Shown piece after piece: positions 1-64,000 of a DNA stretch of 64,000 bases. Within the stretch, counting starts at the first letter, position 1. Each line of letters begins with the position of its first letter. The notes under the pieces are model-generated. The model was not told the DNA's origin. It worked only from the letters and a program-made list of their open reading frames with translations, and made no database searches. The stretch covers positions 62,001 through 126,000 of the forward strand of contig NZ_JARNTV010000004.1 in NCBI RefSeq assembly GCF_029433115.1, in the 5' to 3' direction. The stretch comes from Sphingomonas sp. AOB5. GTDB lineage: Bacteria; Pseudomonadota; Alphaproteobacteria; Sphingomonadales; Sphingomonadaceae. The translations under genes and the position numbers were made by a program.

Positions 1-751
1 CGCGGACATAGGGGATTGCGGTATAAGCGCCGCCAAAGGTCAGCAGCCCGCCTTTCAGCCCGGCGATAAACAAAGCGGCGAGCGTCACCGGCGCGGGAGC
101 CATTTGCGGCATCCCGCTCTCGGTCACGACGCCCGGCACGAGCAGCCATGCGGTGACAGCCGCGAGGGCGAGCACGATCGCGATCAGGGCAGGCCGCGAC
201 GCGGCATAGGCCAGCCCGCCTGCCGCCAGCGGAATCCAGAAAGGGACGCCGATCAGCGTCGCGATCAGGCTGGCGGCGGCGATCACGCCCAGCCAGCGAT
301 CCTCGATCACATGCTGTCCGATCCGCACGACCGCACGCAGGATGATCGCCAGCACCACGATCTGCACGCCCAGCAGCACACCGGTCAGCCCGGCATCGCC
401 TGCGATCCACGTCACATAGAGCCATCCCGCCGCCAGCATCAGCACCAGCCCGGGCAGCATGAAGCCGATTCCGGCCAGCAATCCGCCGATCCGGCCCCGC
501 GCGATCATGCCCAGATGGACGCACAACTCATGTGCTTCCGGCCCCGGCAGCACCTGCAGCACCGCGAGCAGCCGGTTGAACCGCGCGGAGTCGATCCAGC
601 GTTCCTCCTCGACCAGCGCCTGCCGTAGCATCGCGATCTGCGCGACCGGCCCGCCGAATGCGAGCGCGCCGAAGCGCAGGAATTTGAGGAACAGCGCGAT
701 CAGGCTGAGCTGCGGCGGCTTGGTATCGGTCAGGTTCGGATCGGCAGTCAT
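1..751 (-). CDS. chrA: Chromate transporter ChrA, N-terminal part (runs off the left edge)
   Basis: An open frame starts at the ATG at 751 and reads 250 codons to the window edge with no stop. It is rich in hydrophobic segments. An FGGP motif lies at residues 32-35 in the first helix, and a matching FGGAY motif at about 239-243 opens the second half, as expected for the two-domain CHR family, which moves chromate or related oxyanions across the inner membrane. An earlier ATG at 759 is followed at once by a stop, so 751 is the start. It is divergent from lysK across about 170 bases. The substrate is inferred from family only. Confidence 0.85.
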   Translation of the reverse strand, partial: MTADPNLTDTKPPQLSLIALFLKFLRFGALAFGGPVAQIAMLRQALVEEERWIDSARFNRLLAVLQVLPGPEAHELCVHLGMIARGRIGGLLAGIGFMLPGLVLMLAAGWLYVTWIAGDAGLTGVLLGVQIVVLAIILRAVVRIGQHVIEDRWLGVIAAASLIATLIGVPFWIPLAAGGLAYAASRPALIAIVLALAAVTAWLLVPGVVTESGMPQMAPAPVTLAALFIAGLKGGLLTFGGAYTAIPYVR

Positions 752-922
752 CGTCACATATGCTCCCTTCGCCGCAGGCGCGACGGATGGAGCGGACTTG
801 GACGGATGCCGTCTGAACGGGCGTCCGCATCGGCCCGTTGCGGCCCACATCGCCGCGCGGGACAGGCAAAGTCAATGGCCCGCTTTGCTCCCGGCGCATC
901 TCTTCGCTAGTGCGGCATCACC

Positions 923-2503
923 ATGACCGACAAGCAAGCCCTCCGCGCCGCCGCACTCGAATCCAAGGCCTGGCCTTACGAAGAGGCGCGCAAGCTGCTG
1001 AAACGCTATCCGGATGGCGCGCCGGCCAAGGGTCATGTGCTGTTCGAGACCGGTTACGGCCCCTCGGGCCTGCCGCATATCGGCACCTTCAACGAAGTGC
1101 TGCGCACGACGATGGTCCGCCGTGCGTTCGAAGCGATGTCGGATATTCCGACCCGCCTGATCGCGTTCAGCGACGATATGGACGGGCTGCGCAAGGTGCC
1201 GGACAATGTGCCGAACGGCGACATGCTGGCGCAGTATATCGGCCATCCGCTGACGACGGTGCCCGATCCGTTCGGCAAGTTCGAAAGCTTCGCGCATCAC
1301 AACAATGCGATGCTGCGCGACTTCCTCGATCGCTTCGGCTTCGAGTATGAATTCGTCTCGTCGACCGACTATTATGGATCGGGCAAGTTCGACGACGCGC
1401 TCCGCGGCGTGCTGCGCCACTATCAGGGCATCATGGATGTGATGCTGCCGACGCTGCGTGCCGAGCGTCAGGCGACCTATTCGCCGGTGCTGCCGGTCAG
1501 CCCGAAGACCGGCATCGTGCTGCAGGTGCCGATCGAGGTGCTGGATTCCGAGACGGGGATGATCGCGTTCACCGACTCCGATGGCGAACGGATCGAGCAG
1601 ACCATCCTTGGCGGCAAGGCCAAGCTGCAATGGAAGGCCGACTGGGCGATGCGCTGGGTTGCGCTCGGCGTCGATTACGAGATGGCGGGCAAGGACCTGA
1701 TCGACTCGGTGATCCAGTCGGGCAAGATCGCACGCGTGCTGGGCGGTCGCCCGCCCGAGGGGTTCAATTACGAGCTGTTCCTCGACGCCAAGGGCGAGAA
1801 GATCTCGAAGACCAAGGGCAATGGCCTCTCGATCGAGCAATGGCTGACCTATGGCCCCGATGAGAGCCTCGCCTTCTACATCTATCGCGAGCCGAAAAAG
1901 GCCAAGGCGCTGCACCTTGGCCTGATCCCGCGCGCAGTGGACGATTACTGGCAGTTCCGCGGCAATTACGGCAGCCAGGAGATCGCCCAGCAGCTCGGCA
2001 ATCCGGTCCACCATATCCATAACGGCCCGCCGCCGGCCGAGACGCTGCCGGTCACCTTCGGCCTGCTGCTCAATCTGGTCGGCGTGATGGGCGAGGCGAC
2101 CAGGGATCAGGTCTGGGGCTATCTCGCCAACTACGTGCCCGATGCGACGCCCGAGAAGTGGCCCGCGCTCGATGCGCTGATCGGCTATGCGATCGCCTAT
2201 GTCCGCGACGTGGCCGAAAAGCCGGTCCGCCGCGCGCCTGCGGGCGTCGAGGTGGAGGCGCTGCAGGATCTCGACGGCCAGCTCGCTGCGCTGGACGAGG
2301 ATGCCGATGCCGAGGCGATCCAGAACATCGTCTACGAAATCGGCAAGGAGCGCTTCGGCAAGGAAGCGCTGCGCGACTGGTTCAAGACGCTGTACGAGAC
2401 GTTGCTCGGCACCTCGCAAGGGCCGCGCATGGGCAGCTTCATCGCGCTGTACGGCGTGGCGAACAGCCGCAAGCTGATCGCCGAGGCGCTCGCCAGGGCA
2501 TGA
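923..2503 (+). CDS. lysK: Lysyl-tRNA synthetase, class I
   Basis: A 526-residue cytoplasmic enzyme that charges tRNA-Lys. It is the class I (archaeal-type) LysRS used by many alphaproteobacteria instead of the class II LysS. The HIGH signature appears as HIGT at residues 52-55 and the KMSKS loop as KISKTKGN near residue 293. Between them lies the Rossmann catalytic core, and the C-terminal part is helical as in the family. Length is typical. The stop TGA overlaps the nhaA start (ATGA), suggesting coupled translation of the two genes. Confidence 0.95.
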   Translation: MTDKQALRAAALESKAWPYEEARKLLKRYPDGAPAKGHVLFETGYGPSGLPHIGTFNEVLRTTMVRRAFEAMSDIPTRLIAFSDDMDGLRKVPDNVPNGDMLAQYIGHPLTTVPDPFGKFESFAHHNNAMLRDFLDRFGFEYEFVSSTDYYGSGKFDDALRGVLRHYQGIMDVMLPTLRAERQATYSPVLPVSPKTGIVLQVPIEVLDSETGMIAFTDSDGERIEQTILGGKAKLQWKADWAMRWVALGVDYEMAGKDLIDSVIQSGKIARVLGGRPPEGFNYELFLDAKGEKISKTKGNGLSIEQWLTYGPDESLAFYIYREPKKAKALHLGLIPRAVDDYWQFRGNYGSQEIAQQLGNPVHHIHNGPPPAETLPVTFGLLLNLVGVMGEATRDQVWGYLANYVPDATPEKWPALDALIGYAIAYVRDVAEKPVRRAPAGVEVEALQDLDGQLAALDEDADAEAIQNIVYEIGKERFGKEALRDWFKTLYETLLGTSQGPRMGSFIALYGVANSRKLIAEALARA

Positions 2504-3651
2504 TCCGCCGCTTCCGCCACGGCATATCCGCTTTCGTCCGGAGCGAAGCGGCGGGCGGGATCGTGCTGATGGCGGCATCGGCGGCGGCGCTGGTCGCCGC
2601 CAATTCGCCGCTCGCGGACAGTTATTTCCACGCGATTCACGCGGTGACGGGACCGGTCATCGCGCCCGCACACGGCCCGATGACGGTGCATCTGTGGATC
2701 AACGACGCGCTGATGGCCGTGTTCTTCCTGCTCGTCGGACTCGAGATCAAGGGCGAGTTCTCCGGCGGACGGCTGGCGACATGGGAGCAGCGCCGCTTGC
2801 CGGTGCTGGCTGCTGCGGCGGGTATGATGGTCCCCGCCGCGATCTATCTTGGCGTCACGGCGTCGTCACCCGGCCTGTCGAATGGGTGGGCGGTGCCCGC
2901 CGCGACCGACATCGCCTTTGCCATGGGCGTGCTGGCGATCCTCGGGCCGCGCGTGCCGGCGTCGCTCAAGCTGCTGCTCGTCACCATCGCCATCGTCGAC
3001 GATATGGGCGCGGTGGCGATCATCGCCATCGCCTATACCGCGCATCTCGACTTGCCCGCGCTGGCGGGCGCGGGACTGGTGCTCGCCGCGATGTTCGGCC
3101 TGGCCCGGTTCCGCGTGGTGCGGCTGGTGCCCTATCTGATGCTCGCGGCATTGCTCTGGTATCTGGTCTTCCTCTCGGGTGTGCACGCCACCATCGCGGG
3201 TGTGGCGGCGGCGATGGCGATCCCCGAAGCGGCGCGGCACCGGCTGGAGGGCATACTCAACCCCTGGGTCGCGTTCCTCATCGTGCCGCTGTTCGGTTTC
3301 GCCAATGCGGGCGTATCGCTGGCGGGGATGAGCCCGGCGATCCTGTTCGCGCCATTGCCTCTGGCGATTGCACTGGGGCTGTTCGCGGGGAAGCAGATCG
3401 GCATCTTCGGCAGCATCTGGCTGGCCGCGAAGGCGCGCTTCGCTGCGCCGCCTGCGGGTGCGAGCTGGGCTCAGGTCTATGGCATGGCGCTGCTCGCGGG
3501 CATCGGCTTCACTATGAGCCTGTTCATCGGCGGTCTGGCCTTTCCCGGCCGGCCCGAGCTGGTCGACGAAGTGAAGATCGGCGTGCTCGGCGGATCCTTG
3601 CTCTCGGCGCTGGCCGGGTTCGCGGTGTTGCGCTTCGCGGCGAAAGGCTGA
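2500..3651 (+). CDS. nhaA: Na+/H+ antiporter NhaA
   Basis: A 383-residue inner-membrane antiporter that expels Na+ or Li+ in exchange for protons. It has about twelve hydrophobic segments. The essential aspartates of the family are present: one in ATDIAFA at about residue 137 (helix IV region) and a pair in IVDDMGA at about residues 167-168 (helix V region). The ATG at 2500 was chosen over upstream in-frame starts because it overlaps the lysK stop by four bases and gives the normal length. The gene ends 4 bases before the stop of the convergent MFS gene. Confidence 0.95.
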   Translation: MIRRFRHGISAFVRSEAAGGIVLMAASAAALVAANSPLADSYFHAIHAVTGPVIAPAHGPMTVHLWINDALMAVFFLLVGLEIKGEFSGGRLATWEQRRLPVLAAAAGMMVPAAIYLGVTASSPGLSNGWAVPAATDIAFAMGVLAILGPRVPASLKLLLVTIAIVDDMGAVAIIAIAYTAHLDLPALAGAGLVLAAMFGLARFRVVRLVPYLMLAALLWYLVFLSGVHATIAGVAAAMAIPEAARHRLEGILNPWVAFLIVPLFGFANAGVSLAGMSPAILFAPLPLAIALGLFAGKQIGIFGSIWLAAKARFAAPPAGASWAQVYGMALLAGIGFTMSLFIGGLAFPGRPELVDEVKIGVLGGSLLSALAGFAVLRFAAKG

Positions 3652-3655
3652 CCCT

Positions 3656-4882
3656 TCAACAGCAGGCGGCGGGTGCCGGCACCCGATCGCGCTTCTCCGC
3701 CCATATCGCCACGCCGCAGATCGCCAGACCGCCCAGCGCCAGCAGCGCGCCGACCCATCCGGTCGAAGTCCAGCCATAGCCCGCGGCAATGGCCATCCCG
3801 CCCAGCCACGGGCCCAGCGCGTTGGCGGTGTTGAACGCAGAATGGTTGAGCGCGGCCGCCAGCGCTTGCGCCTCGCCCGCCACGTCCATCAGTCGCGTCT
3901 GCAGCACCGGGCCCAACGACCCGGCAAAGCCGATCGCGAACACGTTGAGGCTGAGCGACCAGATATTGCCCGCGGTGAAGGGATAGAGCGCCAGCATCGC
4001 CGCGCTGCTGGTCAGCAGGATCGCCGCGGTCGGCATCAGCGCCCTGTCGGCGAAGCGCGGCACGATCAGATTGCCTGCGGTCATGCCCATCCCGAAGATC
4101 GCCAGCACCACCGGGATCATGCCGGCCGAGGCATGGGTCACCTCCAGCATGGTCGAGGCGACATAGGTGTAGACGCAGAACATGCCGCCAAAGCCGATGG
4201 CGCTGATCCCGAGCGTCAGCCACACCTGTCCGTTGGCGAGTGCCGCCAGTTCGCGCAGCGGATTGACGGTGCGGTCGGCCGCGTCGCGCGGGGCAAAGGC
4301 CCAGACCAGCGCCACCGTCAGCAGCGAAAGCACCGCAACCACGCCGAAGCCCCAGCGCCAGCCCACCGCCTGCCCCAGCCAGTTGGCCAGCGGCACGCCG
4401 ATCACCGTGGCGATCGTCAGCCCCAGCAGCACGCGTCCCACCGCCTGCGATCGCTGGTTGACCGGTACCAGGCTGGCCGCGACCAGCGCCGCGATCCCGA
4501 AATAGGCCCCGTGCGGCAGGCCGCTCAGGAAACGGAACACCAGCATCCACTCATAGCTTGGCGCCAGCGCGCTCAGGCCGTTGAACAGCGCGAACATGCC
4601 CATCAGCACGATCAGCAGCACCCGGCGCGACATGCGCGCGCCCATCACCGCCAGCAAGGGCGCGCCGATAACCACGCCCAGCGCATAGGCGCTGATCACA
4701 TGCCCCGCGGTCGGCGCGTCGATATGCAGCCCGTCCGCGAAATAGGGCAGCAGGCTCATCGTCGCGAATTCGGTGGTGCCGATGGCGAACCCGCCCATGG
4801 CCAGCGCGAAATGAACGAGCGCGACCGGGGTGGCGCGGGGAGCAGCAGCGGGGGATTGCATGGTTTGCAAGTGGTGCTGCAC
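3656..4882 (-). CDS. MFS transporter, DHA1 family (AraJ/YdhP-like)
   Basis: A 408-residue protein with twelve predicted membrane segments. Loop motifs are typical of the drug:H+ antiporter-1 branch, including GTTEF in helix 1 and a basic loop (GARMSRR) between helices 2 and 3. Homologues such as AraJ, YdhP and PbuE export drugs, sugars or purines, and the substrate here cannot be read from sequence. The C terminus ends in two adjacent cysteines. A second start, seven codons in (MQSPAAAP), is equally possible. It is convergent with nhaA. Confidence 0.8.
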   Translation of the reverse strand: MQHHLQTMQSPAAAPRATPVALVHFALAMGGFAIGTTEFATMSLLPYFADGLHIDAPTAGHVISAYALGVVIGAPLLAVMGARMSRRVLLIVLMGMFALFNGLSALAPSYEWMLVFRFLSGLPHGAYFGIAALVAASLVPVNQRSQAVGRVLLGLTIATVIGVPLANWLGQAVGWRWGFGVVAVLSLLTVALVWAFAPRDAADRTVNPLRELAALANGQVWLTLGISAIGFGGMFCVYTYVASTMLEVTHASAGMIPVVLAIFGMGMTAGNLIVPRFADRALMPTAAILLTSSAAMLALYPFTAGNIWSLSLNVFAIGFAGSLGPVLQTRLMDVAGEAQALAAALNHSAFNTANALGPWLGGMAIAAGYGWTSTGWVGALLALGGLAICGVAIWAEKRDRVPAPAACC

Positions 4883-4942
4883 CGCAGCATCGTCAATTGC
4901 CGAGGCTGGGTCCGCGGATGCGGCACGTGCAATCGCGGCGCC

Positions 4943-5491
4943 TCAGCGCCCGAAATCGACCTCGCCGAACAGGAAATGGCCGGTCTCGCATGAGATCGAG
5001 GCGATGGCCTGTGTCGCGGAAGGCACCTCGAAATCGATGCTGCGCGCCTCCACCCAGCTATAGTCGCCGTCCAGCACCGCCTTGCCGCGTCCGCCCGCCA
5101 CGGTCAGCGTGAAGCGATAGGCCCGGCCCAGCTTCATATTGCCGAAGGTCGATACCGTCTCGATATCGCCCGACTTGCTATGGAGGAAAGCGGGGACCTC
5201 GTCGGGGTCACGATCCTCGTCGTCGAAGCTGCGCACGATGCCGATGTTGACGAACCAGCTCCCGTCCGGTGCCTCCAGCCTGATCCCGGCGGTGGCGCCA
5301 TATTCGCCGCTGTCATAGGCTTCGCGCGGCGTGACCGTCCCGCTCATGCTGAAGTCCGTTCCCGACACCGCACGCTTGATCGCCGAGACGCGCTGGGCCG
5401 GCGTGTCGCAATCATAGTCGATCGTCTGCGCCTGAGCGGAACCGCAAGCGAGCAACGCGATACCAAGCGCCGCGGAAACTGTGCGAATCAT
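4943..5491 (-). CDS. Secreted protein of unknown function, 182 aa
   Basis: The first ~21 residues form a Sec signal peptide with an AQA cleavage site. The mature part is acidic, has cysteines near both ends (YDCD and SCETG) and is probably beta-rich. The C terminus SCETGHFLFGEVDF resembles the C terminus of the next gene on the same strand (GCSLGSFTFSELTP), so the two may be diverged tandem copies. I recognise no catalytic motif. A periplasmic or outer-surface location is inferred from the signal peptide alone. Confidence 0.7.
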   Translation of the reverse strand: MIRTVSAALGIALLACGSAQAQTIDYDCDTPAQRVSAIKRAVSGTDFSMSGTVTPREAYDSGEYGATAGIRLEAPDGSWFVNIGIVRSFDDEDRDPDEVPAFLHSKSGDIETVSTFGNMKLGRAYRFTLTVAGGRGKAVLDGDYSWVEARSIDFEVPSATQAIASISCETGHFLFGEVDFGR

Positions 5492-5571
5492 CGTCCTCTC
5501 CCCTGCGAAGCCAGAATTCGCGATTTCCGGAAGGCGGGCAAGTCAGGCGTGACAGGGGCCTGCCGCAGCCC

Positions 5572-6129
5572 TTAATTCCCGGCCGGGATCGCCGGGGTTA
5601 GCTCCGAGAATGTGAAGGAGCCGAGCGAGCAACCCATCACCGCCGCCGCGCGAGGCAAGGGAGCACTGCGCAGCTTCACCGTGCGGCTGCCGAACCGGGC
5701 CGTTGCCAGCCCCTTTTCGTCGAGGCTGAGCGAGAAGGAGGTTGGCACGCCGGTCTTGAACACGCCGATCTGGTAATAGTCGTGGCGCTTGCCGCCGCGC
5801 AGGCTCACCAGCTCTGCCTCGACGGTTCCGCCAAGGAATTCCTTCTGCCCGCTGACGATCAGATACACGCCGTCGCGGCCATCATAGGACATGATCTGGA
5901 CATAGGCGGAGGCGGCATAGTGGGAGCCCTGCTCCTCTTTGCGCTCGACCTTCAGCCTGCCGGTCACCGCATAAGGCGGGCCGGTCAGCGGCGTGGCGCG
6001 GTGCGGGCCATTGGTCTTGAAATCGGCGCGGCAGGCAAAGTCGTTCGCCGGGGCCGATTGCGGCGCTGCGCCGGTCAGCAGCAGCGCGGCTGCGGCGGCC
6101 AGAAACAAGGCTGGCCGCCGCGTTCGCAT
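5572..6129 (-). CDS. Secreted protein of unknown function, 185 aa
   Basis: The N terminus is a signal peptide (basic start, long Ala/Leu core, probable cleavage before QSAPAND). The mature protein has two cysteines, one near its start (FACRAD) and one in the C-terminal GCSLGSF motif. That motif mirrors the adjacent gene at 4943. The ATG at 6129 shares one base with the etfA stop (TGATG), which suggests coupled translation. A GTG three bases further upstream is an alternative. The function is unknown, and the link with EtfA may only be positional. Confidence 0.65.
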   Translation of the reverse strand: MRTRRPALFLAAAAALLLTGAAPQSAPANDFACRADFKTNGPHRATPLTGPPYAVTGRLKVERKEEQGSHYAASAYVQIMSYDGRDGVYLIVSGQKEFLGGTVEAELVSLRGGKRHDYYQIGVFKTGVPTSFSLSLDEKGLATARFGSRTVKLRSAPLPRAAAVMGCSLGSFTFSELTPAIPAGN

Positions 6130-7058
6130 CACAGCTTTTCGGTGAGTTCCGGGACGACCTTGAACAGGTCGCCGACCAGGCCGTAGTCCGCGACCTGGAA
6201 GATCGGGGCGTCCTCGTCCTTGTTGATGGCGATGATGGTCTTGGAGTCCTTCATGCCTGCCAGATGCTGGATCGCGCCCGAGATACCGACCGCGATATAG
6301 ACTTCCGGTGCGACGATCTTGCCGGTCTGGCCGACCTGATAGTCGTTGGGGACGTAACCGGCGTCCACCGCGGCGCGCGATGCACCCACGGCCGCGCCCA
6401 GCTTGTCCGCCAGCGGCTCGATGATCGAGTGGAAATTCTCGCTGTTCTGCAGCGCGCGGCCGCCCGAGACGATCACCTTGGCCGAAGTCAGCTCGGGGCG
6501 CTCGCTCTTGGCGATCTCGGCCGAGACGAACTTCGAGATGCCGGTGTCCGAAGCACCGCCGACGGCTTCGACGCTGCCCGAACCGCCGGTCGCATCCGCC
6601 TTGGCGAAGGCGGTGCCGCGCACGGTGATCACCAGCTTCTTGTCGCTGGTCTTCACGGTGGCGATGGCGTTGCCGGCATAGATCGGACGCGTGAAGGTAT
6701 CCGCACCTTCCACCGACAGGATGTCGCTGATCTGCATCACGTCGAGCAAAGCAGCGACGCGCGGCGCGATATTCTTGCCGTTCGACGTGGCCGGGAACAG
6801 CACTGCGTCATGATCGGCCATCAGGCTGACGATCAGCGGCGCGACATTCTCGGCCAGCGCATGGCCCAGCGATGCGTCATCGGCGAGGTGAACCTTGCCC
6901 ACGCCCGCGATTCTTGAGGCTTCGTCGGCCACGGCCTTGCAGCCTGCACCGGCGACCAGAAGATGGACCTCGCCCAGCTGCGACGCAGCGGTGACGACGG
7001 CCAGGGTTGCGTCCTTGACGCTCGAATTGTCGTGCTCGACCCAAACCAGCGTCTTCAT
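6129..7058 (-). CDS. etfA: Electron transfer flavoprotein, alpha subunit
   Basis: A 309-residue protein that pairs with EtfB. The FAD heterodimer takes electrons from acyl-CoA and other dehydrogenases and passes them to ETF:ubiquinone oxidoreductase. The C-terminal FAD-binding half carries SGGRALQ, then [13 protein letters not shown] and [11 protein letters not shown], all typical of EtfA, and ends with the DEDAPIF and [10 protein letters not shown] motifs. Length is typical. The start overlaps the etfB stop by four bases (ATGA). Confidence 0.95.
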
Positions 7059-7807
7059 TTCGCCACTCCCAGAGCCTTGAGCTTGCCGACAAGCTCATCC
7101 ACGTCCGCGACCTTCACGCCGGCCGAGCGCTTGGCCGGCTCGACCGTCTTGAGCGTGGTCAGGCGCGGCGAGACGTCGACGCCGTAATCACCGACGGTCT
7201 TCTTCGCGACGGGCTTGCTCTTGGCCTTCATGATGTTCGGCAGCGTCGCATAACGAGGCTCGTTCAGGCGAAGGTCAGTGGTGACGATCGCGGGAATGGC
7301 GAGGTCCACCGTCTCGAGGCCGCCATCGACTTCGCGGGTCACGGCAACGCGGTCGCCGGTCACTTCGACCTTCGATGCGAAGGTGCCCTGCGGCCAGCCC
7401 AGCAGGGCGGCCAGCATCTGGCCGGTCTGGTTGCTGTCGTCGTCGATCGCCTGCTTGCCCAGGATCACCAGACCCGGCTGCTCCTCGTCGCACACCGCCT
7501 TGAGCAGCTTGGCGACGCCCAGCGGCTCCACCTCGTCATCGGTCGCGATCAGGATGGCGCGGTCGGCGCCCATCGCGCGCGCGGTCAGCAGCACGTCCGA
7601 CTCGGCCTTGGCCACGCCGACGGTTACCACGACCACTTCGGTCGCCACGCCCTTTTCCTTCAGGCGCACGGCTTCCTCGATCGCGATCTCGTCGAAAGGG
7701 TTCATGCTCATCTTGACGTTGGCCAGATCGACCCCCGTCCCGTCCGCCTTCACGCGGGGCTTCACATTATAGTCAAGCACCCGCTTGACCGGCACCAGTA
7801 ACTTCAT
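7055..7807 (-). CDS. etfB: Electron transfer flavoprotein, beta subunit
   Basis: A 250-residue partner of EtfA that holds AMP structurally and supplies the docking surface for dehydrogenases. It starts with [10 protein letters not shown], the usual EtfB N terminus. An in-frame ATG three codons upstream (7816) is less likely. The family features [16 protein letters not shown] near residue 40 and [14 protein letters not shown] near residue 125 are intact. It is co-transcribed with etfA, and sucC lies 72 bases upstream on the same strand. Confidence 0.95.
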
Positions 7808-7879
7808 TGCATCCACTCCTGTGTCCGAACCGCTCCCGGGGAGGATCGCGGGCCAGCGCCGATGGGCAGGCTTACCCTA

Positions 7880-9079
<1,200 letters not shown>

Positions 9080-9191
9080 GGGGAGCGCCGCCTTCTCTGA
9101 ATAAGGAAATCGGGAGTTGGCCCCGCCTAAAGCACAGCCGGAAACACGAATCCACCCCTGCACTCTCGCGGGTGCAGCATAGCTGGACTAT

Positions 9192-9680
9192 ATGCCCCGA
9201 ATGCACTGGCTGCCCAGCATCGCCCTGTTCCTGTCCACGATCCTCGTGATGGAGGGTGTCGCCTATGTGGCGCACCGCTGGGTGATGCATGGATGGGGCT
9301 GGTTCCTGCACGAAAGCCATCACCGCGACCGGACCGGCATGTTCGAGCTCAACGATCTTTACGCAGTGATCTTTGCGATTCCCTCATTCGTGCTGCTGCT
9401 GGGCGGGGTTCAGCTGGGCTGGTGGCCGGGCTTCACCTGGATCGGGGCGGGCGTCGCGGCCTATGGCGCGATCTATTTCGGCTTCCATGACGTCATCGTC
9501 CACCGCCGCGTGCCGCACCGCTATGTGCCGCGATCGGGCTATATGAAGCGGATCATCCAGGCCCATAGGCTGCATCATGCGGTGCAGGGCAAGCACGGCA
9601 CGGTAAGCTTCGGCTTTCTCTATGCGCCGAAGGCCGAGGTGCTGAAGGCCGAACTCAAGAAGAATCGCGTGGACGCTTGA
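9192..9680 (+). CDS. crtZ: Beta-carotene hydroxylase (CrtZ type)
   Basis: A 162-residue integral-membrane di-iron hydroxylase that adds 3-hydroxyl groups to beta-ionone rings, leading to zeaxanthin. The histidine boxes of the fatty-acid-hydroxylase/CrtZ family are present in order: HRWVMHG (about residue 28), HESHH (about 41), HDVIVHRR (about 100) and HRLHHA (about 127). There are four hydrophobic stretches. The last base of its reading frame overlaps the next gene (TTGA), so the two are probably coupled. Yellow carotenoids such as nostoxanthin are a sphingomonad hallmark, consistent with this gene. Confidence 0.92.
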   Translation: MPRMHWLPSIALFLSTILVMEGVAYVAHRWVMHGWGWFLHESHHRDRTGMFELNDLYAVIFAIPSFVLLLGGVQLGWWPGFTWIGAGVAAYGAIYFGFHDVIVHRRVPHRYVPRSGYMKRIIQAHRLHHAVQGKHGTVSFGFLYAPKAEVLKAELKKNRVDA

Positions 9681-10426
9681 TTACCGACTGGACCTTTTAC
9701 GCCGTCGCCGTTCCCGCAGTGATGCTGGTCGGGCTGTCCAAGGGCGGCTTTACCGGCCTCGGCACCCTGTCGCTGCCGATGATGGCGTTCGTGATCAATC
9801 CGGTGACCGCCGCGGCGATCCTGTTGCCGCTGCTGATCGTGCAGGACGTGGTCGGCGTGTGGGCGTTTCGCAAATCGGTCGACTGGCGGTTGCTCGGCTG
9901 GATGTTTCCCGGCGCCGTCGCCGGAGTCGGGCTGGGTTACTGGTTCGCGGCCAGCGTGTCGGCGTCCGCAGTGATGGCGCTGGTCGGGGTGATCTCGATC
10001 CTGTTCGGCCTGTGGCGGCTGTGGCTCGAACGGCATGCGATGCCGCGCGAGACCGCGGCGATGCCCGAATGGCTCGGCGCGCTGTTCGGCGCAGCCTCGG
10101 GCTTCACCAGCCAGGTCGCCCATGCCGGCCAGCCGCCCTATTCGCTGTGGGTGCTGCCGCGAAAGCTGCCCCCGGCATTGCTGGTGGGCACGACCGCGGT
10201 GTTCTTCGCCGCGGTGAACTGGATCAAGGTCCCGGCCTATTTCGCGCTCGGCCAGTTCACCCGCGCCAATTTGATGACCGCAGGCGCGCTGTTGCCGGTG
10301 GCGATTATCTCGACTTTTGCCGGGGTGTGGCTGGTGCGGCGGATCGACGCGGCGCGCTTCTACACCGCGATCTACTGGCTGATGGTGCTGGTCGGCGTCG
10401 CGCTGATCTGGGAAGCCGCCTTTTAG
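9677..10426 (+). CDS. Sulfite exporter TauE/SafE family permease
   Basis: A 249-residue membrane protein with about eight hydrophobic helices. It carries the LVGLSKGGFTGLG motif near residue 18 and a second, degenerate half with GFTSQVAHAGQPP near residue 140, as in TauE/SafE (DUF81) permeases that move sulfite, sulfoacetate or other small anions. The start is a TTG overlapping the crtZ stop by four bases, and no better upstream start exists in frame. The substrate is unknown. It is followed by a 75-base inverted repeat shared with the convergent prs gene. Confidence 0.85.
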   Translation: MITDWTFYAVAVPAVMLVGLSKGGFTGLGTLSLPMMAFVINPVTAAAILLPLLIVQDVVGVWAFRKSVDWRLLGWMFPGAVAGVGLGYWFAASVSASAVMALVGVISILFGLWRLWLERHAMPRETAAMPEWLGALFGAASGFTSQVAHAGQPPYSLWVLPRKLPPALLVGTTAVFFAAVNWIKVPAYFALGQFTRANLMTAGALLPVAIISTFAGVWLVRRIDAARFYTAIYWLMVLVGVALIWEAAF

Positions 10427-10431
10427 CGACT

Positions 10432-10506
10432 TGTGCTCCGGCGAAGGCCGGAGCCCTGGCCACCACTCCCTTCGATCTCCAAAGCTCCGGCCTTCGCCGG
10501 AGCACA
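10432..10506. repeat. Dispersed inverted repeat, copy 1
   Basis: Perfect 23-base arms (10432-10454 and 10484-10506) with core GCTCCGGCGAAGGCCGGAGC, separated by 29 bases. The same arms recur at 17700 and 28081. This copy sits between two convergent gene ends, where it could act as a bidirectional terminator or a REP-like element. No poly-T tract follows. Confidence 0.85.
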
Positions 10507-10509
10507 GCG

Positions 10510-11445
10510 TCAGTCAAATAGAGACGAAACCGAACTCTCGTCCGCAATGCGGCGGATCGCTTCAGCCAGCAGCGGGGCGATGGTCAGATGCCGCACCTTG
10601 GGGCTGTCGGCGATCACGGCATGGTTGCCGATCGAATCGGTGATCACCAGCTCGGCCAGCGCGGAACCATCGACTCGCGCCACCGCGCCGCCCGACAGCA
10701 CGCCATGGGTACAATAAGCGACCACATCCTCGGCGCCCGCTGCCTTCAGCGCGGCGGCGGCGTTGCAAAGCGTGCCCGCCGAATCGACGATATCGTCGAT
10801 CAGGATGCAGAAGCGGCCTTCGACGTCGCCGATGATGTTCATCACCTCGGATTCGCCGGCGCGCTCACGGCGCTTGTCGACGATCGCCAGCGACGCATTG
10901 TCGAGCCGCTTGGCCAGCGCACGCGCGCGCACCACGCCGCCCACGTCGGGCGAGACGACCATCAGATTCTTGTCGCCGAAGCGCGATTTGATGTCCTCGC
11001 TCATCACCGGCGCGCCGAACAGGTTATCGGTCGGAATGTCGAAGAAACCCTGGATCTGCCCGGCGTGCAGATCGACCGAAAGCACGCGGTCGGCGCCCGC
11101 GGTCGTGATCATGTTGGCGACCAGCTTGGCCGAGATCGGCGTGCGCGGGCCGGGCTTCCGGTCCTGGCGGGCATAGCCGAAATAGGGAAGCACCGCCGTG
11201 ATCCGCTTGGCCGACGCGCGGCGCAGCGCGTCGATCATGATCAGCAGTTCCATGAGGTTGTCGTTCGCGGGGAAGCTGGTCGACTGGAGCACGAACACGT
11301 CCTCGCCGCGCACATTCTCGAGGATCTCGACGAAGATCTCCTCGTCGGCGAAGCGGCGCACATTGGCCTGGGTCAGCGGGATTTCGAGATAGTCTGCGAT
11401 CGCCTTGGCGAGCGGCAGGTTCGAATTGCCGGACATCAGCTTCAT
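10510..11445 (-). CDS. prs: Ribose-phosphate pyrophosphokinase (PRPP synthetase)
   Basis: A 311-residue cytoplasmic enzyme making PRPP from ribose 5-phosphate and ATP, the precursor for nucleotides, histidine and NAD. The family elements are complete: [20 protein letters not shown], the RQDRKP flexible loop, the [13 protein letters not shown] metal-binding segment, and the PRPP loop [10 protein letters not shown] near residue 215. Length is typical. It is divergent from gltX, and its stop lies 4 bases from the dispersed inverted repeat. Confidence 0.97.
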
Positions 11446-11534
11446 GGGATCGGTCTCTTGTGACGGTCGCGTGACGCTCCCCTTAGTGCCCGATCCCAGT
11501 GGCGCAAGACTGCAATGCTGCTTAACGGAGCCAT

Positions 11535-12863
11535 ATGACCGTGATTACCCGTTTCGCGCCCAGCCCCACCGGCCGCCTGCACGTCGGCAACCTGCGCACC
11601 GCGCTCCATAACTGGATGTTCGCGCAGGCACAGGCCGGCCGCTTCCTGCTGCGGATCGACGATACCGATGGCGAGCGTTCGGAAGAGGCGTTCGTCGACG
11701 CGATCCGCGCCGATCTCGCCTGGTTGGGGCTGAACCCGGATGGCGAGGAACGCCAGTCGGCGCGGTTCGACCGTTACGAAGCGCGATTCGCCGAGCTGAA
11801 GGCGGCGGGCCGGGTCTATCCGGCATATGAGAGTGCGCAGGAACTCGATCTCAAGCGCAAGGTCCTGCTCGGGCGCGGTCTGCCCCCGGTATACGACCGC
11901 GCCGCGCTTGCGCTCACCGCAGATCAGGTCGCGGCCTATGAAGCCGAAGCGCGCACACCGCACTGGCGCTTCAAGCTGGATCATGACGCCGCAATCGAAT
12001 GGGACGATCTGATCCGCGGTCACCAGCGCTTCGATCCGAAGACGATGAGCGATCCGGTGGTGCGCCGTGCCGATGGCAGCTGGCTCTATCTGCTCCCTTC
12101 GGTGATCGACGATGTGGACTTGGCGATCACCCATGTGGTGCGCGGCGAGGATCATGTGTCGAACACCGCCAGCCAGCTCCAGATGTTCGCAGCACTTGGC
12201 GCCACGCCGCCCTCCTTCGCGCATGAGGCGCTGCTGACCGGCAATGAGGGCAAGCTCTCCAAGCGACTCGGCTCGCTCGGCTGCGATCATTTCCGCGAGG
12301 TCGGCATTGAGCCGCAGGCGATCGTCGCGCTGCTGGCCCGATTGGGGACGAGCGATCCGGTCGAGCCGTTCGCCGATCCCGCGCCCTTGATCGCCAGTCT
12401 CGACTTCGCCCGGTTCGGCCGCGCGCCTGCGCGGTTCGACGAGGACGAACTGGCCGGGCTGAACGCGAAGATCGTCCATCAGCTCGGCTTCGAAGCCGTC
12501 GCCTCGCGCTTGCCCGCGGGCATGACCGAAGCGGCATGGGAAGCGATTCGCCCGAACCTTTCGACCATTGCCGAAGCCGCGGACTGGTGGGGCGTGGTCG
12601 AAGGTCCGGTGGCATCGGTCCCGGCCGAGGAGGATCGCGACTTCCTCGCAAAGGCCGCCGCTACCGCCGCCGGAATCGACTGGTCCGCGGATCCCTGGGC
12701 CCAGCTCACCGCCGCGCTCAAGGAAATCACCGGCCGCAAGGGCAAGCCATTGTTCCTGCCGCTGCGCCGCGCGCTCACTGCGCGCGATCACGGGCCGGAC
12801 ATGGCCGCCCTGCTCCCCCTGATCGGCCCCGAACGCGCCATCGAACGCCTCACGCCGCGCTGA
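11535..12863 (+). CDS. gltX: Glutamyl-tRNA synthetase
   Basis: A 442-residue class I synthetase. The signature [18 protein letters not shown] lies at residues 7-24 (HVGN is the HIGH motif) and the KMSKS loop is KLSKR at about residue 240. The C-terminal anticodon-binding helical domain is present but compact. Alphaproteobacteria often carry two GluRS paralogues, one charging tRNA-Glu and tRNA-Gln and a second of altered specificity. The relatively short length would fit either, and this window cannot settle which. Confidence 0.92.
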
Positions 12864-12865
12864 GA

Positions 12866-12888
12866 ATCCCGCCCGTCGCGGGATCTTT
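12866..12888 (+). terminator. Hairpin after gltX
   Basis: The arms ATCCCGC (12866-12872) and GCGGGAT (12878-12884) enclose a five-base loop and are followed by CTTT just after the gltX stop. It has the shape of an intrinsic terminator but a weak T tract. Confidence 0.5.
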
Positions 12889-12972
12889 CATCTCCGCTTT
12901 ACGTTTTTCATGTAACGTTGTATCATCACAATGTGGCCGGCTCGATCCGGCACATGGAGAAGGAGGCCTGAC

Positions 12973-13644
12973 ATGTACGCGAATCGTTCGTCACTGCCCT
13001 TCGGCATCAATCCTGCCGGTCTGGGCTTCGCGGTCGTGGTCAACGGGGCAATCATCGGCGCGATGATGTTCCTGATCGCGCCGCAGATCATCGGCAAGTC
13101 GCCGATCACCGTGCTGATCGGTGAACAGATCCCGATCGATGAACCGCCGCCGCCCATCGATCCCAAGCCCAAGCCCGAATCCCACGAGCAGGTGCGCGAG
13201 ACGCCGATCTACACCCCGCCGGTCGACAATCCGGTGGCGACCGACAATCCGGTGACCACTACCAACGATCCGCCGATCAATCCGCCGATCCCCGACCTGG
13301 GCGATCCCAAGGGCACCGGCACGGTACAGCCCGATCCGCCCAAGCCGGCCCCGCCGCTGATCGCCGCCCAGATCGATCCGCGTTACGCCGGCGCGTTCCA
13401 GCCCGATTATCCCGCGTCCGAATTGCGCGGCGAGCGTGAGGGCACGGTATCGGTCCGCGTGCTGATCGGTGCCGATGGCCGGGTGAAGGCAGTCGAACAG
13501 GTCCGCGCGACCAACGCCGCATTCTTCGAGGCGACCAAGCGCCACGCGCTACGCAACTGGCGCTTCAAGCCCGCCAGCCGCGGCGGCGAGGCACAGGAGA
13601 GCTGGAAGGTGATGAACGTCCGTTTCGAGATGACCGGACAGTGA
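12973..13644 (+). CDS. TonB-family energy transducer
   Basis: A 223-residue protein. One N-terminal membrane helix (about residues 14-38) is followed by a Pro-rich periplasmic linker rich in DNPV and PKP repeats, then a TonB C-terminal domain. That domain is recognised by DYPASELRGEREGTVSVRVLI, the VKAVEQVRATN strand, and HALRNWRFKPA near residue 190. It would couple inner-membrane proton-motive force to outer-membrane receptors. The ATG at 12973 was chosen because GGAGG stands 8 bases before it, and an in-frame ATG at 12931 lacks a site. ExbBD are not in the window. Confidence 0.85.
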   Translation: MYANRSSLPFGINPAGLGFAVVVNGAIIGAMMFLIAPQIIGKSPITVLIGEQIPIDEPPPPIDPKPKPESHEQVRETPIYTPPVDNPVATDNPVTTTNDPPINPPIPDLGDPKGTGTVQPDPPKPAPPLIAAQIDPRYAGAFQPDYPASELRGEREGTVSVRVLIGADGRVKAVEQVRATNAAFFEATKRHALRNWRFKPASRGGEAQESWKVMNVRFEMTGQ

Positions 13645-13742
13645 GTTCCCGGTCCGCGGTGCCCGCTCCGGCAGGCACCGAACGGGCAACCGGCATGCGG
13701 GGGCTGGCTCCTGAGCCTCCGCATGCCTATCTTTACGCCATA

Positions 13743-14093
13743 ATGAGTCTGTTCAAGTTCCTCTCGCCGGCAAAGGCGCTGCGCGACGCGCGTCAGTTCG
13801 TGGTCACGCGCAAGAAGCACGAATGGTGGATGCTGATCCCCGCGCTGGTCGTCACCGGCGGGGTGCTGGTCGCCTTCTATCTCGATTCGGTCGCCAGGCC
13901 GGAATGGAAGCGGCCCGAGATCATCTGGGTCAAGGACTGGCGGCTTGATCGCTCCGACGCCGAGATTGAGGCGCAGCAGGCGATTGACAAGGCCGAGAAG
14001 GACAAGCTCGACGCCGAGCTTGAAAAGAAGCGCAAGGCGCGGCGCGATGAGTTCAAGAAGATCGACGACGGCCTGAAGTCTTGGGGACTCTGA
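13743..14093 (+). CDS. Small single-pass membrane protein with charged coiled-coil tail
   Basis: A 116-residue protein beginning MSLFKFLSPAK. A single membrane helix (about residues 33-54) follows a basic region. The C-terminal third is strongly charged (runs of Glu, Lys, Asp and Ala) and probably helical or coiled. I recognise no catalytic motif. It overlaps the ribD frame by 13 bases, suggesting co-transcription with the riboflavin genes, although a role there is not evident. Upstream in-frame starts back to 13641 lack support. Confidence 0.65.
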   Translation: MSLFKFLSPAKALRDARQFVVTRKKHEWWMLIPALVVTGGVLVAFYLDSVARPEWKRPEIIWVKDWRLDRSDAEIEAQQAIDKAEKDKLDAELEKKRKARRDEFKKIDDGLKSWGL

Positions 14094-15046
14094 CCGCTCC
14101 CGCACGCTGGATGGCCGCCGCGCTGGCGCTGTCGGAGCGCGGGCGGGGGCGGACGGCGCCCAATCCCAATGTCGGCTGCGTGCTGGTGAAGGATGGCGTG
14201 GTGGTCGGCCGCGGCTGGACCCAGCCGCGCGGACGCCCGCATGCCGAGGCGATGGCGCTGGCAGAGGCGGGCGAAAAGTCGCGCGGCGCAACTGCGTTCG
14301 TCACGCTGGAACCCTGCGCGCACGAATCGGCGCGGGGTCCGGCCTGTTCCGGTCTGTTGATCGAGGCGGGCGTGGCGGAAGTGGTGATCGCGCTGGGCGA
14401 TCCCGATCCGCGCACCAATGGCAAGGGTGCGCAGCGGCTGCGCGATGCCGGTATCCGGGTGAGCGAAGGCGTGCTGGAAGCGCAGGCCCGCGCGGCGATG
14501 GCCGGGTTCCTCACCCGCCAGTCGCTCGGCCGGCCCTTCGTCACGCTCAAACTGGCGACTTCGCTCGATGGCCGTATCGCGCGCGAAGCCGGGAAAGATC
14601 GCTGGATCACCGGGCAGGAAGCCCGCGCACACGCCCATCTCGAGCGGACGCGGCACGAGGCGATCCTGGTCGGACGCGGCACGTTCGACGCCGACACGCC
14701 GAGGCTAGATGTCCGCCTTCCGGGACTCGAAGGCCGTTCGCCCCGGCGCTTCATCCTTTCCCGTCGTCCCCGCGAAAACGGCGATTGGGAATGGCTGGAA
14801 AGTCCGGCGGCCATCGCGGCACTCGAATCCGTCGATCATCTGCTGGTCGAGGGTGGCGCCGGGACCGCTTCCGCCTTCCTCCGCGAAGGTCTGGTCGATC
14901 GCCTGCTGCTCTATCGCGCGCCGGTCCTGATCGGTACCGGCACCGCTGCGCTGGGCGATATCGGGTTGGCCGATGAGGCCCGCTGGACCCTCACCGATTC
15001 ACGAAGCCTTGGCAGCGACCGACTTGAGGTCTACGCGGCGCGCTGA
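14081..15046 (+). CDS. ribD: Bifunctional riboflavin deaminase/reductase RibD
   Basis: A 321-residue two-domain enzyme for the second and third steps of riboflavin synthesis (deamination, then NADPH reduction of the pyrimidine intermediate). The N-terminal deaminase has the zinc set HAEAMAL (about residue 54) and the cysteines of EPCAHESARGPACSG. The reductase domain starts near KLATSLDGRIA. The start is a TTG inside the preceding gene's end, with an internal ATG at residue 11 as an alternative. Its stop overlaps the ribE start by one base. It is first in the cluster ribD-ribE-ribB-ribH. Confidence 0.92.
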   Translation: MGTLTAPARWMAAALALSERGRGRTAPNPNVGCVLVKDGVVVGRGWTQPRGRPHAEAMALAEAGEKSRGATAFVTLEPCAHESARGPACSGLLIEAGVAEVVIALGDPDPRTNGKGAQRLRDAGIRVSEGVLEAQARAAMAGFLTRQSLGRPFVTLKLATSLDGRIAREAGKDRWITGQEARAHAHLERTRHEAILVGRGTFDADTPRLDVRLPGLEGRSPRRFILSRRPRENGDWEWLESPAAIAALESVDHLLVEGGAGTASAFLREGLVDRLLLYRAPVLIGTGTAALGDIGLADEARWTLTDSRSLGSDRLEVYAAR

Positions 15047-15666
15047 TGTTCACCGGAATCGTCACCGATATCGGCACGATCGAAGCCGCCGGCACGCAGG
15101 GCGACCTGCGCGTGAAGGTCTCGACTGCCTATGACAGCGCCACCATCGACCTTGGCGCGTCGATCGCCTGTTCGGGCGTGTGCCTCACCGTCGTCGACAA
15201 ATCGGCTCCCGGGGCCCCCGGCTGGGTCGCGTTCGACGTTTCGGGCGAAACCGTCTCGCGCACCGCAAGCGCCATGTGGACGCAGGGCCGCCGCCTCAAT
15301 CTCGAACGCGCGCTGCGCCTCGGCGACGAACTGGGCGGGCATATCGTTACCGGCCATGTCGACGGCATCGGCACGGTGAAGCTGGTCGAGGAGATCGGCG
15401 GATCGCACCACATCGTGATCGCGGCGAGCAAGGACATGGCGCCCTATATCGCGCCCAAGGGATCGATCACCGTCGATGGCGTCTCGCTGACCGTGAACGC
15501 AGTGGACGACACGCCCGATGGCGTCGAATTCCACCTCAACATCATTCCGCACACCGCGGAAGTCACCACTTTCAATACGATCGCTGCCGGACAGGCCGTC
15601 AATCTCGAGATCGACGTGCTCGCCCGTTATCTGCAGCGGATGGAGTCCCTTCGTGGCAAAGCCTGA
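15046..15666 (+). CDS. ribE: Riboflavin synthase, alpha chain
   Basis: A 206-residue protein with two lumazine-binding barrels. The first starts MFTGIVTDIGTI and contains GVCLTVVD, and the second starts HIVTGHVDGIGT and contains GVSLTVNAVDD and the NIIPHTAE signature. It dismutates two 6,7-dimethyl-8-ribityllumazine molecules to riboflavin, working with RibH encoded downstream. The start codon overlaps the ribD stop (TGATG). Confidence 0.95.
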   Translation: MFTGIVTDIGTIEAAGTQGDLRVKVSTAYDSATIDLGASIACSGVCLTVVDKSAPGAPGWVAFDVSGETVSRTASAMWTQGRRLNLERALRLGDELGGHIVTGHVDGIGTVKLVEEIGGSHHIVIAASKDMAPYIAPKGSITVDGVSLTVNAVDDTPDGVEFHLNIIPHTAEVTTFNTIAAGQAVNLEIDVLARYLQRMESLRGKA

Positions 15667-16786
15667 ACTCGCGCGCTTGAAGCACGCATTCCTCTCCTCG
15701 CCCGAGGAGATCATCGACGAAGCCCGCAACGGCCGCATGTTCATCCTGGTCGATGACGAGGATCGCGAGAATGAAGGCGATCTGATCATCCCGGCGCAGA
15801 TGGCGACACCGGACGCGATCAACTTCATGGCCAAGTTCGGCCGCGGCCTGATCTGTCTGGCGATGACCAAGGACCGGGTCGACACGCTTGGCCTCGAACT
15901 GATGAGCCGCGCCAACGGCACGCGGCATGAGACTGCCTTCACCGTCTCGATCGAGGCGCGCGAAGGCGTCACCACCGGCATTTCGGCGGCGGACCGCGCG
16001 CGCACCATCTCGGTCGCGATCGATGCGGCCAAGGGCAAGACCGATATCGTCACCCCGGGCCATGTCTTCCCGCTGGTCGCGCGCGACGGCGGCGTGCTGG
16101 TCCGCGCGGGCCATACCGAGGCTGCGGTCGACGTGGCGCGCCTCGCCGGGCTCAATCCCTCGGGCGTGATCTGCGAGATCATGAACGAGGACGGCACGAT
16201 GGCGCGGATGGACGATCTCGTCTCGTTCGCCCAGTTCCACAATCTCAAGATCGGCACGATCCGCGACCTGATCGCCTATCGCCGCCGCTACGATCATCTG
16301 GTCGAGCGCCGCGCGGAGTCGCGTTTCGTCAGCCAATGGGGTGGCGACTGGACCGCGATAGCCTTCTGGAACCGCGCGACCCAGACCGACCAGATGGTGC
16401 TGCTCAAGGGCAAGATCGATCCGGCCAAGCCTACTCTGGTCCGCATGCACGCCGTCTCGCCGCTGGCGGACATTTTCGGCGAGCAGAGCGGCCGTGCGGG
16501 CCTGCTCGAACGTTCGATGCAGATCATCGGCGAGGAAGGCTCGGGCGTGATCGTAGCGATCAACAAGCGCCGTAACGATGCGTTCAGCGTCGCGCTGGAA
16601 ATGCGCGAAGGCGTGCGTCCTTCGGACATGGAGGAACTGCGCGACTATGGCGTCGGCGCGATGATCCTCAGCGAACTGGGCGTGCACGACATGGTGCTGC
16701 TCACCAACACCCATCACACCCTTGTCGGTCTCGACGGCTATGGCCTGTCGATCGTCGGCGAGCGCCGCATCGATCCGGAGAATTGA
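15653..16786 (+). CDS. ribB: 3,4-dihydroxy-2-butanone-4-phosphate synthase with a degenerate GTP cyclohydrolase II-like half
   Basis: A 377-residue protein. The N-terminal ~205 residues form an intact DHBP synthase, with [11 protein letters not shown] (acidic catalytic loop), [10 protein letters not shown], and the GHVFPL and [10 protein letters not shown] motifs. It makes the four-carbon unit from ribulose 5-phosphate. The C-terminal half aligns with RibA. However, the zinc cysteine cluster expected around residue 260 is replaced by [17 protein letters not shown], and the QEGRG-type motif is replaced by NKRRND, so it should not hydrolyse GTP. The GTG at 15653 overlaps the end of ribE by 14 bases. 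Confidence 0.88.
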
Positions 16787-16787
16787 C

Positions 16788-17207
16788 TTGGCCCATGTCC
16801 TGATCGTCGAGGCGCGCTTCTACGCCCATCTGAACGACCTGCTGCTGGCGGGCGCCCGCGCTGCGATCGAAGCCGAAGGCCATAGCCACGAGACCGTGAC
16901 CGTCCCCGGCGCGCTGGAAATCCCCGGCGCGGTGGCGATGGCGGCCGAAAGCGGCCGCTACGACGCGTTCGTCGCGCTCGGCGTGGTGATCCGCGGCGAG
17001 ACCTATCATTTCGAAGTCGTTTCGAACGAAAGCGCGCGCGGCCTGATGGCGCTCGCGATGGATTCGCTGCCGATCGGCAACGGCATCCTGACGGTCGAGA
17101 ACGAAGCCCAGGCGCTGACGCGTGCGAAGCCCGACGAGAAGGACAAGGGCGGCGAGGCGGCCAAGGCGGCCCTCGCAATGCTCGCGCTGCGGAGCCGTTT
17201 CGGGTAA
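16788..17207 (+). CDS. ribH: 6,7-dimethyl-8-ribityllumazine synthase
   Basis: A 139-residue enzyme that condenses the RibA/RibD pyrimidine with the RibB product. Family motifs are [11 protein letters not shown] near residue 38, the [14 protein letters not shown] segment near 65 with the catalytic histidine, and [11 protein letters not shown] near 97. The only sensible start is the TTG at 16788, two bases after the ribB stop, because nearby ATGs are out of frame. It is the last riboflavin gene of the cluster. Confidence 0.93.
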
Positions 17208-17216
17208 AACCCCATC

Positions 17217-17696
17217 ATGGACATGCCCCCAACCCGCTATCGTGTCGTGGAGCAGGGGCGCCGTCTGGTGGTGATCGACAACTGGACCGGCCAGCCGGTC
17301 CAGTACAGCGCAGGCACGCCGCAACCGCCGCGCAACGACCTTGGCGCTGCCCCGCGCTCGACCATCGAGCAGGCCAGCGCCACGCTGCGCGCCCATGCCA
17401 CCACGCACAAGCCTCAGCGCACGACGAACGCAGGGCTGGGCGGCGCCGACTGGATCATCACCACCCAGAGCTGGTTCGATGACGAAGGGCCGCGCCGGCT
17501 GCGCATTTCGCCGGGAGGGCAAGGCGGCCTTACGATGACGATCGGCATCCTCGCCGCATTGGCGATCGCGGCGATCTTTTTCCTTGGCTGGCTGTTGATC
17601 CCGGCGACGCTGTTCGTCCTGCTCCAGTCCGGCCCCCGCAAGATGATCCGCGCGGCGATCACCGGCTGGCTGACCGGGCTGGGCGAGGAAGTCTGA
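17217..17696 (+). CDS. Membrane protein of unknown function, 159 aa
   Basis: The first ~100 residues are soluble and basic, with repeated Pro/Thr/Gln. A strong hydrophobic stretch (about 103-137, probably two short helices) and a basic C-terminal tail follow. It lies nine bases after ribH and could be co-transcribed with the riboflavin genes, but nothing in the sequence ties it to that pathway. No family is recognised. Confidence 0.6.
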   Translation: MDMPPTRYRVVEQGRRLVVIDNWTGQPVQYSAGTPQPPRNDLGAAPRSTIEQASATLRAHATTHKPQRTTNAGLGGADWIITTQSWFDDEGPRRLRISPGGQGGLTMTIGILAALAIAAIFFLGWLLIPATLFVLLQSGPRKMIRAAITGWLTGLGEEV

Positions 17697-17699
17697 GTC

Positions 17700-17777
17700 T
17701 GTGCTCCGGCGAAGGCCGGAGCGTTGGGTTCGCAGGTCGTCGCTTGCGGCCAGGGCTCCGGCCTGCGCCGGAGCACA
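17700..17777. repeat. Dispersed inverted repeat, copy 2
   Basis: Arms at 17700-17722 and 17755-17777 match copy 1, with one change in the right arm (CCTGCG for CCTTCG). The spacer is 32 bases and unrelated in sequence. It lies between convergent genes (membrane protein and OYE reductase). Confidence 0.85.
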
Positions 17778-17782
17778 AGGTT

Positions 17783-18868
17783 TCAGCCCGCGTGAGACAG
17801 CGCCGGATAATCGGTATAACCCTCCGCGCCGCGCGAGTAGAAGGTCGCGATGTCCGGCGTGTTCCATTCGGCGCCGCTGCGCAGCCGTTCGGGCAGGTCG
17901 GGATTGGCCAGGAAGCCGCGTCCGAATGCGACTCCGTCCGCCACGCCCGAATCCAGATCGGCCTGCGCGCCTTCCAGCGTGTAATCCTGATTGAGGATCA
18001 GCGGCCCGCGGAACACCTTCCGGATCGCGGGCGAGACCTTGGGCTGGTCCGACTTGCCGAACGTGCCGTCGGGCGATTGCTCGCGCAGCTCGAGAAAGGC
18101 GATGCCGCGGTCCGACAGCCACTTGGCGGCGGGCACGAACACGGCTTCGGGATCGGCATCCTCGACGCCCTGCGTATTGCCGTTGGGCGAGAAGCGCACC
18201 GCCGTCCGGTCCGCGCCCGCTTCGGCGATCAGCCGGTCGACCACCTCGCGCAGCAGCCGCCCGCGATTCTCCGGGCTGCCGCCATAGTCATCGTCGCGCA
18301 GGTTCGAGCTGGAACGCAGGAACTGGTCGATCAGATAGCCATTGGCGGCGTGGAGCTGCACCCCGTCGAACCCGGCACGCATCGCGTTGCGGGTGGCCAC
18401 CGAATAATCGTCGAGCGTCCGCGCGATATCGTCCAGCGTCGCGGCGCGCGCCTCGGCATAGGGCTGCTTGCCGTCATAGGTATGCGCGGTGAAGGGCGCG
18501 GTGGTCGCCGAGGCCGAAAGCGGCGCGGCCCCATCGAGAAAGCTCGGATGGACGATCCGCCCCATATGCCACAGCTGGGCAAATATCCGCCCGCCGGCCT
18601 TGTGGACCTGCTCCAGCACCGGCTTCCAGCCTTCGACCTGTTCGTCGGTCCACAGCCCCGGCGCATAGGGCCAGCCCAGCCCTTCGCGGCTGATGCCCGT
18701 GCCTTCCGAGATGATCAGGCCGGCGCCTGCGCGCTGGGCATAATAATCGCCCATGATCTCGACCGGCACATGCTCGCGGGTCGATCGGCCGCGGGTGAGG
18801 GGCGCCATCAGGATGCGATTGGGCGCTTCGATAGCGCCAAGCTGGATAGGATCGAACAGGCTGGGCAT
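17783..18868 (-). CDS. Old yellow enzyme-family alkene reductase (NemA/XenA-like)
   Basis: A 361-residue FMN TIM-barrel protein that reduces activated C=C bonds, quinones or nitro compounds with NAD(P)H. Typical elements: APLTRGRS at the N terminus, EGTGIS, the GVQLHAANGYLIDQFL segment carrying the substrate-binding His-x-x-Asn pair, NRGRLLREVVD, and GVAFGRGFLANPDL near the C terminus. Homology puts the start at MPSLFDPIQLG (18868), although the frame opens 19 codons earlier. It is divergent from the EamA gene. Confidence 0.9.
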   Translation of the reverse strand: MPSLFDPIQLGAIEAPNRILMAPLTRGRSTREHVPVEIMGDYYAQRAGAGLIISEGTGISREGLGWPYAPGLWTDEQVEGWKPVLEQVHKAGGRIFAQLWHMGRIVHPSFLDGAAPLSASATTAPFTAHTYDGKQPYAEARAATLDDIARTLDDYSVATRNAMRAGFDGVQLHAANGYLIDQFLRSSSNLRDDDYGGSPENRGRLLREVVDRLIAEAGADRTAVRFSPNGNTQGVEDADPEAVFVPAAKWLSDRGIAFLELREQSPDGTFGKSDQPKVSPAIRKVFRGPLILNQDYTLEGAQADLDSGVADGVAFGRGFLANPDLPERLRSGAEWNTPDIATFYSRGAEGYTDYPALSHAG

Positions 18869-18923
18869 TCGGTAACTCCGAACGAAAGGATGGTTTCGCG
18901 GAAATAGGGCGCTACAGGGCCAC

Positions 18924-19862
18924 ATGCACGGAAACGGGTCTCAAAGAAAAACTCTTTCGCCGCAAATCCAGGCTGCATTGCCGCTGCTCGCCTGCCTTGC
19001 GGGGAACATGGCGCTGGCGTTCGGGCCGTGGTTCGTGCGGCTTGCCGATGTGGGGCCCGTCGCCTCGGGCTTCTGGCGGATCGCGCTCGCGGTGCCGTTC
19101 CTGATCGCGCTGAGCTATGCCGGTAACCGCAAGCCCTTCGCCGCCGTCCCTGCCCTGTGGCTGACATTGGCGGTGAGCGGCGTGGCCTTCGCCGCGGATC
19201 TGGCGAGCTGGCACCTTGGCATCCTGCGCACCACCCTCGCCAACGCCACTTTGTTCGGCAATTCGGCGACGCTCATGTTCCCGATCTACGGCTTCCTGAT
19301 CGCCCGCGCTTGGCCGACCCGGTCACAGGGCACCGCACTGGCGCTGGCGGCACTCGGCGCGGCTTTGCTGCTCGGCCGTTCGTACAGCCTGTCGCCCAAG
19401 CATCTTGCCGGGGACTTGCTCTGCCTGCTCGCGGGCACGCTCTACACCGTCTATTTCATCATGATGGCCCGCGCGCGCGAAGCGATGGCGCCGCTCCCGG
19501 CGCTGGCCATGTCGAGCGCGGGCAGCATGATCCCGCTGCTGCTGTTCGCGCTGGCGCTGGGCGAGACGATCTGGCCGACCAATTGGGGCATCCTGCTCGG
19601 CCTTGCGCTCGCGAGTCAGGTGCTGGGGCAGGGGCTGATGATCTATGCGATCGGGCATCTGTCGCCCTTGGTCGTCGGCATTGCCCTGCTCAGCCAGCCG
19701 ATCGTGGCGGGTATCGTCGGCTGGTTCGTCTATCACGAACGGCTCGGCTGGCCCGATTTCCTCGGCGCGATCCTTGTCGCCATCGCGCTGGTGCTGGTCC
19801 GGCGCGGACCGGTTGCGTCGAGCGCCGGAGCCACTAAGTCGGAAGCCGAAGGAACGGTGTGA
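18924..19862 (+). CDS. EamA-family (DMT superfamily) permease
   Basis: A 312-residue protein with ten hydrophobic helices arranged as two EamA repeats. The first repeat begins near residue 20 and the second near residue 165 (DLLCLLAGTLYTVYF). The C-terminal repeat ends with the family pattern LSQPIVAGIVGWFVYHERLG. Such carriers export amino acids, nucleobases or drugs, and the cargo here is not predictable. Its stop overlaps the next gene by one base, so the two form a transcription unit. Confidence 0.85.
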   Translation: MHGNGSQRKTLSPQIQAALPLLACLAGNMALAFGPWFVRLADVGPVASGFWRIALAVPFLIALSYAGNRKPFAAVPALWLTLAVSGVAFAADLASWHLGILRTTLANATLFGNSATLMFPIYGFLIARAWPTRSQGTALALAALGAALLLGRSYSLSPKHLAGDLLCLLAGTLYTVYFIMMARAREAMAPLPALAMSSAGSMIPLLLFALALGETIWPTNWGILLGLALASQVLGQGLMIYAIGHLSPLVVGIALLSQPIVAGIVGWFVYHERLGWPDFLGAILVAIALVLVRRGPVASSAGATKSEAEGTV

Positions 19863-20521
19863 TGACTCTGCCTCAGGACCCCACGCTCGACGAGATCCGC
19901 GCCGCGCTCGCCCCCCATGTCGCCGCCAATGCCGCGTTCGACGGATGGAATGTGCAGGCGGTGGATGCCGCGGCCGACCTGATCGGGGTGGACCGTGCCA
20001 TTGCCGCGCTCGCCTTTCCCGGCGGTCCGGTCGAGATGATCGACGCCTGGTTCGCCAGCATCGACGCCGCGATGCTCGAACGCCTGCCGCCCGAACGTCT
20101 CGCCGCGATGAAGATCCGCGAACGCATCGCGGCCTTGGTCGAAACCCGGCTCGAGATCGCCGCGCCGAACCGCGAGGCGCTCCGCCGCGCCCTCTCGATC
20201 CTCGCCATGCCGCAGAACGCCCTCCGTGCCACGAAGCTCGGCTGGCGTTCTGCGGATGTGATGTGGCGCGCCGCGGGCGACACTGCGACCGATTACAACC
20301 ATTATACCAAGCGTGGCATCCTGGCGGGCGTCTATGGCGCCACCGTCACTGTGTTCCTGAACGACGAAAGCGACAATTGGGCCGAGACCCGCGCTTTCCT
20401 GTCGCGCCGGATCGACGGGATCATGCGCTTCGAAAAGGCCAAGGCGAAGTGGATCGGCCCCGACACCCACCGCCTGAGCCTCAGCCGCTTCATCGGCCGG
20501 CTGCGTTATCCGGCGGTCTAG
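19862..20521 (+). CDS. COQ9-family protein
   Basis: A 219-residue alphaproteobacterial homologue of mitochondrial COQ9, a lipid-binding TetR-fold-like protein that assists ubiquinone biosynthesis. Visible marks are the helical N-terminal domain, MIDAWFASID, the segment RSADVMWRAAGDTATDYNHY (about residues 132-151), which is the conserved COQ9 patch, and the C-terminal RLRYPAV. It starts at the ATG sharing a base with the EamA stop, and a GTG one codon upstream is possible. Confidence 0.88.
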   Translation: MTLPQDPTLDEIRAALAPHVAANAAFDGWNVQAVDAAADLIGVDRAIAALAFPGGPVEMIDAWFASIDAAMLERLPPERLAAMKIRERIAALVETRLEIAAPNREALRRALSILAMPQNALRATKLGWRSADVMWRAAGDTATDYNHYTKRGILAGVYGATVTVFLNDESDNWAETRAFLSRRIDGIMRFEKAKAKWIGPDTHRLSLSRFIGRLRYPAV

Positions 20522-20562
20522 CCCGGGCGGGACACACTAAGTTACTGGCGCGCGACCGTTGT

Positions 20563-20582
20563 TATTGATAACGACTCGCATC
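20563..20582 (+). promoter_or_regulatory. Putative Fur-box upstream of feoA
   Basis: TATTGATAACGACTCGCATC directly precedes the feoA start codon. It resembles the NAT-triplet Fur consensus (TTGATAATGATTCTCAT-like), and a ferrous iron uptake operon is the expected target. The site is read by eye, and its position against the start codon implies repression by occlusion. Confidence 0.5.
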
Positions 20583-20843
20583 ATGAATACCCCTGCCACG
20601 TCCGTACCCCTTGCCGACCTGCCTCGCTTCAGCCCCGCAACCGTCGCCGCGATCGACTGGGCGGCGCTGGCCGCATCGGAAGCGCGCCGCCTGCGTGAGT
20701 TCGGGCTGGACGAAGGCGTCGAGATCGAGCTGCTGGCGCCTTCGGGCTGGATGGGCGGGCCGCTCGCCGCGCGGATCGGGCGGATGACGGTGGCGCTGCG
20801 CCGCCACGTCGCCGATGCCATTCACGTCTCGCAGGCGAACTGA
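20583..20843 (+). CDS. feoA: Ferrous iron transport protein A
   Basis: An 86-residue SH3-fold protein that assists FeoB. It has the FeoA layout: a short N-terminal lead, EARRLREFGLDEGVEIELL, then GGPLAARIGRMTVALRRHVADAI. The start is the ATG at 20583, eight codons into the open frame and just after the Fur-like site. feoB begins three bases downstream, so the genes form a feoAB operon. Confidence 0.85.
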   Translation: MNTPATSVPLADLPRFSPATVAAIDWAALAASEARRLREFGLDEGVEIELLAPSGWMGGPLAARIGRMTVALRRHVADAIHVSQAN

Positions 20844-20846
20844 GTC

Positions 20847-22691
20847 ATGGAAACCACGCCCCTCGTCGCGCTGGTCGGCAATCCCAATGCGGGCAAGAGC
20901 GCGCTGTTCAACGCGCTGACCGGCGCGCGGCAAAAGGTCGGCAATTATCCCGGCGTTACGGTTGAGCGTCATTCGGGCCGCATGGCGCTGAACGACGGCC
21001 GCCCGGTCGAGCTGGTCGACCTGCCCGGCACCTACAGCCTCGATCCCTCCAGCCCCGACGAGCAGGTGACGCGCGACGTCGTTATCGGCCGGCAGGATGG
21101 CGAGCGGCTGCCCGATGCGCTGGTCGTCGTTGCCGACGCCACCAATCTCGACAATCACCTGCGCTTCGTCCTTCAGCTTCGCGCGCTGGGACGGCCGATG
21201 ATCGTCGCGCTTAACATGATCGACATGGCCGAGCGCGACGGGCTCAAGATCGACACCGGCAAGCTGGCTGCCGAACTGGGCGTCGCGGTGGTCTCCACCG
21301 TCGCCGTGCGCAAGCGCGGTCTGGATGCGCTGAAGGACGCGCTGGCCGAGCGCCTCGCTGAATCGACGCCCAAGGCGCCGCCGGTGCTCGACGCCGACAT
21401 CACCCATTTCCAGCGCGAGGCGCGCCGCATCGCCGGCGTGGCGATCGTCGAGCAGCCGCGCGCCCGCGCCTTCACCCGCGGCGTGGATCGGGTCGTGCTG
21501 CATCCGGTGCTCGGGCCGGTCATCCTGCTCGCGATCCTCTTCACCATGTTCCAGGCAGTGTTCAGCTGGTCCGAAGCGCCGATCGGCTGGATCGAAGGCC
21601 TGCAGGGCTGGCTGGCCGAGGCCGCCACTGCGAACCTGCCCGAGAATTTCCTGCGCGATCTGCTGGTCGAAGGGATCATTAACGGCGTCGGATCGGTGGT
21701 GGTGTTCCTGCCCCAGATTGTGATCCTGTTCGCCTTCATCCTCGTGCTCGAGGCATCGGGCTACATGGTCCGCGCCGCCTTCCTGATGGACCGGCTGATG
21801 GCGGGGGTCGGCCTGTCCGGCCGCGCCTTCATTCCTTTGCTGTCCTCCTTCGCCTGCGCCATCCCCGGCATCATGGCGACGCGATCGATCGACGATCCCA
21901 AGGAACGGCTCACCACGATCCTGATCGCCCCGCTGATGACCTGCTCCGCGCGCCTGCCGGTCTATGCGGTGATCATCGGCGCGTTCATTCCTGCGAAGAC
22001 CGTGGGGCCGGGCATCGGGCTTCAGGGTCTCGTCCTGCTCGCGCTCTACCTGATGGGTATCGTCGGCGCGGTGCTGGCGGCTTTGGTCCTGCGGCGCACC
22101 GCGACCAAGGGCGCGGGCGGCGGCTTCATGATGGAAATGCCGCGCTATCAGCTGCCCTCGATCCGCGACATCGCCATCGGGCTGTGGCAGCGCGCCTATG
22201 TGTTCCTGCGCCGCGCGGGCACGATCATCATGGGCGTCACCGTGGCGCTGTGGATCCTCAGTTCCTATCCGGTCGCGCCCGAGGGGCAGAAGCAGAGCGA
22301 ATATTCGATCGCCGGGCGGATCGCCTCGGGGCTGGAAGTCGTGCTGCACCCGATCGGCTTCAATCACGAAATGTCGCTGGCGGTGATCCCGGCCATGGCC
22401 GCGCGCGAAGTCGCGGTATCGGCGCTGCAGACCGTCTATTCGATCGATGCCGATGCGGATGCCGAAGGCGAGAAGCTGGGCACCCAGCTTTCCTCGCGCT
22501 GGTCGCTGCCCACCGCGCTGGCCTTCCTCGCCTGGTTCGTCTTCGCCCCGCAATGCCTGTCGACCATCGCCGTCGCCCGGCGCGAGACCAACGGCTGGAA
22601 ATGGCCGATCGTGATGATCGTCTACCTGTTCGCGCTGGCCTATATCGCCGCGGGCGCCACCTTCTGGGGCGCTAAGGCGCTCGGCTTTTAG
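20847..22691 (+). CDS. feoB: Ferrous iron transporter FeoB
   Basis: A 614-residue inner-membrane Fe2+ transporter with an N-terminal G domain. G1 is GNPNAGKS at residues 11-18, the T-loop region is YPGVTVERHSG, G3 is DLPGTYS, and G4 falls in LNMIDMAE. About eight membrane helices follow from residue 215, with two Gate-type repeats (SFACAIPGIMATRSID and AAREVAVSALQTVYSID). It is shorter than E. coli FeoB (about 770) but normal for the compact alphaproteobacterial form. The 3' end overlaps the convergent gene by 20 bases. Confidence 0.95.
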   Translation: METTPLVALVGNPNAGKSALFNALTGARQKVGNYPGVTVERHSGRMALNDGRPVELVDLPGTYSLDPSSPDEQVTRDVVIGRQDGERLPDALVVVADATNLDNHLRFVLQLRALGRPMIVALNMIDMAERDGLKIDTGKLAAELGVAVVSTVAVRKRGLDALKDALAERLAESTPKAPPVLDADITHFQREARRIAGVAIVEQPRARAFTRGVDRVVLHPVLGPVILLAILFTMFQAVFSWSEAPIGWIEGLQGWLAEAATANLPENFLRDLLVEGIINGVGSVVVFLPQIVILFAFILVLEASGYMVRAAFLMDRLMAGVGLSGRAFIPLLSSFACAIPGIMATRSIDDPKERLTTILIAPLMTCSARLPVYAVIIGAFIPAKTVGPGIGLQGLVLLALYLMGIVGAVLAALVLRRTATKGAGGGFMMEMPRYQLPSIRDIAIGLWQRAYVFLRRAGTIIMGVTVALWILSSYPVAPEGQKQSEYSIAGRIASGLEVVLHPIGFNHEMSLAVIPAMAAREVAVSALQTVYSIDADADAEGEKLGTQLSSRWSLPTALAFLAWFVFAPQCLSTIAVARRETNGWKWPIVMIVYLFALAYIAAGATFWGAKALGF

Positions 22692-23775
22692 CCGGGCAGC
22701 GTTGCGCAGCGAATCGATCCATTGCCCGCGCCAGACCGGGATCGAGCCGTAGCTCGGGTTCCATCTCGCGCATCTGCCTGAGCAGCACCGCGCAACGCCG
22801 CGCCATCGGGCGGGTATCGAGAATGAAGCCGCTCGCCATCTTCAGCGCCACGGCGGTGAGATGGTTGTTGTACGGATAGCGCCGCCGGCACTCGGCATAG
22901 TCGAACGCGACTTCGCTGCACGGCCGCTCCATGAATCGCGCCGTGGCGCGCCGGGTCATCTGCACCGAAAGGCGCATCTGTTCGGTGCCGGCGAGGCGCA
23001 GCAGCGGCTGGATGCCGGGATCGGTTGCCAGATCGGGATTCTCGATCAGCGCAAAGATCGCGCCGCGCAGGACCGCGGTATAGCTCCCCAGCGCCATGGA
23101 CTCCGCTTCCGTCGCGCACCGCCAGCCGGGGCAGGCGGTATAGCCCGCAGCGAAGACAGGTTCGGTCCGCACAACGATCGCAAGCAGGGACGCCCGCATC
23201 GTTTCCGGCCCGCAGCCGCAAAAGCGCAGCGCGCGATAGAGCAGCAAGGCGTCGTGCGCGGTCGCCGAACTGCCGACGTCGAGCCGCGGCACGAAGGCCG
23301 ACGACTGGCCAGTGAACGCCGCCGCGATCCGCTCGCCATGCCGTGCGCCGAGATCGGGGAAGCGCGCGATGCAGACTGCCGCGCGGCGCAGTTCGGCGGT
23401 GTCGCTCACCTGCCCGGCCAATGCGGCGCTGCAGAAACGATGCGCGGCGGCGGGATCGGGCGTCATCCGCGGCGCGTCGGGCAGCGTCGGCGACATCAGG
23501 AACAGCAACGTGTCGTCCACCGTCTCGCGCGACAGCAGGGATCGGGCATCCTCGCTGCCGATCCGGCGCTTCCAGTCGGTACCCGCACTGTTGAGGCCCA
23601 TGGACAGCGGCTGATAGCCATAGAGGAGCAGCGCGCTCCGCCGGACCTCTTCGATGTCGACTTCGGAATGCCCGTCATAATATTGGGCCCGGGCGCCGGG
23701 TGCCGCGGCCAGCATCAGCGCGCCGAGGATCAGCCGCGCGACCCATGATCTTCCGAAAACCCCTCGCCACGCCAC
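22672..23775 (-). CDS. Secreted protein of unknown function, 367 aa
   Basis: A signal peptide (about residues 1-30, ending ARAQ) is followed by a largely helical, Arg/Ala/Leu-rich mature part with about twelve cysteines, some in close pairs (CGCG; CPGWRC). That suggests disulfides in the periplasm. No known domain is recognised. The frame overlaps feoB antisense at its 3' end by 20 bases. Codon choice matches the neighbouring core genes. Confidence 0.7.
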   Translation of the reverse strand: MAWRGVFGRSWVARLILGALMLAAAPGARAQYYDGHSEVDIEEVRRSALLLYGYQPLSMGLNSAGTDWKRRIGSEDARSLLSRETVDDTLLFLMSPTLPDAPRMTPDPAAAHRFCSAALAGQVSDTAELRRAAVCIARFPDLGARHGERIAAAFTGQSSAFVPRLDVGSSATAHDALLLYRALRFCGCGPETMRASLLAIVVRTEPVFAAGYTACPGWRCATEAESMALGSYTAVLRGAIFALIENPDLATDPGIQPLLRLAGTEQMRLSVQMTRRATARFMERPCSEVAFDYAECRRRYPYNNHLTAVALKMASGFILDTRPMARRCAVLLRQMREMEPELRLDPGLARAMDRFAAQRCPAKSRAP

Positions 23776-23816
23776 GCCGCTTCTCCCCTCACAGCGCGAT
23801 CCGCTGACCGGACGGG

Positions 23817-24011
23817 TCAGTCGTCCTCGCGCCCGGCTTCTTCGCGTTTCGACTCGTCGAGCAATTTGCCGATCCGGACATATTGCTCGCCATCGGCTTG
23901 CTTCTGGACCTTGGTCCGGCCGAATCTGGCGCGGTTTTCCACAGCCTTTGCCTGATTGGCGGCCTTTGCACGCGCCTTGCGCGCCTTGTTCAGGTTGATG
24001 ATCTCGGCCAT
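23817..24011 (-). CDS. DUF4169-family small basic protein
   Basis: A 64-residue protein starting [17 protein letters not shown], the DUF4169 signature found in many alphaproteobacteria. It is very rich in Lys, Arg and Ala, with an acidic tail. Function is unknown. The reading frame remains open far upstream on this strand, but that part is antisense to ssb, and the start at 24011 matches the family. It is divergent from ssb, with 42 bases between starts. Confidence 0.8.
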
Positions 24012-24053
24012 ATCGTCGGGGAACAGGAATACAGAATTAGAAGCGGAGTTTCC

Positions 24054-24602
24054 ATGGCCGGCAGCGTCAACAAGGTCATTCTCGTCGGCAATCTCGGCCG
24101 CGATCCCGAAAGCCGCAGCTTCCAGAATGGCGGCAAGGTGGTCGAACTGCGCATTGCTACGTCGGAAAGCTGGAAGGATCGCAATTCGGGCGAACGCAAG
24201 GAAAAGACCGAGTGGCATACCGTGAAGGTGTTCAACGAAGGTCTGGCGAACGTCGCCGAACGCTATCTGCGCAAGGGTAGCAAGGTCTATATCGAAGGCG
24301 CGCTGACCACCCGGAAGTGGCAGGACCCGCAGGGTAACGACCGCTACTCGACCGAGATCGTGCTGCAGGGCTTCAACAGCGTGCTGACCATGCTCGACGG
24401 CGCACCCGGCGGTGGCGGCCAGGGTGGCGGCGGCGGTGGATCGCGCGGCGGTGACGATTGGGGCGGCGGCGGCGGCCGTGACGATTTCGCGGGCAATTCC
24501 AGCAGCCGCGGCGGCGGCGGTGGCGGCAATTTCAACAGCGGCGGCGGCTCGTCCGGCGGCGGTGGCTTCCCCGACGATCTGGACGACGACGTTCCCTTCT
24601 AA
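24054..24602 (+). CDS. ssb: Single-stranded DNA-binding protein
   Basis: A 182-residue SSB that forms tetramers on ssDNA in replication and repair. The OB fold is residues 1-110 ([19 protein letters not shown], the [11 protein letters not shown] strand, [13 protein letters not shown]). A long Gly-rich linker (about 115-170) leads to the acidic tip DDDVPF that recruits partner proteins. The ATG at 24054 was chosen by homology, with GGAG seven bases before it. A small lipoprotein gene follows 14 bases downstream. Confidence 0.96.
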
Positions 24603-24616
24603 GCAGAGAGGGCAGC

Positions 24617-25048
24617 ATGCGGATTGCGATCGGACTGATGCTGGCGGTTTCGCTGTCGGCATGTGGCGCCAAGCCTGCCGGGGACAAGCGCGACGACACG
24701 TTCGAGACCAAGGCCGCCGAGGTGCTGAGCGCGAACGGCAGCAACGATTGCGCCAAGAACCCCGATTTCGCGCCGATCTACACCGATGCGAAGATCAACG
24801 TGTGCAGCTCGGCGCATTTCGACGCGACCGGCAAGGATGCCGGCACGGTCAGCTATTCGAGCGCCGCGGCGCCTGCGGTGATCCTCGCCTGGTCGAAGGA
24901 ACATGCGACCAAATCCGGCCTCGCCGAACGCATCTCGAACGACAAGATGTTCTCCGCCGGTGAAGGCAACAAGCGCACGATCATGGTGATGGCCCTGCCC
25001 GAAGGATCGGGCAGCAAGGTCACCGTCAACTGGGGCAAGGCGCCCTGA
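24617..25048 (+). CDS. Putative lipoprotein, 143 aa
   Basis: A short basic N terminus and hydrophobic core end in the lipobox LSAC (Cys at about residue 16), so the mature protein should be lipid-anchored. The mature part contains two more cysteines (NDCAKN and NVCSS) and a KNPDFAPIYTDAK motif of unknown meaning. The protein family is not recognised. It is probably transcribed with ssb. Confidence 0.7.
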   Translation: MRIAIGLMLAVSLSACGAKPAGDKRDDTFETKAAEVLSANGSNDCAKNPDFAPIYTDAKINVCSSAHFDATGKDAGTVSYSSAAAPAVILAWSKEHATKSGLAERISNDKMFSAGEGNKRTIMVMALPEGSGSKVTVNWGKAP

Positions 25049-25049
25049 T

Positions 25050-25898
25050 CTAGCCCGCGACGATCTCTGCCGTGCCGAACCGCCCGGCCTGATAATCGGC
25101 ATAGGCCTGCCGGATCTCGTCGGCGGAATTCATCACGAACGGCCCATGCGCCACGATCGGCTCATCGATCGGTTCGGCATGGCCGAACAGGAACAGCGCC
25201 GGTTCGCTCGCCGCTATGGTCACCGCATCTCCGCTGCCAAGTTCGGCCAGATTGAACCGCGACACCCGGGTTCCGCCCACCTCGATCGCCCCGCGCGCGC
25301 AATAGAGGAACACGTCGCGCCCGCTCAGCCCGTCGAACGTAACCATCTCGCCCGGCGCCAGCGTGACGAAGCTCATGAACGCACCGGTCAGCGACGGGAT
25401 CGGCCCTGTCGCGCCGCGATGCTCGCCCGCGATCAGATGGACGCCATCGACTACCGGGATCGCATCCGCCTGAACCCCGAAATAGCGCGGGCGGGTCATC
25501 TTGAGCCGCGCGGGCAGGTTCACCCAGAGCTGGAGGATCTCCATTGCCCCGCCATCTCGCTTGAACGCCTCGGGCGACACCTCGGCATGGACGATCCCGC
25601 TCCCCGCGGTCATCCACTGCACCCCGCCGGCGCGGATGATGCTCTCATGCCCCGCCGAATCGGTATGGGCGAGCTCGCCGTCGAGGATGAAGGTCACCGT
25701 CTCGAACCCGCGATGCGGATGCGGGCCGAACGGCAGGCCGCGATTGTTCGGGGCGTAGGTCTGCGGTCCGTGATGGTTGAGGAACAGGAACGCGCCGATA
25801 TGTCCGATCGCCGGTCCGGGCACCGGGCGCCGCGTCACCAGATCGCCGATATCGTCGCGATGGGCAGCATGGAGCCGCAGCACCGCGCGCGCGGTCAC
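25050..25898 (-). CDS. Pirin-family protein
   Basis: A 282-residue bicupin. The metal-binding cupin motif is seen as PHPHRGFETVTFILDGE, with the later HTDSAGHESIIRAGGVQWMTAGSGIVHAE block. Bacterial pirins (YhhW type) can have quercetinase activity or regulate enzymes, and the role here is open. The GTG at 25898 overlaps the metW stop by four bases (GTGA), placing the gene last in the metX-GNAT-metW-pirin operon. Confidence 0.9.
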   Translation of the reverse strand: MTARAVLRLHAAHRDDIGDLVTRRPVPGPAIGHIGAFLFLNHHGPQTYAPNNRGLPFGPHPHRGFETVTFILDGELAHTDSAGHESIIRAGGVQWMTAGSGIVHAEVSPEAFKRDGGAMEILQLWVNLPARLKMTRPRYFGVQADAIPVVDGVHLIAGEHRGATGPIPSLTGAFMSFVTLAPGEMVTFDGLSGRDVFLYCARGAIEVGGTRVSRFNLAELGSGDAVTIAASEPALFLFGHAEPIDEPIVAHGPFVMNSADEIRQAYADYQAGRFGTAEIVAG

Positions 25899-26488
25899 TC
25901 GCCGCGCCTCAGCAGGAACACCGCATGCTCGGCGAACAGGTTGGCCATGGTCTGGCCGGTCTGCTGGTCGCCCGACAGGAACCAGGCGCCCTCGATCGCG
26001 ATCCCGCGTTCCTCGAGCAGCGCGCGGAAATCGTCGACCGTCACATGGTGGATGTTGGGCGTGGCATACCATTTGAGCGGCAACAGCCGAGTCACCGGCA
26101 TCCGCCCGCCCCAGAGCAGGCTCGCGCGCACTCGCCAATGCGCAAAGTTCGGGAAGGACACGAAGGCGCGCTTGCCGATGCGGAGCAGCTGATCGAGCAC
26201 CCAGTCGGGCCGCATCGTCGTCTGCAGCGTCTGGCTCAGAATCGCATAGTCGAAGCTGGCGTCGGGATAATCGGCCAGATCGGTGTCGGCATCGCCCTGG
26301 ATCACCGAAAGCCCGCGCGCCACCGCCGAGGCCACATCGCCCGCATCCAGCTCCAATCCGCGCGCATCGCAATCGCGCTCGTCGCGCAGCGCTGCCATCA
26401 GCGCGCCATCGCCGCAGCCGACATCCAGCACGCGGCTGCCCGGCGCGACATTGGCGGCGATGATCGCAAGGTCGGGACGCAAGCTCAT
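25895..26488 (-). CDS. metW: Methionine biosynthesis protein MetW
   Basis: A 197-residue SAM-methyltransferase-fold protein. The Gly-rich nucleotide loop LDVGCGDGALM lies near residue 21 and SQTLQTTMRPDWVLDQLLRIG near 90. FPNFAHWRVR and LPLKWYATPNIHHVT are MetW signatures. In many proteobacteria MetW is required together with MetX for homoserine acyl transfer. It starts at the ATG overlapping the GNAT gene stop and ends overlapping the pirin start. Confidence 0.93.
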   Translation of the reverse strand: MSLRPDLAIIAANVAPGSRVLDVGCGDGALMAALRDERDCDARGLELDAGDVASAVARGLSVIQGDADTDLADYPDASFDYAILSQTLQTTMRPDWVLDQLLRIGKRAFVSFPNFAHWRVRASLLWGGRMPVTRLLPLKWYATPNIHHVTVDDFRALLEERGIAIEGAWFLSGDQQTGQTMANLFAEHAVFLLRRGE

Positions 26489-26919
26489 CGCGTATACGCG
26501 TCCGGATCGTCGCGGACCATCAGCCGCTCGGGGTACGGATATTGCTCCCAGCCAAGGCTGGCATAGACCGGCTGCATGTCCTTGGTGAACAGTGCCCAGC
26601 GGCGCAGGCCTTGCAGCTCGGGATGGGCGTGCAACCCCTCGATCATCGTCCGGGCGATGCCCTTGCCGCGATGCGCGGGCAGCACGAACACATCGGCCAG
26701 ATAGGCAAAGGTCGCCTTGTCGGTGATCAGCCGTGCAAAGCCGACCTGCTCGGGCGTGCCCGCTTCGTCCGGCGCAAAGGCGCCGACGCACAGCGACCCC
26801 CGGATCGCCCGCTCGACCGTGTCACGCGGAATCCCGACCGACCAATAGGCGCCCGACAGGAACGCATGGATCAGGTCGATGTCGAGATCGGCGTGGTCGA
26901 AGGAAAGCGTGATGCTCAC
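26485..26919 (-). CDS. GNAT-family N-acetyltransferase
   Basis: A 144-residue single GNAT domain. An N-terminal strand ([13 protein letters not shown]) is followed by the acetyl-CoA loop [18 protein letters not shown] (about residues 80-97) and the C-terminal [16 protein letters not shown]. It is sandwiched between metX and metW with ATGA overlaps on both sides, so it is co-translated with methionine genes. Its acceptor is unknown. Confidence 0.88.
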
Positions 26920-28040
26920 TTCTTCTCCCCCGCGCGCAGGAAGCCGTCGATCACCCGGTTCATTTCCGGTGCGTCGAGCAGGAAGGCGTCATGGCCGAAC
27001 GGTGACTTCAGCTCGACGAAGCTGGCCGGCGCGCCCGCGGCGTTCAGCGCATGCACGATCGCGCGCGATTCGCTGGTGGGATACAGCCAGTCGGTGTCGA
27101 AGCTGACGAGGCAGAAGCGCGTCGCGGCGCCCTTGAACGCATTGGCCAGCACGCCGCCATGCTCCTCCGCCAGATCGAAATAATCGAGCGCGCGGGTGAT
27201 ATAGAGATAGGAGTTGGCGTCGAACCGGTCGGTAAAGCTCAGCCCCTGATGGCGCAGATAGCTTTCGACCTGGAAATCGGCGTCGAAGCCGAAGGTCTTG
27301 CTTTCGCGCGCCTGCAGCTTGCGGCCGAACTTGGCGGTGAGGCCGGCTTCGGACAGATAGGTGATGTGCGCCGCCATCCGCGCCACGGCCAGCCCCGCGG
27401 TGGGTGGTTCGCCCGATGCGTAATAGTCGCCATCGCGCCAGTTGGGATCGGCCATGATCGCCTGCCGCCCGACTTCGTGGAACGCGATATTCTGCGCCGA
27501 GTGCCGCGCGGTCGATGCGATCACCACGGCGGAGGCGACGCGCTCGGGGAAGGTCGCGGCCCAGCTGAGCGCCTGCATGCCCCCCATCGATCCGCCGACC
27601 ACCGCCTGAAGCCGCTCGACGCCGAGATGGGTCAGGAGCAGCGCCTGCGCGCCGACCATGTCGCGGATGGTGATGACCGGAAAGCTCATGCCCCAGGGCT
27701 GACCCGTCGCCGGGTTAATCGTCGCGGGGCCGGACGACCCCATGCAGCTGCCCAGCACATTGGCACAGACCACGAAATGCCGCGCCGGATCGATCGGCTT
27801 GCCCGGCCCGATCAGCTTGGTCCACCAGCCCGGCTTCTTCGTGACGGGATGCTCGGACGCGACATGCTGGTCGCCGGTCAGCGCGTGGCAGACGAGGATC
27901 GCGTTGCTGGCATCGGCGTTCAGCGTGCCATAGGTCTCATAGGCGATATCGACCGGCGACAGCAGCGCGCCGCCGTCCAGCCGCAACGGGCCGGGCAGGG
28001 TCACCGTGCGGCTCAGGCCGAAACGCTGATCGTCAGACAT
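26916..28040 (-). CDS. metX: Homoserine O-acyltransferase MetX
   Basis: A 374-residue alpha/beta-hydrolase enzyme that acylates homoserine from acetyl-CoA or succinyl-CoA, committing it to methionine. The nucleophile elbow is [10 protein letters not shown] (about residue 145). The oxyanion region SCMGSSGP and the C-terminal acid/His pair (SFDTDWLYP and GHDAFLLD) are present. Acetyl versus succinyl specificity cannot be told safely from sequence alone. It is first of a four-gene overlapping operon. No SAM riboswitch is visible in the 40 bases before it. Confidence 0.94.
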
Positions 28041-28080
28041 TGCGGCGGGTTAGGGCTGCGTGCGTCTGCATTCAACCCCG

Positions 28081-28155
28081 TGTACTCCGGCGAAGGCCGG
28101 AGCGTTGGAGATCGAAGCGCGACGTGGCCAGCGCTCCGGCCTTCGCCGGAGCACA
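28081..28155. repeat. Dispersed inverted repeat, copy 3
   Basis: Arms at 28081-28103 and 28133-28155 match copies 1 and 2, with one change in the left arm (TGTACTCC for TGTGCTCC). The spacer is 29 bases. It lies just past the 3' end of the amine oxidase gene and upstream of metX on the same strand. Confidence 0.85.
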
Positions 28156-28163
28156 AGCAAGGT

Positions 28164-29720
28164 TCAAGCGGCCTTCGCCAGCAACCGCTTGCCGGTGATC
28201 GCCTCGGCCGCCATCCGACCTGTCTGTGCCGCGCCGTTCATGTATCCGGGGAAGGCGTCCGACAGATGCTCGCCCGCGAAGAAGACATTGCCCGCGCGGC
28301 TCACTTGCGGCTCGCCATCCTCCGATTCGACGCTCAGCAGATGCGCGAACCGGGTCAGGAATCGCGGCGGATAGTTGCAATAGGCGCCGAGCGTCAGCGG
28401 ATCGCGATGCCATGCGGTGCGGCGATAGGGTCCGTCCGCAGTTGCCGGGATCAGCCCCGGCACGGCCGGCTCGGAGATCTGCGCGAAGCGGCGGGCCAGC
28501 GCGTCGGCAGCACCCGGATCGCTCACCTGATCGCCACCCAGGAACCAGGTCCACACCGAATCGAGCGTGCCGGGCATATGGACGCTACCGTCCCAGCCCA
28601 GCGCATAGCCCTCGTCCCCGGTCTGCCACAGCTCGCCGCCCATCCCCATCGTCTTCGTCCATGGAGTGGCGGTGGCAAAGGCCTGCACCTTCTCGTTGCG
28701 GCCAAGCTCGGCCTCGGCGACGAAGGCGCGCCATGCGGCGGGCAGCGGCACGCGGAAATCGATCTGGCGCAGGATCGGCGCGGGGACGGCGACGATCACC
28801 GTATCCGCCAGGCCTTCCGATCCGTCGAGGAAGCGCAGCTGCATCCGGCCACCGCTGCGGGTCACGCTCAACAGCCGCTTCCCGCTCTCGATCGCGCCGG
28901 CATATTTCGACGTCATGGCGTCGATCAGCGCGCTGCTGCCGCCTTCGATGACGAAGCGCTCGTCCGATCCGCCCAGCACTTCGGCACGCTCGCCGTTCAC
29001 GGTGGGCAGGTTGAAGATCAGCTCCAGCGCCGATGCCTCGCCCGGCTCGACGCCATATTCGGTGCGGCTGGTGCCTTCGAGCAGGCTCTTGACCCAGGGG
29101 TTCGGGATCAGCGCGGCATGCTGGTTGAGATAGGATTCGATCGACATGCGATCGAGTTCGGCAGCGACCCGGGCATAGCTCCGGTCGAGCCGGTCGGCAT
29201 CCTTGCCGATCTGCCCGGCGATCCCGCGCAGCGCCTCGGCCAGTTCGGCGTCGGGCACGACCCGGCCATTGGCGAGGATCAGCGTGCGGTGCTCGCCATT
29301 CTTGCGGTCGATCAGCTCGACGCCGAAGGCCTTTGCCAGCTGCTGCATGTCGTGATGATCGGTGTTGACCAGCTGGCCGCCCGCCTCGAACGCCGGGCCG
29401 CTCGCCGGGCGCTGGGTGAACATCCGCCCGCCCATCCGGTCGCGTGCTTCATAGAGCTTCGCCTCGACGCCCGATTCGGTGAGGTGATGCAGCGCGGTGA
29501 GGCCCGCGATCCCGCCGCCGATGATCGCGACAGTGCCCATCGTCGCGGCACGCGCCTCGCGCGGCAGGGCCGAGACGACAGCGCCGGCCGCAATCGCCTG
29601 CAGCAGCGTCCGCCGGGTGACCGCATAGTTTGCAGGGACCGGCGGCGCCTCTCCGGCTGCCGCCAAATTGCTCCGCCGCGCCGTCTGCATCGCGCGCCAA
29701 AAGCTGGTGCTGGTTCGCAT
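28164..29720 (-). CDS. Flavin-containing amine oxidase, Tat-exported
   Basis: A 518-residue FAD oxidase. The N terminus has a twin-arginine signal ([12 protein letters not shown], about residues 35-46) ending near AREARA, so the folded enzyme probably goes to the periplasm. The dinucleotide-binding motif [12 protein letters not shown] (about 65) is followed by the RMGGRMFT motif. The C-terminal FAD segment [20 protein letters not shown] is typical of monoamine oxidases. The substrate amine is unknown. The gene precedes copy 3 of the inverted repeat and is divergent from hisC. Confidence 0.9.
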
Positions 29721-29806
29721 TCGCCTCTCGTTCCGTCCCCGTTACGGCTCATGCCATAGCCTGCATGACCTTGCTATTGCGTAACCGTTCGGCCAAGCGG
29801 CGCGAC

Positions 29807-30913
29807 ATGACTGCGCCCGTACCCAAGCCCTGGATCATGGACATCGCCCCCTATATTCCGGGGCGCTCGACCACCGACGATGGCCGCAAGGTCACCAAGC
29901 TTTCGTCGAACGAGAATCCGCACGGCACCTCGCCCGCCGCGCGCGTCGCGTTCGAATCGGCGTCGCATAATCTGGAACGCTATCCCGATGCGAGCGCCGC
30001 AGACCTGCGCGAGACGCTGGCGGCGAAGTACGGTCTCGATCCGATGCGGATCATCTACGGCAACGGCTCGGACGAGGTGCTGCACCTTGCCGCCGGTGCC
30101 TTTGCCGGTCCCGGCGACGAAGTGATCTACGTGAAATACGGCTTTGCGGTGTACGATATCGCCGCGCGCCGGGTCGGTGCCACGCCGGTGATCGCGCCGG
30201 ACAATGACTATGCGACCGATGTCGACGCGATCCTCGCCGCGGTCACGCCGAAGACGAAGATCGTCTACATCGCCAATCCCAACAATCCGACTGGCACCTA
30301 TTCCAGTCGCGCGGAGATCGCGCGGCTCCATGCCGGGCTGCGCAGCGATATCCTGCTGGTCCTCGACCATGCCTATGCCGAATATATCGAAGGCGACGAA
30401 GACGCCGAGGATGGCGGCATGGAGCTGGCCGAGACCGCGGGCAACGTGCTGGTCACCCGCACCTTCTCCAAGATGTACGGCCTCGCCGCCGAGCGGATCG
30501 GCTGGGGCTATGCTTCGAACGCGATCATCGAAGCGATGCACCGCATCCGCCTGCCCTTCTCGATCACCATCGCCGGTACCGCCGCGGCGCTCGCAGCACT
30601 CGCCGACACCGATTTCGTCGCGCATTGCCGCGAGCAGAATGCGGAATGGCGCCGCTGGTTCACCGCCGAGATCGGCAAGCTGGGCAATGCCGGGCTGCGC
30701 GCGGTGCCGAGCCAGGCGAACTTCGTGCTGGTGCTGTTTGAGGGCAAGCTGACCGCCGAGACGGCGTACAAGGGCCTGATGGAGGCCGGCTACATTGTCC
30801 GCTGGCTGCCGGGGCAGGGCCTGCCGCACGGCCTGCGCATCACCGTGGGCACCGCGGAAGAGACGCAGGGCGTCGCCGCGGCGCTCCGCGCACTGGTCGA
30901 GCAGGCGGGATGA
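29807..30913 (+). CDS. hisC: Histidinol-phosphate aminotransferase
   Basis: A 368-residue PLP fold-type I aminotransferase. It has the [12 protein letters not shown] substrate loop, [18 protein letters not shown], and the Schiff-base lysine in [17 protein letters not shown] (Lys at about residue 222). It converts imidazole-acetol phosphate to histidinol phosphate. Beside tyrA, as here, it often also transaminates aromatic amino acids. It starts at MTAPVPKPW, and an ATG 14 codons upstream is possible. It overlaps tyrA by four bases. Confidence 0.93.
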
Positions 30914-31818
30914 TCCCCTTTGCCCGCGTGACGGTGATCGGCCTGGGCCTGATCGGCTCGTCGATCGCGCGCGCGGTGAAGGCGCATATGCCGAGCGTCC
31001 GGGTGACCGGATACGACGCCGACCCCGAAGTCCGCGAGATCGCGACGCGCATCCAGCTGTGCGACGACATCACCGATACGCCGGGCGCTGCGGTGATCGA
31101 TGCCGATTTCGTGATCCTGTGCGTGCCGGTCGGCGCGATGGGTGCCGCCGCAGCGTCGTTCGCCGATGATCTGCCCGCCGATGCGATCGTCAGCGATGTC
31201 GGCTCGTGCAAGGAAAGCGTGGTCACCGCCCTCACCGCCGCGCTGCCGAACGCCATCGTAATCCCGGCGCATCCGGTTGCGGGCACCGAGAATAGCGGGC
31301 CGGAAGCGGGCTTCGCGTCGCTGTTCCACAATCGCTGGTGCATCGTGACGCCGCCCGAGGGCGCGCCGCAGCTTGGCGTGGAACGCGTGCTCGATTTCTG
31401 GCGCCAGCTCGGCGCGCAGGTCGAGACGATGGCCCCCGATCACCACGATCGCGTGCTGGCGGTGACCAGCCATCTGCCGCATCTGATCGCCTATACCATC
31501 GTCGGCACCGCGTCGGACCTCGAGGAAGTGACGCGTTCCGAAGTGATCAAATATTCCGCCGGCGGTTTCCGCGACTTCACCCGCATCGCCGCGTCGGACC
31601 CGACCATGTGGCGCGACGTGTTCCTGGCGAACAAGGAGGCCGTGCTCGACATGCTCCAGCGCTTCTCCGAGGATCTCTCGGCGCTCCAGCGCGCGATCCG
31701 CTGGGGCAAGGGCGACGAGCTGTTCGACCGCTTCACCGAGACCCGCGCGATTCGCCGCAGCGTGATCGAGGAAGGCCAGGACGATTCACGCCCCGATTTC
31801 GGCCGCTCGCACGATTGA
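30910..31818 (+). CDS. tyrA: Prephenate/arogenate dehydrogenase
   Basis: A 302-residue NAD(P)-dependent enzyme for tyrosine synthesis. The Rossmann loop is [14 protein letters not shown] at residues 10-23. Catalytic-domain motifs are [24 protein letters not shown] and [19 protein letters not shown]. It is the cyclohexadienyl type common in sphingomonads, and cofactor preference is not decided here. The start overlaps the hisC stop (ATGA), so the pair hisC-tyrA forms an aromatic amino acid unit. Confidence 0.94.
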
Positions 31819-31822
31819 TCTG

Positions 31823-31906
31823 GCGGCACCGGCCCGCTCCCCCACCCGGCCACCCATAGAATACACTGTCGTTGGGTGGCCGGGTGGGAGAGCGGGCCGG
31901 TGCCGC
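31823..31906. terminator. Large GC-rich hairpin between convergent tyrA and plsC
   Basis: The 34-base arms (31823-31856 and 31873-31906) pair with a single mismatch around a 16-base loop. It lies between two convergent gene ends, consistent with a bidirectional transcription stop, although no T tract follows on either strand. Its sequence is unrelated to the dispersed repeat family. Confidence 0.65.
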
Positions 31907-31928
31907 ATCCGGCGTCAGCCGGATCAAA

Positions 31929-32612
31929 TCAAACATTCAGCGCATTGATAGCCGCATGCACCCGCGCTTCGATCTCTTCGCGGGGCAGGCCCGGCGGGAT
32001 CGGTTCGCCGAAAACGAACGTCACCGTGCCGGGATGTTTCACGCCGCCCTTGGGCCAGACATGCCCGCTCTTCACCGCGACCGGGATCACTGGAATGCCC
32101 ATCATCCGGTACAGCCCGGCAAAGCCCGCGACCAGATCGGGCGCTTCGCCCACCGGCACGCGGGTGCCTTCGGGAAAGATCAGCACCGGCCGGCCTTCTG
32201 CTACCGCCTGTTTGGCATCCTTCATCATCCCGCGCAGCGCCGTGGCGCTGGCGGCGCGATCGATCACGATGACGCCATAGCTGCGCGCGGCCCAGCCCCA
32301 CACCGGGATGCTGGCCAGCTCGCGCTTCATCACCGTCGCCGGCGCCTTGAGCAGCCGGGTCAGCTCGATCGCTTCGTAGAGCGATTCATGCTTGGCGGCG
32401 AAGAAGAACGGCCCCGGGGGAATCTCGCCGACGATCTGCTGGTCGATCTTCAGGATATTGCGCGCCGACCAGCGTAACAATCCGGCCCATCCGTTGCACC
32501 ATGCCCGCATCCGCTCGCTGCCGAACAAAGCCGCGACCGGTGCCAGCAGCACGATCGGCACCGACAGGCCATAGAAGAAGATCGAGAAGGCGATCGTCCG
32601 CACTAGGTCCAT
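31929..32612 (-). CDS. plsC: 1-acyl-sn-glycerol-3-phosphate acyltransferase
   Basis: A 227-residue inner-membrane enzyme that makes phosphatidic acid. An N-terminal hydrophobic anchor (about residues 5-30) leads to the acyltransferase blocks KHESLYEAIE (the HX4-acid motif), IVIDRAAS, FPEGTR (about residue 145), and the PVIPVAV strand. The acidic residue of the first block is Glu rather than the commoner Asp, which is normal in this branch. The start overlaps the stop of the upstream ydcF-like gene (TGATG). Confidence 0.9.
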   Translation of the reverse strand: MDLVRTIAFSIFFYGLSVPIVLLAPVAALFGSERMRAWCNGWAGLLRWSARNILKIDQQIVGEIPPGPFFFAAKHESLYEAIELTRLLKAPATVMKRELASIPVWGWAARSYGVIVIDRAASATALRGMMKDAKQAVAEGRPVLIFPEGTRVPVGEAPDLVAGFAGLYRMMGIPVIPVAVKSGHVWPKGGVKHPGTVTFVFGEPIPPGLPREEIEARVHAAINALNV

Positions 32613-33145
32613 CAGGACAGGCCCAGCGTCAGCGCGGTCCAGCGGACCAGGAATTTGTGATACTCGCGCAGCAGGGTCATGAACCGCGGCGAGCTGGGCA
32701 CCGGATCGCCGATCACCTCGACGTCGCCGCCCAGCTGGCTGGCCAATTCCATCCGCGCGCGCGGCATGTGCCAGTCCGACGTCACCAGCCGCACCGTCTT
32801 GTAGCCGTGCCGGCGCACCCAGGTTGCGGTCTCGTCGGCATTGGAGCGGGTGTTGACCGCCTCCCAGCCCAGATCGACGCAGCAGCGGAACAGGCGCTGT
32901 TCCTTGTACTGGATCGCCAGCTCGTGCGGCTTCACTTCGCGCCCGACGCCGCTGACCAGCATGCGCTTCGCCGCCTTCGCACGCATCAGCTCCAGCCCGC
33001 GATCGATCCGGCCCGGCGCGCCGGTCAGCACGACGATGGCGTCGGTCTTCTCGGTTGGCTCGACCGGCTTGCCGAGCGACAGCATGAAGATGCCGAAGCC
33101 CAGCGCCCAGACGACGAGGGCCAGCGCGGCGATCCGCCCGATCAA
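32612..33145 (-). CDS. YdcF/SanA-family (DUF218) envelope protein
   Basis: A 177-residue protein with one N-terminal membrane helix and a DUF218 domain. Key elements are DAIVVLTGAPGRIDRGLELM, SGVGREVKPHEL and the NADETATWVRRHGYKTVRLVTSDWHMPRA block. Family members act in envelope or peptidoglycan maintenance by an unclear reaction. It overlaps both plsC and ftsX, so it belongs to an ftsE-ftsX-ydcF-plsC unit. Confidence 0.88.
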   Translation of the reverse strand: MIGRIAALALVVWALGFGIFMLSLGKPVEPTEKTDAIVVLTGAPGRIDRGLELMRAKAAKRMLVSGVGREVKPHELAIQYKEQRLFRCCVDLGWEAVNTRSNADETATWVRRHGYKTVRLVTSDWHMPRARMELASQLGGDVEVIGDPVPSSPRFMTLLREYHKFLVRWTALTLGLS

Positions 33146-34029
33146 AGCGTCTTGCTCAGTTTGCGCAGCACCGCCAGCCGCGCCGCAAAGGTGGCGAGCA
33201 GCGCGAAGCTTAGCGGCAGCAACAGCAGCAGGAACCAGTCACGCTGCTGAAGTGCGACACCGCTCATCAGTTCGGAGCCGAGGCTGCCCAGCCGCGACTG
33301 GAGGAACCACACCAGCCCCATCGCGGCCGCCGCGCCGACCACGCCGCCGATCAGCGTGTCGAACGCGATGCGCCGCTGGAACAGGCGCGCGATCTGGATA
33401 TCGGTGGAGCCGAGCATGTGCAGCACGTCGATCGTATCGCGATGCGTGTCCAGCCCCGCCCGCGCCGCCAGCAGTACCACCGCACCGGTCGCCGAGGCCA
33501 TCAGCAGCACCAGCCCGACCGACAGCCAGCTCAAGGTCGACATGAAATTGCGTACCGGCGAGAGCCATTGCGCGTGCCGGTCGATCCGCGCGGCGGGCAC
33601 GACGCGCCTGGCTGCCGATTCCGCGGCTGCAACGGCGGTGTCGCCGCGCACATCGACATCGATCATCGCCGGCATCGGCAGATCGGGATCGAGCCCCGCA
33701 TCGCCCAGCCATGGCTTGAGCAGTTCGGCTAGCCGCGCGCGATCGACTTCCTCGGCGCGGGCAACGCCGGGCACCGCGCGCAGGGCTGCCGCCATCTGGC
33801 GAGCCTGCGCGTCGCGCAGTTCGGCATTCGGCTCGACGATCTGGACGGTCAGGCGGCCCGAGAGCTGCTGGTCGAGCTGCGCAGTCGCGGCGAACATGCC
33901 CAGTCCCAGCGCGCCCGACAGCACGGTGAGGAACAGCATGATCGACATGATCCAGGTCATCGCGCGGGTGCGCTTGCCCTCGTCGAGCAGGCGCCGGTCG
34001 GGCGCGTTGGGGTTGAGGCTGAACTTCAT
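33142..34029 (-). CDS. ftsX: Cell division protein FtsX (ABC permease-like)
   Basis: A 295-residue inner-membrane partner of FtsE in the divisome, linking ATP hydrolysis to periplasmic amidase activation. The topology is that of FtsX: a cytoplasmic lead, helix 1 (about residues 24-48), a large periplasmic loop (50-165), then three helices with the FtsX permease domain (LMASATGAVVLLAAR, then LHMLGSTDIQIARLFQRR). It overlaps ftsE and the ydcF-like gene by four bases each. Confidence 0.9.
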   Translation of the reverse strand: MKFSLNPNAPDRRLLDEGKRTRAMTWIMSIMLFLTVLSGALGLGMFAATAQLDQQLSGRLTVQIVEPNAELRDAQARQMAAALRAVPGVARAEEVDRARLAELLKPWLGDAGLDPDLPMPAMIDVDVRGDTAVAAAESAARRVVPAARIDRHAQWLSPVRNFMSTLSWLSVGLVLLMASATGAVVLLAARAGLDTHRDTIDVLHMLGSTDIQIARLFQRRIAFDTLIGGVVGAAAAMGLVWFLQSRLGSLGSELMSGVALQQRDWFLLLLLPLSFALLATFAARLAVLRKLSKTL

Positions 34030-34721
34030 GCGGGAGGATGCCTCAGCGCGCCCGTCGGATCGTTGAGCTGACCCTTTTCCAGCCGCATCATCCGCGCATT
34101 GGGGATGCGGTTGAGCAGATGGAAATCATGGGTCGCGACCACCACGGTGGTGCCCAGCCGGTTGAGCGAGTCGAACAGGTGCAACAGCCGCTCGGCCATG
34201 TCGGGATCGACATTGCCGGTCGGTTCGTCGGCGACCAGCACTTCGGGGCGGCCGATCACCGCGCGGGCGATGGCGATGCGCTGCTGCTCGCCGCCCGACA
34301 GCGTCGGCGGCTTGGCCTTGCCGCGATCGGTGAGGCCGACCCAGGCGAGCATCTCGCGCACCGGCGCCTCGATATCGCTTTCCGGCATGCCCGCGACACG
34401 CAGCGGGAGCGCGATATTGTCATAGGCGGAAAGGTGCGGGACCAGCCGGAAATCCTGGAACACCACGCCGATGCGACGGCGAAAGCCGGGCAGGCGGGTG
34501 CGGGGCAGGGCGCCGGCATCCTCGCCGAACAGCCGGATCGTGCCGCGCGTCGGCCGCTGTGCGAGGTAGAGCAGCTTGAGCAGCGAGGTCTTTCCCGCGC
34601 CCGACGGGCCGGTGAGGAAATAGAAGGAGCCGGAGGTCAGCGTGAAGTTGATGTCCGACAGGGTTTCCGCGCTCGTGCCATAGCGCAGACCGACATTCTC
34701 GAACTGGACGATATTGGCCAT
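34026..34721 (-). CDS. ftsE: Cell division ATP-binding protein FtsE
   Basis: A 231-residue ABC ATPase. Walker A is GPSGAGKTSLLK (about residue 38), the Q loop FQDFRLVPHLSAYDN, the signature LSGGEQQRIAIARA, Walker B VLVADEPTGNVD, and the switch histidine is in VVVATHDF. It pairs with FtsX. The start is ATG 34721, reading MANIVQFENVGLRYG. The gene leads the divisome/envelope operon and is divergent from the zinc-ribbon gene at 34838. Confidence 0.94.
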   Translation of the reverse strand: MANIVQFENVGLRYGTSAETLSDINFTLTSGSFYFLTGPSGAGKTSLLKLLYLAQRPTRGTIRLFGEDAGALPRTRLPGFRRRIGVVFQDFRLVPHLSAYDNIALPLRVAGMPESDIEAPVREMLAWVGLTDRGKAKPPTLSGGEQQRIAIARAVIGRPEVLVADEPTGNVDPDMAERLLHLFDSLNRLGTTVVVATHDFHLLNRIPNARMMRLEKGQLNDPTGALRHPPA

Positions 34722-34837
34722 TCGTTCCCTGCGGCGCCCCCGTGAAGCCGAGCCATCGCATAGCGCCTGCCGCCGCTCAAGCAGGTCCGGAATTTAGGAC
34801 TCTTGCGGCCCGAGTCGCTTAGTGCTTATGATTCGCC

Positions 34838-35602
34838 ATGATCCTTGAATGCAGCCAGTGCCGGACCCGGTATCTCGTTCCCGATAGCGCGATCGGCGCC
34901 GAAGGGCGTACCGTGCGCTGCGCCAGCTGCAAGCATAGCTGGTTCCAGGCGCCGCAGGTGCTCGATCTGGCCACCCGCGCCTCGCCCGCCGACGTGAAGG
35001 CCGAAGCACGCAAGCCGATCCCGAGCTATCCCGCCGCCGAGCCGCAGCCTGCGCCGCGTGCCGCGCGGGAAGCGGCGCCCAAGGCCGCACCCCGCGTGTT
35101 CGTCGACGATGCGGTGCCCGAGCCCTCGAACGGCTATGATCCGTTCGCGCCCGAGCCGCCGTTCAAGCCGCGCAAGAATCCGGCGAAGCGCTGGACCGCG
35201 GCGGCGTTCGTCGCGGGCTTCTCGATGCTGTTGGGCACCGGCGCGATCCTCTATTCGGGCGCGCCCGGCATCGCCGCGTCGCTGGGCCTTGGTCTCGGCG
35301 AAGTCGAAACCCCGTTGCGCGTGACCGATACCAAGGTCGAGCGGCGCAGCCCGCCGGGCGGCGGCGAGCTGTTCGCGGTCTCGGGCAAGGTGGTGAACCC
35401 CACCGGCGCCAAGCAGCACGTGCCCGATATCCGGATCGAGCTGCAGGATTCGGCGGGGCAGGTCGTCTATAGCTGGCGGATCACGCCCGAGGTGCGCAGC
35501 CTCGATCCCAATGCGTCGATCGACTTCAACAGCGCGAACCTGAACGTTCCCGCGAACGTCCGCATCGTCGACTTCAGCTTTGCGAGCGAAATCGGCGGTT
35601 GA
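34838..35602 (+). CDS. MJ0042-type zinc-ribbon, DUF3426 membrane protein
   Basis: A 254-residue protein. The N-terminal zinc ribbon has two CxxC pairs (ECSQCRTRY at residues 4-12 and VRCASCKHSW at about 26-35). A Pro/Ala-rich linker follows, then one membrane helix (about residues 120-145), then a periplasmic beta-rich DUF3426 domain with VSGKVVNPTGAKQHVPDI. It is common in alphaproteobacteria near ftsE, and its exact role is unknown. The last 29 bases overlap the convergent MATE gene. Confidence 0.88.
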   Translation: MILECSQCRTRYLVPDSAIGAEGRTVRCASCKHSWFQAPQVLDLATRASPADVKAEARKPIPSYPAAEPQPAPRAAREAAPKAAPRVFVDDAVPEPSNGYDPFAPEPPFKPRKNPAKRWTAAAFVAGFSMLLGTGAILYSGAPGIAASLGLGLGEVETPLRVTDTKVERRSPPGGGELFAVSGKVVNPTGAKQHVPDIRIELQDSAGQVVYSWRITPEVRSLDPNASIDFNSANLNVPANVRIVDFSFASEIGG

Positions 35603-36932
35603 CGACCAGCAACCGCGCGCCGTGCAATGCGGCCGCGGCCAGCATCCCGATGCCCGAGGCGATCGCCAGACCGTATGCGCCCCAGCCGGTGTGGACGAGC
35701 CATAGACCTGCGCCGCCAGTGATCACGAAGAACGCAATGATGCTGTTCACGCCCGCCGCGACCTGATCGCCGAGCGAGCGCAGCGCATAGACCAACACCA
35801 CCTGCACCCCGTCGAACAGGATGAACGGCGCCCAGGGGATCAGCATCGCCGCGGCCAGCACATGCACTGGCGGGATTGCGGGGAACAGGCCGACCACCGC
35901 AGCCGGGATTACCAGCAGCACCAGCGCCTGCAGCCCCAAAGCGATTGCCGCAAGCCCGGCCGCGATTCCGGTCCGCCACGCCGCCTGTTCGGGCACGCCT
36001 TCGCCCACCGCATTGCCGGCGCGCACGCCCGCTGCCGAGCCGAGGCCCAGCGCGATCGAGAAGGTGAGGTTGTGGATCGAGAACACGATCTGGAAGGCGT
36101 GCGTCGTCACGTCGCCCAGCTGGGTCGAAAGCGCGATCAGGATCGAGAAGCCGGCCAGCTCCAGACCCGAGGCAAGGCCGGGCACGAAGCCGAACTTCGC
36201 CAACGCGAGGGCACCTGCGCGCGTTTCGCGGGTCCAGAGCCGGTTGAGCGCCCGCACGCCGCGTGCCTTGGCCTCGGGCACCATCCACGCTGCGGCCAGC
36301 ATGCCGATCGCGCCCAGCGCCGACGCGATCGCAGTTGCCGCTGCCGCACCCGCCGCGCCCATCACCGGGAAGCCCAGATGCCCACCCGACATCGCCCATG
36401 CGAGAACCGCATTGACCGGCAGGATCGAGAGATTGACCACCGCCACCCGCCGCGGCTTGCTGACCCCTTCGAGGAAGAAGCTCGCCGCGACGATCATCAG
36501 CTGGAACGGATAGGCGAACGCCATCACCTGCACGACATGCGCTGCGCCCGGCGCGACATGTGCATCGACGCCCAGCCCGATCAGCATCGGCTGGGCCAGG
36601 GTGAACAGGATGACCATGCTGGCCAGCCCCAGCGCGGCGGCCAGCAGCAGCCCTTCATGGAACACCCGCCCGGTGCCCGGAAGGTCCTTCGCGCCATCCG
36701 CGCGCGAGACATGGACGAGGATGCCCGAGAGAGCGCCGATCGCGATGACGATGCCGATAAAGGTGAGCGAACGGCTCGCGCCCAGATAGGCCACCTCGCC
36801 GGTGCCGGTCATGCCCACCACGATCACGTCGGTGACGTGCAGGATCGTCCAGTTGAGGCTGGTCAGCATCACCGGCCATGCAAGGGCCAGCAATTTGCGC
36901 GTCTCGGCAATCAGGGCAGGGGAGGCACGCAT
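35574..36932 (-). CDS. MATE-family multidrug exporter
   Basis: A 452-residue protein with twelve membrane helices in two six-helix lobes, as in MATE (MatE/NorM) Na+- or H+-coupled exporters. The first lobe begins ETRKLLALAWPVMLTSL and the second begins near residue 240 (GALALAKFGFVPGLASGLEL). Substrate and coupling ion are not predictable. Its 3' end overlaps the DUF3426 gene, and its 5' end lies 15 bases from the MITE-like element. Confidence 0.9.
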   Translation of the reverse strand: MRASPALIAETRKLLALAWPVMLTSLNWTILHVTDVIVVGMTGTGEVAYLGASRSLTFIGIVIAIGALSGILVHVSRADGAKDLPGTGRVFHEGLLLAAALGLASMVILFTLAQPMLIGLGVDAHVAPGAAHVVQVMAFAYPFQLMIVAASFFLEGVSKPRRVAVVNLSILPVNAVLAWAMSGGHLGFPVMGAAGAAAATAIASALGAIGMLAAAWMVPEAKARGVRALNRLWTRETRAGALALAKFGFVPGLASGLELAGFSILIALSTQLGDVTTHAFQIVFSIHNLTFSIALGLGSAAGVRAGNAVGEGVPEQAAWRTGIAAGLAAIALGLQALVLLVIPAAVVGLFPAIPPVHVLAAAMLIPWAPFILFDGVQVVLVYALRSLGDQVAAGVNSIIAFFVITGGAGLWLVHTGWGAYGLAIASGIGMLAAAALHGARLLVVNRRFRSQS

Positions 36933-36947
36933 GGGCCGGCTGCCTTA

Positions 36948-37216
36948 GGGTCTGAACCCGATAGCGACAATGCCCGGGATCGTTCTCCTAGCCCCGCTGG
37001 CTAGGAGTGACGCGCAGCGCGTGCTGGTTGCCACGTGCAAGCGGCACGACGCCGTCCAGCGGGGCTAGGAGAACGACCGCCTCGCGGCGGGCCGAATTTG
37101 CCCCAGGGCTGCGTTGCTTGTCGGTCACGATGCATTTGCATCGCTCCGCTCCTCGCGCCTTGCCCTGAAGCAAATTCGGCTCCGTCACGGGCGTTGCCGC
37201 TATCGGGTTCAGACCC
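36948..37216. mobile_element. MITE-like element with nested inverted repeats and TTA flanks
   Basis: About 30-base terminal inverted repeats (GGGTCTGAACCCGATAGCG at the left end, its complement at the right end at 37188-37216) bound a 269-base sequence with no gene. TTA stands directly outside both ends (36945-36947 and 37217-37219), like a 3-base target duplication. Inside lie a perfect 20-base inverted repeat (36981-37000 with 37056-37075) and another of 17/19 matches (37091-37109 with 37162-37180). The whole could fold as a three-way cruciform. The parent transposase is unknown. Confidence 0.55.
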
Positions 37217-37321
37217 TTACCGGATCGCAGGATTCGCGAAAGTGCGGTTGCAACCCCCGATCCGCTTTGCTAGGGGCCGCTGCCTTACCAGCCTCCGGCG
37301 TTCGTCCGGTGGGTTTCACGT

Positions 37322-37408
37322 GCGGTCGTGGCGGAACTGGTAGACGCGCAACGTTGAGGTCGTTGTGGCCGAAAGGCCGTGGAAGTTCGAGTCTTCTCGA
37401 CCGCACCA
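37322..37408 (+). tRNA. tRNA-Leu (anticodon GAG)
   Basis: An 87-base cloverleaf. The acceptor stem GCGGTCG (37322-37328) pairs with CGACCGC (37398-37404), followed by A and an encoded CCA. The anticodon stem CAACG/CGTTG encloses the loop TTGAGGT, giving anticodon GAG, which reads CUC and CUU codons. A long variable arm of class II type (TGGCCGAAAGGCCG) and the TTCGAGTC T-loop are visible. Accessory genes start right downstream, so the 3' end is a likely integration site. Confidence 0.96.
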
Positions 37409-37592
37409 CTTCCCCTGATAAGGGGTTGAGATAGTAAGGGAATTGCTTCCTCGGCAGTTCTGGCCCCCCGTTTAGTCCACCCTCCAATTCGGAGGCAGTT
37501 GGAACTCGCTGCGTTCGGTCGCGCGATGGTATCCCTCACTTGCTTAGGCATCACCTGAGCGTCGCGACGCTCCCATACGGGAGTTAGCGACA

Positions 37593-37784
37593 ATGAGACT
37601 GCTATCGAAGAAGGACGTTCGCGACCGGGTACTCTACAGCCCCGCTCACATCGCTCGCCTAGAAGCTGCCGGACAATTCCCTAAACGGGTACCTCTTGGT
37701 GTCGGACGGGTCGGGTGGGTTGAGGAGGAGATAGACGCTTGGCTTCGTGAACGAATCGCCCGACGCGATGCATCCAGCTCCTGA
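37593..37784 (+). CDS. AlpA-family excisionase/regulator
   Basis: A 63-residue MerR-like winged helix-turn-helix protein: LLSKKDVRDRVLYSPAHIAR, then FPKRVPLGVGRVGWVEEEIDAWL. AlpA proteins control integrase or excision functions of tRNA-integrated islands and prophages, and the position 185 bases after tRNA-Leu fits. No integrase gene is adjacent. A strong terminator follows directly. Confidence 0.88.
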   Translation: MRLLSKKDVRDRVLYSPAHIARLEAAGQFPKRVPLGVGRVGWVEEEIDAWLRERIARRDASSS

Positions 37785-37794
37785 CGGAGCAATT

Positions 37795-37822
37795 GGGCCG
37801 GCGCGTGCGCCGGCCCCTTTTT
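37795..37822 (+). terminator. Intrinsic terminator after the AlpA gene
   Basis: The perfect ten-base arms GGGCCGGCGC (37795-37804) and GCGCCGGCCC (37807-37816) with a two-base spacer are followed by CTTTTT. It stands 11 bases after the AlpA stop codon. Confidence 0.9.
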
Positions 37823-38021
37823 CGTCGGCCAAAGGCGCCTGCATGACCGCTAATGGGCCGCTTGCAAACGGCCCGCTTCTGGATGACTGGTCCCGAAGAG
37901 CGGACATTCGTTTACGGGCGATACCGGCTACTATTCTCCGCACGACGAGCAATCTTGGACCCGGCGACGGCATGCGGATCGGATATAGAGATCGCTGGAA
38001 CAAAGCTGGCGGACGAGACTG

Positions 38022-40196
38022 ATGCGATTTGAGACGGCGCGCACCGAACAGGAAGTCTTCGACGACCTCGAGCGGCTCTGTGCATCCCCAGGCTATATCC
38101 ATGTCCTCGCCCTATTGTCGTTCCGCGACAATCTCGTTCTTCATTCGGGTGAGTTGACCAGCGAAGCGCTCGCCGCTTCCTACGCGCCGCAACGAACGAT
38201 ACGGACCGAATTCTCGACGCTGCTCGGGCTGATGCTCAAGCATCCGATCGATTTTGACCTGCCCAGCCCGACTGAAATGCAGCGCCTGATTGATTGTACG
38301 GGCGAGCTGCTCGAGGAACTTCACGCGTGCTTCAACATGCCAATGATGGCGGCGCTGAAGCGGGCTTTCGAGGAGGTGCAGGCCGGACTGACCATCGAAG
38401 AAGCGAGCCCGTTCCTGCGGGGCGATGTGCTCCGCGAGCCGATCTTCTATGGTGGCGAATCCGCCTACAGCTTTCAATATCGCGACTTCGCGGTGAAGCG
38501 TTACGCGCGCGACGATGACTGGCTCTTCGCCAACAAGGGGTTTCGCATCGCGGAAGGCCGAGCGGTTGCCGAAGCGCTTACCACCCTGCCGAACGACAAG
38601 CTCCTCGCGGTTCTCGACAAGGCCTGCGACGCGGACCCGACCACGTTGAGCTTCCTCCCCGGCTTCACCTTTTCGCTCGACGAGGTCGCCGCCGCCGCAA
38701 GCGTATCATCCAAGAGCGCAGCCGCTGTGCTTGCCGCGTTCACGGCACCGGAAGCGCCTTCCAATGCGGATTTCAGGACGATCGGCGACTTCAACCTGGC
38801 CAATGCCTATCCGATCCTGCGCACGCCATCCGACGACTACGTCTCGCTTCAGAGCTACGGCGTGGTCGAGGCCCTCTACGATTCCCCTTACTATTGGATG
38901 GCGGCCGACAAGGGGTACAGGAATACCGCCTTCCAACATCGCGGCGACTTCACTGAAAGCTTCGTGGCCGATCGCCTGGCGGCGGTCTTTGGCGAAGCGA
39001 ATGTCCACCGCGGGGTGAACGTCATCCGCAAAGGCGCTCGGGTCAGTGAAATCGACGTGCTGGTATTGTTCGCCAACCGCGCGATCGTCGTCCAGTGCAA
39101 GTCCAAAAAGCTGACGCTCGAAGCCCGGCGAGGCAACGACCTGCAGTTGCAGGACGATTTCAAGAAGGCGGTCCAGGACGCCTATGATCAAGCGCATCTG
39201 TGCGCAACGTCGCTGAGCGATCCGACCCTTCGCTTTGTCGGCTCCGGCGACGTCGCAATCGATATCTCGGAACTGCGCGAGATCTATCCTGTTTGCGTGG
39301 TATCGGATCACTATCCTGCGTTGGGCGCACAGGCGCGCCAGTTTCTCAGATTCCAGACCGATGCGATCATTCAGGCGCCGCTGATCGGCGATGTATTCCT
39401 GATCGACGTGTTGGCGGAGATGTTGCCGAGTCCGTTGCGCCTGCTGAGCTATGTCAACCGCAGGGTCGGCTATGGCGACCGGATCAACACGATCAACGAG
39501 CTGACGATCCTCGCCTATCACCTCAAGCACAATCTCTGGTTCGAAGACGAGATGAACCTCGTCACCATCGCCGACGATTTCAGCATTTCGCTGGACACGG
39601 CGATGACGGTTCGTCGCACCGGGATCGCGGGCGAACATACGCCAGACGGCATCTTGACCCGCCTCAAGGGCACGCTGGTCGGCCGGGTGCTCGCGAATAT
39701 CGAAACCCGGCCCGACGCGGCACTGGTCGACCTCGGCTTCCTCCTATTGTCGCTGGGCGGCGAGACGATCGACGATCTCAACCGCGGCCTGCAGCAAATT
39801 TCCGAGCAGACCCGTAGGGACGGCAGGAGCCATAATCTGACGCTCGGCTTCGACGATAGTCAAAGCGGGCTGACCATCCATTGCGGACCGCTGCCCAATG
39901 CCGAGGCGGCCGAAAAGCTGGCCGACCACTGCCGTCGCCGTAAATATGTGCATCGCGCTGAAGGCTGGTTTGGCCTTGCGGTTCGTGCCGATGACGGGTT
40001 GCCGAAGTTCGGGATACAGCTGAGCTATCCGTGGAAGCATGACAGTGCCTTGGAGCGACTCACGCGCGGAATGACCCGCAAGTCTCCGGCTCGGCCAGCT
40101 GCGGCCAGAACAACGGCACCTGGCGTCAAGGTTGGGAGAAATGAACTTTGCCCGTGCGGTAGCGGTAAGAAATTCAAAAAATGCTGCCTGACTTAG
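38022..40196 (+). CDS. Predicted PD-(D/E)XK nuclease with C-terminal SEC-C metal-binding domain
   Basis: A 724-residue protein not matching a named family in my knowledge. The N-terminal ~290 residues are helical. A restriction-nuclease-like core sits near residues 310-365: TESFVADRLAAVFGE (acidic helix), SEIDVLVLF (Asp) and AIVVQCKSKKL (the x-K element). This is NERD/Mrr-like. The C terminus has GRNELCPCGSGKKFKKCC, the SEC-C zinc motif. Such fusions occur in accessory islands and may be defence nucleases, which is inference. A strong terminator separates it from alpA, and its stop overlaps the convergent gene. Confidence 0.7.
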   Translation: MRFETARTEQEVFDDLERLCASPGYIHVLALLSFRDNLVLHSGELTSEALAASYAPQRTIRTEFSTLLGLMLKHPIDFDLPSPTEMQRLIDCTGELLEELHACFNMPMMAALKRAFEEVQAGLTIEEASPFLRGDVLREPIFYGGESAYSFQYRDFAVKRYARDDDWLFANKGFRIAEGRAVAEALTTLPNDKLLAVLDKACDADPTTLSFLPGFTFSLDEVAAAASVSSKSAAAVLAAFTAPEAPSNADFRTIGDFNLANAYPILRTPSDDYVSLQSYGVVEALYDSPYYWMAADKGYRNTAFQHRGDFTESFVADRLAAVFGEANVHRGVNVIRKGARVSEIDVLVLFANRAIVVQCKSKKLTLEARRGNDLQLQDDFKKAVQDAYDQAHLCATSLSDPTLRFVGSGDVAIDISELREIYPVCVVSDHYPALGAQARQFLRFQTDAIIQAPLIGDVFLIDVLAEMLPSPLRLLSYVNRRVGYGDRINTINELTILAYHLKHNLWFEDEMNLVTIADDFSISLDTAMTVRRTGIAGEHTPDGILTRLKGTLVGRVLANIETRPDAALVDLGFLLLSLGGETIDDLNRGLQQISEQTRRDGRSHNLTLGFDDSQSGLTIHCGPLPNAEAAEKLADHCRRRKYVHRAEGWFGLAVRADDGLPKFGIQLSYPWKHDSALERLTRGMTRKSPARPAAARTTAPGVKVGRNELCPCGSGKKFKKCCLT

Positions 40197-40555
40197 TCTT
40201 GGTGAAACCCCGTCACCGAAATGGGGTTGGCGTAGATCGGCACGTTCCAGATCTTGCTTCGATTGTCGTGCATGATCATGAATTGCGCTCCGGGATAGAT
40301 CGCGATCACGGTGTCATTGGTCGAGCGGGGCACTCTGATCTCTCGCTTCGAGCGTCCCCGGCCCTTCTCGATCGTCGCGATCCCACGCAATTGCTCGCCG
40401 ACCGTGGCGGTCCATTCGGTGTCGCTGTGCTTCCAGGTCATCGAGTAGATCCGGTTCGCTGGAGGCGCGGTAGCGGCGCCAATTGAGGCGGCCATCTCTG
40501 TGTAGGCGTCCTCCTGCTTGTCCGCGTCGACCAGCGGCACGAAGAACTGCGGCAT
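40193..40555 (-). CDS. Hypothetical protein, 120 aa
   Basis: It starts MPQFFVPLVDADKQEDAY and appears to be a small alpha/beta protein without signal peptide or membrane helix. A basic patch RGRSKREIRVP and the C-terminal NPISVTGFHQD are its only notable features. It ends with a 4-base antisense overlap with the SEC-C nuclease gene. The family is unknown. AAGGAG stands about eight bases before the ATG, supporting the start. Confidence 0.65.
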   Translation of the reverse strand: MPQFFVPLVDADKQEDAYTEMAASIGAATAPPANRIYSMTWKHSDTEWTATVGEQLRGIATIEKGRGRSKREIRVPRSTNDTVIAIYPGAQFMIMHDNRSKIWNVPIYANPISVTGFHQD

Positions 40556-40673
40556 AGTCAGCTCCTTCTTTCACGACATACCATGTGCAATCCATATGCG
40601 AGAATATTGCCGACCATAGTATTGCAGTCAAAGTAGCTGTGCTGAACTGCATATCAGCTTTTGGGATGCCGTG

Positions 40674-41396
40674 ATGCCGATTGACGTTAGCGATATTGTG
40701 ACCGCCTCGGCGGAATTGACCAAGCCGCTCGGAGGCACGCTAAACGATGCTTGGCAGGCCTTGATTGGCGATCGCGTAGCTGCCTGGCGTCTGAAGAATG
40801 CCATGGATCTTCAGCTGAAGATCCATGAGGAGCTGAAGGCCCGCGGCCTCGCGGTTACAGCTCGCATTCCCGACCGCTTCGCCGTTGCGTGGTTCGAGGA
40901 GGCTACCAAACAGGATGAGCCGGAAATCCAGCAATTGTTCGCACGCTTGCTCGCTGGTGCGGCATCGGGCGACGTCGATGCAGGTGACCGTCGGCATTTG
41001 GAGATCGTATCGCGCTTCGTGCCTCTGGACGCTGAAGTGATGCGTTTCTTCTTCACCAGTGACGCTGCGCAACGAACCAATTCCCGGGAGGATGGCATCC
41101 TCAACGATATCGAGCTCGAAGAGTGGGAGATGTACAAGGCGATCAGGGAGAAGCTGGGTGACCGTGCCTGGCAGTCTGCCGAGCATCTGCTTGCCCTCGG
41201 CGTCACGGAGCGCCGCGTGACGATCGACAGCGATTCCGTTTCGGCCGCGCTGATGACATTGAAGTCCAATCACGAAGGCGATGTCTTTCCAACCTGGGGT
41301 TCAAGGCCGGACATCGAAATCCGTCCGATAATCGGTTCGACTGCGACTGGGCTTTCGCTGGCCCGGGCACTCCGCCTGTTCGACGAGGGTGGATAA
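40674..41396 (+). CDS. Abi-alpha-like (DUF2806/DUF4393-type) protein
   Basis: A 240-residue soluble protein. The N-terminal helix (VSDIVTASAELTKPLGG), then AAWRLKNAMDLQLKIHEELKA and the block EEATKQDEPEIQQLFARLLAG (about residues 79-99) resemble proteins grouped as DUF2806 or Abi-alpha, several of which are found in defence islands. The match is by pattern memory, so function is tentative. The ATG at 40674 is preferred over the GTG one codon earlier. It is flanked by the SEC-C nuclease and a DUF5677 gene. Confidence 0.55.
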   Translation: MPIDVSDIVTASAELTKPLGGTLNDAWQALIGDRVAAWRLKNAMDLQLKIHEELKARGLAVTARIPDRFAVAWFEEATKQDEPEIQQLFARLLAGAASGDVDAGDRRHLEIVSRFVPLDAEVMRFFFTSDAAQRTNSREDGILNDIELEEWEMYKAIREKLGDRAWQSAEHLLALGVTERRVTIDSDSVSAALMTLKSNHEGDVFPTWGSRPDIEIRPIIGSTATGLSLARALRLFDEGG

Positions 41397-41462
41397 TTGC
41401 CTTCGTTGGACAAAGTGATGATCGGCTAGATTTGTTGCTGTCGGTTTCGCAAGGACGAGGTC

Positions 41463-42743
41463 ATGGGAGCGCTGCAGGACTCACTCGATCGCTTTCTTGA
41501 CGAACTGCCGCGGCGAGAGCTGGAGCATCTGGTCCAGGACAAGCTTCAGGCGGCGGGCGTCGAGGATGAAGCGCTGCTCGGAAAGATCGTCGATGCGCTT
41601 CTCGAAGGTGGAGGCAAGATTGCCTCGATTCTCCATGATCGCCCGATCAAGATCGAGTTCGACGACGCGGATTTCGAGCGGTTAGGCAAGTTGTCGACCA
41701 GACTCGAAGAGCAGCTACCCGAGATATTCGAGCGTGTTGCCGACAGGTCGGCCAACGATATCGCCGAGGCTATGCGTGAGAAATGGCGCACCGGCCCAGC
41801 CGACAATCAGGCGGAAGTTACACGGTCGCGAATCCTCAAGACCTGGGCCGAGCCGTTCGACGCGCTGCGCATGCTGCTGACGCTCTGCGCAGAGGAAGGC
41901 GACAAGTTCAATCACGCGCATCTCAGTTCACGCCGCGCAGGCGAGGAAGGACAGGCATTGGCGCTGGCGCGCCTGCATATCCGCGCCTGCCGGATTGCCG
42001 AGGAGATTCTGCTGCTGCTCGAACATGGTCGTACAGAAGGAGCGCAAGCCCGTTGGCGCACGCTGCATGAGGTTGCCATCACCGCGACGTTGATCGCCGA
42101 GGGCGGCGACGCGCTGGCGCGCCGCTATTTCGACCATGAGATCGTCGATCGCAAGAAGGCGCTCGACGATCACCGCCGCGCCGCCGAGCTCGACGGCGGT
42201 TCGTCCGCAGACCGTGACTATGCCATCGAGCTCGAGAAGGACTTCGCTCGGGCCGTCGCCAAATATGGCAGACACTTTCGCGGCATGTACGGCTGGGCCG
42301 GCGGCCAGCTGGGCGTGCCGGACGATCCGAAGTTCCATCATCTTCAGGAGGCCGCGGGCAGCTTGACGCTGAAGCATCGCTACCGGCTGGCTTCGTTCGA
42401 CAACCATGCCAGCCCGCGGGCACTGTCCCAGCCCATGCACCTCTGGGACCCGACGACCCATATCCCAAGTGTATTCGAAGCCGGTTTTGAGGCGCCGGCC
42501 ACGGATACTGCGCAGGCTCTCGTGCAGATCACCACCACCCTTTACCCTCAGCCATGGGAGCTCGATGAGATCGTGTTCGTGAAGGTGCTGGGGCGGCTCC
42601 GCGATGATACCGCGGCCGCGTGGTTTCGTGTTGCGCGCCAGATCGCAAGGCGCGAGCAGCAGGACATTGACCGTGCGGTGCGCCGGTCCGCGTCGCGACG
42701 TATGGGATACGTCAAGGCCAAGCCGGGCAAGCGCCGCATATAA
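41463..42743 (+). CDS. DUF5677-family protein
   Basis: A 426-residue, mostly helical, charged protein. The central domain holds RIAEEILLLLEHGRTEGAQARWRTLHEVA and ARRYFDHEIVDRKKALDDHRR, then YGWAG, as in DUF5677. These proteins are often found in mobile islands, and no biochemical activity is known to me. There is no signal peptide or membrane segment. The C terminus is strongly basic. The 3' end overlaps, on the opposite strand, the remnant of a phosphoesterase gene. Confidence 0.7.
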   Translation: MGALQDSLDRFLDELPRRELEHLVQDKLQAAGVEDEALLGKIVDALLEGGGKIASILHDRPIKIEFDDADFERLGKLSTRLEEQLPEIFERVADRSANDIAEAMREKWRTGPADNQAEVTRSRILKTWAEPFDALRMLLTLCAEEGDKFNHAHLSSRRAGEEGQALALARLHIRACRIAEEILLLLEHGRTEGAQARWRTLHEVAITATLIAEGGDALARRYFDHEIVDRKKALDDHRRAAELDGGSSADRDYAIELEKDFARAVAKYGRHFRGMYGWAGGQLGVPDDPKFHHLQEAAGSLTLKHRYRLASFDNHASPRALSQPMHLWDPTTHIPSVFEAGFEAPATDTAQALVQITTTLYPQPWELDEIVFVKVLGRLRDDTAAAWFRVARQIARREQQDIDRAVRRSASRRMGYVKAKPGKRRI

Positions 42744-43122
42744 GCTCGGCTTTCTGCGGAGCCGCTGCCGCCCTCGCGCGGTGCGCCTTCGAGCGCCGGC
42801 GCGCCGGCGCGCCGGTCGTCTCGTCGCGGTGCGGATAGCCCTGCACCGCGATCACCTTGCCGCCGTAGAGGGGAGTCACGGTCTCGATGATGGCATGGCC
42901 GACCAGCACCCTGGAAACGCCGAACGAGACAAAGGTTCGGCCGATATCGATGGGGCTAGTCGCGGCATCGCCCTTGCCGAAATGTCCTCGATACCATTGC
43001 GGGCCATCGCCGCCAGCGATCAGCGCCGTCTTTGCACCGAGTGTTCTGCTCTGCGCGGCCGGCACCGCGAGTGCGGCACGGATGCTGGCGTTGAGCTCCA
43101 GCGTTGTTGTACGAGTGTCAGC
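42712..43122 (-). pseudogene. C-terminal remnant of a metallophosphoesterase gene
   Basis: The open frame lacks a start, with an in-frame TAG just upstream at 43125-43123. It reads LELNASIRAALAVP, then GGDGPQWYRG, VLVGHAIIETVTPLYGGKVIAV and YPHRDE. These are C-terminal motifs of secreted calcineurin-like phosphatases. After that point it becomes Arg/Ala-rich nonsense across a repeated CGCGCCGG tract (42793-42816), which suggests a slippage frameshift. The N-terminal two thirds are missing. It is probably a fossil left when flanking accessory genes arrived. Confidence 0.7.
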
Positions 43123-43178
43123 CTACAGGATCGTTTGTGTCGCGGCTGAATGACCGCTTATGGGGCGCATAGCGGACT

Positions 43179-44072
43179 TCAACGCGCGATCACTGCTGAT
43201 ATAGGACAATGATCGGATGGATGGTTGGCGGTGGCGTAAGTTAATTCAGAGAAGCGACGGAAGTCTACCGCAGACCGTCGATCAAGCACAATATGATCGA
43301 TGAATGCGGTAAATCGAGGATCGCATCGAGGCACAACACCATCGTCCGCCAAGGTAAGATCGGAGTCCGCGGGATCCCCATCGTCCAGATCGATCCAGAC
43401 AGCATCTCCGGGCACCGCTAGGCGCCGGTTCCAGTCTCCGAGCACGACGAAACGCGTATCGCCGCGGGCAGCCGCATCGATCCAATCTTCGAGCACTGGA
43501 ACCTGCTGAGCCAAAGTGTCACATGCCGGTCCAGTGGATCCTGAGAAGCAGCCGGACTTAAGATGTACAGCCAGCAACCGAAGCGGTCGCCCGCCAGCAG
43601 GCCGCACGGTAATATCGACACCCGACCGCAGGTTCGGATTTCCAACCTGTAGTGCTGTCAGGTCTGCCGCCCGGTCAAAGGCGAGATCCTTTCGGATCGC
43701 AAATCCAACTGCCTGTCTGATAAAGGTCTGCTCTGGTTGGCGACCGCCGCATTTTCCGCTGACATCACCAAGCCGCGTTTCCATGATGATGGTATAGCGC
43801 GAGGGATCGAAGACGCGCGCTGCGGCGGCTGGATTCTCGGCCTCCTGAAAGGCAATGACATCGGCATTGAGGCTATCTGCGATCTGGCGCATTTGCGCAT
43901 AATCTGCAGCCGTGCGAGGCTTGCATCCGGCGCCATCACGCTCAGCGAGAAACTCAAGATTCCAGCTGACGACTTTAAGGTCGGGTGCTTGTCGAGTGCT
44001 CGGTGCGATACTGAGATGTGCACATCCTCCCAGGGCAAGCGACAGCCCAGTGATCAAGATCCCGAATTTCAT
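43179..44072 (-). CDS. Endonuclease/exonuclease/phosphatase-family lipoprotein
   Basis: A 297-residue protein. The N terminus ends in the lipobox LALGGC (Cys at about 16), so it is lipid-anchored outside the cytoplasm. The EEP catalytic blocks are present: VVSWNLEFL (Asn), AFQEAENP (Glu), LRLLAVHLKSGCF (His), VLGDWNR (Asp-x-Asn) and the C-terminal SDHCPISAV (Asp-His pair). It may be a surface nuclease or phosphatase. The substrate is unknown. Its start faces the hairpin-rich stretch at 44.2 kb. Confidence 0.88.
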   Translation of the reverse strand: MKFGILITGLSLALGGCAHLSIAPSTRQAPDLKVVSWNLEFLAERDGAGCKPRTAADYAQMRQIADSLNADVIAFQEAENPAAAARVFDPSRYTIIMETRLGDVSGKCGGRQPEQTFIRQAVGFAIRKDLAFDRAADLTALQVGNPNLRSGVDITVRPAGGRPLRLLAVHLKSGCFSGSTGPACDTLAQQVPVLEDWIDAAARGDTRFVVLGDWNRRLAVPGDAVWIDLDDGDPADSDLTLADDGVVPRCDPRFTAFIDHIVLDRRSAVDFRRFSELTYATANHPSDHCPISAVIAR

Positions 44073-44299
44073 AGGCAGAGACTAGTTCTGATTCTCGCTT
44101 GATCACAAGCTTTCCACCGAACGCCACCGTTCAAGCGCTCACCGCGTGGAGCGCGTAGGCGCTGCGACCTTTTACCCCGAGACGCCACACAGTTTAGAAC
44201 ACGTGTCAACATCATCATAATAAAGTGGGGAGACAGATCCGTGAAGAACACAAATCCGTCTCCCCAGAGACGTCTATTCACACCTTGTGTCGCAATCGG

Positions 44300-44674
44300 T
44301 CATGCTGTAGGGTTAGTAGTGGACTTGAACGACACGTCGATGGCGCGAGTTCGACCGCGCTTTCGCCGCAAACGGCGGAGCGCGCTACGGACAAGCGCCA
44401 CTGTATGAACAATAGCTATGACGCTTAAATATGCGTCAGCGGGGTCTTCGATGACCGAAACGACTAGCTGTCTCGATCCCGATAGGAAACAGGCCCAGAG
44501 TAGCCCCGCCCAACTTTGGGCAGGACCACCAGGTCCAACTACACTATCAGCTACTGTATGAGGCACTTTCGCTTGAGAAAGTGCCCCCATCCAGCGTACG
44601 TGTTCGCACATTAATGCTAACAGGTGGCGTCCCTTTCGGATCTGCCGCAGGATTACCGTCGATAGAATTGGCAT
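44300..44674 (-). CDS. Possible small protein, 124 aa
   Basis: An open frame with GGAG seven bases before the ATG. It encodes a hydrophobic middle (WAGLLWACFLSG, then a second apolar stretch near YLSVIAIVHTVALV) and a very basic C-terminal part (ALRRLRRKRGRTR). Membrane association is plausible. No family is recognised. The same DNA reads as a run of hairpins on the plus strand, so the frame may be chance. Confidence 0.3.
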   Translation of the reverse strand: MPILSTVILRQIRKGRHLLALMCEHVRWMGALSQAKVPHTVADSVVGPGGPAQSWAGLLWACFLSGSRQLVVSVIEDPADAYLSVIAIVHTVALVRSALRRLRRKRGRTRAIDVSFKSTTNPTA

Positions 44675-44703
44675 GGTCAATCTCCATACGATTTGTCGCC
44701 GGT

Positions 44704-44741
44704 AGGGGCGGGAGCGCTGTCACGCTCTCGCCCCTCTTTTT
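44704..44741 (+). terminator. Strong intrinsic terminator
   Basis: The thirteen-base arms AGGGGCGGGAGCG and CGCTCTCGCCCCT (one G-U pair) with a six-base loop are followed by CTTTTTA. No protein gene ends before it on the plus strand, so it probably closes a non-coding transcript. Confidence 0.85.
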
Positions 44742-44921
44742 ATTGCCAACCGCCGTCGAATTCGGTTGGGCCTTGCATTGAAGTCATCACAAGGATGGCC
44801 CCAAACGAAAGCGCCGCCCCCATAAACGGAGACGGCGCTAGCTTTCGGCGCGCAGCTTTTGGCTGCCCGAACGTGACCGAGGCGCGATTGTGCAATCGCC
44901 CCGGCGTGCGGCGCGCAGCCG

Positions 44922-45026
44922 CTATGCGATACGGCCGGGATCATAGCCGTTACTCCGCAGGATAATGATGTGCAGCAATGCGGGAGGGGGAAGTTCGGAC
45001 TTCCGCGCAATCGTGATCTTGGACAT
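44922..45026 (-). CDS. Possible micro-ORF, 34 aa
   Basis: MSKITIARKSELPPPALLHI begins a short frame with GGGAG six bases before the ATG. It overlaps a plus-strand hairpin at 44988-45003. No homologue is known to me. It is listed because it has a good ribosome site in an otherwise empty stretch. Confidence 0.2.
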   Translation of the reverse strand: MSKITIARKSELPPPALLHIIILRSNGYDPGRIA

Positions 45027-45099
45027 CTTCGGCTCCCAATCTAGGGAGACGCGCGGGGTGCTTCGCGGCAGACTTCGCCGCGTTACGCGCGTCACCCGT

Positions 45100-45553
45100 C
45101 CAACAATAGCCATAGCACATGGTTAACAGCGAGCGCCAGATAATTTTATCATGATCCAAATCAATGGCACTATTTTTTAAAAATCATCTAATTCTTATTA
45201 TAATATAACTTTATTGACATAACTGTCAGCATTTCTCCCCAATATGGACCTATATCGATAGCGCATCGGACCCTCTGCAGAGGTGATAATCAATCTGGCA
45301 ATAAGCAATTAGTCGTCACTAGCCATTGAACGCGTATGCACGTGCAGCCAGCGGCAGCGTTAATCGTTAAATCCGGCCCACCAGTCCGAACATGACTTCC
45401 AAGCTTAGCGATATCATCTCTCGAAAATTCAGAGAATCGTGACCTCAAGTTACGAGTTCCATCTAGTCATTATTCGTGTCACATAGTGCAATAAATGGCT
45501 TCATAGCTTGACTGCAGGGCCATTTTAGCTAGCAAACCGTCCATGGGGGGAAG
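45100..45553. other. AT-rich intergenic stretch
   Basis: There is no convincing gene. Bases 45170-45260 are strongly AT-rich for this genome (TTTTTAAAAATCATC, then TTATTATAATATAAC) and contain TTGACA at 45213-45218, usable as a -35 box. The rest shows no repeat that I can identify. Together with the hairpins just upstream it could be an origin, a transfer site or a target of a silencing regulator such as MucR. Confidence 0.4.
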
Positions 45554-46219
45554 ATGGCTGGAGCAAGTAAGAAGCCTCGCTCACGCGCAGGATCTGGAGC
45601 AGAGCGAGTGCTGAATGCATTGGCTGCCGAATTTCCAAAACTACACAGTGAACAGTCATTGTTGGACTGCGCCTCGCTATTAGCAGCGTACGACAAGACC
45701 CCCTCAGAGAAGCTCACCGACAACGAGCGCAGAGCAGTAGCAAAAGTTCTTAGGCGCCTTGTCGAAGACGGCGGTGTTCGAGAGACGTTGTGGCTGAATG
45801 GGCGAGATCCCCGCGTAAACCTCGAGAACGCCGGTTTGGTGGCCGTAGCCGTTGATATCGCCACCCTGAGGCAGGAGGAGTGGATCCGCACCAACTCAGG
45901 CGATCACAATCATTCAGCGCATCAAGGTCCTTCGCTGGCCCCGGGGCAACCAGCGACGCAAGAGACAATTATGGACCTCATAATTGAACGAACAAAGGAG
46001 TGGAGCGAGGTCAATCGCCTTGACAGTCGGCTTCCGCTGGCCCTCACAAACATCGCCATCGTTCACGGCGCGGTGGACTACGACATCCTGATCAACCTCT
46101 CATTTGTCGACCAAGAGTATCTGCTCAAGTACGCAAGGGAGGTCGTACAGCGGATTCCGCACGTGAGAGCGACGCAAACGATGTTACTATCATCGGAGAG
46201 TGGCTTTTCGCGACCCTAA
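45554..46219 (+). CDS. Hypothetical protein, 221 aa
   Basis: A soluble, mostly helical protein with a basic N terminus (MAGASKKPRSRAGSGAERVL). A middle segment, DNERRAVAKVLRRLVEDGG, is followed by a His/Ser-rich linker (about residues 115-135) and a second helical domain. No domain is recognised. Codon use is less GC-biased than in core genes, which suggests recent acquisition. GGGGGGA lies immediately before the start codon, so the exact start is uncertain. Confidence 0.55.
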   Translation: MAGASKKPRSRAGSGAERVLNALAAEFPKLHSEQSLLDCASLLAAYDKTPSEKLTDNERRAVAKVLRRLVEDGGVRETLWLNGRDPRVNLENAGLVAVAVDIATLRQEEWIRTNSGDHNHSAHQGPSLAPGQPATQETIMDLIIERTKEWSEVNRLDSRLPLALTNIAIVHGAVDYDILINLSFVDQEYLLKYAREVVQRIPHVRATQTMLLSSESGFSRP

Positions 46220-46298
46220 CTCGTCTCAAGCATTTAGTCGAAAGGCACTTTCAGCGAGCACCTGAGCGATAATGAAGCAGCACTTTAAAAAGCTAGCC

Positions 46299-46631
46299 TC
46301 AGTATTCTGAGGCTAGCAGGATGGTCAGCACACGTTTGGTTACGGCCGGATCGGCTGGATCGGGAGACCCATACACGAGGTCCCGATCGTAATAGTCGAT
46401 CTTCCAGTACAGGATTTGTCCGTTCACCTCGAAACGACCAAAATCGTGCTCACCATGCGGATCGTTGTCCGGGGTGAATTCGTCGAAGTTCTGAACCTTG
46501 GCGACGGCTTCCATAACCGCGGTGGCACCCATGGATTGGACGCCGATGGTTACAAGCCAGGTACCTGTCGCCGGACTAGTCGCGCGATACGCGTCATTGA
46601 GTTCACGAATGCGATTGGAGGCAGCGCTCAT
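46299..46631 (-). CDS. DUF3768-family protein
   Basis: A 110-residue protein. It starts MSAASNRIRELNDAYRA and contains GVQSMGATAVMEAVAKVQNFDEF, DPHGEHDFGRF and the KIDYYDRDLVYGSPDPADP block that marks DUF3768, a family common on sphingomonad plasmids and integrative elements. The role is unknown. The start at 46631 is chosen because GGAGGTGGAG precedes it; the frame opens seven codons earlier. Confidence 0.85.
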   Translation of the reverse strand: MSAASNRIRELNDAYRATSPATGTWLVTIGVQSMGATAVMEAVAKVQNFDEFTPDNDPHGEHDFGRFEVNGQILYWKIDYYDRDLVYGSPDPADPAVTKRVLTILLASEY

Positions 46632-47016
46632 AGCTCCACCTCCCCTCGCCAAAGGCGAAAGAACATGATGTTCACGGTGGTGCTCCCGAAGGCGCCGCAG
46701 GGAATGCCCTGGGCCTCACGGCGACTGCGTCTGCGCGCAGCAACTAGATCAGAGTTGTCGCCTCTCGAATTATAGCACGGTGACGGCTTTGGCGCTCCGG
46801 CGCTCTACTCCGGCATAGGCGCCCGTACCCTGTATGCTGCACCAATTCTGATCTAACTCACGAGAAACCATACGTAATACGGGAGACCTCTACCCCGACC
46901 TTAGCTCGTAAACGACCTACGCCCACCCACCACCCAAACCTCCAATATGAACCCAACGCTGGTTTGATGCCGCAGCATCTTACGACACCTTCTCCTCAAG
47001 CAGGGGGGAGGTATCG
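46632..47016. other. Intergenic stretch without a clear gene
   Basis: About 385 bases between the DUF3768 gene and the transfer module. I see no long repeat and no open frame with a ribosome site. The last 20 bases hold the GGGGGGAGG ribosome site of the next gene. A cis-acting transfer site could hide here, but nothing specific supports it. Confidence 0.4.
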
Positions 47017-47400
47017 ATGCAGGTTAAATTCACGCGTACTACCGACACCAAGGGCATGTTTGGTGGAAAGAGGGTCTACTGCCTCAATGCGATCTTGAGT
47101 GTCAGCGATGGGGAGCGCGCGCTGCTCGACCGCTTCGATCTCTGGCAAGCAAGCCTGTGGTTTCTCGCCGATGACTATGACCCCGATCTACGGAACCAGC
47201 TGAACAAGACGCTCCGCGACCTTTCGTCAGGAGTTCGCTTCGAATGCGAGGATTTCAATCAGGTGTTCGCGCTTGAGCGGCACGTGGTCGACGCGTGCTC
47301 CCAGGCGCTCAGGACGGCGGAAGCGCGAGCATCGTTTAATGGCACTGATCGTGTGTACGAGGTCACATCCAAGGATCACACGTTCGTAACGGCGGACTAG
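47017..47400 (+). CDS. Hypothetical protein, 127 aa, first gene of the transfer module
   Basis: A small soluble alpha/beta protein: MQVKFTRTTDTKGMFGGKRV, then LSVSDGERALLDRFDLWQ and a C-terminal helix with HVVDACSQALRTAEARASF. No family is recognised. A strong GGGGGGAGG ribosome site precedes it, and its stop lies 22 bases before the coupling-protein frame. Shared transcription suggests it serves the same DNA-transfer function. Confidence 0.6.
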   Translation: MQVKFTRTTDTKGMFGGKRVYCLNAILSVSDGERALLDRFDLWQASLWFLADDYDPDLRNQLNKTLRDLSSGVRFECEDFNQVFALERHVVDACSQALRTAEARASFNGTDRVYEVTSKDHTFVTAD

Positions 47401-47422
47401 GCGTACGACCGAAATCCTCGTC

Positions 47423-49393
47423 TTGGCGCTGGTGGTCGCTCTCAGCTGGCTTGCTATACACGCCCTAGCCGAAAGCGAGCCAACGCAACGTGAGCGCGAG
47501 CTTGCCGCTTTGCGGGCGCTGTATGAGCGCGTGGCGAGCAGCCGCTATCCCGATGCCGCCGCCATTGAGCGCTTCGTAGGGGCCATACTCGACGCCCTCG
47601 ACTACGAGCTGAGCGAACCCATGCGCGAGGCGCTCAGCGCGATTCTAGCCAACGAGCGCTTTCGGACCAACGCACCTGATTTTGAGAAGCTCGATCTTCG
47701 CCAGCTTGTCGAGCTTCGGAAAGAGTTGCGGACGTGGGAGCTAAAATCCGTAGACGGACAACAGCTCGCTGAAGCGTTCCTGCTCGGTGTGTTCTACGAG
47801 ATCGCTGAAGCGCTACCCAAGGCCCGCGATCCCAGTCCCTTCACCATTCCCTTCATATACGCCTTCCCCGACGCCCGCGCGTGGATATCCAGCCTCTACA
47901 AAACGCTCCTGGATGACCGCTATCAACAGCGTGAGATGTTTGAGTGGCTGCGAACCAAGCTCTATCTCAACATCTGCCACGCCTCTGGCATCGAGCCATT
48001 CTCGGAAAGCAGCAGGGCGCCGGTCCACGCATACAAGAGCGACCTTCCGCTTGGTCAACTCAATGACACGTACCTAGGCGGTACGCCATTCCACGCACTG
48101 TTCGCGTCTCCGGTGCCGCTCCAGCTCACGCACCAAGATCGCTTCAATCACATGCACGTGCTCGCCGGCAGCGGCGTCGGCAAAACGGTGCTCATAGAGA
48201 CGCTCATTCGGCACGATCTGCGGTCGCCCGAGCCGCCCAGCATCATCCTTATCGATCCCCACTCCGATCTTGTTCGCAAGCTCATGCGATCGGACCTTGG
48301 TATCGAGGATCGCCTCATTCTCCTTGATCCCCGCGACACCCAATACCCCGTCGCGCTTAATCCCTTCGCGATCAACCAAGAGCGCTTCAGCGGATATGAC
48401 GAGGTGACGCGCGAGCAGGTGACGGCCGGGGTCATCCAGACGTTCGGCTATCTCTGGAACGGCCTCACCAACCTGACGCTCACCGGCAAGCAGGAGGTGT
48501 TCTTCCGCTACGTGACGCGCCTCCTGCTCACGTTGCCGGAGGTTGAAGGTCGTAACGCGACGATCCTCGACATGCTGCGGCTCATGCATGACCCTGCGCC
48601 GTATCAAGCGGCGATCGGCCGGCTACCGGACATTCAGCGCGAGTTCTTCGAGCGCGATTTCAAATCCAAAATCTTCGAGGCGACTAGGGAGCAGATCCGT
48701 TACCGCCTTCAAGCCATTATCGAGAACCCCACTATGGCTCGGCTCTTCACGGCGCCCGAAACCAAAGTGGATTTCTTCACGGAGATGAACCGCGGCGCGG
48801 TCATCCTAGTCGATACCGCCAAAGACTTCCTCAAGGATGGCTCTGCGGTTTTCGGAAAGCTCATGATCTCGCTCATCCTCCAAGCCGTGCTTGAACGGGC
48901 CGCGATCCCGGAACACGAGCGTAAGCCCACCTTCCTCATGGTCGACGAGGCCGGAAGCTTCTTCTCAAGCAACATTGACGACCTGCTGACCGAGGCCCGC
49001 AAGTATAAATGCGGTCTCCTGCTGGCGCACCAATATCTCGATCAGGGTACGTCCTCCCTCCGAGCATCGCTCGCTGCGAATACGGGTATTAAGTTCGCGT
49101 CCGGCCTTTCGGCCCAGGACGCCTACGCTATGGCCCGCGACATGCGGACCTCGGCCGAATTTATCCTGAGCCAGCCCCGGCTCCAGTTCGCCGCACACAT
49201 ACGGCACGTAACTCCCTCGGCTGTGTCCATTCCAATCGAGCCGGTCAACGACAGCGGTTCGCTATCAGACGAGGCCTATCAGGCACTCATCGAACGCAAC
49301 CGCTCACGGGTTTCGCTCGGCCGCGCACCATCAGCGCGCACCGCTCCTCCAGAGGCGGCTCCGCTCCCCGAAGACATCAGTCCTGAGTGGTAA
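47423..49393 (+). CDS. Type IV coupling protein/HerA-like DNA-translocating ATPase
   Basis: A 656-residue VirD4/TraD-type ATPase. One N-terminal hydrophobic segment (about residues 1-16) comes first, then the P-loop domain with Walker A GSGVGKT at residues 249-255, the IDPHSDLVRKL region, and Walker B FLMVDEAGSFF with the Asp-Glu pair at about 508-509. The LLAHQYLDQ motif follows, as in type IV secretion-system DNA-binding ATPases. It would feed DNA to a mating channel. It starts at a TTG, so the true N terminus is uncertain. It is paired with a replication-relaxation gene. Confidence 0.85.
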   Translation: MALVVALSWLAIHALAESEPTQRERELAALRALYERVASSRYPDAAAIERFVGAILDALDYELSEPMREALSAILANERFRTNAPDFEKLDLRQLVELRKELRTWELKSVDGQQLAEAFLLGVFYEIAEALPKARDPSPFTIPFIYAFPDARAWISSLYKTLLDDRYQQREMFEWLRTKLYLNICHASGIEPFSESSRAPVHAYKSDLPLGQLNDTYLGGTPFHALFASPVPLQLTHQDRFNHMHVLAGSGVGKTVLIETLIRHDLRSPEPPSIILIDPHSDLVRKLMRSDLGIEDRLILLDPRDTQYPVALNPFAINQERFSGYDEVTREQVTAGVIQTFGYLWNGLTNLTLTGKQEVFFRYVTRLLLTLPEVEGRNATILDMLRLMHDPAPYQAAIGRLPDIQREFFERDFKSKIFEATREQIRYRLQAIIENPTMARLFTAPETKVDFFTEMNRGAVILVDTAKDFLKDGSAVFGKLMISLILQAVLERAAIPEHERKPTFLMVDEAGSFFSSNIDDLLTEARKYKCGLLLAHQYLDQGTSSLRASLAANTGIKFASGLSAQDAYAMARDMRTSAEFILSQPRLQFAAHIRHVTPSAVSIPIEPVNDSGSLSDEAYQALIERNRSRVSLGRAPSARTAPPEAAPLPEDISPEW

Positions 49394-49402
49394 AAATAGT
49401 TG

Positions 49403-49424
49403 CGGTGCGCATGCGTGCGCACCG
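49403..49424. repeat. Perfect palindrome between transfer genes
   Basis: The nine-base arms CGGTGCGCA and TGCGCACCG with a four-base spacer lie ten bases after the coupling-protein stop. It could be a hairpin attenuator or an operator for the next gene. No T tract follows. Confidence 0.6.
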
Positions 49425-49494
49425 TGAATCGCTCTGCTCCATACGATCCATATCGCTCGGTTACGGCGCCTATCGACTGCGCTACGCCCACCGC

Positions 49495-50415
49495 ATGTCC
49501 ACTGACGCGCTCTCCCGCCGCCTACGCCACGCTGCTCCCCAGCCTAGCGATGTGCGCCTATTGCTGACCGACGCGGACCTGCGCATCTTCGAAGCGATTG
49601 ACCGGCACGGACCTCTTCCGACCCACTACCTGTACGAGCTAACGCGCCACCTCCGCAGCAATCTCGCGAACCTGAAATACCGTCTGACCCACTTCTATAA
49701 CGGTGACGCGAACGGGCCATACCTCATCCGCCCGCCCCGGCAGTTCGCGGCATTCGATGCCAGATATCAGCACCTCGTATACGATCTCGCGCCTCGTGCA
49801 CGTACGCTGCTTGCTGAGCGTGGCACACTCACACGCCACCCGGTAAGGCGCACCGATCCGTTTCTCCACCAACTCATGCAAGCGTGTGTCGGTATCTCCT
49901 GTGAGATCACCGCAGGAAAGTGTGGCCTTCGCTATATCAGTCGGGGCGAGATCCTCACGCGTTCGGGCGCGACACTTACGATTCCGCTTCCTAGTGCTGA
50001 CCGCACGCTCACACCTGACGATCTGTTTGGGCTTGAATATCCCGGCCACGGCTTCCGCTTCTTCGCGGTCGAGGTCGACCGGAGCACCGAGAGCATTGAA
50101 CGGTCTAACATCGGCCAGACCTCCTATGGCCGGAAGGTCGCGAGCTATCTCAGCATCCTGCGTTCGGGCTTGTATCGTACACATTGGGGCATCCCCAATC
50201 TTACGGTGCTCACTGTTACGACCAACGGCACGCATGCCGCAAACATTCTGAGCAATATCCGCAGGAGTGAGACAGGACAGTTCGCGGAGCGGTTTCTGTT
50301 TCAAGCAGAGCCGACCTTTGGTGTGAACTGGCGAGTACCCCGCGATGTGCTCTCGCAGCTTCTGACGGGCGAATGGATGACGGTATCGGCGACGCGGAGC
50401 ATCGGGGAGGCATAG
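49495..50415 (+). CDS. Replication-relaxation family protein (MobC-like)
   Basis: A 306-residue protein with an N-terminal winged helix (RLLLTDADLRIFEAIDRHGPL, then YLYELTRHL and NLKYRLTHFY). The replication-relaxation core has FRFFAVEVDRSTESIER (about residue 195) and YLSILRSGLYRTHWGIPNLTVLTVT. Such proteins accompany coupling ATPases on integrative and mobilizable elements and are thought to act on origin DNA. The ATG at 49495 is preferred to a GTG at 49387. No relaxase gene is next to it. Confidence 0.78.
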   Translation: MSTDALSRRLRHAAPQPSDVRLLLTDADLRIFEAIDRHGPLPTHYLYELTRHLRSNLANLKYRLTHFYNGDANGPYLIRPPRQFAAFDARYQHLVYDLAPRARTLLAERGTLTRHPVRRTDPFLHQLMQACVGISCEITAGKCGLRYISRGEILTRSGATLTIPLPSADRTLTPDDLFGLEYPGHGFRFFAVEVDRSTESIERSNIGQTSYGRKVASYLSILRSGLYRTHWGIPNLTVLTVTTNGTHAANILSNIRRSETGQFAERFLFQAEPTFGVNWRVPRDVLSQLLTGEWMTVSATRSIGEA

Positions 50416-50690
50416 GAACAATATCGCTCAAAGCGATTAACGCATTTTGGGCGAAAGCCACTGAAAATGGGCTGTTTTACGATAAGTAGAATTTGTATCG
50501 GAATCGTCGAACTAGGCGCCGTCCCACCCATTAGTAGGTTGATTGAGGCTGAGTGTTAGCTGAGGGGGCAATCGTGCAAAACTGTGGAAAAGTGTGTGCG
50601 CAAACGGACATGATTTGTTCCTTGGCTCTTGCGGACACTTCAACGCTACCTATGTGATCCTTATTAACGATTATCTCAGGGAGTTCTTGG

Positions 50691-51929
50691 GTGGCGATCA
50701 ACGCACATCGCGCGCTATTCAGCGCTAAATCGGACGAAAACTATCTCGGTGAGCTGACTGTCGACGATAAGGAGCGGGAGGAACTGCGCGGGGTGCGCGA
50801 TACCCTTCGCGACGCGTTGAAGGCGGGCTTCGCCGAGTGGCCCCATTTTATCCTTAAACAGCGTCTGTTCGAAACCGCAGCGCTCAGCTTCGCCGACGGT
50901 GCCGAGCCGGTCCTTCGTCCAAAGTTCCGCATGCAGGGTAGCTGGTCTTACGATACTCTCAACCGGACAACCTATGACCCGCCGCAGGAAATCGATCTAG
51001 ACGATGGCGTTTTTCTTCCGGTCTCGTTCCTAACCCAGAATGGAGAGACGCACCCCGCGATCGTGAGCGGCGCCTATTTCGCCGCGGTTGAGGAAATCCT
51101 TGAGCCGGTCTGCGAAGAGAACGGCTGGGAACTAAACCGGGACAAGAACTCCTGCGTCAGGGTGCAGGTGCGCAAGGGTGCGCATGTCGATCTCGCACTC
51201 TACGCTATTCCCGACGACGATTTCCAAGTGCTGGTCGAGAAGGCCGAAGCCCGGGCCAATGCAAGCTTCGGCGCTCTTGCCCTCGACGAGGCTATGGCCT
51301 TCGACCAAGTCTACCCCACCTTGCCCGCCGATCACATCATGCTCGCCCATCGCGACGAGGGCTGGAAGCCTTCGGACCCACGCAAGCTCGAGACCTGGTT
51401 TCGAAATGCGATCGACCGGCACGGTTATCAGCTCCGTCGTGTTTGCCGCTATCTGAAGGGTTGGCGGGACCACAGCTGGGAGGGATGTCGTCTCAGCTCG
51501 ATCGCGCTGATGGCTGCGGTGGTCGACGCTTTCGACGACTGCGCCACCGCGCCGGCCGAGACGCGCGACGACCTTGCGTTGCAAATGGTGGCGGACGGCC
51601 TTGGCGACCGCCTCTCTACCGCCATCGTCAATCCTGTCGTACCCGGCCAGATCCTCGATGAGGGCTGGGACAAGGCGTGCCGGGAGGAATTTGTCGCAAA
51701 GGCGCGCGAGTTGGCCAAGGAGCTTAAGGTGGCTTTGTCGCAAGACACGCGCGCATCCGCGCTGGCGACCCTTCGCCGCACGCTCGGCGGCTATGTGCCC
51801 AACAATATCGATCTGCTCGATATCGTCGTTGCCGCGACGCCGGTGATTGTGACGCAGGGGCTGCTCGGCGAAACGCGGCCTGAGAGCCGTGACCCGGTCA
51901 AAATTGGCGGAGAGGCGCGCTATGGCTAA
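50691..51929 (+). CDS. cdnA: CBASS cyclic-nucleotide synthase (DncV-like CD-NTase, clade A)
   Basis: A 412-residue homologue of DncV. The nucleotidyltransferase motif is GSWSYDTLNR starting at Gly83, with metal-binding carboxylates Asp102 and Asp104 in EIDLDDGVF and Asp167 in HVDLALYAIPDDDF. SDPRKLETWF and CRYLKGWRDHSWEG match DncV helices. DncV makes 3',3'-cGAMP, and this one probably makes a related cyclic dinucleotide on phage infection. The last residue is Gly, as needed for Cap2 conjugation. The GTG start has AGGGAG upstream. It overlaps cap2 by eight bases. Confidence 0.93.
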   Translation: MAINAHRALFSAKSDENYLGELTVDDKEREELRGVRDTLRDALKAGFAEWPHFILKQRLFETAALSFADGAEPVLRPKFRMQGSWSYDTLNRTTYDPPQEIDLDDGVFLPVSFLTQNGETHPAIVSGAYFAAVEEILEPVCEENGWELNRDKNSCVRVQVRKGAHVDLALYAIPDDDFQVLVEKAEARANASFGALALDEAMAFDQVYPTLPADHIMLAHRDEGWKPSDPRKLETWFRNAIDRHGYQLRRVCRYLKGWRDHSWEGCRLSSIALMAAVVDAFDDCATAPAETRDDLALQMVADGLGDRLSTAIVNPVVPGQILDEGWDKACREEFVAKARELAKELKVALSQDTRASALATLRRTLGGYVPNNIDLLDIVVAATPVIVTQGLLGETRPESRDPVKIGGEARYG

Positions 51930-53676
51930 CATTCTCCCGCTCGGCATCGACCGGGCGGGGGCCATAGCAAGACTGGAAAGTTGGCTGATTGGTACTCTGG
52001 GCGCTCTCCGGCTTGGGCGCGTCAGAAGCGGATCCACCGACGGATGGCGGATCAAGGCAGAGATCGCGAGTCGGATTCTTGAACTCGATATCGAGATCCC
52101 GGATGAGTACCCGCGCAAACTGCCACAGGTCTTTCTCGCTAATCCACCCGCCTTCGGAACCTGGCCTCATGTCGAGTCCAACGGACGACTATGCATCACC
52201 TCGCCTTCCGACCGGTACGACCGAACCCGGCCGACTGATGTAGTGAAGGCACTGCTCGATGGTGCGTTTGACATACTCGACAAGGGCATCACGGGGGCGA
52301 ACGAAGATGATTTCCGATCCGAGTTTCTTTCCTATTGGGACATCACGGCCACGGGGCCGTATGTGCAATCATTGCTGGATCCGAGCGGCCCAAGCCGGGC
52401 GATAAAGCTCTGGCGTGGAAAGCGATTGTGCATTCTTTCGGAATCTAGGACGGACATCCGCCGCTGGCTCGGCAATCTAGGTAAGGCGCGTGTTGCCGAG
52501 GTCGCGATTAAGGACGCAGCCCTGTTATGGCTCGATCGTCCGCTCTTGCCGCGAGAGTATCCGAAGACTGTCGCGGACCTTTACGAAATTGCCGGCGGTG
52601 CTGCCGACAACGCGGTCGAGCTTCTGGATAGACTGTTGCGGTCGGCTAACGGACATATATTCACCGTCATCATCGGTGCCGTCGCCGGCAACGGGGCTTG
52701 CTTTGGCGGCGTCGAACTTGAGCTGCGACGCATAGACCGCGGGCGGAAAAAGAGGGGCACGTATCAGGGCGCGTCATCCCCGCAGGTCCGTCTCGGTCAG
52801 TGGAAGGAGGCGAGCCTAACCCGAACGCGCGTAGAGCGCGCCGACGCATTCTGGATTCATGGTCGGGATTCGAACCCGGACCTCCTAGAGCTGAGAACCG
52901 CAAAGATCGCGCTGGTGGGTTGCGGCTCGCTTGGGTCTCCGGTCGCGAGGCTTCTGGCGCTCGCAGGGGTCGGCAAGTTGGACTTGATGGATCCAGAAAT
53001 GCTCGAATGGGCGAATGTCGGGCGTCATGTCCTTGGCGTAGCCGCGCGCGGCAAGAACAAGGCGATCGCTCTCGCCGAGCAACTCGGTCGAGAGTTCCCC
53101 CATAGCCAGTTTGCCGGACATGGCAGACGCTGGCAGGAATGCGCTGAAACGCTCGAAGGATGCGATCTGATCATTAGCACGACCGGCATGCTCGATGACG
53201 AAGCCGAACTGACAATGTGGCAACGAGATCATACCGGAAAGGAATTCGTCTTTGGTTGGACCGAGCCGCGAGGGTGCGCCGCGCAAGCGGTGGCGATTCT
53301 TCCCGGCGCGGGTTGTCTCTTGTGCGGCTTCGACCTGTCTGGCGATCCAGAATTCCAGGCGACTAAATGGACCGAGGTGCCGCTTCAGCGCGAAGCGGCT
53401 TGCGGTAACTGGTTCATGCCCTACGGCGCGGGAGAGATCATGTCTGCCGCCGTACTCACGACTGAGTTGGCGCTAGGCGTTCTGACGGAACGGGCGTCGC
53501 CAGGCAACCATCGCATCCTATCATGTCGAACCGAAATACTAGAGGCAGCCGGAGGTGAATGGACTCCCGCTTGGCTGGCCGCGACTAGCGCAGACGCTCC
53601 AGGAGGGCGTGCGATCGAGCGGCACTGGCTACCTGACATCCAATGCCCAGCCTGCCAAGGCAAGGGTCCAGCATGA
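51922..53676 (+). CDS. cap2: CBASS Cap2, fused E2-E1 ubiquitin-ligase-like enzyme
   Basis: A 584-residue protein. The N-terminal E2-like domain (about residues 1-150) has its catalytic cysteine in GRLCITSP (Cys91). The C-terminal ThiF/E1 domain has the nucleotide loop GCGSLGSP at 333-340 and the probable E1 cysteine in AACGNWFMPYG (Cys494). CxxC pairs at 465-468 and 575-578 should bind zinc. Cap2 adenylates the cyclase C terminus and joins it to targets, priming the cyclase. The ATG at 51922 lies behind GGCGGAGAGG. It overlaps cap3 by four bases (ATGA). Confidence 0.93.
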   Translation: MANILPLGIDRAGAIARLESWLIGTLGALRLGRVRSGSTDGWRIKAEIASRILELDIEIPDEYPRKLPQVFLANPPAFGTWPHVESNGRLCITSPSDRYDRTRPTDVVKALLDGAFDILDKGITGANEDDFRSEFLSYWDITATGPYVQSLLDPSGPSRAIKLWRGKRLCILSESRTDIRRWLGNLGKARVAEVAIKDAALLWLDRPLLPREYPKTVADLYEIAGGAADNAVELLDRLLRSANGHIFTVIIGAVAGNGACFGGVELELRRIDRGRKKRGTYQGASSPQVRLGQWKEASLTRTRVERADAFWIHGRDSNPDLLELRTAKIALVGCGSLGSPVARLLALAGVGKLDLMDPEMLEWANVGRHVLGVAARGKNKAIALAEQLGREFPHSQFAGHGRRWQECAETLEGCDLIISTTGMLDDEAELTMWQRDHTGKEFVFGWTEPRGCAAQAVAILPGAGCLLCGFDLSGDPEFQATKWTEVPLQREAACGNWFMPYGAGEIMSAAVLTTELALGVLTERASPGNHRILSCRTEILEAAGGEWTPAWLAATSADAPGGRAIERHWLPDIQCPACQGKGPA

Positions 53677-54164
53677 TCAGCGTCGCTATCGGCCAGTCCG
53701 GAGAAACCTTGCTGCTGTCGGAAGCCGTGCTCGAGCATTTCAACGCCTGTCGCCAGACCCGTTTCTGGCATCGCGAAGCAGGGGGCCTGCTTTTCGCTCG
53801 CATCTCCGGTAACATGATCACGATCGAGGAAGCGACTGGCCCGCGGCCGACGGACCGCCGCTCGCGCTGTTCGTATCAGGGCGATCGCCGCGCTGAGCAG
53901 CAGGAGATCGACCAACGCCATCCGCTCGGGTTACACTACATCGGCGATTGGCATACTCATCCAGAGCCGAAGCCACGCCCCTCCGGGGCTGATGACCGCG
54001 CCATGATCAGCCGTATCAGCTCGTCCAAACACCAGCTTCAGAGCTTCTTGTACGTTATAGTTGGCACGGCCGCGTTTCCGGATGGTCTTGCGCTCGCGGT
54101 CCATGACGGTCGCACCCGTCTCGATCTGATGCTGGATAGCGTTGCCGCGAGTGCTACATCCTAA
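53673..54164 (+). CDS. cap3: CBASS Cap3, JAB/JAMM isopeptidase
   Basis: A 163-residue metalloprotease that reverses Cap2 conjugation. The JAMM set is complete: Glu35 in HREAGG, His94 and His96 in GDWHTHPEP, Ser104 and Asp107 in PSGADD. It starts at the ATG overlapping the cap2 stop. The last 11 bases are antisense to the effector gene on the other strand. With cdnA and cap2 it forms the type II CBASS core. Confidence 0.93.
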   Translation: MISVAIGQSGETLLLSEAVLEHFNACRQTRFWHREAGGLLFARISGNMITIEEATGPRPTDRRSRCSYQGDRRAEQQEIDQRHPLGLHYIGDWHTHPEPKPRPSGADDRAMISRISSSKHQLQSFLYVIVGTAAFPDGLALAVHDGRTRLDLMLDSVAASATS

Positions 54165-54840
54165 CCACCTCCAGTGTGCCGGCGGTGTTGAGGCCGCTGC
54201 GCCAGCTCCGCTTCGTCCAATATTCGCCTTTCAGAGTTGCTGCTTCGATATCGAGACTGAGATACGCAGCGCCAAGGTGCAGGGCTTCGTCAGTCTGCCG
54301 CGGCGTCGGCGTATTTTGGTTATAGAGATAGCCCAACTCGAAGCGTTCAAGATGGTCGTTCCAGCTTAGCTGGGCGCTGATCGAGTGGGAGGTGCCGCCC
54401 GTGTTGCTAAGCTTCCCCTCGACGCGAAGCCGAAAGAATGAGGCAGTGATCTTGAGTTCGATGTCGTCGTCCTGCAACGCGACTTGGTCGAGCTGGCCGG
54501 CATATCCCGGCTTTTCGCGCTTCTCATAGGCCTCGAACATGGCTTTGACCGACGGCCAATTCGAACGCGTCTTGCCCACCCACTTTCCATTTAGATCGGG
54601 GAAGAGAAGTCGATCAATACCCGGGATTCGCCAAAGCAATCGCCAGGGCCTCCACCACTGAGAGCCAGACCCGAACACGAACAGAAAGATGCCCCAGCCG
54701 CCGAGCACCTTGTTGGCCAAGCTCCAGCCCTCTGTTAGATTTTGTGGTGCATGCACGAGAGCCGTAAGTAGCACAAATATGCCGAGAGGCGGCAGCGCTA
54801 GCCAAGCTACGAGCCGTTTCAGCGATAGTGTTGAATACAT
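54154..54840 (-). CDS. cap15: Cap15-like CBASS effector (two membrane helices plus beta-barrel)
   Basis: A 228-residue protein. Two N-terminal membrane helices (about residues 9-30 and 43-62) are followed by a soluble beta-rich domain beginning PDLNGKWVGKTRSNW and ending GTLEVVRM. This is the layout of the SMODS-associating 2TM-beta effector family (Cap15), which binds the cyclic nucleotide and disrupts the inner membrane. The assignment rests on layout, motif feel and position. The ATG has GAGG upstream. Unlike usual CBASS order, it is convergent with and overlaps cap3, so it needs its own promoter from the downstream side. Confidence 0.82.
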   Translation of the reverse strand: MYSTLSLKRLVAWLALPPLGIFVLLTALVHAPQNLTEGWSLANKVLGGWGIFLFVFGSGSQWWRPWRLLWRIPGIDRLLFPDLNGKWVGKTRSNWPSVKAMFEAYEKREKPGYAGQLDQVALQDDDIELKITASFFRLRVEGKLSNTGGTSHSISAQLSWNDHLERFELGYLYNQNTPTPRQTDEALHLGAAYLSLDIEAATLKGEYWTKRSWRSGLNTAGTLEVVRM

Positions 54841-55086
54841 CTGGCGTCCTCGAATTGATATTGGCCGACTATCCGTAGCATGGCTGGAGATGGTAGAGCG
54901 AAACGCGGAATGTATCCATCTTGTAGTCTCGCCACTTGGAGTGTTGGGGAGGAGCCAATCTGCTTTCGGGGTGTACCTGAGTGCTGCTGAAAGACCGGGA
55001 AGCCCAGTCCCGAGGATATGAGGATGCGTTGCAGCGCTAACGTTTTCAGGCCACAGGGGGACATCTTCATCCGAAATGGATCAATC

Positions 55087-55509
55087 ATGGATACGCAGAA
55101 CGAAATGCAGGAAACCTTGATCACCCTGACCGCGGATATTGTCGCGGCGCATGTCAGCAACAATTCGGTTGCTGTCTCGGACCTTCCGACGCTCATCCAG
55201 AACGTCCATGGTGCGCTCTCGGGTCTCGGCACCGTCGCTGCGGAGCCGGAAGTGAAGCAGGAACCTGCGGTTTCGGTGCGTTCCTCGGTGAAGCCCGACT
55301 TCATCGTCTGCCTCGAAGACGGCAAGAAGCTGAAGATGCTCAAGCGCCACCTGATGACGCACTATCAGATGACGCCGGACCAGTATCGCGCCAAGTGGAA
55401 CCTGCCCGCCGACTATCCGATGGTCGCGCCGAACTATGCCGAGCAGCGCCGCACGCTCGCCAAGAAGATCGGTCTGGGCACCAAGCGCCGCAAGCGCACG
55501 ACACGCTAA
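55087..55509 (+). CDS. mucR: MucR/Ros-family transcriptional regulator
   Basis: A 140-residue zinc-finger regulator. An N-terminal oligomerisation part ([15 protein letters not shown]) is followed by the Ros/MucR finger [22 protein letters not shown] with Cys75, Asp78, His88 and His92, then [10 protein letters not shown] and a basic tail. Such proteins act as H-NS-like silencers of AT-rich DNA. The second zinc ligand is Asp rather than Cys, as in some rhizobial homologues. The start is ATG 55087, and the frame opens 23 codons earlier without support. It could regulate the neighbouring AT-rich genes. Confidence 0.93.
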
Positions 55510-55572
55510 CCGGCTCAACGGGGATCCGTTTGGTGCTGCGGACGGCGTGCCGGAAGCGCTACGACGGCGCCT

Positions 55573-56124
55573 CTAGCAGATGCTCTCGCAGGGGACGCCA
55601 TCGCCATCGCCATCAAGCCGACCCACGCCACAGGTGTTGAGATAGTGGTACGCCTCGGCGCAGCTATTCATCTGCCCACATTTCCACTTGCCGCCACATT
55701 GCCGGCTCGATTTGGTCGAAAGGCGCTTTCGGGCGGCAATTCGTTCTGGTGCAGGCGGAGGGGGTGCTGGCTTTACGGTCGACAACAGGCGCGATGAGAC
55801 CCAACAATCCGAACCCTGGCTGCGCTCGACCTTCGTCCAACTGCCATCGGTCTCAAGTGAGGTGACCTCGTCGCCTGACGACAGGCGCGCGACCTTGCGG
55901 CCTTTTGATTTCGGGGCGCTGCGGCAATTGGCAGAGGTACCCGACACATAGAGTGTCTCTCGGGCGCCTGTGGTTTCGGCGCCGATAGCACTGCCGGTAT
56001 CGGCAAACGCTTGAGGTTGCGTATTGGAGCTGTCGCCGCAGCGGCTCAGCATCATGACCGCGACGATAACGAGCACGACAAGGCCGCATCCATTAGATGC
56101 GCTAGATGAGCCAGTTGCGGCCAC
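55573..56124 (-). CDS. SH3-like and excalibur-domain membrane-anchored protein
   Basis: A 183-residue protein. A GTG start behind GGGGGAG leads into a hydrophobic segment (about residues 13-28) acting as anchor or signal. A bacterial SH3 domain follows (about 57-115: LYVSGTSANCRSAPKSKG to CWVSSRLLS), then a Pro-rich linker and a C-terminal excalibur calcium-binding motif DGDGDGVPCESIC with a cysteine-rich lead. It is probably envelope-associated. A short gene-free gap and the Cas5 gene lie upstream on the same strand. Confidence 0.8.
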   Translation of the reverse strand: MAATGSSSASNGCGLVVLVIVAVMMLSRCGDSSNTQPQAFADTGSAIGAETTGARETLYVSGTSANCRSAPKSKGRKVARLSSGDEVTSLETDGSWTKVERSQGSDCWVSSRLLSTVKPAPPPPAPERIAARKRLSTKSSRQCGGKWKCGQMNSCAEAYHYLNTCGVGRLDGDGDGVPCESIC

Positions 56125-56263
56125 AAGCAGTTCTCCCCCAGTGCGCTCCCTTCGTCATTAGCATCGCCTCCGTGTAGACAGCTGAGATTTCGAGATTCAA
56201 TCTCTTGATACTAGCGCACTTAAGAAACGTCGCTGGTCCAAAGGGGATTTTATATCCACCATT

Positions 56264-56854
56264 CTAGAGAGCCAGAGTGGGACACCCCTTTGGGGGTACA
56301 AGTATGGTGCCATTCCTCATGGTGGCTTGAAAGAATCTCAGACCATTTGACGGTATTTCATCAAGATCATGAGCAATCCATCCAATTTCTCGGTTCTCGC
56401 GTGAGGCGGGCTGTGGAGTGTCTGCCGTGCCGCTCTCGACTAATTCAATCGTAGCCGGATATTCGCGCGCGCCCAGATAGGGTTCTCGGAAATAGCGCCT
56501 CGAGCGGACTCGTTTGATAAACATTTTTGAGTGCATGGCTGCGATGCTATCCGAGTTAGAGTGATCGATAACATCAAAATGTGCATCGATGAGGTAATCT
56601 ACATCCAACAGTGAGATGCTGCGTATAATTCCGTGTCTAGGACTGTGTGAATTTCGGTCTTCTTCGCAGAATAATATTGGGTTGAGCACGTGAATTGCGT
56701 CCACATGCCATCGTATCTGAGGCTTCCAGTATATTGATTCGTAGATGGCGCGAGCGGCAAAGGGAGTGATCACTTCGTAGCTAATTCGATCCACCTTAAA
56801 TTCAGGTCGAGCAAAACAGGCTTTGGGGCCGGAGACGCGTATCCTAAATGCCAT
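56264..56854 (-). CDS. cas5c: Solitary type I-C Cas5 (Cas5c/Cas5d)-like protein
   Basis: A 196-residue protein. FRIRVSGPKACFARPEFKVD opens a Cas5 RAMP domain, followed by ISYEVITPFAARAIYESIYWKPQ, DAIHVLNPI and FREPYLGARE, all hallmarks of Cas5 from subtype I-C, where it cuts pre-crRNA and caps the Cascade complex. Tyr42 and His108 match two processing residues, but the Lys expected before the His is Met107. The C terminus is short. No cas3, cas8c, cas7, cas1/2 or repeat array is nearby. Base composition is AT-richer than its neighbours, so transfer is likely. The ATG at 56854 has AGGA upstream. Confidence 0.82.
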   Translation of the reverse strand: MAFRIRVSGPKACFARPEFKVDRISYEVITPFAARAIYESIYWKPQIRWHVDAIHVLNPILFCEEDRNSHSPRHGIIRSISLLDVDYLIDAHFDVIDHSNSDSIAAMHSKMFIKRVRSRRYFREPYLGAREYPATIELVESGTADTPQPASRENREIGWIAHDLDEIPSNGLRFFQATMRNGTILVPPKGCPTLAL

Positions 56855-56874
56855 AGCAGTCCTCACTATCAGTC

Positions 56875-57501
56875 CTACAGCCATCCAAGCGCGTGGAAGC
56901 TCACGGCCTGGTCGCGCGACACCAGCACATGATCGAGCACGCGAATACCGAGCGGTTTTCCAGCCTTCGCGAGCATGTCGGTGATGGTTCGATCGGAGCG
57001 ACTGGGGGTCACATCTCCCGACGGATGATTGTGGGCGATGATGAGGCCGGTTGCACCCAACTCAAGCGCTCGCCGAATAATCTCGCGGATATAGATCGGC
57101 GCCTCGTCCACGGTCCCGCGGGCCAATTCCTCTTCAGCGAGGAGCCGATTTCCGGCGTCTAGATACAGTACGCGGACGATCTCGCGATGCGCGAACCCTT
57201 GGGCTACACGCGCATATTCCATCACCGCCAAGTCGTTGCTCAAAAGCGGGCGCTCATCCAGCCGTGTACGAAGGGACCAGAGCATTGCGTCATGCGTGGC
57301 ACTGATGACCGCAACGGCCTGACGATCATTCGTTGCGCTAGCCAGCTCCGTGCTGGGCGCAGCGAGGGTTGCGGACAGGGTTCCGAACCGCTCGATGAGA
57401 CGGTGTGCTAGCTCGCGGGCTGCGCTGCCGCAGGCAGGCGTGAGAAGTTGCTCCAAGAGGGATCGGCACCGTTCTGCGCAAGGCGTGTCCGGTGACGCCA
57501 T
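56875..57501 (-). CDS. radC: RadC-family JAB-domain protein
   Basis: A 208-residue MPN/JAMM protein. The helix-hairpin-like N-terminal half is divergent. The C-terminal half has the metal site HNHPSGD at about residues 157-163, then PSRSD (Asp about 170), and the terminal VSFHALGWL. RadC proteins are common on mobile elements, and their activity is unsettled. The start is uncertain: ATG 57501 was chosen, a TTG at 57543 is an alternative, and either overlaps the upstream membrane gene. It ends 20 bases before the Cas5 start, so the two may be one transcript. Confidence 0.88.
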   Translation of the reverse strand: MASPDTPCAERCRSLLEQLLTPACGSAARELAHRLIERFGTLSATLAAPSTELASATNDRQAVAVISATHDAMLWSLRTRLDERPLLSNDLAVMEYARVAQGFAHREIVRVLYLDAGNRLLAEEELARGTVDEAPIYIREIIRRALELGATGLIIAHNHPSGDVTPSRSDRTITDMLAKAGKPLGIRVLDHVLVSRDQAVSFHALGWL

Positions 57502-57884
57502 GTCCCGATCGCGAGCAGCAGAAGGGTCGGATAGGCGTTCCAAAAGTGGAGAACTCTATAGATTTCGACGTGCCGCTCAGGGGCGGCCCACATCACGAAT
57601 TGCAGTTCGATGCCGAGGCCCAGGAACGCAGCCATCCAAATCGGCCAGTATCGGTCTGCGCGCATGGCAAGCAGAACCACCGCAACCAGCATGACGATAT
57701 CGACGGCTAGGATACCGGTCTCTCGCGAGGTGAATGCCCAGCGCCATTGCTTTGCCGCGACGTAGGTGAGCGCCACTGCGCCAAGGATGATCGCCGTTGC
57801 GATGCGTTCAGGCGCTCCACCCCTGCTGCCGGCGTAAAGGCACGTGGCAACCAAGAGCATGAGGTAGACGGCGACATTCCACAT
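57408..57884 (-). CDS. Membrane protein of unknown function, 158 aa
   Basis: Five hydrophobic segments can be counted (about residues 3-18, 28-44, 58-75, 84-100 and 117-129), with a soluble Asn/Ala-rich tail. No family is recognised. Its 3' end overlaps the radC frame by about 95 bases on the same strand, an unusually long overlap, so either the radC start lies further in or the genes are genuinely nested. Confidence 0.6.
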   Translation of the reverse strand: MWNVAVYLMLLVATCLYAGSRGGAPERIATAIILGAVALTYVAAKQWRWAFTSRETGILAVDIVMLVAVVLLAMRADRYWPIWMAAFLGLGIELQFVMWAAPERHVEIYRVLHFWNAYPTLLLLAIGTWRHRTRLAQNGADPSWSNFSRLPAAAQPAS

Positions 57885-57928
57885 GTCCCGACCGGACCAC
57901 CAGCAGATGATCCGGTCAAGGTCATGGA

Positions 57929-58282
57929 TCAGGCCGCGACGCTCGCCGCCGTGGTTAGCGATTGCTCACCGCTCGCATTCGGGCACCACGGAAAGATGTC
58001 TCCGTGATCGGTGATATCGATATCGTGCTCCTGCACGGTCTTGAGGAGGCGCTGATGCGCGAGCGCGAGGTGACGGCGGCTCTCAAGTGAGAAGGCAACG
58101 GCTTTCCCGGCTTCTTCGAGGGCGGCCTGGGTCGCCCCGAATGGAAGCCCCGCCGCCTGTCGGCCGTTCGCGATGGACGCGAGGAAAAGAGCATTGGCTT
58201 CGATATGGCTATCGGAATTGAGTTCGGCAGTGTGCAGGCGGTGTACCGCCTTCGCCACGCCCATAGAGGCGACTTCAGACAT
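57929..58282 (-). CDS. Hypothetical protein, 117 aa
   Basis: A helical soluble protein (MSEVASMGVAKAVHRLHTAE, then SHIEANALFLASIANGRQAAG and SLESRRHLALAHQRLLKTVQEHDIDITDHG). There is no membrane segment and no known motif. It lies in a run of same-strand genes from the LuxR-like regulator to radC. A start six codons later is possible. Confidence 0.6.
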   Translation of the reverse strand: MSEVASMGVAKAVHRLHTAELNSDSHIEANALFLASIANGRQAAGLPFGATQAALEEAGKAVAFSLESRRHLALAHQRLLKTVQEHDIDITDHGDIFPWCPNASGEQSLTTAASVAA

Positions 58283-58335
58283 AGTGGACCCGTCCCGCGG
58301 GACGCAGAGTCCACGCGGCCTTTCTGACTAAGCGT

Positions 58336-58902
58336 TTAGGGACGCGGGCGGTCGAGCGTTACGATCGCACCCGCGACAGTCAGAACGGCAATGCCAATGC
58401 CGGCTCCCATGCCGACTACCAGCAAGGCGATCAGAACGAGACGACGAAGTGGAGGAACACTTCGTGGACTACGCTCCGGCCCGGGAATGGGCGACCAACT
58501 CAGCATGTTGGGCGGACTAGAAAGAGCCGAATATGCTTTCAGCTCCTCGCGAACTCGTAGCCCCCCAACGGCCTCGTCGGCCGGTTCCCCGTCAGACTGC
58601 GAGGGTTCGATTGCCGGGACATCGACCGTTGGCTCAACGCGGGAAATTTGCTCGCGTACCGAATACGTGCCCTCGCGCTCCTCAAACTCACGAAGCAACC
58701 GTGCGGCTTCGCGGCTGCTCGCGGCGCGTAACGTCGCGCGAGCGCCGGCTAGATGGCCCTCAACGGTGCGCAGGCTAATGCCGAGCTCGTCGGCTATCTG
58801 GTGGAGATCCTTGAGTTCGCCCACGAGACGGAGACAGCTACGTTGCCGCTCGGTGAGCGACTTCACGCGTTCCGCAAACTGCTCCCAATCAGGCTGTGGC
58901 AT
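58336..58902 (-). CDS. LuxR-type HTH regulator with C-terminal membrane helix
   Basis: A 188-residue protein. The N-terminal helix-turn-helix is RVKSLTERQRSCLRLVGELK, then IADELGISLRTVEGHLAGAR (about residues 37-56), as in LuxR/GerE or sigma-70 region 4 domains. A disordered acidic linker leads to one membrane helix (about residues 157-182). A membrane-tethered DNA-binding protein is implied, and proteolytic release or ToxR-like action would be needed. The signal is unknown. It leads the same-strand run towards radC. Confidence 0.82.
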   Translation of the reverse strand: MPQPDWEQFAERVKSLTERQRSCLRLVGELKDLHQIADELGISLRTVEGHLAGARATLRAASSREAARLLREFEEREGTYSVREQISRVEPTVDVPAIEPSQSDGEPADEAVGGLRVREELKAYSALSSPPNMLSWSPIPGPERSPRSVPPLRRLVLIALLVVGMGAGIGIAVLTVAGAIVTLDRPRP

Positions 58903-58994
58903 GCCTAGGGCCTGTTACGCTACGGCGCGTGCCAAGGGAACCGACTGTTGGTGGATTTGCAGAGAATCAGAACAAGCGGAGAAGGCGGCAGGCT

Positions 58995-59111
58995 ATGAGC
59001 AAACGCGGCTTTCGGAGGATTGGAGGCGCGGTTGAACCCGTTATCCTCGGCGTGTTGGTGATCGGCTCGGTGCTAGCGGGCATCTGGAGCGCCATGGCCT
59101 GGCTATTCTAG
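58995..59111 (+). CDS. Small membrane protein, 38 aa
   Basis: MSKRGFRRIGGAVEP is followed by one membrane helix of about 20 residues (VILGVLVIGSVLAGIW). GGCGGCAGG precedes the ATG. The open frame extends upstream to 58896, but that part lacks a ribosome site. Its last nine bases overlap the end of the convergent XRE gene. The function is unknown. Confidence 0.5.
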   Translation: MSKRGFRRIGGAVEPVILGVLVIGSVLAGIWSAMAWLF

Positions 59112-59342
59112 CCCCTTGAGCACTTCGGCCGGATCGACGTTGAGGATGCGGCAGAACCGGACAAATTCCCAGACGTCCATGCGCCGCTGCTTGCGTTCCA
59201 TTCGGCTGATGAATGTCTGCTCCTCACCGTACTGAGCAGCAAGTTCGACCTGGCTCATTCCGACTGCCCGCCGACGCGCGATCAGGCGATCGATGATCTC
59301 GATATATTGCGGCTCGAATGCGGACTTGCGGGCTTGGGGCAT
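59103..59342 (-). CDS. XRE-family HTH transcriptional regulator
   Basis: A 79-residue Cro/C1-type helix-turn-helix protein: IEIIDRLIARRRAVGMSQVE, then LAAQYGEEQTFISRMERKQRRMDVWEFVRFC. The recognition helix is about residues 37-50. A start four codons upstream (GTG 59354) is possible. It is divergent from the lipoprotein gene at 59444, with a palindromic operator-like site between them, so it probably represses itself and its neighbour. Confidence 0.9.
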   Translation of the reverse strand: MPQARKSAFEPQYIEIIDRLIARRRAVGMSQVELAAQYGEEQTFISRMERKQRRMDVWEFVRFCRILNVDPAEVLKGLE

Positions 59343-59358
59343 CTGCCCGCCCACTGAC

Positions 59359-59405
59359 AGGGCGTTTTAGAATAGTGCAAAACGCCCTATGGTAAATCGC
59401 CCTAT
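59359..59405. promoter_or_regulatory. Operator-like repeats between XRE regulator and lipoprotein gene
   Basis: The perfect ten-base arms AGGGCGTTTT (59359-59368) and AAAACGCCCT (59379-59388) are followed by a further CGCCCTAT at 59398-59405 repeating the one at 59383-59390. These three half-sites, within 50 bases of the regulator start, are a likely binding site for the XRE protein. Confidence 0.65.
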
Positions 59406-59443
59406 TTCGATGTATTCCAACCGCACATTTGGTGGGGGAAGGC

Positions 59444-60115
59444 ATGAAAGCGCATCGACTGATTGCGGCCGCTGGCGCCGCGTCACTACTCTCGGCATGC
59501 ATGGGTGGCGGAGGCGGGGTGAACTCCGCCTCCAGTAGCGCGATAGACGCGAAAGCGCCTGAGACCTTCGCCTATGCGCCTGCCAGTGATCGCAGCATCC
59601 GCGTATCGGTCGATCAGGTGCTCATGCAGGGCCAGCGGGGCTATCTCCCCAAGGATCGCAACTGGCTGCAGCTCCAGCTCACCGTCACCAATGTCGGCCG
59701 CCAGACCATCCAACTGAGCGACGTGCGTGCTCGGCTCAACAATGGAGTGGTAATCGCTGCAGCTGGTACGGGGCATGAGCTAGCGGCGGCCCCGAGCTTC
59801 GGCGGGACTGCCGCCAAGTCGCTTGGGATCGGGGTGGCCGGTCAGGTCGCCGGTTCGCTCATCTTCCCGCCGCTCGCGCTTGTGGCGGGCGGTATCGGCC
59901 TCGCCAATATGCTTGGAGGTCATGAGAGTTGGCGTAAGCGATTGCAGCGCATCGAAGGGTCGCTCCTTCGCGCTCAGGCCATTGCGCCGGGAACGAGCGT
60001 AACCGGAAACGTCTATGTTCCGGCAGTCCGCGGCCAGACCGCGCTTATCGTCTTCTACGTGGCCGGTGGCCGCTCGCAGTCGCTTGTGGTGGCGCGAACG
60101 GGAGCCACCTTATGA
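59444..60115 (+). CDS. Putative lipoprotein, 223 aa
   Basis: The signal sequence ends in lipobox LLSAC (Cys at about residue 19), followed by a Gly-rich stretch. The mature part has a beta-rich domain (SIRVSVDQVLMQGQRGYLP, then LQLTVTNVGRQTIQLSDVRA), a central Gly/Ala hydrophobic segment (about 125-155), and a C-terminal strand pair ending VVARTGATL. No family is recognised. GGGGGAAGG precedes the ATG, and a GTG five codons earlier is less likely. It is under the operator described and coupled to the next gene by ATGA. Confidence 0.65.
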   Translation: MKAHRLIAAAGAASLLSACMGGGGGVNSASSSAIDAKAPETFAYAPASDRSIRVSVDQVLMQGQRGYLPKDRNWLQLQLTVTNVGRQTIQLSDVRARLNNGVVIAAAGTGHELAAAPSFGGTAAKSLGIGVAGQVAGSLIFPPLALVAGGIGLANMLGGHESWRKRLQRIEGSLLRAQAIAPGTSVTGNVYVPAVRGQTALIVFYVAGGRSQSLVVARTGATL

Positions 60116-60555
60116 TCCGCCGTATATCCATGATCGTGACGTGCCTGAGTCTAGCGCCGCTCGTCTCTGGCTGCGACAGCACCAAACTGGGCGCGGCCGA
60201 TCAGCAGCGCCTCACCGATCAATTCTATCAGTACCTCAAGAGCAAGACGTTCCGAGCCAATGGCGCGGTGTCGTGCAGCGAGACCTTTGATCTCGGTCCT
60301 GCGCGCCTCCTGGACGCAACGTCGTCAGGCGACACCGGGAAGCTGCGCATCGCGGTCGAGGTGACCTACAAAGGACCCTATCGCTACTACCTAGGCCGCT
60401 ATCCTGCGATCCATCACCCCGGAGCCGTTTGCTATGGCGCGCCTCCGAATGGCTGGGATAATGGACAGATCAGCACCTCCCGCTACGAGGTGCTCGTGGA
60501 GCGGTGGGATTCGGGATGGCGCATTAAACAGCCGCAGGACTTTCAACTGTTCTAG
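60112..60555 (+). CDS. Putative lipoprotein, 147 aa
   Basis: The signal peptide ends in LVSGC (Cys at about residue 21). The mature domain, with two further cysteines (AVSCSE and AVCYG), is rich in Tyr and Arg (GPYRYYLGRYPAIHHPG). The family is unknown. It overlaps the upstream lipoprotein gene by four bases and is followed by the VirB2-like gene. The three may build or decorate an envelope structure, which is inference from order only. Confidence 0.65.
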   Translation: MIRRISMIVTCLSLAPLVSGCDSTKLGAADQQRLTDQFYQYLKSKTFRANGAVSCSETFDLGPARLLDATSSGDTGKLRIAVEVTYKGPYRYYLGRYPAIHHPGAVCYGAPPNGWDNGQISTSRYEVLVERWDSGWRIKQPQDFQLF

Positions 60556-60621
60556 CTGCTGCTGGTTGAAAGACGCGCTGAGCCGATCGCTTGTGATGTT
60601 CGCTAGGCACTAGTTGGGAAA

Positions 60622-60996
60622 ATGCGCGTGACGCTGGATATCTTATCAGGGCATCTTGCCGATCCGCAGGGCGCAAACCCGATCGTGGCCGCGGTTGCGT
60701 GGCTTGAAGGCACGCTTCTCGGCACAGTCGCAACTGCCGTAGCGGTGGTTGCGATTGCCTCAGTAGGCCTGGCTATGTTGGGGGCGCGCCTCGACCTTCG
60801 CCGCGGCGCGACCGTCATCATGGGCTGCTTTATTCTGTTTGGTGCGTCGAGCATCGTCGCCGGCGTGCGAAGCGCTTCAGCTTCATTTGGTGGTGATGGT
60901 GCGCAGCATGTGGCCATAGACGAATCGCCGCCGATCGTCGTGCCTCCGTCTAAGCCTCGCAAAGACCCTTACGCCGGTGCGTCCTTGCTTCCTTAG
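60622..60996 (+). CDS. VirB2/TrbC-like pilin protein
   Basis: A 124-residue protein. Two hydrophobic helices (about residues 22-50, starting PIVAAVAWLEGTLLGTVA, and about 64-84, MGCFILFGASSIVAG) are separated by a short basic loop (ARLDLRRGA), the VirB2/TrbC pattern. A Pro-rich tail follows. Normally this pilin polymerises into a type IV secretion pilus, but no other VirB gene is present in the window, so it is an orphan here. Confidence 0.75.
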   Translation: MRVTLDILSGHLADPQGANPIVAAVAWLEGTLLGTVATAVAVVAIASVGLAMLGARLDLRRGATVIMGCFILFGASSIVAGVRSASASFGGDGAQHVAIDESPPIVVPPSKPRKDPYAGASLLP

Positions 60997-61150
60997 TCGA
61001 TGACATAGGAGCGTCTCGATGAGTTGCGATTGGCTCCATTATGGTATTAAATCGCTGATCGAAAGGGGGCGCCGATCTTTGCCTCCCCTTCGCAGCCGGG
61101 GGGCTTGTTATGAATGTGCTGCGCGCAATCGCGCTTGATGCCCTCGCGCA

Positions 61151-61549
61151 ATGGGAGGGCACGTGTCTCGAATAATCCGAACGAAGCTGCTGGTATCGTC
61201 AGCTATCATCGGTCTCATAGGCGTGAGCGCTGCAAACGCCGAAGAAACCGTCGTCTACGTCTATGATGCGTTGGGTCGCCTGGTGGCCGTTCGAACGACA
61301 GGAACGGTCAACAACGGACAAACCAACTCCATCTGCTATGATCGGGCTGGAAACCGTCTCAAATATAAATCGGACCCATCTGCGACGCTGGCTACGTGCC
61401 TGCCGCTGGGGCCGGTTCCCGAGCCAAGTCCGCTTCCCACACCTACACCCAGCCCGACACCCACTCCGGCGCCAACCCCCACGCCAACACCGCCGGGGGG
61501 TGGAGACGATGGGTGTCATTGGGTCGGTGAACAATATGTCTGCGAATAG
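61151..61549 (+). CDS. Small secreted YD/RHS-repeat protein with Pro-Thr tail
   Basis: A 132-residue protein. The signal peptide ends at SAANA (about residue 30). It is followed by a YD repeat (VYVYDALGRLVAVRTTG) and a second Tyr-Asp pair (CYDRAGNRLKY), then a low-complexity PTPTPSPT region (about 90-118) and a Cys-containing end. ATG 61151 or GTG 61163 could be the start, since GGGAGG precedes the GTG. It probably belongs with the large RHS genes downstream. Confidence 0.7.
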   Translation: MGGHVSRIIRTKLLVSSAIIGLIGVSAANAEETVVYVYDALGRLVAVRTTGTVNNGQTNSICYDRAGNRLKYKSDPSATLATCLPLGPVPEPSPLPTPTPSPTPTPAPTPTPTPPGGGDDGCHWVGEQYVCE

Positions 61550-61590
61550 CAAATTCGCAGCGTGATTCTTCTATATCGGGATGCAGTGAC

Positions 61591-63810
61591 ATGCACGTAT
61601 TGACTGGCAGCGCACGCACCGTGTCGCGCGGCGGCAACCAGACAACCGACTCGAGAACGACCCTGTTGGCAAAATCTGCTCTGTCACTGGTGATGGTGCT
61701 TGCTCAAGTGACGTGTGGTTGGGAAGCCCACGCGCAGTCGCAGGCGCAGGTAAGCGCGCCTCCACCTGAGCAGTACACGATTTCACCAGGCGGCGTGGAC
61801 ATGCGCTCTGGCGTATATGCGTATCGTATGGCCGACCTGTCGGTGCCGAAGTTCGATCTTGAGCGCACCGACGCCGCCGGTCTTCCGGGTTCCCCCGCGC
61901 CGTTCGCCAGCATGGGGCATAACTGGAGTATCATGCTGACGGAACGTCGGCAGAATCTGATTTCTCATGCAATCGTGAGCGCAGGGCAGTCCGATTATCA
62001 GGTCTATGTCTCGGTCGATGGCCGGACCGAGACATTCCAGGCATTGGGCATCGATTGGCCCTTCGAACAAATGTCGCGGACACCGATGGCGCGTCTCGCC
62101 CATACCGGTTCGCGTGGCGCTGGTGGTGAAGTGTACACCTACACGGCTGCGGACGGCTCCACGATCGTGTTCAGAGCGCTGCCTGCGATCGGTGCAGCAG
62201 ACTGCTCGACTACAATACGATGCGCCTATGCGTCGGAAGTGAATGCGGTCGATGGCACGAAGTATACGCTGCAATATGATACCCGCACGACCGGCAACCG
62301 GGCGCGGCTGAAGAGCGTTACAAGCAGTCGTGGGTATCTGCTCCTGTTCGAATACACGAACGCCGACTGGAACCTAGTTACCAAGGCATGCATCTATAAC
62401 CTTGCGGCTTCGCTGGCGCCGACAGACGGCCTTTGCTCGTCGGCTGCATTGGCCACCACCAGCTATAGCTATACCAGTTACGCGAGCGAGCCGAAGCTGG
62501 CCAGCGTTACGGATGCGGCCGGCAAGGTGTGGACCTTCGCCTATGCGGCGGGAACGATCGGATCCAAGACATATCAGAAGGTCAGCTATTCCCGGCCCGA
62601 TGAGACCACCCCTTGGCTCGTCAACTGGACGGCGCCACAGAAGAACAGTTTCTTCGTCGACCAAGATGTCACCTGGAAGCAGGATTTCGCTGACGGATCG
62701 ACCTATTCCTATAATTTCGACTTCAGCCCGAGCCAGATTGGCGCGCCTCCCGGGGCGCCAGAGCATGTGCTTGCTGGGGGCACCTACACAGATAATCTCG
62801 GACGCACGACCACGGTAACTTTTGGTTTTCCGGAAGTCCCCTACTCGATGAGCAATCAGCTGCCGGGGTCCGGGACCGGCGTCATCCTGTTGTACCACCT
62901 GCAAAAGCCGACGCTCCCGGCAATTCTCACCAGCCGATCCGATCCGGACTATGATCTGAATGTCATGGCGAATGATCAGAGGGATGCGTTCAACAATGTC
63001 CTGCTGACTTCCGATCTTCTCCAACAGGCGCACTGCAACGAGTGCTCTGGCCCAGCGGGATATAAGTTCAACATCGCATATCAAATCACGCCCGGACCGA
63101 CGGCGGTTACCGACGCGCTCGGACGAACGACAAGCTTCGATTATTGCGATAAGGCAGTCGTATACCCGCAATATGAGCCATTCACTTGTCTTACCGTGGG
63201 GTTGATCCAGTCATGGACAGACCCTGAAGGTATCCGGACGGAATATAAATATCTGAGCAGCCGTCGCACGGAGAGCCGGCGGATCGCGAAGCCGGGTTCG
63301 GGGCTGGTCGATATCGTCGAAAGTGCAACCTATTCGGACTGCACCTCGATGAAGGTCTGTCAGCAACCCCTGACCGTCACCGACGCCAATCAGAACACCA
63401 CGACCTATACCTACGATCCAGCGCACGGAGGCGTTCTCACGGAAGTCAGGCCTGCGGTGAACGGCGTCTCCCCCGCGAAGAAATACAGCTATTCGCAGCG
63501 ATATGCGTGGATCAAGAACAGCGGCGGCGGATACAGCCAATCGACTGCCGCGCAGTGGCTGCTGACCGAGGTCAGGACGTGTATCTCAAGCACGTTGAAC
63601 CTGACTACAGGGACCTGTGCCGCCGGAACATCCGATCTTGTGATAACCAACTATGATTATGGCCCGGATTCGGGGCCGAACAATCTGTTGCTTCGTGGAA
63701 CGGTCGTGACGTCGAACGGGACCAGTCTGCGAACCTGCTATGGGTACGATAAGGCAGGCAACAAGATCAGCGAGACCACACCGCGTGCGGAGTTGACCGC
63801 ATGTCTGTGA
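61591..63810 (+). CDS. Large secreted RHS/YD-repeat protein
   Basis: A 739-residue protein. A long N-terminal signal (about residues 1-50, ending AHAQ) is followed by PPPEQYTISPGGVDMRSGVY, then many YD-like beta repeats such as YTNADWN, ALGRTTSFDYCDK and TTYTYDPAHGG. RHS proteins form a beta shell and often deliver a variable C-terminal toxin. Here the frame ends without a clear toxin domain, seven bases after the start of another RHS-like frame. Cysteines are frequent, fitting a periplasmic or extracellular setting. Confidence 0.8.
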   Translation: MHVLTGSARTVSRGGNQTTDSRTTLLAKSALSLVMVLAQVTCGWEAHAQSQAQVSAPPPEQYTISPGGVDMRSGVYAYRMADLSVPKFDLERTDAAGLPGSPAPFASMGHNWSIMLTERRQNLISHAIVSAGQSDYQVYVSVDGRTETFQALGIDWPFEQMSRTPMARLAHTGSRGAGGEVYTYTAADGSTIVFRALPAIGAADCSTTIRCAYASEVNAVDGTKYTLQYDTRTTGNRARLKSVTSSRGYLLLFEYTNADWNLVTKACIYNLAASLAPTDGLCSSAALATTSYSYTSYASEPKLASVTDAAGKVWTFAYAAGTIGSKTYQKVSYSRPDETTPWLVNWTAPQKNSFFVDQDVTWKQDFADGSTYSYNFDFSPSQIGAPPGAPEHVLAGGTYTDNLGRTTTVTFGFPEVPYSMSNQLPGSGTGVILLYHLQKPTLPAILTSRSDPDYDLNVMANDQRDAFNNVLLTSDLLQQAHCNECSGPAGYKFNIAYQITPGPTAVTDALGRTTSFDYCDKAVVYPQYEPFTCLTVGLIQSWTDPEGIRTEYKYLSSRRTESRRIAKPGSGLVDIVESATYSDCTSMKVCQQPLTVTDANQNTTTYTYDPAHGGVLTEVRPAVNGVSPAKKYSYSQRYAWIKNSGGGYSQSTAAQWLLTEVRTCISSTLNLTTGTCAAGTSDLVITNYDYGPDSGPNNLLLRGTVVTSNGTSLRTCYGYDKAGNKISETTPRAELTACL

Positions 63811-64000
63811 TCAAAAGCGGTTTCACTCGCCGCGCTGTGGCGACCCTGCTTCCTGCGCTGGCGCTGTTTTCAGTGGCCGGTGATGCCCATGCGCAGGCCA
63901 GCGCGTCCCGATTTACCAGTGGTACCCGCTATGACGTGATGCATCGGGTCACCGGTGTGATCAGCCCTGATCCTGACGAAACGGGTTCGATCAAGCACGC
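63801..64000 (+). CDS. Second RHS-repeat protein, N-terminal part (runs off the right edge)
   Basis: It starts at ATG 63801, overlapping the previous gene by ten bases. Sixty-six codons are visible: a signal peptide (FTRRAVATLLPALALFSVAG, ending AHAQA) and the YD-type segment SRFTSGTRYDVMHRVTGVI. It probably continues the RHS array beyond the window. A separate signal peptide on what looks like a continuation of the same repeat protein is unusual. Confidence 0.75.
   Translation, partial: MSVIKSGFTRRAVATLLPALALFSVAGDAHAQASASRFTSGTRYDVMHRVTGVISPDPDETGSIKH

What the first reader, a model, noticed from the sequence alone, without database searches (positions are those of the whole stretch)
56264..56854. 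Stand-alone type I-C Cas5 in a mobile region, with a changed catalytic position
The protein carries unmistakable Cas5c/d motifs (KACFARPEFKVDR, ESIYWKP, PYLGARE), yet no other cas gene and no repeat array is visible. It is AT-richer than its flanks and follows radC on the same strand. From memory, Cas5d processing uses Tyr, Lys and His. Here Tyr42 and His108 are kept, but the Lys slot is Met107. It may be a decoy, an anti-CRISPR-like subunit mimic that poisons a host I-C Cascade, or a repurposed RNA-binding protein.
Basis: partly seen in the sequence, partly recalled or inferred. Interest (0 to 1): 0.85.

Follow-up and report, generated by a model that had tools for sequence, protein, structure and literature searches.

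The report
Solitary, processing-dead Cas5 decoy family
A lone relative of the CRISPR subunit Cas5, without an amino acid and most of a loop that the compared CRISPR-operon counterparts keep, sits on an integrated, probably mobile element in a bacterium where two other CRISPR genes were sought and not found; it belongs to a family of such loners in related bacteria and likely works as a decoy that would jam other type I-C CRISPR complexes, which is untested.

The parts
56264..56854 (-). solitary Cas5c homologue, 196 aa; Lys slot = Met107, His108 kept; segment 59-82 shortened to 24 residues
56875..57543 (-). radC (RadC-like JAB), 20 bp upstream, same strand, probably the same transcript (inferred)
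   Evidence: PF04002 3.7e-37; TIGR00608 142.7 bits, cut-off 133.85
57408..57884 (-). predicted membrane protein (by appearance; no Pfam match over its cut-off); a 43% identical relative lies about 5 kb from the solitary cas5 in L104
58336..58902 (-). LuxR/GerE-type regulator; a relative lies about 6 kb from cas5 in L104
   Evidence: PF00196, cluster C35
55573..56124 (-). SH3_3 + Excalibur protein downstream of cas5
   Evidence: PF08239, PF05901
55018..55509 (+). ROS/MucR-type regulator; a relative lies near the solitary cas5 of L030
   Evidence: PF05443 1.1e-51
50691..54840 (.). type II CBASS (cyclase, E1-E2, JAB on +; Cap15/2TM effector on -), cargo of the same element
   Evidence: PADLOC hits; PF18153
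47423..50415 (+). coupling-type ATPase (47423-49393) and Replic_Relax protein (49387-50415)
   Evidence: PF01935/PF10412 and PF13814
37322..37408 (+). tRNA-Leu(GAG); its last 14 bases (37395-37408) are the left repeat of the element
37395..64000 (.). part of the integrated element inside the window; it runs on to the right repeat at L044:12800-12813 (= window coordinate 76800-76813), with tyrosine integrase, coupling-type ATPase, ParB and serine recombinase in L044
   Evidence: GC 0.591 against 0.667 left of it

Best explanation
The gene encodes a solitary Cas5c homologue without the catalytic lysine and most of a loop that operonic Cas5c keeps, and it likely acts as a decoy subunit that would take Cas5's place in type I-C Cascade complexes met by its mobile element and leave them inactive. 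Shown by sequence and prediction: homology and predicted fold, no I-C partner genes found, loss of Lys107 and of the RRNE/RQQRA segment, a family of such solitary genes whose members tested are under purifying selection, and the integrated element. Inferred: the retained core (ACFxRPE, Tyr26, Trp49, Gly128, Gly158) still binds the crRNA 5' handle or Cas7; the protein then cannot cut pre-crRNA and, lacking the loop, cannot support a working complex. The same mechanism is proposed, less firmly, for the chromosomal relatives.
Against: No inhibition, binding or complex data. 14 of 35 solitary loci sit directly before proS and 6 beside priA, which is odd for an anti-CRISPR. No cas7c or cas1 was found in its host. 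No I-C spacer of 1512 extracted matched the element or the solitary loci over more than 22 bases. Three motif scans of viral contigs found no relative; all 52 plasmid matches are under 60% identical and 43 are annotated as I-C Cas5 (their solitariness not checked). Selection was not measured on the window gene: its nearest kin are proteins without DNA in hand. The family is divergent (about 30% identity between clades), which could mean that the Cas5 interfaces are gone. AcrIB3 also needs an extra 6-residue loop; whether the solitary proteins have a counterpart was not examined, nor which contacts the lost loop makes in Cascade.
Confidence: 0.45

Rival explanations
1. Domesticated RNA-binding protein: the Cas5 fold was freed from CRISPR and now likely binds a cellular RNA (a tRNA, mRNA leader or small RNA) in these bacteria; the window copy is a mobile paralogue.
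Against: Patchy (29 of 295 genomes) and 6 of 35 copies are broken, so it is dispensable. No Rfam family lies at the gene in the window or in four solitary loci scanned.
Confidence: 0.3
2. Decaying remnant of a lost I-C operon, without function.
For: 6 of 35 copies carry stops or frame breaks (L037, L092, L116, L120, L121, L122); catalytic residue and loop lost.
Against: 29 of 35 are open; dN/dS well under 1 in all 14 pairs with an estimate (the window gene is in none of them); no other I-C cas remnant at any of the 35 loci; the solitary rows fall on one side of one branch, which independent operon losses would not be expected to give.
Confidence: 0.1
3. A working part of a CRISPR-type system that acts in trans, with remote cas genes or an unannotated guide RNA.
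For: Retained core motif; 3 of 29 solitary genomes have a cas1 of some system. The handle-like pattern GCGYGGATYGAAAC occurs 18 times in the 29 solitary genomes while the pattern read backwards occurs 0 times, and 8-9-base handle-like matches lie within 1 kb of cas5 at 9 of 35 loci (no chance control); these places were not examined one by one.
Against: cas7c in 0 of 29; own genome without a cas1 match; the pattern is scattered, 0-3 copies per solitary genome, against 9-72 on one strand in five of six operonic genomes; no array at any solitary locus.
Confidence: 0.08

Closest known systems
Type I-C Cas5 (Cas5c/Cas5d, TIGR01876)
   Same: Profile match over the cut-off, predicted fold, N-terminal motif, His108
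   Different: No operon, no Lys, about 24 residues of the 59-82 segment missing
AcrIB3 (Cas5-derived anti-CRISPR of type I-B; read in review PMC13131331)
   Same: Homologue of a Cascade Cas5 with a loop deletion; solitary and carried by a mobile element (for AcrIB3 this is recalled, not read)
   Different: Homologue of I-C rather than I-B Cas5; also loses a processing residue (that I-B Cas5 is not the processing enzyme is recalled); most relatives are chromosomal; inhibition untested; whether the same loop is lost, or AcrIB3's extra loop present, is not established
Isolated or orphan cas loci (PMC5294841, passages read)
   Same: cas genes away from arrays
   Different: That study counts loci of at least three cas genes; single cas5 genes were outside its definition

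Membership tests
Functional type I-C Cas5 (pre-crRNA endonuclease) | Cas5c profile over the curated cut-off | tested here: met
   TIGR01876 120.8 bits, cut-off 85; several chromosomal relatives fall under it
Functional type I-C Cas5 (pre-crRNA endonuclease) | Cas5 fold | tested here: met
Functional type I-C Cas5 (pre-crRNA endonuclease) | Putative catalytic triad Tyr/Lys/His (PMC3652601, passage) | tested here: not met
   Lys is Met107; Lys in 98 of 98 and 15 of 15 further operonic loci; Tyr and His vary among operonic proteins
Functional type I-C Cas5 (pre-crRNA endonuclease) | Encoded with cas8c and cas7c | tested here: not met
Functional type I-C Cas5 (pre-crRNA endonuclease) | Cleaves I-C pre-crRNA | not testable with these tools
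   needs an in vitro assay
Cas-derived anti-CRISPR (AcrIB3-like) | Homologue of a Cascade subunit without the other cas genes | tested here: met
Cas-derived anti-CRISPR (AcrIB3-like) | Carried by a mobile element (as a trait of this kind: recalled) | tested here: met
   window copy: element at tRNA-Leu with integrase, transfer not shown; most relatives are chromosomal
Cas-derived anti-CRISPR (AcrIB3-like) | Lacks a loop needed for a working complex | tested here: inconclusive
   a loop with residues invariant in operonic Cas5c is lost; its role in Cascade not measured here
Cas-derived anti-CRISPR (AcrIB3-like) | Enters or blocks Cascade and stops interference | not testable with these tools
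   needs co-purification and interference assays

The most novel reading that the evidence does not exclude
A CRISPR subunit has escaped from CRISPR: one origin of a processing-dead Cas5c founded a gene family that sphingomonads keep at fixed chromosomal spots and that also rides mobile elements, serving as a chromosomal and mobile shield against incoming I-C Cascades or as a free-standing RNA-binding regulator.
Probability: 0.5. Interest if true: 0.78.

Novelty: new variant of a known kind. Interest (0 to 1): 0.63.

Why it matters
Few cas genes are known (to my knowledge) to have been turned against CRISPR or to another use. Here is a whole family with residue-level signatures, a single-step separation on the tree and both chromosomal and mobile members, so the path from Cascade subunit to decoy or RNA binder can be tested. 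In this genus solitary Cas5 genes outnumber I-C operons about five to one (29 against 6 of 295 genomes), so annotation by a Cas5 profile alone would overcount I-C.

Tried and rejected
Remote partner: cas7c in 0 of 29 and cas1 in 3 of 29 solitary-carrying genomes; handle pattern without arrays, though it is commoner there than its backward control (18 against 0). Phage origin: three viral-contig scans found no relative; the one phage-collection match, MT836695.1, is a full I-C operon. Spacers against the element: the first extraction used too narrow a repeat pattern and was repeated (1512 spacers, 433 of them from the 16 sphingomonad-side loci listed there); the best matches shown are of 16-22 bases and look like chance. 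Known RNA families at the gene: none (window and four loci; glycine riboswitches lie several kb away). Artefact of the deletion on the tree: separation kept with the trait columns removed, support 97. One origin is compatible but not proven: branches are long and the tree method was the quick one.

Rows dropped before counts: 4 solitary loci (L037, L092, L116, L122) and 1 operonic (L047) under 150 aa were left out of the alignment; 33 solitary rows are 31 of the 35 loci plus P0002 and P0003, whose genomic context is unknown. L046 and L047 are contig pieces of one genome. The tree used 85 of 131 rows (operonic ones thinned). The two solitary rows with Lys at the slot are L036 and L115; L115 (another genus) truly has Lys-His, L036 lacks the surrounding helix and its Lys is probably an alignment effect. 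Segment lengths overlap at the edge: solitary L097 has 37, operonic ones go down to 34. G199's operon is partial (no cas7c or cas1 match). Several dN/dS pairs have dS above 1; 7 of 21 gave no estimate. One class-survey hit, G1071 (L228, 46.6 bits), had no cas neighbour within 1.5 kb and was not followed. The 80 genome-contig loci are the best of 89 and were found by motifs of the window protein.

Full report

Its surroundings. tRNA-Leu(GAG) lies at 37322-37408. Its last 14 bases recur at L044:12800-12813, 132 bp from a tyrosine integrase (PF13356, PF00589). That makes an element of about 39.4 kb, window 37395 to coordinate 76813, beyond the window's end. The search (26 kb against 3.5 kb, same strand) gave two 14-base matches, where about 0.3 would be expected in random sequence by my own arithmetic; the other match touches no tRNA, so the tRNA end is what makes this one credible. 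The element carries coupling-type ATPases, a Replic_Relax protein, ParB and a serine recombinase, a type II CBASS with a Cap15 effector and the cas5. Whether it transfers is not shown.

Alone, in this genome and elsewhere. tblastn with two full I-C cas sets found only cas5 in the window and its contig flanks. cas7c and cas1 gave no match in the genome. A survey of relatives found a Cas5c match in 16 of 120 genomes, the own one included. A profile survey of the 295 genus genomes found 36 or, with a wider profile, 35; the one lost, G029, was a 31-residue match. Of the 35, 29 carry a solitary gene (G014 only as a fragment) and 6 an I-C operon (G005, G023, G199, G223, G332, G336; that of G199 is partial). 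The family survey gave 11 of 397 genomes: three are of the genus, seven are operonic and one, G603, has two solitary genes. The class survey gave 15 of 385: besides the own genome, 13 of 14 have cas3 or cas8 in the fetched locus of about 1.5 kb each side, and G1071 does not. The genus is unnamed in the tool; it is probably Sphingomonas, because G509 of the same family carries a cas operon that matches that of Zymomonas at very high scores.

Two classes. Over the loci examined, 35 have no second I-C cas gene and 99 have at least one (solitary flanks are mostly 9-10 kb, shorter where contigs end, down to 2.4 kb). In the alignment Lys at the catalytic slot is in 98 of 98 operonic and 2 of 33 solitary proteins; the 59-82 segment has 37-56 against 16-37 residues. 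Fifteen further operonic loci, checked afterwards, all have Lys, with segments of 34-49; 6 of the 15 have Tyr in place of His108. RRNE and RQQRA, invariant or nearly so in 98 operonic proteins, are mostly gone (RRNE 3, 1, 2, 6 of 33; RQQRA 15, 0, 1, 13, 1 of 33), while Ala12, Arg16, Pro17, Glu18, Tyr26, Trp49, Gly128 and Gly158 persist in 30-33 of 33. The window copy is among the less changed: it keeps Lys20, Lys44 and Arg130. A second protein search listed 120 relatives; of these I read 11, chosen mainly for short length, and none has Lys before His at that place, judged by eye. Tyr/Lys/His as a putative triad was read in PMC3652601 (passage).

One family. On a tree of 85 rows, solitary and operonic proteins are divided by one branch (SH-aLRT 87). 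With the trait columns removed the division has support 97, and 0 of 500 label shuffles do as well. Branches are long, so one origin is likely, not proven. The nearest kin of the window protein are metagenome or environmental proteins of 57-61% identity; among loci, the proS-side copy L097 comes next.

Chromosomal homes. proS follows the solitary gene in 14 of 35 loci and EamA is next to it in 15, small ORFs allowed; priA is beside it in 6; L031, L032 and L096 share a third spot (a fifteenth proS neighbour, in G006, appears). In 30 proS loci (of 40 matching genomes among 41), EamA lies within 440 bp of proS without cas5 in 14, and cas5 lies between them in 2. Thus a single gene is present or absent at a fixed place. 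The window, L030 (radC and MucR relatives) and L104 (serine recombinase, LuxR and membrane-protein relatives) share genes with the element, and an integrase relative lies near the broken copy L122.

Selection. Of 21 solitary pairs above 50% identity, 14 gave an estimate: dN/dS 0.07-0.45; 27 operonic pairs above 75% identity gave 0.06-0.16. Constraint is real but looser. Three of the 14 pairs include a broken copy (L037, L120, L121), several have dS above 1, and none includes the window gene. Six of 35 loci are broken.

How it likely works. In I-C, Cas5c and Cas7.7 clamp the crRNA 5' handle and nucleate assembly (PMC7684278, passages and Results read), and Cas5 makes the pre-crRNA cut (PMC5965380, passages). 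A Cas5 that keeps the core but lacks Lys and the loop could still bind the handle or Cas7 and stall the complex. AcrIB3 does this in type I-B: it replaces native Cas5, lacks an 18-residue hook needed for Cas8b binding, and has an extra 6-residue loop (PMC13131331, section 12 read; the primary paper, recalled as Katz et al. 2024, is not held under the identifier tried). That the lost segment here belongs to the thumb or touches Cas8c is my inference. A type I-C system on a conjugative island and its inhibitors on mobile elements are described for Pseudomonas (abstract of PMC7913775). The chromosomal homes and the lack of cas7c in the same genomes speak for the rival, a domesticated RNA binder; I give 0.45 against 0.3.

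Novelty. Searches of the held library for orphan, solo or isolated cas genes, Cas5 homologues, AcrIB3, AcrIC with Cas5, and Sphingomonas with Cas5 showed no report of this family in the titles and abstract starts listed, which are capped lists. Most subscription papers are not in that library. As a kind (a Cas subunit turned loose) it is known; the I-C origin, the lost processing residue and the chromosomal family are new as far as these searches go.

Noticed in passing
window 50691-54840: Type II CBASS (cyclase, E1-E2, JAB, and a Cap15/2TM effector on the opposite strand) as cargo of the tRNA-Leu element.
   Followed up: partly
window 38022-40196: NERD + SEC-C protein, the first long gene after the left repeat; possibly another defence gene.
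   Followed up: no
window 61591-63810 and L044:146-2446: Large YD-repeat (RHS-like) protein that appears as two ORFs across the window's end; named by appearance only.
   Followed up: no
L030:9608-10321: Solitary Cas5 with a C-terminal extension of about 45-50 residues, next to a 123-aa gene without Pfam match and a RadC-like gene.
   Followed up: partly
G064, G156, G163, G231, G255, G603: Two solitary cas5 copies at different places in each of these genomes.
   Followed up: partly
L268 (MT836695.1): A record called Bacteriophage sp. holds a full I-C cas gene set in 9 kb and is marked UNVERIFIED; perhaps bacterial DNA.
   Followed up: partly
L263:602-1501: In G016 another ORF, without a match to the solitary-Cas5 profile, fills the EamA-proS gap, so the spot may take other inserts.
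   Followed up: partly
L224-L227, L229, L230: Operonic Cas5c with Lys-Tyr instead of Lys-His at the catalytic pair.
   Followed up: no
window 792-838: chrB-b RNA match by Rfam, outside the element.
   Followed up: no
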